Assembly (NCBI GenBank): GCA_002869665.1 | Contig: PKUG01000122.1 | Coordinates: forward strand, 1-36,786 | Origin: Desulfuromonas sp. | Lineage (GTDB): Bacteria > Desulfobacterota > Desulfuromonadia > Desulfuromonadales > Geopsychrobacteraceae | Direction of reading: 5' to 3' | Length of the DNA: 36,786 bases | Shown: piece after piece, positions 1 to 36,786 of the stretch | Numbering within the stretch: the first letter of the stretch is position 1 | How the letters are laid out: every line of letters begins with the position of its first letter | Made by a program: the position numbers and the translations under genes | The notes under the pieces: model-generated | What the model saw: only the letters and a program-made list of their open reading frames with translations | Told to the model about the DNA's origin: nothing | Database searches by the model: none

Positions 1-1396
1 AACGGAAGCCGATCGGCAGGGTATCTGTGATGGTAACCGCCGGTGCTTTAGCCTTGCTGCTGTTGTTTTCGAGCGTCAGTCGGTACTGGAGGAAATCGCC
101 GATGCTGACGCTCTCGTTGCTGGCATCTTTCTTCAGCCACAATTCGGTGCTCGCCGGATCGACGGGGATGTCGATGCGTACGGCGGGACCCGGATTGATG
201 GTGAAGGTTCCCACCCACTGGCCGTTCTCCCAGCCGAGTGCGGTGGTGTAGCCGCTGCTCGGCCACCAGCTGCTGGCCAGCAGTTGTGCTTCGCTGGCGT
301 CTGACGGTGCCGCATAGCCGTCCGGCGGGATGATCTCGAGGCGGTAGGTGCCGGGGAGCAGATAGGGGAAGCGGAAGCCGCCGGTCGGGAGCTGGTATTC
401 CTCGCCCCCGGTGTCGGTCACGGTGCCGCCGGTGATGACCGTGGCCGGATAGGTACTCAGGGTGTCGTTGCCGAAAACCTGGGCCGGTTGTCCGGTCGCG
501 ACATCGATCAGGGTAACGCTGGCGCCGTCGAGGGGTTCGCCGGTTGTGCTGTCATAGACGTAGCCGTAGGGATCGATCAGCGCGGCATCGGCAGTCGTGT
601 CGGTGTTGTCGGCGACATCGACATAGTGAACCTGGAGTTCGCAGTTGTTCTGTACCAGCAGACTGCCGTCAACAACGGCCGAACCGGATGCGAGTGAAGG
701 GATGTACCCGGTGAAGACTCCGGCATCCGGACCGGTTTCGCTCAGGAGCAGAACTTCCGTATCGCCGGTCTCTGTGCAGGAGATGGTAACGATAACGGTT
801 TCGATCTGAGTCGGATCGAGGTTCTGGTCGAGGTCGGTCAGACTCAGGTAGATCAGTTCCCCGGGGTAGTAGATCGGCGCCCCGAGCAGCGGCACGTCAC
901 TGCCGGTGGCCTCATCCGCGACCGGGATGAGGATGAATGTTCCGTTATCCTGATAATAGGTGTCCGCGACCGGTACCGGCAGGGCATTGCTCTCCGGGCG
1001 CGGGGAATACTTGAGAAACTCGATGATCGCCGGGCTCCGGACGACATAAGAAACGGTATTGGAAGGTTCCTGCGGTTGCGGAACCTCGGACACCTGATAG
1101 TCGACGTAGGCCGTGTTGGAAATTGTCTCACCGTAAGGCGCCGCGTCGGCCTGGCTGCCGCTAAGGACGGCCAGCAGCACGCCGATCAGTACGAGCAGGT
1201 GGCTGATGCGGTGGCCGTATCGTTCAGCGCTGAAGGTTCGGCCGGCCGGCTGACCTGGTAAAGAATCAGCCGCCCCATTGCCAAACAGGATTCGGCCCGG
1301 ACCTTGCGGACGCAGTTCTGCCGTCAGCACCGCACCCAAGGTGCGGAGCAGCAGGAAAAACGTCCTGACAAGTTTTTGTGCCGGGCTCAAATCCAT
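1..1396 (-). CDS. 5' part of a large DUF11/SdrD_B-like surface or outer-membrane protein, truncated by the window edge; paralog of 7744..12777
   Basis: Reverse-complement translation from ATG at 1396 stays open to base 1 (MDLSPAQKLVRTFFLLLRTLGAVL...HRISHLLVLIGVLLAVLSGSQADAAPYGETISNTAYVDYQVSE...LTDLDQNLDPTQIETVIVTI...GDTEVLLLSETGPDAGVFTGYIPS...). Matches the 1677-aa protein (VTDQDQNLDPTRAETLVITLTADGTGDTEVLILTETGVDTGVFTGYIQS). Not in the ORF track because there is no in-window stop. Confidence 0.85.
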   Translation of the reverse strand, partial: MDLSPAQKLVRTFFLLLRTLGAVLTAELRPQGPGRILFGNGAADSLPGQPAGRTFSAERYGHRISHLLVLIGVLLAVLSGSQADAAPYGETISNTAYVDYQVSEVPQPQEPSNTVSYVVRSPAIIEFLKYSPRPESNALPVPVADTYYQDNGTFILIPVADEATGSDVPLLGAPIYYPGELIYLSLTDLDQNLDPTQIETVIVTISCTETGDTEVLLLSETGPDAGVFTGYIPSLASGSAVVDGSLLVQNNCELQVHYVDVADNTDTTADAALIDPYGYVYDSTTGEPLDGASVTLIDVATGQPAQVFGNDTLSTYPATVITGGTVTDTGGEEYQLPTGGFRFPYLLPGTYRLEIIPPDGYAAPSDASEAQLLASSWWPSSGYTTALGWENGQWVGTFTINPGPAVRIDIPVDPASTELWLKKDASNESVSIGDFLQYRLTLENNSSKAKAPAVTITDTLPIGFR

Positions 1397-1406
1397 GTGT
1401 TTTCGC

Positions 1407-2648
1407 TTACTCCTCGATGATCACGCGGAACTTGACGGTGTAAATGTGCTCGCTGTCGACTCCGTCATTGAACGGCAGGGTCGCTTTGGCGGCCTTGATA
1501 TACTTGACCGCAGCGTCAGCATCGCCACTGCTACCGACCGGGACATAGGTCCAGGTGCTGGTGTCGCTGTTACTGAAGGTCACGTCACCGGACGGATCTG
1601 CCGAGCCGACCACGTAGTCTGTGTTCGTCGGAATCGGGTCGACCAGTGCCAGGCCCGAAGCGTCGGTGGAGGTACTGGTGTTGGTCACGGTGATGGTGTA
1701 CTCGACCACGGCGCCGGGGATCGCTTTGGCATCAACGGATACACCGTTGATCGGATCGGAGATGACCTCGTAATCTTTTTCAACCGTGATGGCTGCCGTG
1801 GTGATGACGAAATAGCCAGTCGCCACAGCTGCGCCGTCCGGGGTATCCGAGTCCAGATCCAGGATGCTACCTCCCGCACCATCGGAATCGGTGTCATCGC
1901 CGAGGACAACAGCAACGCCGCAGCCGTTGGTATCATCGGAATCTGTGCTCTGTATCCAGGTCGCGCCGACGCTGTGGTCGCCGGGGGAGTTTGACGAATC
2001 GTTGTAGGCAACGGCCCGCAGGGTAAAGAGGTCCTTGAGACCATCGGCTGCGCTGGCCGGGGCTTGGGCAACAACATGGACGTAGATGACGCCTGCCGGG
2101 GCGACAAAAGCACTGTCATCGGCTGCCGTCGGATCGCCGGGGGCAAGGCCGAGGTCAGAGCCGTCCTGGGCGGTTTCCGAAGCGGCGACCAGCACTTCGG
2201 TGCCACCCGAGCCATAGGTGGCATCGGTGTCACTGTAGACACGGACGGTCGTCATGTCGAAGCCGTCAACGTCGGTGCCGACGGTTTCCCCGTCGCGGTC
2301 GTACAGTTGCAGCATGTAGCGGGCGTCGTCATTCCCGGTGTTGGTGATTTTGAAGGTGATCACGTAGTCGTTGGTGTCATTCGGGATGACGGATGTCGGG
2401 CTGACCTCGGTGACGTTGGTCAGGTTGACCAGGGTGGCAACCTTGAAAACGGTTGGATCGCTGCCGGACCCATCGTCGTCAGACAGGATCTGATCCTGAT
2501 CGACCGTGCCGACCTTGTAGTCGAGGGTGGCCTGGTTGCTGATCTCCGTACAGGCCTCGGTGAGGGCTGCAGCCGCGTTGCCGACATAACCGGCCAGCAG
2601 CAGGACCCCGGCGAATAATGCAATTCGCAGTTGGTAGTAACGTCCCAT
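1407..2648 (-). CDS. Secreted protein with C-terminal DUF11 domain (413 aa)
   Basis: ORF with signal peptide (LFAGVLLLAGYVGNAAAA), N-terminal ISNQATLDYKVG motif, C-terminal VVEYTITVTNTSTSTDASGLALVDPIPTNTDYVVGSA...VKFRVIIEE. Confidence 0.85.
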   Translation of the reverse strand: MGRYYQLRIALFAGVLLLAGYVGNAAAALTEACTEISNQATLDYKVGTVDQDQILSDDDGSGSDPTVFKVATLVNLTNVTEVSPTSVIPNDTNDYVITFKITNTGNDDARYMLQLYDRDGETVGTDVDGFDMTTVRVYSDTDATYGSGGTEVLVAASETAQDGSDLGLAPGDPTAADDSAFVAPAGVIYVHVVAQAPASAADGLKDLFTLRAVAYNDSSNSPGDHSVGATWIQSTDSDDTNGCGVAVVLGDDTDSDGAGGSILDLDSDTPDGAAVATGYFVITTAAITVEKDYEVISDPINGVSVDAKAIPGAVVEYTITVTNTSTSTDASGLALVDPIPTNTDYVVGSADPSGDVTFSNSDTSTWTYVPVGSSGDADAAVKYIKAAKATLPFNDGVDSEHIYTVKFRVIIEE

Positions 2649-2781
2649 AGATGTTCTCCTTTGTGTTGGTGTTACTGGTTTGATGTGCTGTTCTTTAAAG
2701 CGTTTGACTTTGCTCTGTTCGCCTCTTTGTTTATTGACGTTCTATCTGTTACGGCATTTTTACGGCCGCCATCTTCTGTGA

Positions 2782-3264
2782 TTATTTGACGCGTACACGA
2801 AATTCCACCATCCCCGACTCCCCAGGCTGCAGCGGGGTCAGCAACTTCCAGCGAATGTTGGTGTACTCCTTCGGGTCGATCGGGACCTCGCCCCCCTTGC
2901 CGTCGGCTACGGTCAATTGCGCGGCCGGAGCAAAGGTCTTGCCGCCATCGATGGAAAAGGTCAGCTCGTAGCCGCTCTCGGTCGCGCTGCCGGCAAGGTA
3001 CTCGGTATTCGCGGGGATCGGGTTATTGATGACCAGGTCACTGGCCGCTTCCGGGGTGTTGTTGGTGAAGCTGTTGGTATAGATGGCGACTTCGCCGGGC
3101 TCCAGCAGGATCGCCTGTTCGCGGACCAGTTCGGGTTTGCCGTCGCCATCGTACATCTGGCGTTCGACCTCGGCCTTCGAGTTGAAGCTGATTCCATCGG
3201 CGGCCAGCGAAAGGGCCGGCAGCAACAGCAGCAGGAAGAGGGTGAAACTGACGAAACGGTTCAT
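2782..3264 (-). CDS. Small secreted single-DUF11-domain protein (160 aa)
   Basis: Signal peptide MNRFVSFTLFLLLLLPALSLA; NPIPANTEYLAGSATESG...GMVEFRVRVK; clear paralog of the 164-aa protein at 15773..16267. Confidence 0.85.
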   Translation of the reverse strand: MNRFVSFTLFLLLLLPALSLAADGISFNSKAEVERQMYDGDGKPELVREQAILLEPGEVAIYTNSFTNNTPEAASDLVINNPIPANTEYLAGSATESGYELTFSIDGGKTFAPAAQLTVADGKGGEVPIDPKEYTNIRWKLLTPLQPGESGMVEFRVRVK

Positions 3265-3322
3265 GCGTTTTTCTCCTCGTTAAACAGCGCCTGGCGCTGA
3301 CCGGTTACGTTCTTAAGTGGTA

Positions 3323-6300
3323 TCACTCGAGTCTGACCCGGAAAATCAGGCTGAAGTCCGCGGGATTGCCCGTCCCATCCAGTCCACCCATTTCCCCATC
3401 CATGGTGATCCGCAGACAGCGGATGGCGGGATCAAAGCCGTCAGCATCGGGATTCAGACTTAGTGCCGCTGTGCTGCATCCGGCGTCGGTGAAATAATCC
3501 AGGGTGAACGGTGGAATCAGGTCCGGCGCCGTTCCGGTGAGGACAAAACCGCTGTCGCTGTCGCCATCGCTGAAGGCCACGGGGCTGTTCTGGTTAGTGT
3601 CGATCCGCCCCTGGACCATGAGTTGAGTCGCTGCCGGGATCGGATCGCTGATCAGCAGGCTGTCCTCGTCAACCGAACCGCCGCCAGTATTCGAGACCTG
3701 CAGGGTGTAATCGACATAGGCACCGGGGATCGCTTTCGGGTTCGTCGTTCCGTTGATCGGGTCGTAAACCGGGGTTGCCATCTTTGAAAACAGCAGGGTG
3801 ACCACGTCGAGGGGAACGGTACGGGTTGCCGTCGGCGAGGTGACCCCGCTGATGCTTGCCGTGGCGATGTTGGTGACTTTGCCGGCCAGAACATCGGCCG
3901 TCACCACCGTGTAAGTCGCTGAGCAGGTCAGTTTCTCCCCGGGGTCGAGATAGTTGTCGCCGTCACCGGCCGAATCGTCGGCGGCAAGGACCGCTGTGCT
4001 GACTGCGGGGCAGCTTTCATCCGTCGCTTTGTCGTCATCGATCGTCATCGGCCCGGCCAGGGGGGCGTTGCCGCTGTTGGTGACGACAAAGCTGTAATGC
4101 AGGACATCGGCGGCGGCGGAGAAGGTCGATTCCGTCGCGGTTTTGACCAATGTCAGGCCGGTGGTGGCGTAGGTTGCCGAGTCCGAATCGCTGTAGTCGC
4201 TACCGCCATAGGTTCCGGTGGCCGTGGCTGTATTGATCTGGGTGCCGGCAGTGGCGCTGACCGGTCCGACCACACAGGTGGCGATATGATCGTCATCGTT
4301 GGCGTCGGCAACCGGCAGAGGGGCAGGCCAGCTGCAGCTTGCCGTACTGACATCCGGATCGCTGACGCTGACCGGAGAGAGGGGCACGTCGCCGGCGTTT
4401 TCGATGGTCAGTTGGTAATAAACAGGATCACCCTCGGCGACGGCAAGGTAGGATTTCCAGGGGCCGGTCGCAGAAGCCCCGACCTGTTTGAGCAGGGCGA
4501 TAGCCGGATGTGGAGCGGTGACGTTAAGAGTGTCGCTGGCGGTATTGCCATCGACCGTTTCACTGTTGATGGTATGAGCGACGGTGCCGCTGGTGTTGGC
4601 GTATTCGCCGATGGCCGGGGCCGTAATGTCGACGCTGACCGTGCAAATGCCGCCGGCGGCGAGCGTGCCGCCGCTGAATGTGAGGGTTCCATCCCCCGCT
4701 GCCGGGCTGAAGGTCGGCGAACCGCAATCCGAGGTGGCTGCATTCGGTGTCGCGGCGACAACCATGGCTGCAGGGGTGGTCGGCAGAACATCACTGAACG
4801 CAATCCCACTCAAGGCGTTGTCCGGATTGGGATTGACGATGGTGAAGGTCAAGGTCGAGGTGCCGCCGGCCAGAATCGGATTAGGTGCGAACTGTTTGCT
4901 GACCGACGGCGGGTTCACAGCGATCAGGCTGGCGGTGGCGATGCCGGTGGCCGTATTGTTGGGGCCGCTTTCCGTCGCTGTGACGATGCTGCTGATGTTT
5001 TCATGCGGACCATCCGAGGAAACCGTGACGTCGACATTGACCGTGCAGGTGCCGCCGGTGACGATGCTACCGCCCGTGAAGGAGATTGCACCATCTCCTG
5101 CCGACGGAGCGAACGTGGGAGAGCCGCAGCCGGTGCTGCTTGCGTTCGGGGCTGCCGCAACGGTGACATCGGTCGGCAGGGTATCGCTGAAGGCAACCCC
5201 GCTCAGGTCTGTTCCGCTATTCGGGTTCGTGAGCGTAAAGGTCAAAGTCGAGGTGCCGTCGACCTTCACGGGGTTCGGCGAAAAGGCCTTGGCCAAGGTC
5301 GGCGGGTCGGGGTTCAGGCAGCCGGTGATGATGACATTGTCGAGATAGAGCGGCGACGGCGAATTGGTTTTTGCGCCGGCGGCAATGATGCGGAATTTGG
5401 TGTTCTGGTTGGTACTCGCCGTCGAATAGGCGTAGGACGTCCAGGACGTCGGCAAGGGGGTGGTGTCGATCTGTTGTGTCAGCGTTCCACTCTCATCGCT
5501 GAATAGATACAGGTGGTTTGTCCCGCCCCAACTGCCACTCTTGATGTAGGCGTCATACCAGATACCGACCCCGCCGTACTTTGTTGTGTCCACGTCGAAA
5601 TCGATGTAGGCCTGGGTACTTGATGTTGCCGTCGATGCCGTGGTGTAGCCGCTGGTTTTCCACGAATTCGCATTCAGTACAGTTCCCGAAGCATCCGAAC
5701 CGCTGGCATCGATCTCGCCCGTCGCGCTTGCCCCAACGATCGCGGCAGATACCGTGACCCCGGTGACTGGTCCCGATGATGGCGTCGGGCTGAAGATATT
5801 CGTAGTGCCACTGCTGTAATTCGTGAAGTCCCAGGTTGCCAGCGTGACTTCCTGTCCTGGACAGCTTGAGGGGGGGGACGGCGGCGGATAGGAGGTGGTG
5901 TCCGCGACCAGTGATGCAGTCGCGTCGTCACCGGTATCGGTGCTGCCGACAAAGAGGTTCTCCGAATCGTTGTCATAGGTTCCGGCGCTGGCGACGGTCA
6001 CGTTGACCTTGACGCTGCACTTGCCGTAAGCCGGGATGGTCCCGTCACTGAATGAGAGAGTGGTGTCGTCGATGGCCGGAGTAAATGTCGGTGTTCCGCA
6101 GCCGCTGGTGGTCGCGCCGGTCGGGTCGGCGACGGTCATTCCGCTCGGCAGGTTGTCGACAAAACTCACATTGTTGAGCACCGCCCCGTTCGGGTTGGAG
6201 AGGGTAAAGGTCAGGGCGGAGATTCCTGAGACATTGACTGGGGTCGGATTGAAACTTTTGCTGATGGTTGCCGTCGCGGGGTCGACGATGATGATACTGC

Positions 6301-7282
6301 GGCCGCCGACCAGGTAGTCAGAGTTGTAATGGAAGCTGCTACCGGAAAAATCGTAGATCAGTGACAACAGGTCGATGGGGGTGCCGCCGGAGGGGAGGTC
6401 CTTGATCAGCACCCGATAGGTAACCGTCAGGGTTCCCCCGGCTTTGCCGACATCGGTACATCCCAGGTAGATCGGGCTGTTGGGGTCGTTTTCCCAGGAG
6501 CAGGCATCGGCATACAGCTTGTCGTTCGGCGAACTGACATAGGCCGAGGTATCGGCCGTATAGGTGGTATCGACCTTCAGCAGCTGAAAGATGATGTTGG
6601 GCAGGGTCGAAAAGCTCTCCAACTGTTCGTAACCCTGAGTCGCGGTATAACTCGACATGCGCAGTTCATAGATCTCCCCCTTGACCAGGGCGAACGCGCT
6701 GCCGGCGCCGACGGAGGTCCATGCCAGTTCGGTGCCCGGTGACGCAACATAGGGGCGGTATTCGAGGTTGGTGATGGCGTTGCGCCCCTGAGAGACCAAA
6801 TGTTCGACATACAGTTCCCGTGGGATCGGCGTCGATTCCCCGCCGGCGCTGATATGGTACTGGCGCGTGGTGTCGAACGCGGCCGCGGTCCGGTCGACCT
6901 CAACTTCAAAGTAGGCATCGAGGCAGTCGGCAGCACTAAAGTCAAGGGTGACCGAACTCGGCGAACTGCTGCTCAGACCGATGTAGCTGTTGCTTGAGTC
7001 CCAGTTGAACGTGGCCAAAACACTTCCTGCGCTGTCGCTGCAGACGCGGGCGCCGACGGGGAAGCGGTTCGGGCCGAAGGCCGGACTGTTACTGTCAAGG
7101 CCGATGATGTTCCAGGTGATGGGGGTCACCGAGGTGACCGCGGCATGGGTGTTTAAAACGGAGCAGAAGAACAGTATGACTGCGAGACAGAACAGTATAA
7201 CAGCTGGGCGCTGCTGGAACATTCCAGAACGGTTCTGGTTGTGGTCAGATGTGAAGAGGGCACTGGGCATAGAGGTCATCAA
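3323..7282 (-). CDS. Large secreted multi-DUF11 repeat protein (up to 1319 aa)
   Basis: Long ORF, hydrophobic signal region, repeated KxFxPNPVxVxGxSxLTFTLxNPN...SDxLPxxxxVA...GCGxPTFxPxxGDxxxxFxxGxxxxGGxCxVxVDVT units. Start uncertain (ATG codons at 7279, 7267 and 7222). Confidence 0.88.
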   Translation of the reverse strand: MMTSMPSALFTSDHNQNRSGMFQQRPAVILFCLAVILFFCSVLNTHAAVTSVTPITWNIIGLDSNSPAFGPNRFPVGARVCSDSAGSVLATFNWDSSNSYIGLSSSSPSSVTLDFSAADCLDAYFEVEVDRTAAAFDTTRQYHISAGGESTPIPRELYVEHLVSQGRNAITNLEYRPYVASPGTELAWTSVGAGSAFALVKGEIYELRMSSYTATQGYEQLESFSTLPNIIFQLLKVDTTYTADTSAYVSSPNDKLYADACSWENDPNSPIYLGCTDVGKAGGTLTVTYRVLIKDLPSGGTPIDLLSLIYDFSGSSFHYNSDYLVGGRSIIIVDPATATISKSFNPTPVNVSGISALTFTLSNPNGAVLNNVSFVDNLPSGMTVADPTGATTSGCGTPTFTPAIDDTTLSFSDGTIPAYGKCSVKVNVTVASAGTYDNDSENLFVGSTDTGDDATASLVADTTSYPPPSPPSSCPGQEVTLATWDFTNYSSGTTNIFSPTPSSGPVTGVTVSAAIVGASATGEIDASGSDASGTVLNANSWKTSGYTTASTATSSTQAYIDFDVDTTKYGGVGIWYDAYIKSGSWGGTNHLYLFSDESGTLTQQIDTTPLPTSWTSYAYSTASTNQNTKFRIIAAGAKTNSPSPLYLDNVIITGCLNPDPPTLAKAFSPNPVKVDGTSTLTFTLTNPNSGTDLSGVAFSDTLPTDVTVAAAPNASSTGCGSPTFAPSAGDGAISFTGGSIVTGGTCTVNVDVTVSSDGPHENISSIVTATESGPNNTATGIATASLIAVNPPSVSKQFAPNPILAGGTSTLTFTIVNPNPDNALSGIAFSDVLPTTPAAMVVAATPNAATSDCGSPTFSPAAGDGTLTFSGGTLAAGGICTVSVDITAPAIGEYANTSGTVAHTINSETVDGNTASDTLNVTAPHPAIALLKQVGASATGPWKSYLAVAEGDPVYYQLTIENAGDVPLSPVSVSDPDVSTASCSWPAPLPVADANDDDHIATCVVGPVSATAGTQINTATATGTYGGSDYSDSDSATYATTGLTLVKTATESTFSAAADVLHYSFVVTNSGNAPLAGPMTIDDDKATDESCPAVSTAVLAADDSAGDGDNYLDPGEKLTCSATYTVVTADVLAGKVTNIATASISGVTSPTATRTVPLDVVTLLFSKMATPVYDPINGTTNPKAIPGAYVDYTLQVSNTGGGSVDEDSLLISDPIPAATQLMVQGRIDTNQNSPVAFSDGDSDSGFVLTGTAPDLIPPFTLDYFTDAGCSTAALSLNPDADGFDPAIRCLRITMDGEMGGLDGTGNPADFSLIFRVRLE

Positions 7283-7292
7283 TCGCAGAAAA

Positions 7293-7371
7293 TAAAAAAG
7301 AGACGCTAGCGGTATGCAGGCCGAACCGGTTGCGGTGACATCGGGGTCCTCTTCGGCTGCATGGGCGTCTC
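7293..7371 (-). terminator. Terminator-like structured element at the end of the module B leader
   Basis: Minus strand GAGACGC...GCGTCTC outer stem (7365-7371/7300-7306) and inner ATGCAGCCGAA/TTCGG(C)CTGCAT stem with one bulge, followed by a TTTTTTATTTT tract. Confidence 0.65.
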
Positions 7372-7407
7372 CTGTTCTTAAACAGTAATATGTCGGACGT
7401 ATGTGTT

Positions 7408-7560
7408 TACTCTGTTTTGATGACTTTTAATTTCCTCCCTTCGCCTTGCATCGCGTTTGCGATGGAGATGTGGGAGCGGGTGTCGCCGAGACAGTGAGTC
7501 TTTGCCGATCGCGACATTTGATTTACTTTTCATGATTTTAAAACACCGTTGAAAATACAT
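7408..7560 (-). other. Structured 5' leader of the 3323..7282 gene; alternatively part of a small basic ORF (MKSKSNVAIGKDSLSRRHPLPHLHRKRDARRREEIKSHQNRVNTYVRHITV)
   Basis: Helices read directly: 7481-7486/7511-7516 (tgtcgc/gcgaca), 7449-7454/7459-7464 (catcgc/gcgatg), 7435-7439/7472-7476 (ctccc/gggag). An open frame (track 7378..7560) also covers it. Confidence 0.4.
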
Positions 7561-7743
7561 TGATTCTCAAAAAAAGACAACAGGTTATCTACTGATTTAG
7601 TCAACATTTAATCAGTTCTGTTAAATATGTCGTTCATATCTTATTTGTGGTATGGGGTGGTCCGCACAGAATCTTCCCGTCGATGTCTGGCGGATCTTCC
7701 ACTGAAGAGTTCGCGGTTGAGCGCGCTGCTGCGTCCGGTTTGA

Positions 7744-10700
7744 TCAATCCTGTCGCAACCAATCCAGCGCTTCGCGGACACTGTGCTGGTCGAACTTGAA
7801 GCGGAACTTGAGGAAGGCTCCCTGGGCTGTGTAGTTGGCGACACTGAAGTCGTCGTCGCGGAAGCCGCTGAAGTTGTAGCCAAGGCTGACCCAGAAGTTG
7901 GTCATGACCTGGTAGCCGATGGAGGCGCCGCTGCTGAACTCGAACTGCTGACTGTTCCAGCTGTGGAGAATGCTGCCGTGGAGGCCGAGATCCCAACGGT
8001 CGGTCAGGTTGTAGCGGGTTTCGAGGGCGAACAGGTCGGTAAAGCCGCTGTAGGTATCGCCGCTGAAATTGTCACTGACGTACTTCAGGCCGTAGTAGGG
8101 GGCGATCTGCCAGCGGCGGTTGACTTTGTAGTTGGCGTGCATGTTGTTGACGATGCGCCATGAGGTATCGGTTTCTGTTGACGATGAGAGCCGATCATAT
8201 TCGACATCGAGGCGATCGAGGATAATCCAGCGGCTTTCCAGCGGGCGGTAGGCGAGTCCGAGGCGGAGTTCGTTTTCCAGGTTGTCGCTGGACGAAGATT
8301 TGGTGATGTAGCCGGTATAGCGCGCCGATGCCGAGATCCCTTCACTCAGTTCGCCGACCAGTTCGGAGAGCAGGTTGTACTTGTCCTGACTGTCGGAGTG
8401 ATGAACCTCGAAGCGGTTGGCCCACGACCAGTCGTCCTGCTGGTAGGTCGCACCGAGAGAAACGGCGGTATAGTCTTCGTCACTGCCATGGGTTGTCGCC
8501 GTGGCGCTGTCGAAGTCGTAGTTCCCCTCGTCAACGATGGTATAGCTGCGATCGAGGTTGGCATCGAAGCTCCAGTTCTGATTCAGCTGCCAGGTCTGGC
8601 CGAGGCCGAAGAGGGCGAAGATCCGCTCGCCGTTTTCATCGAGCTGGCGCTCGAGGGTGGTTTCCGTTGTGCCGCCGCGCCACGGTGTCGCCTTGATGCC
8701 GGCCCTGGTCCCTTCGGTCTCCTTCAGGTCGCCCCAGGTGAATTCCTGCTCGGCGAAGAGGCTGATATTGCGGCTCAGACGATATTCGGCGCCGAGGCTG
8801 GTGAGGGTCGGATAGTCACTGTTCTCGTCCTTGCCGACGAGGGCCTGCTCATGATCGATACTCAGAACCAGTTTGTCGTTTGCAGAGGTCCACTCGGCGC
8901 CGGCCAACAGCTGGAGGCTGGTACGGGTATCGCCGTCACCCAGATCGTCGCGGGCTCCACGCAGGCCGCCGTTCAGTGCGAGCCGCTCAAGTTCGTACGT
9001 GGCGTCGAGTTCGAGGACATCGCGTTTGGCGCCGGTATCCAGGTTGTCTTCGTGCCAGGTCAGGGCCGACAGGGTCGTGTTGTCGTTCAGCTGGTAGCTG
9101 CCTTCCAGCCCGTACTTGCGGGTGCCGCTCTCGTCGTCACTCTGCTGGCCGAGGCCGAAGCCTCCATCCTGCTGGCGGAAGTAAGCCTTGCCTTCAAGCT
9201 TGTCGGATGTGTGTTCAAGTTCGACCAGCCAGGCGTTACCGTGGGCCTTCCCCTCGTCATCTTCCGTTTGGGTCGTCGCGCCTTCGACGCGCAGTTCGGT
9301 ATGCTCACCGAGTTTCACTGTGGCATCGAGGCCGGTGAGATCTCCCTTGTCGGTCCCGGCCTGCTCGTGGATGTGGCTGGCACCGACTTCCAGTTTCTGG
9401 TCGAACAGCTTGACCGCTGCGCGGCCGCCGTAATTCAATTCGCTGGAGTCGGAGGCCTTGGTCTCGTAACGGGCGACGATGAAGATCGGATTGAAATCGT
9501 CATCGCTGCTGGAAATCGGCCGCTTGAAGAAGAGCGTCCCGTCGTTGTAGTCGATTGTGTAGTCGACGTAACGCTGCATGCTCTCCGAGTTGATGATCAC
9601 CTCGCTGCGGTAGCGATCACGGGTCTCGATGACGATCTCTTCCGAGTTGATGACCAGATCGCCGGTGGAGAGGTGATAGGTCCCCGAGGTGCCGTCGCCG
9701 CGGATTTCATCCCTGTTGAACGCCTGGCGGGTCTGGGCGACAAACAGGGTGTAGGCGAAGTGTTCGGTCTCCAGCCCCGATTTAAAGCCGTTCAGGCTGC
9801 GACTGTAGCGCGACAGCTCGGTCTCGGTGAGGTCGGTCTGCATGTCGCCGAACATGGCGTAGAACTGGTCCCGTTCGAGCTTGACGTAAAGCTTGCGGGC
9901 GCTCGGTGCATCGTATTTCTGCTGGGTTTCATCGCCGTAGAGCGGGTAATAGGCATCCGGGTCGATGATCTGCTGCAGGGTTTCGGCATCGCCGTTGTTG
10001 CGTTCCGAGTCGTAGGCCAGGGTCAGCAGCCATTCCCCCTTGATCGCCCCCTTGGCGAAGAACTTGACCTGGCCGTCTTCGTAGAGATGGTCTTCGATCC
10101 CCGCCTCTTTCAGGCTGTCGCTGTTCCCCGAGAGGGTGTTGTAGCCGAGGGTGCCTTCGGCGAAGCCGACCATGATCCAGTCCCGCAGTTGCGGCTGGAC
10201 GTAGGTCTCCATCTCGATGTTCCTGTCGTCGAAGGCGAGTGTCGCGCGATAGCGGCCGCTGTCCTGAGTCGGCTGGAAGAGCGCGTAACCCTGGGCGTCA
10301 ACGGTGACGTAGTTATCGTTTCTGGTCGGCAGATCGGCCTCACTCTGGGGCCGGTACGGCTTCAGGTTGCCGTCGACGAGTTCGAGCTCCGTTGCGCTCT
10401 GGATGTCCTTGCCGTTTTCATCGCGCAGCTGCAGTTTGACCCGGATCGGGGTGACGCCGTCGGCAATGTTCCCCGTGGTGTCGATCACGCGGATCTCGGC
10501 AATCTGACCGGAGCGGTAAACCGTCAGCTCCTGCTTGTAGCGGGCATTGCCGAACGGCCCGATTCCCTCCAGGCGCACCTGGTGGGTTCCCGCGGCGCCG
10601 AAATTGACGCCGATGTAGGTGTAGATCGTGTGCTTCGACTCGGGGTCGGCCATGCTGAAGCCGATCCGCTCTTTCGGGATCTCTTCACCGTCCACGATCA

Positions 10701-12777
10701 GGCGCGGTTTGAGCCGTGAGTCGAGGTTGATCCGGACCGTACTGATCGATGTCGAGAGGACCTCCCCGTCAACGGGCGAGAGGATCGCGTTTTCGCTGCC
10801 GACTCTGCTGCCGCTCAGTTCGGCTGCGGTGGCGTCGACCGGGGCTTCGGTTGTTGTCTCCGGCTGGTATCCTTCTTTCCGCTGGACATGGAAGTCAGCC
10901 CGCCACATGGTCCCTCCCTGCAGATCGATGAACTGCGAGAAGGTACGGCCGGCAAACTGGTTGTTGGCTTCGCAGAGGGTCGCCTCGTACGCAGTCGGCA
11001 GCGAATCGGTATCGAGCTGGACGACATGGGTCCCCGGCTCGATCCCTTCAAAATGATAGTTCCCGCGCTCGTCGGTAATGACGAAGCTACCGTCTTCGAG
11101 GTAGATGCGGGCATCCTTGAGCCCTTCCAGCTCGGTGTCTTCGGCGTCACAGCCGGCGATCATCACCCGCCCCATGAGCAGGGCTTCGCTGCGCAGGAAT
11201 TCTTCACGGATCAGAACCTTGGCGCTCGCCGTATTGGAGACGAGGTCGTCAGCGCCGGTGGCCACGGCCTGGTTCGTGTGATAACCCGACGTGGTTCCGG
11301 CCGTGACTTCCGTGACGTAGCTGATTTCGACGTTCGCGCCGACAGCCAGGTCGCCTAGGGTGTAGGTCAGCGTGCGACCGTCAGCGGAAATCTCGGGATC
11401 ATCACCGGCGATTCCGTCGATCCGGCTGGATCCTGCTTGATAGCTGAAGCTGGACGGCAGGATGTCGTTAACGCTGACAGTTCGGGCGATGCCGCCATTA
11501 TCCTGGTTTTCAACGGTGATTTTCCAGAGGATGAAGTCGCCGATCGCGGCCTGGGTCTTGTTGGCGCTCTTACGGATCCAGAGTCCGGTGCTGCGTGGAT
11601 CGAGCGGAATGTCGATACGGATGGCCGGGCCGGGGCTGATGACAAAGTCCTCGCCACGCGAACCGTCGACGATGGCAAAGGGTGCGCCCGGCAGAGTTTG
11701 CAGCTCTTCCGTGGCAACCGTCGACGGCGCGCTATAGCCGTTCGGTGGAACGATTTCGTAACGATAAGTGCCGGGTGCGACGAGCGGGAAACGGAAGCCG
11801 CCCGCCGGCGGTGTGTAGAGATTGCCACTCTCGTCGCTGACCGGTTGGCCACTGTAAACGGTGGCCGGGAAGCTGCTCACCCCGTCATCGCCGTAGACGG
11901 TGGCCGGCAGGCCGGTCGTCACGTCGATCAGGGTAATCTGAGCGCCGTCGATCGGGGTGCCGGTCGAGCTGTCGAAGACCAGTCCGAGCGGGTCGACCAT
12001 GGCGGCAGCGGTGGCGACATCGGTGTTGTCGACCTTGTCGGTGTAGCGGGCCTCGATGGTGTGGTCCTGGGCCACGGAGAGGATGCCGTCATAATCGGAC
12101 GATACCTCTCCCGTCGACTGGATGTAGCCGGTGAAGACCCCTGTATCCACACCGGTTTCGGTCAGGATCAGGACTTCGGTGTCCCCGGTCCCATCCGCCG
12201 TCAGGGTGATCACCAGGGTTTCGGCCCGGGTCGGATCGAGGTTCTGATCCTGGTCGGTGACCTGGATGAAGATGGGGGCCCCCTGGTGATAGTACTCGGT
12301 TTCAACCAGCGACAGGGACCGGTTGATATCGATGGTGGTACCGTCGATCAGTTGCGGCGCGGAGAGATCTGCGAAGGGGTCGTCTTCTGCCGACCCGGTT
12401 CGATACGCGGTGGTGGAGACCGGAATCTCGTCTGCGGCCGGATTGGTCGGCGCATATTGCAGGAAAATGATTTCTGCCGGTGTGCGCTCGACGCTGGTTA
12501 CGGTGACGAAGCTCGATGACAGCAGCTCGCCGTTGCCGATAAGCCAGGCTGAGTTGACGATTTGGGCCGCCTGGGCGGCCAGTGCGGTTGACCACAGGAT
12601 GGTGAAAACCGCCAGGGTCATCACCAGGGTCTGTAGTGCGCGTAGAGATATGCGGCCGGACGGGCGCAGGGCGCACCGCTCCCGTTGTCCCCTGAGGCGG
12701 GTCGCCGGGCCGGTGAGGCTGCCGACCGTCAAGCCGGCAGCCTCTTTCCGCATATGAGTGAAACGTTCTCTACGCAT
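7744..12777 (-). CDS. DUF11/SdrD_B-like domain protein with predicted C-terminal outer-membrane beta-barrel (1677 aa)
   Basis: N-terminal DUF11 segment (GDFILWKITVENQDNGG..VSVNDILPSSFSYQAGSS), carboxypeptidase-regulatory/SdrD_B-like segment (ARIYLEDGSFVITDERGNYHFEGIEPGTHVVQLD), plug-like motif (SMQRYVDYTIDYNDGTLFFKRPI), then about 600 aa of alternating amphipathic strands ending AQGAFLKFRFKFDQHSVREALDWLRQD. Confidence 0.88.
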   Translation of the reverse strand: MRRERFTHMRKEAAGLTVGSLTGPATRLRGQRERCALRPSGRISLRALQTLVMTLAVFTILWSTALAAQAAQIVNSAWLIGNGELLSSSFVTVTSVERTPAEIIFLQYAPTNPAADEIPVSTTAYRTGSAEDDPFADLSAPQLIDGTTIDINRSLSLVETEYYHQGAPIFIQVTDQDQNLDPTRAETLVITLTADGTGDTEVLILTETGVDTGVFTGYIQSTGEVSSDYDGILSVAQDHTIEARYTDKVDNTDVATAAAMVDPLGLVFDSSTGTPIDGAQITLIDVTTGLPATVYGDDGVSSFPATVYSGQPVSDESGNLYTPPAGGFRFPLVAPGTYRYEIVPPNGYSAPSTVATEELQTLPGAPFAIVDGSRGEDFVISPGPAIRIDIPLDPRSTGLWIRKSANKTQAAIGDFILWKITVENQDNGGIARTVSVNDILPSSFSYQAGSSRIDGIAGDDPEISADGRTLTYTLGDLAVGANVEISYVTEVTAGTTSGYHTNQAVATGADDLVSNTASAKVLIREEFLRSEALLMGRVMIAGCDAEDTELEGLKDARIYLEDGSFVITDERGNYHFEGIEPGTHVVQLDTDSLPTAYEATLCEANNQFAGRTFSQFIDLQGGTMWRADFHVQRKEGYQPETTTEAPVDATAAELSGSRVGSENAILSPVDGEVLSTSISTVRINLDSRLKPRLIVDGEEIPKERIGFSMADPESKHTIYTYIGVNFGAAGTHQVRLEGIGPFGNARYKQELTVYRSGQIAEIRVIDTTGNIADGVTPIRVKLQLRDENGKDIQSATELELVDGNLKPYRPQSEADLPTRNDNYVTVDAQGYALFQPTQDSGRYRATLAFDDRNIEMETYVQPQLRDWIMVGFAEGTLGYNTLSGNSDSLKEAGIEDHLYEDGQVKFFAKGAIKGEWLLTLAYDSERNNGDAETLQQIIDPDAYYPLYGDETQQKYDAPSARKLYVKLERDQFYAMFGDMQTDLTETELSRYSRSLNGFKSGLETEHFAYTLFVAQTRQAFNRDEIRGDGTSGTYHLSTGDLVINSEEIVIETRDRYRSEVIINSESMQRYVDYTIDYNDGTLFFKRPISSSDDDFNPIFIVARYETKASDSSELNYGGRAAVKLFDQKLEVGASHIHEQAGTDKGDLTGLDATVKLGEHTELRVEGATTQTEDDEGKAHGNAWLVELEHTSDKLEGKAYFRQQDGGFGLGQQSDDESGTRKYGLEGSYQLNDNTTLSALTWHEDNLDTGAKRDVLELDATYELERLALNGGLRGARDDLGDGDTRTSLQLLAGAEWTSANDKLVLSIDHEQALVGKDENSDYPTLTSLGAEYRLSRNISLFAEQEFTWGDLKETEGTRAGIKATPWRGGTTETTLERQLDENGERIFALFGLGQTWQLNQNWSFDANLDRSYTIVDEGNYDFDSATATTHGSDEDYTAVSLGATYQQDDWSWANRFEVHHSDSQDKYNLLSELVGELSEGISASARYTGYITKSSSSDNLENELRLGLAYRPLESRWIILDRLDVEYDRLSSSTETDTSWRIVNNMHANYKVNRRWQIAPYYGLKYVSDNFSGDTYSGFTDLFALETRYNLTDRWDLGLHGSILHSWNSQQFEFSSGASIGYQVMTNFWVSLGYNFSGFRDDDFSVANYTAQGAFLKFRFKFDQHSVREALDWLRQD

Positions 12778-12793
12778 TCAACCCTGTGGTGTC

Positions 12794-14014
12794 CTAGTCG
12801 TTGTTCAGTTGCACGCGATAGAGGATGAAGACAGTTTGGTCCCCGTCGATGATGCCATCGGCACCGGCAACGGTCGTATCCGAGTCGATGACAACGGTCA
12901 GGGTCCCCGTTGCGCTGACATAGGTTGCTGCGTCCCCGTTGGCCGCGGCGGTATAGGTGACGGGGGTGTTGGTGCCGTCATCGTAAAGCACCGCGTTGTT
13001 GGCGTAATCGGCAACACTGGTGAGGAGGCTGACGAAATCGATCGGCAGGACGTCATTGACTTCTGCCGTGTCGACCGGACCGCTACCGCTGTTGCGGGCG
13101 ACCAGCATGTATTCGAGGATGTCGCCAGGCTCTGCCGTGACGCCTGACTGATAAAACTCTTCTCCGTCGTAGGTCGTTTGCGGAGCGTCGCCGACAACAC
13201 CGCTGGTGACGTTACGGACGTACTTACCCAGTGTCGCCTTGCCGCTCAGGTAGGTATCCTGAACCGGGTCGGAGGTTGTGCTCTCGTCTCCATCTTCCTG
13301 CGAGGTGACGGTCAGGGTCTTTTCGAAGGTGATGTCGGTTCCGATGGTGGCGATGGTACCGGCGGTCACTGTAACCGTGACGGTCTGCTTCTCGGCAACC
13401 AGGACACCGGCGTCCGGGGCGGTATCAAGTGCCGTAACCAGATAGATAGTCGATGTGCCGCTGGCATTGTCGTCGACACTGGCAACCTCGATGGTCTCGT
13501 TGCCGATGACCACGATGTCCCCTTCCTCGATACCGTTGACTTCGTCGTCAGCCACGCCGTCCGCGGGTACAACGATGCTGGTGGTTGTGCTCGAGTCGTC
13601 AAAGGTGAGGGTGGCACCGAGGTAGATGCTCGCAACATCAACCGTCGCTGTCGGGTTGGTGGTGTTGTCGATGCTCGAAGCAATAATCTGGGTTGTCACA
13701 TCGTAGTAATCCGGACCGTTGGCGGTGGCCGTCACGTAGAAACTGTTGGTCAGTTCGGTGTTCGGGCCGTTGTAGTAGGTCTCCTGATCCGGGCCGGGAT
13801 CGACAATCGGTGCGTTCGGCACGAGCAGGACGGTGACTTCGACGTAGGCGATCGCTTCTTTGAGGCCGTCGCCGTCGTCATACGACAGGGTCGCCTGGTT
13901 GATGATCGCGGTATTGGCCGCCACGTTCGCCAGGGCATTGCCGGCGACTGCGACCAGGCCGATCACCAGCAGCAGGCCGACGATAAATCTGATAGATGAA
14001 TTTTTCATGTTCAC
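12794..14014 (-). CDS. Secreted protein with C-terminal DUF11-like domain (406 aa)
   Basis: Signal peptide (FIVGLLLVIGLVAVAGNALA), IINQATLSYDDG motif, C-terminal DILEYMLVARNSGSGPVDTAEVNDVLP...ILYRVQLNND. Confidence 0.85.
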   Translation of the reverse strand: MNMKNSSIRFIVGLLLVIGLVAVAGNALANVAANTAIINQATLSYDDGDGLKEAIAYVEVTVLLVPNAPIVDPGPDQETYYNGPNTELTNSFYVTATANGPDYYDVTTQIIASSIDNTTNPTATVDVASIYLGATLTFDDSSTTTSIVVPADGVADDEVNGIEEGDIVVIGNETIEVASVDDNASGTSTIYLVTALDTAPDAGVLVAEKQTVTVTVTAGTIATIGTDITFEKTLTVTSQEDGDESTTSDPVQDTYLSGKATLGKYVRNVTSGVVGDAPQTTYDGEEFYQSGVTAEPGDILEYMLVARNSGSGPVDTAEVNDVLPIDFVSLLTSVADYANNAVLYDDGTNTPVTYTAAANGDAATYVSATGTLTVVIDSDTTVAGADGIIDGDQTVFILYRVQLNND

Positions 14015-14037
14015 TCCTGTTTATGCGGATTCATCTG

Positions 14038-14065
14038 GCGGGCAGCGGAAAGTTCCGCTGCCCGC
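14038..14065 (-). other. Strong intergenic hairpin between the 466-aa and 406-aa genes
   Basis: gcgggcagcggaa-ag-ttccgctgcccgc, 13-bp perfect inverted repeat, no T-tract. Confidence 0.7.
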
Positions 14066-14075
14066 GGGGTTGTTG

Positions 14076-15476
14076 TTAGTCGATGGTGACCTGGTAAAGA
14101 ATCGTGTAGGTCGCACTGTTGGCGACGGTGCCGCCGGCGGCGTTGGTCGAAGTGTCTCCGATGTAGAAGGTGATATCCTGACCGGCAGCAGTGCCGGTGG
14201 CGTTGCCGAAACCGGTTTCCGTCGGAGCGCCGGCCTGGGTTTCCGAATCCCCGGAGCCCATGGTGACTTCGACGTCATTTGTGCCGTCACTGATCTGGGC
14301 AAAGATGTCGGTAGCATCGCCAGGACTGGCGACATCGATGGTGCCGTCATAGGAGTCGGAGAAGTTTACCAGGGTGGTGTACGCGGGAACGGCGTCGGTG
14401 ACGACGACGTTGGCCGCGGTCCCTTCAGCGTTGGTGATGGTAACGCGGTACTCGATCAGGTCGCCGGGGTTTCCGGCTGCTGCGCCCCAACCGGTCCAGG
14501 TGGTGCCGCCATCAGCGGAAACACGGGCTTCCTTCTGGATTTCCAGCTCGGTGCCGGTGAAGGTGACGGTACAGGAGATGGTCTCCGGGTTGCCGTCGCT
14601 GTCGGTTACCGTGAAGGTGTAATCGACAGTACCGTCAGTTGCGGCATCGGGGCCGGCAGAAGCGGTCACGTCGATACGGATCAGGACCTGCTCGGCAGCC
14701 AGTTCGCCGAGGACAGCGTCAGTAAAGGTCGGGGTTGCGGAACCGCCGACGGTAGTGCCGAGAATGGTTTGCTGGGTGTAGCCGACCAGGGTCAGGGATC
14801 CCTGGGTTTCAGTGGTCTCAGTCCCTTCATCGGCATAGGACTGGGTCTGATCATCGTTGGTGTGGCTGCGGGCGACACCTACAGAAACAGCTGAAACCAG
14901 GTAGGAGACGCCGTCGACGACGACGATGTCGTCAACCGAGAAACCGGCCAGAGCGCCGCCGGGGAAGTAGAGGGTATTGGCGCCATCATGACCGACGATG
15001 ACTGCGCTACCGAGGGTGTAATCGGTGATCGGGCTGGCGGCAACCTGGGTACCTTCGTAATCAAGGATGGCATAGGCCAGGGTGATATTCGTTGCATTGT
15101 CACCGGTGCCGTCATCGGCAATCGCCATGTCGTAGAGATCGTCACCGTTGGCGGTGGCGGTCAGAGCGTAGAGCATCTGAGCGGTTGCGCCCGAAGCGTA
15201 GTCGGTCGTGTCACAGACCAGACCAGGATTGGCCGTAACGTCGGTCGGCGCAGCCGAAGCGGTCAGTGCCGAGGGGACCAGGTTGACGGTGACGGTCGCC
15301 GAGGCTTCGGCGTCAAAGCTGTTGTTGCCGCTGGCATCGGTGTAGGCAACATGGACAACGTTAACGATGTCGGTATCTGCTGTTGTGTTCGCGAATGCGG
15401 AGCCGCAGGTGAGGGCGAACAGGGCGACGAGCGCCAGAACGCCGATCAGGGTTCTTTTGGTTCTCTGTTGAGTCAT
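14076..15476 (-). CDS. Secreted protein with C-terminal DUF11-like domain (466 aa from the internal ATG)
   Basis: The track ORF extends to 15617, but ATG at 15476 (MTQQRTKRTLIGVLALVALFALTCGSAFA) has an AAGGAG upstream and starts a signal peptide. C-terminus GDLIEYRVTITNAEGTAANVVVTDAVPAYTTLV...ATYTILYQVTID. Confidence 0.85.
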   Translation of the reverse strand: MTQQRTKRTLIGVLALVALFALTCGSAFANTTADTDIVNVVHVAYTDASGNNSFDAEASATVTVNLVPSALTASAAPTDVTANPGLVCDTTDYASGATAQMLYALTATANGDDLYDMAIADDGTGDNATNITLAYAILDYEGTQVAASPITDYTLGSAVIVGHDGANTLYFPGGALAGFSVDDIVVVDGVSYLVSAVSVGVARSHTNDDQTQSYADEGTETTETQGSLTLVGYTQQTILGTTVGGSATPTFTDAVLGELAAEQVLIRIDVTASAGPDAATDGTVDYTFTVTDSDGNPETISCTVTFTGTELEIQKEARVSADGGTTWTGWGAAAGNPGDLIEYRVTITNAEGTAANVVVTDAVPAYTTLVNFSDSYDGTIDVASPGDATDIFAQISDGTNDVEVTMGSGDSETQAGAPTETGFGNATGTAAGQDITFYIGDTSTNAAGGTVANSATYTILYQVTID

Positions 15477-15718
15477 TGTTTTTCTCCTTATTGTGGTTTG
15501 AAAAGTGGTTTCGGCAGCTGTGCTGCCGCAATCAATGGGTGGCCGGTTCTCGGGACCGTGCCGATTTCTGACCGGGGATCCTCTGTTTTTCGTCTCTTTT
15601 TGTCTTTTCATAATCATTCTCCTTTTCGTTTCAGTTCTGCTTTTGAACCTTTGCTTTTGGTAAAAATCGTGTTGCTAACGTGCTTTTCGATTATTTTCGG
15701 TCTGTTAACGTCTTGTTC

Positions 15719-15760
15719 GATTCCGATTCCGATTCCGATTCCGATTCCGATTCCGATTCC
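15719..15760. repeat. Perfect hexanucleotide tandem repeat (GATTCC)x7
   Basis: Direct reading of 15719-15760, immediately 3' of the 164-aa gene stop. Confidence 0.97.
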
Positions 15761-15772
15761 GATGACGGTTTT

Positions 15773-16267
15773 TTATTTCATCAGGACCCGGAAGGAGACC
15801 GCACCCTTCTCGCCGGCGGCAATCTCGGGGATTAGCCAGCGGATGTGGGTGTACTCTTCCGGTGTCGCGATTTTCTGCTCCTTGACGCCGATTGTGTTGG
15901 TCACTTCGTAGGTCAGCAGCGACGGGCGTTTGTAGGACTGGCCGTTGTCGATGGAGAAGGTCAGCTCTCCGGCCGCGGTGGCGCTGCCGGCGACGTAACC
16001 GGCGCCCGTGGGGATCGGGTCGACAATGGCGACGTTGGTGGCTTTTTCATCCCCCTGGTTATCGAATTTAATGGTGTAGATCAGGGTCTCCCCCGGTGTG
16101 ACCTCGGTGGCCTCGATACGCTTGACGACCTGCTGGCCGTTCTCTTCGACGGTGACCTCTTTTTCAACAGCCAGCGTCAGTTTGATGTTCGGTGCTGCCC
16201 AGGCTGCCAGCGGGACCAGCAGGATCAGGGCGAGAAGGAGTGCTACGCGACTTTTCATTCTGTTCAT
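15773..16267 (-). CDS. Small secreted single-DUF11-domain protein (164 aa)
   Basis: Signal peptide MNRMKSRVALLLALILLVPLAAWA; GETLIYTIKFDNQGDEKATNVAIVDPIPTGAGYVAGSA...GAVSFRVLMK. Confidence 0.85.
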   Translation of the reverse strand: MNRMKSRVALLLALILLVPLAAWAAPNIKLTLAVEKEVTVEENGQQVVKRIEATEVTPGETLIYTIKFDNQGDEKATNVAIVDPIPTGAGYVAGSATAAGELTFSIDNGQSYKRPSLLTYEVTNTIGVKEQKIATPEEYTHIRWLIPEIAAGEKGAVSFRVLMK

Positions 16268-16307
16268 ACTCGTTCTCCTGGTTTTGGGTTGATCTCAACC
16301 TCATGCC

Positions 16308-16367
16308 AAAAAAAATCGGGAGGACGGCCGGGTGTATTGACGCGCAACCCGTGACTGCCATCCTCCC
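16308..16367 (-). terminator. Rho-independent terminator between the 1123-aa and 164-aa genes
   Basis: Minus strand GGGAGGATGGC...GCCGTCCTCCC (11 bp, one G-U) then GATTTTTTTT. Confidence 0.75.
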
Positions 16368-16428
16368 CCCTTGTTATGTCTGTGCCTGTGCCACGAAACT
16401 TCCGTGACACGATCCTTTCGTCTGTCGA

Positions 16429-19400
16429 TTACTTGACTTTGACCTTGTATTCGAGCCGGAACTGGCCGTCGAGGACCATGGTTCCCGGCAGCGTCAATTC
16501 AAACCGTTTGACGCGGCCGTCATAGCCGCTGCCGGCGCCGTCACCGTCGGAAACCGGGGTGATGGCTGTATCTGTCTCGTCGTAGTAGGTCGCTGTTCCA
16601 AGCGCGACCCCTGAATCGGCCGGCGTTCCAGTTGCCAGTTGGGTCAGGGCAAAAGGAACTCCGCTGCCGAATGCATCGAGGCTCCAGGCTGTGTAGGGGC
16701 TCATGTCGTCATCGACAACAACGGTCGTTGCCGCTCCGGTTCCGGTGTTGGTCACCCGCACGCTGTAGCTGATAACCTCGCCCGGGTCGACGCTGCTCTT
16801 GTCGGCCGATTTCGTGATCGACAGCAGCGGGCTGGGCGGGTTGACGTAGGCAGAATCACTGTTGTTCGAACTGTCGTAATCGTAACGGTTTCCGCTGACA
16901 TCGGCGTTGTTGGTGTAGTCGCTGTCGACGGTCGCGACGTCACGGTCGTTGACCGTCGCCGTGATGTTCAGGGTTGCCGATGCACCGTTGGCCAAGGTGC
17001 CGATGGTCCAGACACCGGTGGTGCTCACATAGTTGCCGCCGCCGTCGTCCGAGACGTAGCTGAAACCGGTGGGGAGCAGGTCGCTGACTGAAACGCCATC
17101 GGTGCTGTCCGGGCCGTTATTGGTGACGGTCAGGGTGAAGATGACATTTTGCCCCGCTCGCGGAATGACGTTGTTGACGGCCTTGGCAATCGCCAGGTCT
17201 GCCGCCAGATAGCGGTTGATGAAGGTACAGAAAATCTCGGCGTTGTAGGCAACGTAGGCAGCCGGAATGGTCAGGGTTGTTCCGGTCAAGGTGCCGAAGG
17301 TATTGCTGCCGTCGGTGCAGTCGGCGCTGACCAGTAGCCAGTCGGCCGATGGTAAGGTTTCACTAATGTCGGTGGCCGTTGTGACGGTTGTCGCTTCAAA
17401 GGTCGCCGAGGTCTGCGGGTTCGCCGCATTCGTATCAAGACTGAAACTGCCCACGCCGTTGGTTCCGCTGAACGAGAAGCTGCCGGTGTTGTTGTTGCTC
17501 TGCTTGAGGACTGTAATTTCCGGCATGGCGAGGACGGTCAAGCCACTGGTTGTGACAGCATTGACGATATGGTACTCCCCGCTGATGTTTGCCGAGGTAT
17601 TGTTGTACGGGCCGCCCGGGACTGCGCTGGTGACGTCGACGCTGATCGTGCAACTCCCCTGTCCGTCGTTCATGCTCGCGCCACTGACCGCGATAGTACT
17701 CCCCCCGGCCGCGGCTGTGATGATGCCGGTTCCGGGTGAACAGCTTGTCGCGATGTTGGGGGAGACGGCGACAAACACATTGGTCGGCAGGGTGTCGGTA
17801 AAGTTGATCCCGGCCTGGGCCGGGTCTCCAGTGCCGTTGGTCAGGGTGAAGGTCAAGGTCGAGGTTTCTCTCTCAACGATGGTCGTCGTTGAGAACTCCT
17901 TGTCCAGTGAGGGCTGGACAACTGTCAACGTTTGATCAGTGACGTCGTTACGGATTGCCGAAGCGTAGGCGCTGATATTCGTGCTGCCGTTGATATAGGC
18001 TCCGGCCGTTTCACTGAGAACATCGACGCTGATGGTGCAGCTTGAGGTTCCGGCCGCGGCAGCGACGCCGGTACCGCCCACCGTGAAGCTGCTGCTCCCT
18101 GGAGTTGCCGTGATGGTCGGTGTGCCGCCGCAGTTGTTGACGACATTGGCAGGATCGGCAATGACCACGCCGGCCGGGAGGGTGTCGCTGAAGGTGAGTC
18201 CGGCACTGCGCGCGGTCGCACTACCCGGATTGGTCAGGGTGAAGGTCAGGGCCGAGGGTTGGCCGATGCCGACGGGTGTCGGGTCGAAGATTTTGCTCAA
18301 CTGTACCTTTGGTGAGTTCGTGAAGGTGCAGGTGATGTCGTCACCCGGTACGGGGTCAAAGCTGTAGCTGGTCTGCAGAGCGTCGCTCGGCAGTCCTGTT
18401 GTGCCGCCGGCATAGGCGTTGGTACAGGTCAACCGGGATTCGTAATCAGACAGCTGCGAGGTTCCGGCGCTCAGTGCATCGGTGATTGTTATTGTCGGAG
18501 CGGTTGTCCCGCTCAGGTAGGGCGCACTGTAAAAGGTTGTTTCAACTGTTTCGGGAAGTGTGCCACTGGTGCTTGCCGATGTCGTGCCGTAGAGGGTGGC
18601 ATTGCTGGTGGCGCTGACGGTGAATTGGTCAGCGGAAACAGTCCGGCCATTAAGCACTTTTCTCAGCGTGATTTTTGGCCGCTTGGTATTGGTCAGGGTG
18701 CAGGCTTGCGCCAGGTCGGTCGTGTTCAGCGTCGCCGTGATGGTCCTGGTCGTATCGTTGGTCGTGACCGTAGGGCTGCCAAGGCCGGCAACATCGCTAC
18801 AGCTGATGCTGACTTCACTTTCCCAGGAGGGGGCCGGGTCGGTTTCAGTGATCGTCAGCGTCTGATCCGTGGCCAGGGCGTTGATGAAGAAGCGAGCGGT
18901 CTGGCCATCGGCGACATAAGCGGCAGTGCTGTTGGTCGCCAGGTCAATGTCTGCCGGGGTGTAGACGGTGCCGACCCGGGAAATGACCGTGGAACCGGTT
19001 GGGCCGGTTGCGCCGAGTTCAAAGATCTCGCTATCGCCACTCGGGGTGGTGACCTTGGTCACATCAACATAGGCACCGCTCATGACCTTGACGTCGCCGG
19101 AGACCGTGCTGATGCCGGAATTACATTTTGATTTGGAGGGGCTGGAAACGGTCCACTCGTCTGTACAGGTCGATGTCGTGTTCTGCCAGTAGGTGACGAC
19201 GTAGGGGACCTGCAGGTAGCCGCTGGCATCACCGGTACAATTGACTTTGATCTTGTCAATTCGAGTGACGGAGTCGCCGTAGCCGTAGTAGTCACCACAG
19301 TCGTTGCGATTTGCGTCGAGATCACCCCAAGGGTAAGGGGTCTCCGGGAAGATCGCAACGGAACAGTTGTTGGTGCCGGTAACCTCCCAGGGGTTGTTGC

Positions 19401-19800
19401 CATCCTGGCCAACGAAGAAGCCGACATCGTAACGGTCGGTATTCGTGCCGTAGAGGCGAAGGTCGATGAGGAATTCAAAACTTTCACCGGCGACACAGAA
19501 GGGGACTGTGTCTTCAGAGGCGCTGAACACCGGGTCGACAGTAAACTCGCCGGCGGTACAGTTGAGCGCGGAACCATAGCGATCCCCCGCGCAGCTGAGG
19601 TCGGGTTCCGCATGTGTGGTTGCATCGTAGGCGAACGCCCGATGCGTTGTGAGGGAGAAGCAAATACAGAAGACGAAGATGGACAAAAGAAGTCGCCGCG
19701 TAACCAGGTTTCGTATGCTCTGGTTTGCGAGAACTCTATCGTCAGCCCTCTTTATGGCATGATGAGTCAGATCGTTGACTGAAGAAATAATAGTTTTCAT
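16429..19800 (-). CDS. Large secreted multi-DUF11 protein with prealbumin-like (DUF5979-type) segments (1123 aa)
   Basis: Signal-like LLLSIFVFCICFSLTTHRAFA; ITLRKVLNGRTVSADQFTVSATSNATLYGTTSAS..., several LxKxFxPTPVGIGQPSALTFTLTNPG... repeats, C-terminal DUF11 ending FRLEYKVKVK. Confidence 0.87.
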   Translation of the reverse strand: MKTIISSVNDLTHHAIKRADDRVLANQSIRNLVTRRLLLSIFVFCICFSLTTHRAFAYDATTHAEPDLSCAGDRYGSALNCTAGEFTVDPVFSASEDTVPFCVAGESFEFLIDLRLYGTNTDRYDVGFFVGQDGNNPWEVTGTNNCSVAIFPETPYPWGDLDANRNDCGDYYGYGDSVTRIDKIKVNCTGDASGYLQVPYVVTYWQNTTSTCTDEWTVSSPSKSKCNSGISTVSGDVKVMSGAYVDVTKVTTPSGDSEIFELGATGPTGSTVISRVGTVYTPADIDLATNSTAAYVADGQTARFFINALATDQTLTITETDPAPSWESEVSISCSDVAGLGSPTVTTNDTTRTITATLNTTDLAQACTLTNTKRPKITLRKVLNGRTVSADQFTVSATSNATLYGTTSASTSGTLPETVETTFYSAPYLSGTTAPTITITDALSAGTSQLSDYESRLTCTNAYAGGTTGLPSDALQTSYSFDPVPGDDITCTFTNSPKVQLSKIFDPTPVGIGQPSALTFTLTNPGSATARSAGLTFSDTLPAGVVIADPANVVNNCGGTPTITATPGSSSFTVGGTGVAAAAGTSSCTISVDVLSETAGAYINGSTNISAYASAIRNDVTDQTLTVVQPSLDKEFSTTTIVERETSTLTFTLTNGTGDPAQAGINFTDTLPTNVFVAVSPNIATSCSPGTGIITAAAGGSTIAVSGASMNDGQGSCTISVDVTSAVPGGPYNNTSANISGEYHIVNAVTTSGLTVLAMPEITVLKQSNNNTGSFSFSGTNGVGSFSLDTNAANPQTSATFEATTVTTATDISETLPSADWLLVSADCTDGSNTFGTLTGTTLTIPAAYVAYNAEIFCTFINRYLAADLAIAKAVNNVIPRAGQNVIFTLTVTNNGPDSTDGVSVSDLLPTGFSYVSDDGGGNYVSTTGVWTIGTLANGASATLNITATVNDRDVATVDSDYTNNADVSGNRYDYDSSNNSDSAYVNPPSPLLSITKSADKSSVDPGEVISYSVRVTNTGTGAATTVVVDDDMSPYTAWSLDAFGSGVPFALTQLATGTPADSGVALGTATYYDETDTAITPVSDGDGAGSGYDGRVKRFELTLPGTMVLDGQFRLEYKVKVK

Positions 19801-19829
19801 TTGTTAACTGTTGTCCGCTCTTGGAACAT
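19797..19829 (-). CDS. Possible 10-codon upstream ORF (MFQERTTVNK*) overlapping the start codon of the 1123-aa gene
   Basis: GGGGGAG 8 nt upstream of ATG at 19829; its TGA overlaps the downstream ATG (AAATGA). Confidence 0.35.
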   Translation of the reverse strand: MFQERTTVNK

Positions 19830-19963
19830 GAACAGTACTCCCCCATAAAATCCCCCCCCTGGAAATTTACTTCGAAGATGCCGGTATTCTCGATGAAACT
19901 ACCTCTATCCGTTGACGCCATGGCGTCACTTGGTTGTGAAATATTTGCATAGCTCTCTGTATG

Positions 19964-19999
19964 AAAAAAGCACCTGCCGTGAGCCGATAAGGTGCTTTT
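19964..19999 (-). terminator. Intrinsic terminator forming the likely expression platform of the riboswitch
   Basis: Minus strand AAAAGCACCT-TATCGGCTCACGGC-AGGTGCTTTTTT, 10-bp stem plus T-tract. Confidence 0.85.
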
Positions 20000-20047
20000 C
20001 CCCATTTTTCCCCGTATTTTTCTTAAGGGACTGTGTTCTGGGAAATG

Positions 20048-20145
20048 CACCTCTCTTCGGCAACCAGGCAGTCCGACCAAGCTAACTAGCCGGATCCAGG
20101 GCTTTGCGTAACCGTTATTGCGGCGTTGCTCTTTTCGGAGAGGCG
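20048..20145 (-). ncRNA. GEMM-I family cyclic-dinucleotide riboswitch aptamer, candidate GEMM-Ib (cGAMP) subclass
   Basis: Minus strand CGCCTCTC CGAAAAGAGCAACGCCGCAATAACGGTTACGCAAAGCCCTGGATCCGGCTAGTTAGCTTGGTCGGACTGCCTGGTTGCCGAA GAGAGGTG: 8-bp P1 (CGCCTCTC/GAGAGGTG, one G-U), conserved ACGCAAAGCC, P3 TCCG...CGGA, and CTGCCTGGTTGCCG like the GEMM 3' consensus (Vc2 TAGCGGGGTTACCG). Confidence 0.82.
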
Positions 20146-20178
20146 AATATCTCTATGCCTTTAATTGGTTTTCTGTAT

Positions 20179-20208
20179 AGATAACCTTTTTTGTAACTTT
20201 TGCTGCAA
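20179..20208 (-). promoter_or_regulatory. Possible sigma70-type promoter for riboswitch / module A
   Basis: Minus strand TTGCAG - 18 nt - TTATCT about 35 nt upstream of the aptamer. Confidence 0.3.
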
Positions 20209-20334
20209 ATTCTCATTAACACTAGTGTATCTGCTATAAAATTGCAATAAATAAGCCAGAAAACAGGGGTTTATTGGCGGACCGTTAAGGTTGACTTGGG
20301 CTAATTGGCGGGTGGTAATTTTGGGTTAGAAAAA

Positions 20335-20366
20335 GAAAAGCCCTGCCGGAAACCGGCAGGGCCATT
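20335..20366 (-). terminator. Rho-independent terminator of the CoA-transferase gene
   Basis: gccctgccgg-aaa-ccggcagggc perfect 10-bp stem with CTTTTCTTTTT on the minus strand. Confidence 0.9.
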
Positions 20367-20398
20367 TTATTGCAATTAAGAAAATGATTACCGCAAAA

Positions 20399-21988
20399 TT
20401 AATCTTCGCAGAGATCAACCTTGATATCCCAGTTTTTGATCCGCATGGTGCCGTTCTGGGCCAGATTCTGCTGCATCTTGAAGGCACGGTCGAACAGTTG
20501 CGGCTCGTGACCGATACCCTTCTCGAGGCAATCTTTGGCAGCCATTTCGAAGTAGTCTTCGAGGATCGGCTTGTACTCGGGGTGAGCACACTTTTCGATG
20601 ATGAGCTTGGCGCGGTCCTTCGGTGCCACGCCACGCAGGTCAGCCAAGCCCTGCTCGGTGACCAGGACGTCGAGGTCGTGCTCAGTGTGGTCGATGTGCG
20701 GAGCTTTCGGTACGACGCAGGTGATACCCAACGGATCGGTCTTGCTCGGGCGCACCGACGGGCTGTGCATCATTTTGATATAGCCGTTACGCAGGAAGTC
20801 ACCGGAACCGCCGAGGCCGTTGATCATCCGGGTACCGCCGACCAGGGTGGAGTTGGCGTGTGCGTAGATGTCGAATTCGACCGGGGTATTCATGGCGATA
20901 CAACCGAGACGACGGATCGGCTCAGGGGCGTTCGAGATCGACAGGGGACGCAGAACGCACTTGCCGAAGTATTTGTCCCAGTTCTCGAAGAAGCGCGGGA
21001 AGCCCGGGTCTTCAGAGAGGGACAACGAACATGCCGAAGCGAAGTTCAGGTTGCCACCGTCAAAGAAGTCGAGCATGGTGTCCTGCAGAACCTCGGTGTA
21101 AACCGACAGGTTGGTGAAAGGACCTTTGGCCAGACCACCAACAACGGCGTTAGCGATAGAGCCGACACCAGACTGCAGCGGCAGCAAGTTCTCAGGCAAG
21201 CGACCCATCTTCACTTCGTGAGCGAAGAACTCCATGATGTGACCGGCGATTGCTTCGGAGGTGTCGTCCATGTCAGCGAATGCGCGACCTTTGTCACGAC
21301 GCTTCGACTCGACAACGGCGATGATCTTGTCCGGATCGCAGGGGACGTACGGAGTACCGATGCGGGTGTGAGCTTCGGTGATCAGGAACGGAGCGCGATG
21401 CGGCGGCTTCTGCTGCATGTGAATGTCGTGGATACCTTCGAAGGAAGGCTGTCCGGTGTTGACTTCGATGATGATCTTGTCACACAGGTGCAGCGCTTCG
21501 GCAACGATACCGCAGGAGGTTGTCAGCGCCAGACCGCAGTCCTCGGTAATGGCGGAAACTTCGACGATACCGATGTCGTAACGGCCGTTCTCGGTGTAAA
21601 AGCCGTAGCCGGCGTCCTGAGCAAAGAGACCGAGGTGTTTGTCGCCCATACGGATGCGACCGGCGTTGATCCCTTTGGCGATGTTTTTACCGGTCTGGTA
21701 CGGCCAACGACGGTCGATCATGTCGAGAGTTGCCCAGCGGTCTTCCGTCTCGGCGCCAACAGATGCACCGATGAACAGGTTGAAGCGCAGTTTGCCTTGC
21801 AGGTTGTTGGCTTCGACATGGTCGGCCAGGGCAATGGGTACCTCTTTAGGATAGCCGGCCGGGGTGAAACCGGACCAGAGCAGATTCTGGCCATTCTGGA
21901 AATACTGGATGCAGTCTTCTGCTTTGCAGACTTTGCTGAGCAGTGACTTACGACGTACCCGATCTTCAAGGGTTCCGTATTCGGACAT
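20399..21988 (-). CDS. Acetyl-CoA hydrolase/transferase family protein (probable succinyl-CoA:acetate CoA-transferase)
   Basis: MSEYGTLEDRVRRKSLLSKVCKAEDCIQYFQNGQNLLWSGFTPAGYPKEVP...; GLGGSGDFLRNGYIKMMHSPS; VTEQGLADLRGVAPKDRAKLIIEKCAHPEYKPIL. Start trimmed from 22027 to ATG 21988 with GGAGGA RBS. Confidence 0.93.
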   Translation of the reverse strand: MSEYGTLEDRVRRKSLLSKVCKAEDCIQYFQNGQNLLWSGFTPAGYPKEVPIALADHVEANNLQGKLRFNLFIGASVGAETEDRWATLDMIDRRWPYQTGKNIAKGINAGRIRMGDKHLGLFAQDAGYGFYTENGRYDIGIVEVSAITEDCGLALTTSCGIVAEALHLCDKIIIEVNTGQPSFEGIHDIHMQQKPPHRAPFLITEAHTRIGTPYVPCDPDKIIAVVESKRRDKGRAFADMDDTSEAIAGHIMEFFAHEVKMGRLPENLLPLQSGVGSIANAVVGGLAKGPFTNLSVYTEVLQDTMLDFFDGGNLNFASACSLSLSEDPGFPRFFENWDKYFGKCVLRPLSISNAPEPIRRLGCIAMNTPVEFDIYAHANSTLVGGTRMINGLGGSGDFLRNGYIKMMHSPSVRPSKTDPLGITCVVPKAPHIDHTEHDLDVLVTEQGLADLRGVAPKDRAKLIIEKCAHPEYKPILEDYFEMAAKDCLEKGIGHEPQLFDRAFKMQQNLAQNGTMRIKNWDIKVDLCED

Positions 21989-22294
21989 TATCTTCCTCCT
22001 GTAGACAGACAATGGTGCCAGCGGCACCTGTTAAAGAGAGCTGTTAGAACAGCGCTATGTGAGAGATGTTTTGATGTAACTATCTGAAAAATCGAGAAAA
22101 ATTCTTTTTTATGGTGAGATTTGAATATATTCTGACCAGATAGTCTTGCCGTATTTTGATAACAGCGTTTCTTATATACTGCCGTAAACGGGCAAGTCAA
22201 GGGAAAATGTGGCTGTCGAGATGGAAATTATCATTTCTGGTAAAGGTTTAGCGATTGTGGCAGGTCGGGAAGAGTGGGGGGTGGTTTCTCACGG

Positions 22295-22328
22295 ACCGGT
22301 CGAAGCCCAGGGGTGAGCTTCGACCGGT
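22295..22328 (-). other. Strong 3' hairpin downstream of the bamD-like gene
   Basis: accggtcgaagc-ccaggggtga-gcttcgaccggt, perfect 12-bp stem, no T-tract. Confidence 0.7.
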
Positions 22329-22352
22329 TGAGGTTGGGTCAAAAGAGGGGGA

Positions 22353-23111
22353 TTAGTCGGCCAGGTCTTCCAATAATTCTTTGGCTTCTTCAGTGCGCTC
22401 ACTGCCGGGGAATTGTTCGAAAAGCTGGTTGAACATGGCGTCGGCCTTTTCTTTCTCTTCATTTCCGAGATAAGCCTGGCCGAGATAGAAGTAGAGTTCG
22501 TCGCGATAATAGTAATCGGGGAACCCGTTCAGAACTTTTTCAAACCGGGTGATTGCCGGTTTGTAAAGTTTGCGCTTGAGATAATAGGTCCCGACATGCA
22601 CATCGTTCTCTGCCAGACGGGTTTTGCAGCGCTGAATCAGATAGCCCGCTTCCTGGGCGTTTTTATCGTTGGGGAAGCGGGTTGCCAGGGTCTGGAAAGT
22701 CTCCATTGCCTTGCGGGTGTAACTCTGATCGCGGTCGGCGGGGCGGATCTGCTCGTAATAGCAGAGTCCCAGACGATAGAGGATGGTCGGGGTGCGGTAG
22801 TCGTTCGGGTGCTGCTCAAGGAACGCATTGAAGGCCACGGCGGCATCATCGTAGCGTTTGAGAACGTAGTAGGTTTCGGCGATTTTCAACTCCGCCAGCA
22901 TGCTCAGTTCCGGTGAATAATAGCTGTCGCGAACTTTTTCCCAGGACTCGATGGCGTCATCGTAAAGCTCTTCCTCGTACTGCTTTTCACCTTTCTGGAA
23001 GTACTTTTGCGCGACAACGGCAGGCGTTTCCTCTGCGGCCTTTTTGCCACCGCACGCCGCCAGAGAAAAAGCGACCAGCAGCAGGAGTGTGTAGCAGTAT
23101 ATTCGTTTCAT
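22353..23111 (-). CDS. bamD: Outer membrane assembly lipoprotein BamD-like (TPR)
   Basis: Lipobox FSLAACGG; YFQKGEKQYEEELYDDAIESWEKVRDSYYSPELSMLAELKIAETYYVLKRYDDA..., TPR pattern. Start trimmed to ATG 23111 with GGAGGA RBS. Confidence 0.87.
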   Translation of the reverse strand: MKRIYCYTLLLLVAFSLAACGGKKAAEETPAVVAQKYFQKGEKQYEEELYDDAIESWEKVRDSYYSPELSMLAELKIAETYYVLKRYDDAAVAFNAFLEQHPNDYRTPTILYRLGLCYYEQIRPADRDQSYTRKAMETFQTLATRFPNDKNAQEAGYLIQRCKTRLAENDVHVGTYYLKRKLYKPAITRFEKVLNGFPDYYYRDELYFYLGQAYLGNEEKEKADAMFNQLFEQFPGSERTEEAKELLEDLAD

Positions 23112-23298
23112 AGTGATATCTTCCTCCAGAGTAGCTGAGTATGTTGGCTGGTTTAGTCCATTGAAGCTACGGAATATGTTCCGATTTGTCAATCGCATTT
23201 GCTCCTGCCGGAAAGCTCAGGATTGACAGTCGGGGTGAGCTTATTAATAATAAGCAGGTTTATTGGCAGTGAGATTTAACCGACCGTGGGGCGGTGGC

Positions 23299-23679
23299 AT
23301 GCAGGTAATTTATATCGGAGTTTTCGGTGGGCTGGGATGTATTGCCCGGTTCCTGGTTTCCGGCTGGACCTATCAGCTGTTCGGTCGCGGGTTGCCGTAT
23401 GGAACCTTGATGGTTAATGTGCTGGGTTCGTTCCTGCTTGGCCTGTTGATGACCCTGGGCGTTCGCAGTACTCTGTTCCCCCCGGCGGTCCGCGTGGGGA
23501 TGACGGTCGGTTTCATGGGTGGGTTTACCACCTTTTCCACATTTTCCTACGAAACTTTGCGCCTGATCGAAGATGGCAGTGTGCTGCAGGCGGGCGTCAA
23601 CATCGTCCTGAATCTCGTTGTCTGTCTGCTCGCTGCGCTTCTCGGGGTGGTGCTTGGGCGTTATCTGCTGAGCAGCTAG
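23299..23679 (+). CDS. crcB: CrcB/FluC family fluoride channel
   Basis: GGLGCIARFLVSGW...LPYGTLMVNVLGSFLLGLLMTLG...VGFMGGFTTFSTFSYET. Confidence 0.93.
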   Translation: MQVIYIGVFGGLGCIARFLVSGWTYQLFGRGLPYGTLMVNVLGSFLLGLLMTLGVRSTLFPPAVRVGMTVGFMGGFTTFSTFSYETLRLIEDGSVLQAGVNIVLNLVVCLLAALLGVVLGRYLLSS

Positions 23680-23815
23680 TTATTTGTTCCTGTCAAGTCG
23701 ATCCTTCCGGATGGAAACATTCAGGGGGGTGGTTGAGACTGGATATGTCAGTAAACGGTTTTGTCTCCGTTCCTACTGACGTCGGGTTCACTATTTATAC
23801 TATGGAGGTGCCTTG

Positions 23816-24154
23816 ATGCAGCGACTGGATGGAGAGCAATGTCTGATGCGTATTTTTATCGGCACGGCTGACCGCTATCAGGGACAGCCTTTGCATGAGG
23901 CCCTGCTTGAACTGTTTCGCCGTGAGGGATTTGCCGGGGCGACGGTGCTGAAAGGTGTCGCCGGCTTCGGTGCTCATTCGGTTGTCCATACCGACCGCCT
24001 GCTCTGCCTGTCGCAGGATCTGCCGTTGGTGATTGAGGTGGTCGATAACGAAGAACGCATTAATGAGATTATTCCGCGTCTCGATACGATGATCAAGGGA
24101 GGGATGATCACGGTTGAGAAGGCGCGGGTCATCCGTTATCTTTCCGGACACTGA
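23816..24154 (+). CDS. DUF190 domain protein
   Basis: DRYQGQPLHEALLELFRREGFAGATVLKGVAGFGAHSVVHTDRLLCLSQDLPLVIEVVDNEERI; GGAGG RBS. Confidence 0.9.
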   Translation: MQRLDGEQCLMRIFIGTADRYQGQPLHEALLELFRREGFAGATVLKGVAGFGAHSVVHTDRLLCLSQDLPLVIEVVDNEERINEIIPRLDTMIKGGMITVEKARVIRYLSGH

Positions 24155-24211
24155 GCCGATCCTTTGGTTGCCGGGGCGGGCGCGTTCGAATGCATCATAA
24201 AGGTTTGACGT

Positions 24212-24652
24212 ATGTTAAAGAAATTATTGCAGGTGTTTTCGGCTCAGGATGCTGAAACGACGGGGGATGTCGATCCGATTCCTCTGGCCGCCGCAGTGCT
24301 GTTGCTGGAAGTTGCCTACAGCGATGGTGAGTTCCACCCGTCTGAACAGGCCTTGTTAGGGACCTTGCTGCAGCAGCATTTCGACGTCGCTGCCGATGCT
24401 GTCGACGAACTGCTCGAGGTTGCCGAGGCGACCCGCAAGAACAGTCATGACCTGCATCAGTTTACCCGTGAGATCAACAAAAATTTTACTCAACCGCAGA
24501 AAGAGCGGATTATCGAGGCGGTCTGGCAACTGGTTTATGCCGACGGACGTTTGGATCATTATGAAGAGGCTTTGATGCGGCAGTTGGGAACTTTGATCGG
24601 CCTGTCGCATCGCCAGTTGATCGACGCCAAATTGAAAGTGTCGAGAGGGTGA
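24212..24652 (+). CDS. TerB-like family protein
   Basis: LLEVAYSDGEFHPSEQALLGTLLQQHF...LVYADGRLDHYEEALMRQLGTLIGLSHRQLIDAK. Confidence 0.85.
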   Translation: MLKKLLQVFSAQDAETTGDVDPIPLAAAVLLLEVAYSDGEFHPSEQALLGTLLQQHFDVAADAVDELLEVAEATRKNSHDLHQFTREINKNFTQPQKERIIEAVWQLVYADGRLDHYEEALMRQLGTLIGLSHRQLIDAKLKVSRG

Positions 24653-25257
24653 GCCGGACGCTGACCCGGATCGTGTCCTGGGGGCATGAATTATTGGCAG
24701 AAGTTGTCGGTCCGGGTGATCTGGCCATTGACCTGACGGCGGGAAAGGGGCAGGATGTTTGCGCGCTTTTCCGTATGGTTGGCACTACGGGGCAGGTTGT
24801 CGCTTTTGATATTCAGGCGGCTGCGCTGGCCGCGACCCGGGAACGGCTCGAAAAGGCCGGCGCGCAGATCCGTTCTGTGGACGCTTCAGGAGAAGTTCTC
24901 TTGCGTATGCCGGGGATCGACCTTGTCGCGGATTCACATGCGCGTCTGGCTGATTACCTGCCTGCTCCTGCACGTGGAATAATCGCCAATCTGGGATACC
25001 TTCCCGGAGGAAATCAGGCTATAATTACTCAACCCGAATCGACCCTGGCAGCACTGGCCCAGGCCGCGGACCTGCTGACCGCCGGCGGGCGGCTGGTTGT
25101 TGCCGTATATCACGGTCATCCGGGAGGCGCTGAAGAAGCCGTCGCTGTTGCCGACTTTTTCGCCGGGTTACCTGAAGACACGTTTCAGGTCCTGCAAATG
25201 AAAGTCACCAATCGGCGCCAGGCGCCGTATCTTTATGCCGCGGAGAGGTGCGCTTAG
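24649..25257 (+). CDS. Class I SAM-dependent methyltransferase, putative rRNA methylase (YtqB-like)
   Basis: AIDLTAGKGQDVCALFRMVGTTGQVVAFDIQ; IIANLGYLPGGNQAIITQPESTLAALAQA; GTGA overlap with the upstream gene. Confidence 0.87.
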   Translation: MSRTLTRIVSWGHELLAEVVGPGDLAIDLTAGKGQDVCALFRMVGTTGQVVAFDIQAAALAATRERLEKAGAQIRSVDASGEVLLRMPGIDLVADSHARLADYLPAPARGIIANLGYLPGGNQAIITQPESTLAALAQAADLLTAGGRLVVAVYHGHPGGAEEAVAVADFFAGLPEDTFQVLQMKVTNRRQAPYLYAAERCA

Positions 25258-25296
25258 CAGCATCTTCGCTTTGCTATTTTTTGTGAAGGGGAGGAT

Positions 25297-26199
25297 ATGT
25301 TTCAACGTTTTGCCATTATTGTTCTTCTGCTTGCTCTAGCCGGAGTCGCACCTGTTTCGGCAGCCTTTGCCGGAGACGACGCTATCGTTGTCATTGCTGC
25401 CTACACGCCGACCGACTCTGTCGACCAGCCGGTTGTTGTCGCGGCCAGCGCTCCGCAGGATGATTTTGCTGCCGGTTTTGATGATGACCCCGCGCCCGGC
25501 GATGCTTCCGAAGTGCTGATTGCCGACCCCCTTGAACCGCTGAACCGTGGTGTGTTCTGGGTCAATGACAAACTCTACTTCTATCTCTTCAAGCCGGTCG
25601 CCCGTGGCTATCGAGCGGTTTTGCCCCATCCTGTCCGGGTTTCGGTCGGTAATGTGTTTTCCAACCTCGGGGCGCCGGTGAGAATCGGCAACTCTCTGCT
25701 GCAGTTCAAAATCGAAGATCTTGGCGCCGAGGTTTACCGTTTTTTTATTAATACAACGTTCGGTGTCGGCGGTCTCTTCGATCCTGCAGCGAAGTTCGGC
25801 GGCGTCAAGCCGCGCCAGGAGGATTTCGGCCAGACTCTGGGGTATTATCATCTCGACCATGGCTGTTACCTGGTCTTGCCGATCGTCGGGCCATCCAGCC
25901 TGCGTGATGCCACCGGTAGCTTCGTCGATTCTTTTGCCGATCCTCTGCGTTATACCAACCTTGAGACCGAGGAATATTTCGCTATAAAGATGGTTGATAT
26001 GACGAATCGCCTGTCGCTGGATCGGGACACTTATGAAGGGATCGTTCGCGATTCCCTTGATCCCTATCTGTTTATCCGTGCCGCCTATGCCCAGCGTCGC
26101 CAGGCACAGGTTGGCAAGACCTATAACATGAACCTTCTGGAAGGGCCGCTTTTCGACGGTGACCGTCTGGATCCTTTTAACTTGTTTGGACAAAACTAA
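25297..26199 (+). CDS. mlaA: MlaA/VacJ family phospholipid-trafficking lipoprotein
   Basis: DPLEPLNRGVFWVNDKLYFYLFKPVARGYRAVLPHPVRVSVGNVFSNLGAPVRIGNSLLQ...FGQTLGYYHLDHGCYLVLPIVGPSSLRDATGSFVDSFADPL. Confidence 0.95.
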   Translation: MFQRFAIIVLLLALAGVAPVSAAFAGDDAIVVIAAYTPTDSVDQPVVVAASAPQDDFAAGFDDDPAPGDASEVLIADPLEPLNRGVFWVNDKLYFYLFKPVARGYRAVLPHPVRVSVGNVFSNLGAPVRIGNSLLQFKIEDLGAEVYRFFINTTFGVGGLFDPAAKFGGVKPRQEDFGQTLGYYHLDHGCYLVLPIVGPSSLRDATGSFVDSFADPLRYTNLETEEYFAIKMVDMTNRLSLDRDTYEGIVRDSLDPYLFIRAAYAQRRQAQVGKTYNMNLLEGPLFDGDRLDPFNLFGQN

Positions 26200-26807
26200 T
26201 GAAAAGAATAATTCTGCTGCTTTCTTTGATAGTCCTTGTGTTGTCAACGGTCTGCCATGCTCTCCCAGAGCCCCAGGCCAAGGTTGAAGAAATGGTCAAT
26301 TCGGTTCTTTCGGTCATGCGTGACAGCCAAATGACCCTGGATCAGAAGAAATCCCAGATTAGTGGCCGGGTGCAGCAATTCCTCAATATCGACTCGATGT
26401 CGCGGCGGACGCTGGGGCAGTACTGGGATGGGGCAAGTGTAGAGCAGCGCGAACACTTCGCCCGGCTTTTCATCAAGATTCTCGAAGCAACTTACCTGAA
26501 TCGTATCGAGGATTACTCGGATGGTGACGTCAAGTACCAGAAGCAGCGCGTTAAGGACGACAAGGCGATTATCGATACCGTGATCGTTGCTAATGAACTG
26601 GAGATTCCGGTTCAGTACCTGATGATTTATACCGATGGTAGTTTGCAGGTGTTCGATCTGGTGATCGAAGGGGTCAGCCTGGTCAGGAATTATCGCTCCA
26701 GTTACGGTGAGATCATTCGTCGGGACGGTTATGACGGCTTGTTTGCCCTGATGGAGGAAAAAGTCAGGGATATGAGTGAACCAGCTTCCGGATCCTCGGT
26801 ACAGTAA
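26199..26807 (+). CDS. mlaC: MlaC/Ttg2D family ABC transporter auxiliary protein
   Basis: FLNIDSMSRRTLGQYWDGASVEQREHFARLFIKILEATYLNRIEDYSDGDVKYQKQRV...VFDLVIEGVSLVRNYRSSYGEIIRRDGYDGL; TAATG overlap with mlaA. Confidence 0.93.
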   Translation: MKRIILLLSLIVLVLSTVCHALPEPQAKVEEMVNSVLSVMRDSQMTLDQKKSQISGRVQQFLNIDSMSRRTLGQYWDGASVEQREHFARLFIKILEATYLNRIEDYSDGDVKYQKQRVKDDKAIIDTVIVANELEIPVQYLMIYTDGSLQVFDLVIEGVSLVRNYRSSYGEIIRRDGYDGLFALMEEKVRDMSEPASGSSVQ

Positions 26808-26833
26808 GCAGCCGGGCATTCAAGACGAAGAAA

Positions 26834-26870
26834 GAAGGCGTTTTCCTTAAGGAAAACGCCTTCTTTTTTT
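26834..26870 (+). terminator. Rho-independent terminator of the crcB-mlaC cluster
   Basis: gaaggcgttttcc-ttaa-ggaaaacgccttc-ttttttt, perfect 13-bp stem. Confidence 0.95.
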
Positions 26871-26919
26871 GTTATGTCCGCACCCGAAGAGGACTGAACT
26901 GTTGACCGGTAATAACTGA

Positions 26920-27918
26920 TTATTCTGTTACGCTATCAGCTGAGTCGGCTATGCCCAGCAGCTCTTTGAGAGCCTGAACCACTCCGCTGTTAACCGGCTT
27001 ATTGGCAGCCGCGTCCAAGGTTTCTGTTTCTTTTGTTGTCGCTGCGGCCAGGGCGGCTTGTGCCGCAGCGGCATCGGCCTGTGCTATTGCTGCTGCCGTT
27101 GCTGCTGCCTCGGCTTCAGCCTGGGCGTCGGTTGCTGTCTGAGCTGCAGTATCCGCTGCGGCCTGGGCATCGACGGCAGCCTGGGCTGCGGTGTCTGCAT
27201 CAGCTTGGGCGTTGGCGGCCGTCTGTGCGGCTTCATCCGCCAGGGTTTGTGCCGTGGCATCGGTCGGATCTGCATCCGCCAGGGCTTGTGCGTCTGCAGC
27301 CGCTTGGGCTGCGGTATCTGCTGCGGTCTGGGCTTCGGCCGCTGTTTCTGCCGCCGCATCGGCTGTCGCCTGTAAATCGGCAGCGGTTCCGCTTGCCGCA
27401 TCAGCGGCAAGTTGGGTTTCCGCTGCAGTTTGAGCTGCCGCATCGGCTGTCGCCTGTGCTGTCTCCAGATCGGCCTGAGCCGCCTGGACCTCTGCGACAG
27501 CTGTTTCATAGGCCGCGACCTTGCCTACCGCTGAATTGGGGGCGGCGTTGGCCCGGGCTGTTGCCGAAGCATGGGCGGCGTTCAGGCTGCCCAGTTGACT
27601 GGCGGTTGAGCCGTTGCTGGAATTGCTTTCGGCCTGGCTTTCAAGCCCCGCGCTCGAATCGGCGCTGCCGGCGTCCGCGTCGGATGAACCGCCACCGTTA
27701 CCGTTGCCATTGCCATTGCCGCTGTTTCCTCCCCCATTGCCGTTCCCGTTGTTCCCTCCCCCATTGCCGCCGCCGCCATGGCCGTTATTGCCATTGTCAT
27801 TTTTGGCACTGGCGTCAGTGACGACGATTTTCCCTGTCCCCAGGTCGATCATGTAGGGGGTCAGGACCAGGAGGAGGATGATCAGAGCGATCCATAGATT
27901 TTGCTTTGTTCTTTTCAT
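26920..27918 (-). CDS. Signal-anchored Gly/Asn-rich linker plus Ala-rich repeat (predicted coiled-coil) protein (332 aa)
   Basis: MKRTKQNLWIALIILLLVLTPYMIDL then NDNGNNGHGGGGNGGGNNGNGNGGG... then ~14-residue units DTAAQAAVDAQAAADTAAQTATDAQAEAE.... GGAG-type RBS (AAGGAGAAAAAA) upstream of ATG. Confidence 0.75.
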   Translation of the reverse strand: MKRTKQNLWIALIILLLVLTPYMIDLGTGKIVVTDASAKNDNGNNGHGGGGNGGGNNGNGNGGGNSGNGNGNGNGGGSSDADAGSADSSAGLESQAESNSSNGSTASQLGSLNAAHASATARANAAPNSAVGKVAAYETAVAEVQAAQADLETAQATADAAAQTAAETQLAADAASGTAADLQATADAAAETAAEAQTAADTAAQAAADAQALADADPTDATAQTLADEAAQTAANAQADADTAAQAAVDAQAAADTAAQTATDAQAEAEAAATAAAIAQADAAAAQAALAAATTKETETLDAAANKPVNSGVVQALKELLGIADSADSVTE

Positions 27919-28025
27919 TTTTTTCTCCTTGTGTACTTTTCATTTGTCCCCTCGTTTTCGGGTGGTGCGCGATCCTAACACGCCGCCAAGATAGTTAAAA
28001 CAGATTAATCACGACGTGGTTTTGA

Positions 28026-28053
28026 CAAAAAAAACACCTGTCGCGGCAGGTGC
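28026..28053 (-). terminator. Rho-independent terminator of the RelE-like gene
   Basis: Minus strand CACCTG-CCGCGA-CAGGTG followed by TTTTTTTT. Confidence 0.85.
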
Positions 28054-28086
28054 TACTCGTTTCTTGTTTAAAAATTTCAGCGTCTA

Positions 28087-28665
28087 TCAGCGGCCGTTAC
28101 AGATACCGCGGAACACATTGCGTAATGTTCTGTCGTCAAGGAGCCCTTCGAGTTTGCTGTCGTAGTCGTCCACAGGTTCTGAAGGCAGCTCCTCGGTGGG
28201 GGATTTTTCTTGTGGGGAATGGTTGCCGGCTTTGATCATGGCGTCGGTATCGATAGAGAGGCTGTTGCCGCGCCTGTTGTTCAGCCAGCGGTCGCAGGCG
28301 TCGTGGGAGCCGGCGTAAAGAAAGAAGATGTCGCGCCCCCGGGTAATGCTGATCAGGCGATAGCCGCCACTCAGGTCATACTTGAGACATTTTTCAAGGC
28401 GTAGTTCCCCATGCCGTGTCAGCCTGTGCGTCACCTCAAGGGCCGACTGGCCGCGTTCGCCGATTTCCTCAATGATCTGCATGGCACGCTGAGCTGCCGC
28501 TGCGGCGGCCTTCCCCGAAGAGAGCAGCCTGGCGAGCTGTCTGTCCAGCAGCGGTGATCTGTAGAGAATCCCTGTTTTCACTGTTATGGTCCCGGTTTGG
28601 TCATTGTCGGCTACTGCTCTACAGGCTAGCGTGCCGGGATGTAAAAGGCCAATGCTTATTATCAA
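28087..28665 (-). CDS. Hypothetical protein with RelE/ParE-like toxin fold candidate
   Basis: LEKCLKYDLSGGYRLISITRGRDIFFLYAGSHDACDRWLNNRRG resembles RelE/ParE-type beta-core segments. Start uncertain. Confidence 0.6.
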   Translation of the reverse strand: MIISIGLLHPGTLACRAVADNDQTGTITVKTGILYRSPLLDRQLARLLSSGKAAAAAAQRAMQIIEEIGERGQSALEVTHRLTRHGELRLEKCLKYDLSGGYRLISITRGRDIFFLYAGSHDACDRWLNNRRGNSLSIDTDAMIKAGNHSPQEKSPTEELPSEPVDDYDSKLEGLLDDRTLRNVFRGICNGR

Positions 28666-28878
28666 TCGAACGAATCGTTGCCATTGTCTTTTTCAATTTC
28701 ACGCCGGGTTGAATCAGGCTGACTTGACGGGGCCTCTATAGATTCGTTCAATTTTGTTCCTATTTGTATTTGAATTATCGATTTGAATTATTGATTAATC
28801 TAATTTAGCCTGTGTCTGGTTCTTTCTGATGGAACGCATTGTCCGGAAACCATTCTGAAATGAAATGCGGGGGCAGTC

Positions 28879-29349
28879 ATGAATCACGCCAGGTTGAGTG
28901 AAGATCTTTCGCTGGACAAAAAATATCTCATCGCCAAGTATCGACTCGTTCCCAAGCAGATCAACAACAAACTCTACTGGGTGCGGGAATTTCAGAACCG
29001 GCCCGACCACCCCTATGGCTCCCACCGGGCCTTCCGCAATTGTCACATCCTGGAACTGGTTTTCAGCGTCTATGACCTCTGCGTGGCGAAGATGACCTAT
29101 TTCAAGAACAATATCCAGGATTACACCCCCTGCAAGATGGATTATCGCAACCGAACCTTGCAGCCCTGTGCACTCTGGGACATGGAGTTCCTCGTTCAGA
29201 AATCAACCGGAATCCCCATCGATCTGCGTAACCTGGCGGAGATCCGGGAGATCGAAGTCTTCCGCTCCATGTGCCGCTGGCTCGAAGGGCAGTTGCGGCA
29301 GAGCCGCGAGGCTGAAGGGGAGGGGCGTCAGATTCGACTTGTTGTTTGA
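28879..29349 (+). CDS. Conserved-looking hypothetical protein (156 aa)
   Basis: ORF with well-folded-looking sequence, followed by a terminator; no family recognised. Confidence 0.65.
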   Translation: MNHARLSEDLSLDKKYLIAKYRLVPKQINNKLYWVREFQNRPDHPYGSHRAFRNCHILELVFSVYDLCVAKMTYFKNNIQDYTPCKMDYRNRTLQPCALWDMEFLVQKSTGIPIDLRNLAEIREIEVFRSMCRWLEGQLRQSREAEGEGRQIRLVV

Positions 29350-29410
29350 GCCGGAACATGGTTGGCAGCTATTGTTTGTCGGCCGTGGTTCAATCTTGTT
29401 GCGGAAATGA

Positions 29411-29440
29411 AAAAGCACCTGACGGAAGATCGGGTGCTTT
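29411..29440. terminator. Bidirectional terminator
   Basis: aaaagcacctga-cggaa-gatcgggtgcttt stem between convergent genes. Confidence 0.75.
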
Positions 29441-29478
29441 ATTTGTGGCAAGTACGGGGGCGAGAGCGGTTGTCTCGA

Positions 29479-29748
29479 TTATTCCGGTTTATAGGTCGCG
29501 CTCAGATAATCGACGAGGACCTGTTTCTCCTCCGCGGTCAGACGCGCACCTTTTTTTATCATCCGGGTGACCGTCGTGTCCCACTGCTCGGCCGTCTTTT
29601 GTTTCGACTTCGGGCGCTCCGCAGAGTGGCAGACCGAGCAACGCTTTTCCAGAAGTGTCGCGCCGTCCTCTGCTGCCAGCACCCCTGTTACCATGAGGGT
29701 GGAGAGGGCAAAACAAACTGCAAATCCGAAGAGTAAGCATTTTTTCAT
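29479..29748 (-). CDS. Small monoheme c-type cytochrome
   Basis: Signal peptide and CSVCH (CXXCH) heme motif; GATLLEKRCSVCHSAERPKSKQKTAEQWDTTVTRMIKKGARLTAEEKQVLVDYLSATY. Confidence 0.9.
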   Translation of the reverse strand: MKKCLLFGFAVCFALSTLMVTGVLAAEDGATLLEKRCSVCHSAERPKSKQKTAEQWDTTVTRMIKKGARLTAEEKQVLVDYLSATYKPE

Positions 29749-29802
29749 AATGATCTTCCTTTCCGGGAGGGGTAAGCCCCTGACAGTGATGTTGTGCTAC
29801 CG

Positions 29803-30219
29803 TTACCTGTTGTTGGCAGAGGCGAACTGGCCGTACTCTGCGTCGGTTTTTGCAATATGGTTTATGATCCAGCTCTTCATGAAGGTGATGACTTCCAGCC
29901 CGAGAAAAACATCCCCCGCCAGAAATTCCCGATGCAGTTCCTCAATCCGGCGCAGAAAATAAGCGTGTTCCGTTCTGTGCGCCTCCAGGTCGGGATACTG
30001 CTGTTGCTCCAGCCACTCTTCTTCCGCGGCGAGATGGTAGCTGGTGTAGGCGATCAGCTCCTCGAAAAGCTTTCCCAGTTCGGAGCCCAGCTCTTTGTTC
30101 TGAAACTTTTCGTGTGTTTCGTTGATCAGTTGAATCAGGTGTTTATGGTGCTCGTCAAACGGATCGACATGCACGAGCAGGGCATTATCCCAGGCAACAA
30201 ACGTCATCTTTGTCTCCAT
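29803..30219 (-). CDS. Bacteriohemerythrin
   Basis: WDNALLVHVDPFDEHHKHLIQLINE...ELIAYTSYHLAAEEEWLEQQQYPDLEAHRTEHAYFLRRI...WIINHIAKTDAEYG: hemerythrin His/Glu ligand pattern. Confidence 0.93.
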   Translation of the reverse strand: METKMTFVAWDNALLVHVDPFDEHHKHLIQLINETHEKFQNKELGSELGKLFEELIAYTSYHLAAEEEWLEQQQYPDLEAHRTEHAYFLRRIEELHREFLAGDVFLGLEVITFMKSWIINHIAKTDAEYGQFASANNR

Positions 30220-30432
30220 GTGGCGAAGGTCAAGTATAGCAATGAATTGAATTTTTTACTGCGCCTGCTGACTTAGCGTCAATGATATTCTGGGGCCGCA
30301 GTCAATGACGCCGGATTTTCCGAAAACGATTGACCAATGGTGCCGGCCTTGTTAAGCATAGAGCGCTCTTGGGATTGGCCTCCTCTGGGGGCCTCCCGGT
30401 GCTATCGATAAAAACAAAAGAAAGAGGACATC

Positions 30433-30924
30433 ATGACGCGTGCAGCTCAAAACAATACCGTGACCGTTAACTACACCGGAAAACTTGCTGACGGAACCAT
30501 CTTCGATTCGTCTCCGGAAGACAAACCGCTGACCTTTATCATCGGCAGGGGAGAGGGGATTAAGGGCTTCGAGGCTGCCGTGCTCGGTATGGCCCGGGGG
30601 GAGATGAAAACCGTCGTGATTGAGCCGGATCAGGCCTACGGTGAAAACAATCCCGATCTTATCGAAGAACTTAACCGCGCGGAGTTGCCGAAAAACCTCG
30701 AGCTGGTTGAAGGCGGGCAATTGGAAGTCACCCAGGGGAACGGCAGTATCCTGCGGCTGATGATCGACAAGATTACGGCTGAGACGGTGACTCTCAATGC
30801 CAATCACCCCCTGGCCGGCAAGGCGCTGGTCTTTGATATTGAAGTGCTAGAAATTGATACCGAGCCCCCAAAAGAACTTCCGGCATTTTTTAACGGAGCA
30901 TTGGGCGAGGGTTCATTGCACTGA
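30433..30924 (+). CDS. FKBP-type peptidyl-prolyl cis-trans isomerase (SlyD-like)
   Basis: VTVNYTGKLADGTIFDSSPEDKPLTFIIGRGEGIKGFEAAVLGMARGEMKTVVIEPDQAYGENNPDLI...NHPLAGKALVFDIEVLEI. Confidence 0.95.
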   Translation: MTRAAQNNTVTVNYTGKLADGTIFDSSPEDKPLTFIIGRGEGIKGFEAAVLGMARGEMKTVVIEPDQAYGENNPDLIEELNRAELPKNLELVEGGQLEVTQGNGSILRLMIDKITAETVTLNANHPLAGKALVFDIEVLEIDTEPPKELPAFFNGALGEGSLH

Positions 30925-31369
30925 GTGTTGCTCCAGCGAATTCTTATAGCTCTGGCGGATAAATATCTGAGTCGGGCTCAACAGCCGTAACCCAAAATAA
31001 CAATCGGGATCGGAATTCAGATTTCGCGCAGAGGCGCGCAGACACAGAGAAAGACAGAAGGAAAATCGCAGAGAGTAGAATGCCTGATGGGCAGTAACTC
31101 TATGAATTTGTTGAAAAAATAAGGCATCCTTTCTCAGCGCCACTGCGCCTCAGCGGGATAAATTAAATAGAATTTCCTGGTTATCCAGATAGGTTTTTCC
31201 TGAGCAGGGCAGATCGAGATAATCTCCAATCTTTCCACCGTTTAATCACCCGAGCAATAATAAAGAGTCCCGGCCCGGTAGCCGAGGCTCTTTTTGTTTG
31301 CGCGCACTTTGTGTTTATATGTTGAGTTGATGTTCTGCTTCGGTGAATAAGCCCCTGGAGGTAGCCGCT

Positions 31370-32116
31370 ATGTCGACAGTTGATCTTTCAATGCAGGATG
31401 GTGTCGCGCTGTTACGTCTCGACAACGGTGTGACCAACGCCATTAACGGGACCCTGATTGCTGATTTATCGTCAGCCCTGGCCCAGGTTCGTTGTAATGC
31501 AAACGGGCTGGTCCTGCTTGGCAACGAGAAGTTTTTTTCCATCGGTCTCAACCTGCCGGAACTGATCGACTTCGATCGCGCCGCAATGACCGACTTCCTC
31601 TCCCGTTTCGAACAGCTGATGTGTGAACTTTACACGCTGCCGCTGCCGACCGCCTGCGCTTTGACCGGCCATGCCGTCGCCGGTGGCTGCATTCTGGCGT
31701 TGGCCTGTGACTATCGCTTCGCCGCAGAGGGGAGAAAGTTGATCGGCCTCAACGAAGCGACGATCGGTCTGCCCGTCCCTTATCTGCCCAGTTTGATCTT
31801 GCGGCAGTTGATTGGGGATCGCCGCGCGAGCGATATGCTGTACCAGGGGCAACTGCTCTCCAGTCGTGAGGCCGCGGATATCGGTCTGGTGGATGAGCTG
31901 TTGCCGGTGGCCGAGGTTGAAGCGCACGCCGTTGCCAGAACAGGCACTCAGACGTCTTTACCGAGAGCGGCCTTCGCCGTGCAAAAAGAGAATCGTGCCG
32001 ATTTTATCTGTTCACGCTATGCGCAGAGCAATCAGGAAAAGGTGGAATTGTTGCTGGATTGCTGGTTTGAAGAATCCGTTCAGCAGCTGCTCAAAGAAGC
32101 GGCCAGGAAATTCTGA
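31370..32116 (+). CDS. Enoyl-CoA hydratase/isomerase family protein
   Basis: VALLRLDNGVTNAINGTLIADLSSALAQ...GNEKFFSIGLNLPEL...PLPTACALTGHAVAGGCILALACDYRFAAEGRKLIGLNEATIGLPVP; TGGAGG RBS before ATG 31370. Confidence 0.92.
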   Translation: MSTVDLSMQDGVALLRLDNGVTNAINGTLIADLSSALAQVRCNANGLVLLGNEKFFSIGLNLPELIDFDRAAMTDFLSRFEQLMCELYTLPLPTACALTGHAVAGGCILALACDYRFAAEGRKLIGLNEATIGLPVPYLPSLILRQLIGDRRASDMLYQGQLLSSREAADIGLVDELLPVAEVEAHAVARTGTQTSLPRAAFAVQKENRADFICSRYAQSNQEKVELLLDCWFEESVQQLLKEAARKF

Positions 32117-32277
32117 CCTTCGCTAGCTCCGATTGTGGGTCTTGTCTATAAGAACGGCGCCCCTTTCATTCAAGGTCTCGTACTGTGCTTCATTCCCCGA
32201 CACCCGTCTCTCCGGGAAGTTGATCTCCGCCCGTGGGTACAGAGAAGATCAGCGCAGTCCTTGCGTCATGCCGTCAT

Positions 32278-33240
32278 CTATTTCTCCCCCTGCACTTTGT
32301 TTATAAACAGCTCTTCCGCAGTCACTCCGAAGCCACGTGAAATGAAAATCCGCCCGATTCTGAGGAGACCCCATAGAAACAGGATCGGTAAAAATATTGT
32401 GTTCACAACAAAGACGACGATCAGGCTGACAATGTGGTCAATCAGCCGGGTAAAGGATTCTTTGACGAATTCGATTTTCGCTTTGATATCCAGCAGGTTC
32501 TTCCCCTGGTTGATGACGGAATCTAGCGATTTTTTCGTCCTCTCATACCATCCGGCATCTTCATCAGCCCCTTCAGCCTGGGCAGTTTCAACAGCGGAAA
32601 TCTCTTGCTGCAAAGATTCCATCTCTTCGGTCGATTGCCCGATCGCTTCAATCGATTCATTCTGCTTTGCTTCCAGGAATGCGACATAGGCGGCGTTGTT
32701 CAGGGAAGACATGATTGGAATGGAAAAGCGTAATAAAATCAGCGTGAAAAGAAGAACCCTGCCGATACGGGTGAAGTTGAAAGAACCGTTTCGTGGAAGC
32801 CAGAGCCCGGCCAACAGGGAAAGCAGGGCCATTGGTAAAAGAATGTTTACGCTGATGAACGGGACGATTTTTATCAGCAGCGCCTGAATCCCCAGCGACG
32901 TCATGCTTGCCAGCATGATCCATGAGAACCTCTCCACCAGATCATTTATCGGGTCCAGTGCCGCACCGGCGGCTACGGTCACACCAATCCCGGCCGGTTC
33001 AATCTGTAAAGCACTCTCCCGAAAAACCGAGACCGTCGCATTGAACGCTCTGGCGATTGCATACGCCGTGGTCGCTCTCTTCAGGCTGCTGTTCACATAT
33101 TCAGCCGCAGCACCATCGGCCTTTTGGAAGATGTGTCCCTCGAAAAAAATCTGTCGGGGCTGGGGCACGATAGAGAGGAGAAGCAGGGTCACAAGAATGG
33201 CTGTCAGTACGAGCTTTTTCTTCGGCAAGGCGAGTGACAT
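32278..33240 (-). CDS. Multi-pass membrane protein of unknown function with coiled-coil (320 aa)
   Basis: Several hydrophobic segments and a Glu/Gln-rich helical stretch (SIEAIGQSTEEMESLQQEISAVETAQAEG). Confidence 0.7.
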   Translation of the reverse strand: MSLALPKKKLVLTAILVTLLLLSIVPQPRQIFFEGHIFQKADGAAAEYVNSSLKRATTAYAIARAFNATVSVFRESALQIEPAGIGVTVAAGAALDPINDLVERFSWIMLASMTSLGIQALLIKIVPFISVNILLPMALLSLLAGLWLPRNGSFNFTRIGRVLLFTLILLRFSIPIMSSLNNAAYVAFLEAKQNESIEAIGQSTEEMESLQQEISAVETAQAEGADEDAGWYERTKKSLDSVINQGKNLLDIKAKIEFVKESFTRLIDHIVSLIVVFVVNTIFLPILFLWGLLRIGRIFISRGFGVTAEELFINKVQGEK

Positions 33241-33278
33241 TTCAATCCCCTGGGTTTGTTCCTGAAAAAAACCGCCGG

Positions 33279-33626
33279 TCAGTTCGAAGCCGACAGCAGC
33301 GGTTTGTCAAAGTTCACGTTTTGAGGCGCGCCATAACTACCATGAAACATTTCTATAGTAGCAGCTCTTTTCGTTATCTCAAAATTAAGGGTGTCACCAG
33401 GGCAGAGCGATAAGAGCCTGGTGTCGATCCGGCACCCCGGGCCTCGGATCGTGGGCAGGTCGGCACCCTGGAGGGCTGAGAAGTTGAACTCGTCCGGATT
33501 ATCTAGAACGATGAAAGGGGCATATGTCAAATCATAGGAGGCTGCTACCAAAGCTGTCCTGAAACACTCCAATGCGACTTTTATAAAAATAAAGCTCAGC
33601 GATAAACCGGACACAAAAGCGGACAT
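33279..33626 (-). CDS. Hypothetical protein (115 aa)
   Basis: Open frame divergent from the Fic gene; plausible but no family recognised. Confidence 0.35.
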   Translation of the reverse strand: MSAFVSGLSLSFIFIKVALECFRTALVAASYDLTYAPFIVLDNPDEFNFSALQGADLPTIRGPGCRIDTRLLSLCPGDTLNFEITKRAATIEMFHGSYGAPQNVNFDKPLLSASN

Positions 33627-33714
33627 TTGTCAGGACTATTTTGTGCTGGAATGATATCTATATATTTGATATTGTGATATATATTTAATTGGATAAGCGG
33701 AACGGGAAGCGGAC

Positions 33715-34920
33715 ATGATGAGTGGTGACAACATAAGAGATGATGGCGAGACCATAGGCTTGTTTGAGCCGTTGATGGTGAGTGAAGGTTCTCCGCAGCG
33801 CGCGGAGCTCAATGATCTGGTGCTCGATCTGGCAACGGCCTCCGCACGCTTCTCCGGAAGCTTGCCTCCATCCATCGCCGATGCCCTGGCAGACCTGATC
33901 CGCTCAATGAATTGCTACTACAGCAATTTGATCGAGGGGCATAACACGCACCCGGTCGATATCGAGCGAGCTCTGAATGATGACTACAGTGCCGACCCGG
34001 AAAAGCGTGACCTGCAACTCGAAGCCAGGGCGCATATCGCTGTCCAAAGATGGATCTACGAGGGTGGTGTGGGCGAAAGTCCGACGTCCCCGAAAATGAT
34101 CAGGGAAATCCACCGACGCTTTTGTGAGTTGTTACCGCCTGAACTGCTCTTTGTCGAAATTCCCGCCACGGGCGAGAGGATCCCTGTTGTGCCGGGCGAA
34201 CTCAGAACCAGGGACGTTGAAGTCGGTCGCCATGTCGCGATCAGTCCGGGATCGGTTCCACGTTTTCTCGAACGAATACATAGTGTCTACCAACGAGTGG
34301 GGCGGATTGAAGCCATTCTTGCGGCAGGGTGCGCGCACCACCGACTGCTCTGGGTTCACTCGTTTCTGGATGGCAATGGCCGTGTGGCGCGATTGATGTC
34401 CTATGCGATGTTGAGAAACGCGCTGGACACAAAGGGTCTTTGGTCTGTTGCGCGCGGTCTTGCCCGAAACGAAACAGAATACAAGCGTCACCTTGCTGCC
34501 TGTGACCAGCCTCGGCATGGTGATCGCGACGGACGTGGCACATTGAGTGAAGTGGCGCTTGCAGATTTCACAGCATTCTTTCTGAGAATCTGTCTTGATC
34601 AGATCAAATTCATGGAAGGCCTGATGAAACCCGACCGGTTGCGCGATCGCGTCTTGATCTGGAGTGAAGAAGAAATGCGTGCAGGGACGCTACCTCCCAA
34701 ATCCGATACGGTTTTACGTGCGGTGCTTATGCAGGGTTCGATCAAACGTGCGGATGTCGTTTCTCTTCTCGGCGTCACGGAAAGAAGTGCTCGCCGGGTC
34801 ACATCAGCGCTGTTGGAAATCGGTGCACTTCAGTCCAAAAGTACGCGCGCACCGCTTCACCTTAATTTCCCCGCGAAGCTTGCAGGACGGTGGATGCCGG
34901 GACTCTTTCCAGAGGAGTAA
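33715..34920 (+). CDS. Fic family protein with N-terminal inhibitory motif and C-terminal wHTH-like region
   Basis: Fic core HSFLDGNGRVAR; N-terminal SNLIEG fits the (S/T)xxxE(G/N) inhibitory motif; C-terminal VLMQGSIKRADVVSLLGVTERSARRVTSALLEIGAL resembles a winged helix. Confidence 0.93.
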   Translation: MMSGDNIRDDGETIGLFEPLMVSEGSPQRAELNDLVLDLATASARFSGSLPPSIADALADLIRSMNCYYSNLIEGHNTHPVDIERALNDDYSADPEKRDLQLEARAHIAVQRWIYEGGVGESPTSPKMIREIHRRFCELLPPELLFVEIPATGERIPVVPGELRTRDVEVGRHVAISPGSVPRFLERIHSVYQRVGRIEAILAAGCAHHRLLWVHSFLDGNGRVARLMSYAMLRNALDTKGLWSVARGLARNETEYKRHLAACDQPRHGDRDGRGTLSEVALADFTAFFLRICLDQIKFMEGLMKPDRLRDRVLIWSEEEMRAGTLPPKSDTVLRAVLMQGSIKRADVVSLLGVTERSARRVTSALLEIGALQSKSTRAPLHLNFPAKLAGRWMPGLFPEE

Positions 34921-35002
34921 ACCAGGCAAGCGGCAGTTCTTGTCCAAGACATGAGCCGTTGGTGATGGAACTGACTTGTCCGATCTTGATCCGGTCCCGA
35001 GG

Positions 35003-35750
35003 AAAACTAGGGACACTTCCTAATTTTTCTGGGTCTGCCCGGTCTTTTTGGTCTTAAAGCCGTATCCAGCTTAAATTCCATCTCCTTGATAAATGTGTCA
35101 GGACCGAACGGTCGTCCGGTCTTTGTCGCCTGGCGCAGTAATTTCTCCGCCACCTCGTCCTGTTGCCGCATGAATGCCGCGTAGTTTTTCACGTCAGTCG
35201 GATCGAGCCATGATGGCTCGTGGAGCAGTTCGTCTTTTACCCCCGTAAGGTGCGCTTTTGCGCTTGACCAGCAGTATTCCTCCGCTTTGTCCGCAAGGTC
35301 GGGTTTAAGAGGATTGTTCTCGATATAGCGGGCCACGGTCCAGAGGTATTCGTCCTTGTCGACAATGCAGGAATAAAAGCGGTTCTGCCAGATACGCCCG
35401 CTCTGTTTCGTTTTTCGATTCAGGTACTGGGTGTAGACCTGGTTGGTCAGGCCGACACCACGGGCCAGCGAATTCTCTTTCTCCGGAACAGCTAGCAGGT
35501 GAACGTGATTGTCCATCAGGCAGTAGGCCCAGATTTGCAGGGAGAAGCGTTTGGAATATGTCGCGAGAAGTCGCAGATATGTCTGGCGATCTTCATCATC
35601 GAAAAAGACCGTTGCGCGATTGTTGCCGCGCTGGGTGACGTGATGGGGATAATCGATGGCGATAACGCGTGCGATTCTTGGCATGGGGAGAGAATAGTTG
35701 TTGTAGATGGGAGGTGCAAGGATAAAATAAGGGAAGTGTCCCTAGTTTTT
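35003..35750 (-). mobile_element. RAYT-type element bounded by perfect 18-bp inverted repeats
   Basis: aaaactagggacacttcc (35003-35020) and ggaagtgtccctagtttt (35732-35749) flank the transposase ORF. Confidence 0.75.
35007..35684 (-). CDS. REP-associated tyrosine (Y1/IS200-like) transposase
   Basis: MPRIARVIAIDYPHHVTQRGNNRATVFFDDEDRQTYLRLL...WAYCLMDNHVHLLAVPEKENSLARGVG...GRIWQNRFYSCIVDKDEYLWTVARYIENNPLKPDL: HUH motif NHVHLL and catalytic Tyr region. Confidence 0.94.
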   Translation of the reverse strand: MPRIARVIAIDYPHHVTQRGNNRATVFFDDEDRQTYLRLLATYSKRFSLQIWAYCLMDNHVHLLAVPEKENSLARGVGLTNQVYTQYLNRKTKQSGRIWQNRFYSCIVDKDEYLWTVARYIENNPLKPDLADKAEEYCWSSAKAHLTGVKDELLHEPSWLDPTDVKNYAAFMRQQDEVAEKLLRQATKTGRPFGPDTFIKEMEFKLDTALRPKRPGRPRKIRKCP

Positions 35751-35809
35751 GCCGTCACTCCCTGAAGGGCTTGTATCCTCTTCCTATGGGGCAGTATATC
35801 TGAACATTT

Positions 35810-36598
35810 TTATTTCGTAAGCTCATCAATGGCTTCAATGACCTCTTCCGACATAAAAACATTGTAATGTGAAAAGCCCTTCGCTTCTTTATACGAAGCA
35901 TCAATTCCCGCATTTGTCAGCTTTTCTATGTATTGGTTTGTAAAGCGTGGAGGAACGGTTTTGTCTTCAGTACCCGCAATCCCGATAACTTTCGTATTAT
36001 TACCAATCTTCTTCATATAGGTGCTGGGAGAAAGACTTTTCTTCCAATGACTTTTCCAACTAAACAGATTGCAAGGACAGGCAATAAGGACAGAAGCATC
36101 AATTATGTCCGGGTACTTGCCAATGATAACGCCTGTGGCAATCGCACCACCGGAGTACCCGACAACGATGAGTTTCTCAGGATTGTAGTGTGTTTTTAAA
36201 TTATCGATTGCTTCGGCAATCGCTTTCACATTGTGTGGCGTGTTGTTGTCATATCGATTGTGAGCATTTCCTGTCGAAAAGATCGTCTGGCTGTCGAAAT
36301 ATCCCGGTCTTAGGAGAACCACGACAACAATATCGTTTTCTTCAGGGGAAATTTTCGGGACGACCCTGGTGAAATAATCCGCTGCCCGCCCGCTTGAAGT
36401 ATCGCCATGAAGAAATACGACGAGTGATTTTGGATTTTGTTTTGCGTTGAAAGTTATGGTTCGCAGGCACTCCCCATTTCCAGAAACCCAATTGATATTA
36501 TCTGGTGGGTTACAATTTTTCAGGGCTGTTTTTGATTGTTTGGCACATCCAGATGCAGTGAAAATAATCAGAAGGAATAGAAGGAATATTGCTCGCAT
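35810..36598 (-). CDS. Alpha/beta-hydrolase family lipoprotein
   Basis: Lipobox FTASGCAK; FLHGDTSSGRAADYF; nucleophile elbow VGYSGGAIATG; GTEDKTVPP. Start trimmed to ATG 36598 (MRAIFLLFLL). Confidence 0.85.
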   Translation of the reverse strand: MRAIFLLFLLIIFTASGCAKQSKTALKNCNPPDNINWVSGNGECLRTITFNAKQNPKSLVVFLHGDTSSGRAADYFTRVVPKISPEENDIVVVVLLRPGYFDSQTIFSTGNAHNRYDNNTPHNVKAIAEAIDNLKTHYNPEKLIVVGYSGGAIATGVIIGKYPDIIDASVLIACPCNLFSWKSHWKKSLSPSTYMKKIGNNTKVIGIAGTEDKTVPPRFTNQYIEKLTNAGIDASYKEAKGFSHYNVFMSEEVIEAIDELTK

Positions 36599-36786
36599 AT
36601 TCTGTGTCCTCTGTGTGGTGTTGGTATAGGAAAACAAGTTGTCACTATAGTACTAAGAATTTTGAGTTGTAAGAGAATTTTTTTCTGGACGCATTTGCCG
36701 TTTCCCCAGACCGGAACCTTCCCGATCGGCATTGTCCATTTTTGGGCAAAAAGTTCTGGCCAAGCAAGCCGGACAGGCCCCCCCCC

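Follow-up and report, generated by a model that had tools for sequence, protein, structure and literature searches.

Our analysis identifies the minus strand at 20145–19964 of the window (the whole 36,786-nucleotide stretch of Desulfuromonas sp. DNA analysed here) as a divergent GEMM-I riboswitch leader, judging by its sequence and predicted fold. In the reading we favour, it is probably an OFF switch, acting on transcription, of the gene for a secreted DUF11 protein at 16429–19800, and its likeliest ligand would be 3',3'-cGAMP.

A scan of the window with Rfam cmscan returned a single match, RF01051 (c-di-GMP-I), at 20140–20056 over model positions 1–87; its score of 35.2 bits just exceeds the gathering score of 35, with E = 0.002 over the whole window and 2.2e-5 over a 401-base stretch. 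A covariance model (R1), seeded with 29 aptamers from the window's order and excluding the window itself, scored 45.8 bits over 20150–20046 (E ~1e-15, R1 E-values being rough). Folded without constraints, the aptamer segment adopts the GEMM three-way junction as its minimum-free-energy (MFE) structure, with P1, the ligand-adjacent base pair, P2 and P3, and the GEMM-I core junction bases are in place at 20109–20102, at 20061–20057 and in the pair 20136–20059; those inspected were A47 in ACGCAAAG, C92 in GCCGA and the P1 closing pair. The preliminary description of this DNA had claimed a GEMM-I aptamer and named an Infernal search with RF01051 as its check; both that search and the window-free R1 model uphold the claim, and all the elements it named lie on the minus strand where it had placed them (Table 1).

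Table 1. Features of the riboswitch leader and of the downstream genes, in window coordinates.
Feature	Position	Strand	Remarks
P1 5' strand CGCCUCUC	20138..20145	-	8-bp pairing with 20055-20048, in the aptamer MFE
P1 3' strand GAGAGGUG	20055-20048	-	pairs with the P1 5' strand
ACGCAAAGCC	20109-20100	-	present, as described earlier
Aptamer 3' core GGUUGCCGAAGAG		-	present
GEMM-I aptamer core	20056..20140	-	RF01051 and R1
A20-equivalent, ligand-selectivity position	20130	-	Vc2 numbering; A14 of 4YAZ
P2 base, G21 C22 (20129-20128) with G45 C46 (20107-20106)	20106..20129	-	c-di-GMP-type orientation
Atypical P2, GCCG / CGGU	20111..20124	-	4 bp, hexaloop CAAUAA (20120-20115), without GNRA tetraloop
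P3	20063..20102	-	additional 9-bp apical hairpin; conserved stem interrupted by one U.U mismatch (alignments, fold)
Strand A GCCGAAGAGAGGUGC	20047..20061	-	pairs with the P1 5' strand or strand T; includes the P1 3' strand
Antiterminator extension UUUCCC	20040..20045	-	pairs with GGGGAA (20003-19998 region); full-leader MFE, duplex fold
Strand T GCACCUUAUCGGC	19983..19995	-	terminator 5' arm and loop; antiterminator partner
Intrinsic terminator AAAGCACCU (19998-19990) / AGGUGCUUU (19975-19967)	19964..19998	-	T-tract 19969-19964
P0001, 1123 aa	16429..19800	-	DUF7933, SpaA-like and DUF11 domains (translation, Pfam, NCBIfam)
Co-directional ORFs	2..16267	-	to the window edge; most with DUF11-type repeats (Pfam, NCBIfam)
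ORFs within the DUF11-type run	15773-16267, 14076-15617, 12794-14014, 7744-12777	-	
ORFs within the DUF11-type run	3323-7282, 2782-3264, 1407-2648, 2-1396	-	

The full-length score of this aptamer is the lowest among 120 aligned GEMM-I sites, and it is also the weakest GEMM-I match within its own genome. P2, correctly described earlier as short and atypical with a loop near CAATAA, lacks the GNRA cap that usually docks into P3, a peripheral GEMM-I feature found in 119 of 119 other sites. The C at position 25 (A25 to C, 20125) is likewise confined to the window among the 120 sites, and the U at position 42 (G42 to U, 20110) occurs in three of them, the window included. Loss of P2–P3 docking is expected to weaken binding. 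Because of the lost GNRA loop, the two substitutions and the P3 mismatch, affinity may be poor, and the window copy may be a weak binder or a relic. No close orthologue of the leader was found in 136 genomes of the order, in which the best aptamer matches are ~68–76% identical and represent other GEMM-I copies.

The features unique to this site, namely the missing GNRA loop and the C at position 25, together with its weak score and an unliganded MFE in the antiterminator state, would be expected of a decaying riboswitch, whose aptamer binds poorly, whose leader mostly adopts the antiterminator and whose DUF11 gene is constitutively on. We consider this less likely than a functional switch, though it has a real chance: P1 and the bases that contact the ligand are kept, as is an antiterminator/terminator pair of great strength and precise match, and without selection these would not be expected to stay intact for long. 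We favour a functional switch, and infer that it would bind its ligand despite the reduced P2.

The identity of that ligand depends on position 20. The preliminary description had read an A at the position of G20 in Vc2, allowing that a proper alignment might place a G there; both structural alignments (RF01051 and R1) set A20130 opposite the consensus G20. When the ligand contacts of 4YAZ (Geomonas; PMC6274999) were mapped by eye onto the window sequence, G8, A9, A11, A12 and A14 were all kept, as G20136, A20135, A20133, A20132 and A20130, and so were A41, A42, C75 and the G8–C76 pair, as A20105, A20104, C20060 and G20136–C20059. The sole pocket difference is the pair 21–46, which is C15–G40 in 4YAZ and G20129–C20106, the c-di-GMP type, in the window. 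Because only this pair differs, and does so as in c-di-GMP-I, the window element is A20 on a c-di-GMP scaffold. The earlier label GEMM-Ib is thus right about the A at position 20, but the inverted C21–G46 pair and the ON platform of that class are both absent, and the label should be narrowed to an A20 variant on a c-di-GMP-I scaffold, of predicted OFF type. A Vc2 mutant with the same change, G20A (4YB1), binds cGAMP (PMC6274999, PMC7288161). From A20 on a G21–C46 scaffold we infer 3',3'-cGAMP as the likeliest ligand, with c-di-GMP perhaps as a second one.

The expression platform suggests how such a ligand would act. Strand A, which carries the C75/C92-equivalent at 20060 and takes part in the G8–C76-equivalent pair 20136–20059, can pair either within P1 or with strand T of the terminator. 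The A:T duplex has a computed energy of −28.9 kcal/mol (z −6.4), and 0 of 2000 shuffles of either strand were as good, which substantiates the mutual exclusion between the P1 3' strand and the terminator 5' strand proposed earlier. In equilibrium folds of the growing transcript, the aptamer is retained until the RNA end reaches 19995 and the antiterminator prevails from 19985 onward; for the full-length leader, equilibrium estimates give −64.8 kcal/mol for the antiterminator versus −59.9 kcal/mol for P1 plus terminator, a gap that could be paid by a ligand.

Two platforms have been described for this family (PMC9262584): in Cd1 the ligand causes termination, and in pilM it prevents termination. 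In our folding models, the window has the Cd1 layout, not that of pilM, with an A:T antiterminator exclusive with P1 and an independent T:H terminator that begins 63 nt past the aptamer core. Ligand should terminate transcription, given the pairing between the 3' strand of the aptamer and the 5' arm of the terminator; this agrees with the ligand-induced termination put forward in the preliminary description, which is still a prediction. The predicted OFF polarity is the reverse of that of known cGAMP switches, a point missed at that stage. In the mechanism we propose, the nascent leader would first fold the three-way-junction aptamer. Without ligand, transcription of the 5' arm would draw the strand 20061–20040 out of P1 into the antiterminator, allowing read-through, while a bound cyclic dinucleotide would lock P1, leaving the 5' arm free to form the terminator at 19998–19967 and stop transcription.

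To place this polarity among relatives, we surveyed GEMM-I sites of the window's order and of Geomonas, typing them by position 20 and the 21–46 pair and classing platforms by terminator start position and complementarity to the aptamer 3' strand. All 20 sites with A20 and C21–Y22/GG (canonical GEMM-Ib; CU or CC with GG) are of ON type, and G20 sites on the inverted scaffold are ON in 13 cases, with no terminator found in five. On the G21–C46 scaffold, sites with G20 comprised 50 OFF, eight downstream but unclear, five called ON and three without a terminator; those with A20, the window's class, comprised 15 OFF, 14 downstream but unclear, five without a terminator and four called ON. Several of the 14 unclear sites contain CUUCGG, the complement of CCGAAG in the aptamer, and two of the four ON calls are artefacts, the automatic calls at L033 and L076 having been rejected as long hairpins that enclose a normal downstream terminator. 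At L094, L096 and L100, with A20 on G21–C46, the terminator reuses the aptamer 3' strand in ON-type fashion; these look like real exceptions.

Scaffold and polarity are associated with a Fisher p of ~1e-19 (~1.5e-7 within A20 only), values that overstate the evidence because the sites are related. The pattern among the predicted platforms is plain all the same: platform tracks the scaffold, not position 20. The Cd1-like layout is the rule among relatives on the G21–C46 scaffold, which supports an OFF switch in the window. A Geobacter-like riboswitch of the canonical GEMM-Ib class, with cGAMP as its activating ligand, is very improbable here; it would account for A20 and suit an order with GacA-like synthases and canonical GEMM-Ib sites among the relatives, but the inverted 21–46 pair is absent and the aptamer 3' strand does not double as the terminator 5' arm, unlike in 20 of 20 canonical sites, where the terminator begins 1 to 10 nt before the core.

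The survey points to two groups of A20 sites whose predicted polarities are opposite, which we find a more interesting result than the single window copy. The two occur together in G009 (L086/L093 and L209), G032 (L119 and L203), G038 (L028 and L216) and Geomonas azotofigens (L144 and L148/L153). The notion that canonical A20-YY sites are absent from the family was ruled out, as a further covariance model (R2) finds them. On the C21 C22 / GG scaffold, G20 with an ON-type platform was seen at sites including L004 (1501–1588), L084, L087, L098, L071, L095, L097, L099, L077 and L038; G20 sites on the inverted scaffold are possibly c-di-GMP or reverted ON switches. At the GEMM-I site L221 (1501–1579), a C stands at position 20 instead of G or A (AATCGCAAACC).

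The genome to which the window belongs, 3.12 Mb in 203 contigs with a completeness of 88.65%, contains nine GEMM-I sites, the same nine by Rfam and R1, with no canonical A20-YY site found among them and the inverted scaffold present once, with G20 (L004). Six carry A20 (L001, L003, L005, L007, L008 and the window) and three G20 (L002, L004 and L006). L001, L003 and L005 lie within ~3.4 kb (G000 contig C61), and each stands before a gene set, of response-regulator or small roadblock-like type, that seems to be repeated. Two of the genome's 16 GGDEF matches bear the Hypr signature (Ser in GHxxGS plus GGDEF, as defined in PMC6456294); for the GGDEF domains of both, the top PDB match is 6d9m, the Hypr domain of G. 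metallireducens GacA, and they are probable cGAMP synthases. The GacA-like one of the two recurs in every one of the 41 genomes searched across the order, and the Ser is there in each of the 30 that were checked. With Hypr-type GGDEFs present, this cell may plausibly use cGAMP as a messenger. On contig C94 of G006 (L156 / L167), a Hypr-type GGDEF adjoins another GGDEF, whose selectivity site has Asn (GHETGN), and two tandem GEMM-I sites lie near the latter.

This genome also encodes many canonical GGDEFs, and the window's scaffold and OFF platform are common to G20 (c-di-GMP-type) sites. A functional OFF switch sensing mainly c-di-GMP could be imagined on these grounds, with A20 on G21–C46 still binding that molecule; protonated adenine lets cGAMP riboswitches bind c-di-GMP, and lower-P2 changes alter selectivity (PMC9262584). 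We judge this unlikely, since A20 is an established cGAMP marker, an A20G change makes the cGAMP sensor Gmet_0970 a sensor of c-di-GMP (PMC6456294), and Hypr synthases are present. Our preferred ligand is accordingly still 3',3'-cGAMP.

Regulation would fall on the gene for P0001, whose N-terminal hydrophobic stretch, recognised by eye, is a probable secretion signal; with its DUF11 domains, this fits the secreted DUF11 protein that had been proposed downstream. A terminator upstream of the riboswitch (20363–20339) probably closes the previous minus-strand gene, so that a separate transcript probably begins with the riboswitch; a consensus scan matched no sigma-70-like promoter upstream of the leader. 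After a GGGGGAG stretch, a short ORF at 19829–19799 (ATGTTCCAAGAG...AAATGA, MFQERTTVNK) ends in an ATGA that overlaps the P0001 start codon, a possible case of translational coupling. The DUF11 run looks like two tandem copies (19800–7744 and 7282–2) of one cassette, made up of a large DUF7933/DUF11 protein, a ~160-aa DUF11 protein, a 410–510-aa protein and a large protein, the second copy being without a riboswitch match. A conserved gene–riboswitch association was considered and rejected: by Rfam and R1, no GEMM-I lies upstream of P0001 homologues in Geomonas (52–58%), a Thermodesulfovibrionales MAG, a Polaromonas MAG and G014 (38%), so riboswitch control of P0001 would be lineage-specific.

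Taken more broadly, natural A20 aptamers on G21–C46 might constitute a second, separately built, repressing class of cGAMP riboswitches, with the window as a reduced-P2 member that represses a DUF11 surface system at high cGAMP; we advance this tentatively. If true, the scaffold would fix polarity and position 20 the ligand, and genomes with both A20 classes, such as the four named above, would use one messenger for on and off. The A20 rule serves to call cGAMP riboswitches, and the tested cGAMP switches we met in the literature are ON; because the two A20 groups differ in predicted polarity, reading A20 as 'cGAMP turns on' would misjudge many Geobacter-relative regulons. On the scaffold of the window element one can ask cleanly whether the ligand is set by position 20 alone, the change being that of Vc2 G20A. 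It also links surface DUF11 proteins to predicted cyclic-dinucleotide control, a combination for which our literature search, covering material other than the primary 2015 cGAMP-class reports, returned no paper joining cGAMP, riboswitch and DUF11.

Compared with known systems, the window element resembles Cd1 in that a T+H terminator and an A+T antiterminator compete (PMC9262584). Like c-di-GMP-I riboswitches (RF01051; Vc2 and the OFF switch Cd1), it has the three-way junction, G21–C46 at the P2 base, ACGCAAAG and the GCCGA core; unlike them, it has A20 in place of G20, a 4-bp P2 without GNRA, and the substitutions A25C and G42U. With GEMM-Ib (4YAZ; the Geobacter pilM and pgcA switches) it shares A20, equal contact bases and a lineage with Hypr GGDEFs, but not the C21–G46 pair or the ON platform of canonical members, where the terminator takes its 5' arm from the aptamer 3' strand. 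Vc2 retains a longer P2 with a GNRA loop, which the window lacks. In carrying A20 on G21–C46, the window element is a natural counterpart of Vc2 G20A (4YB1), an engineered cGAMP binder.
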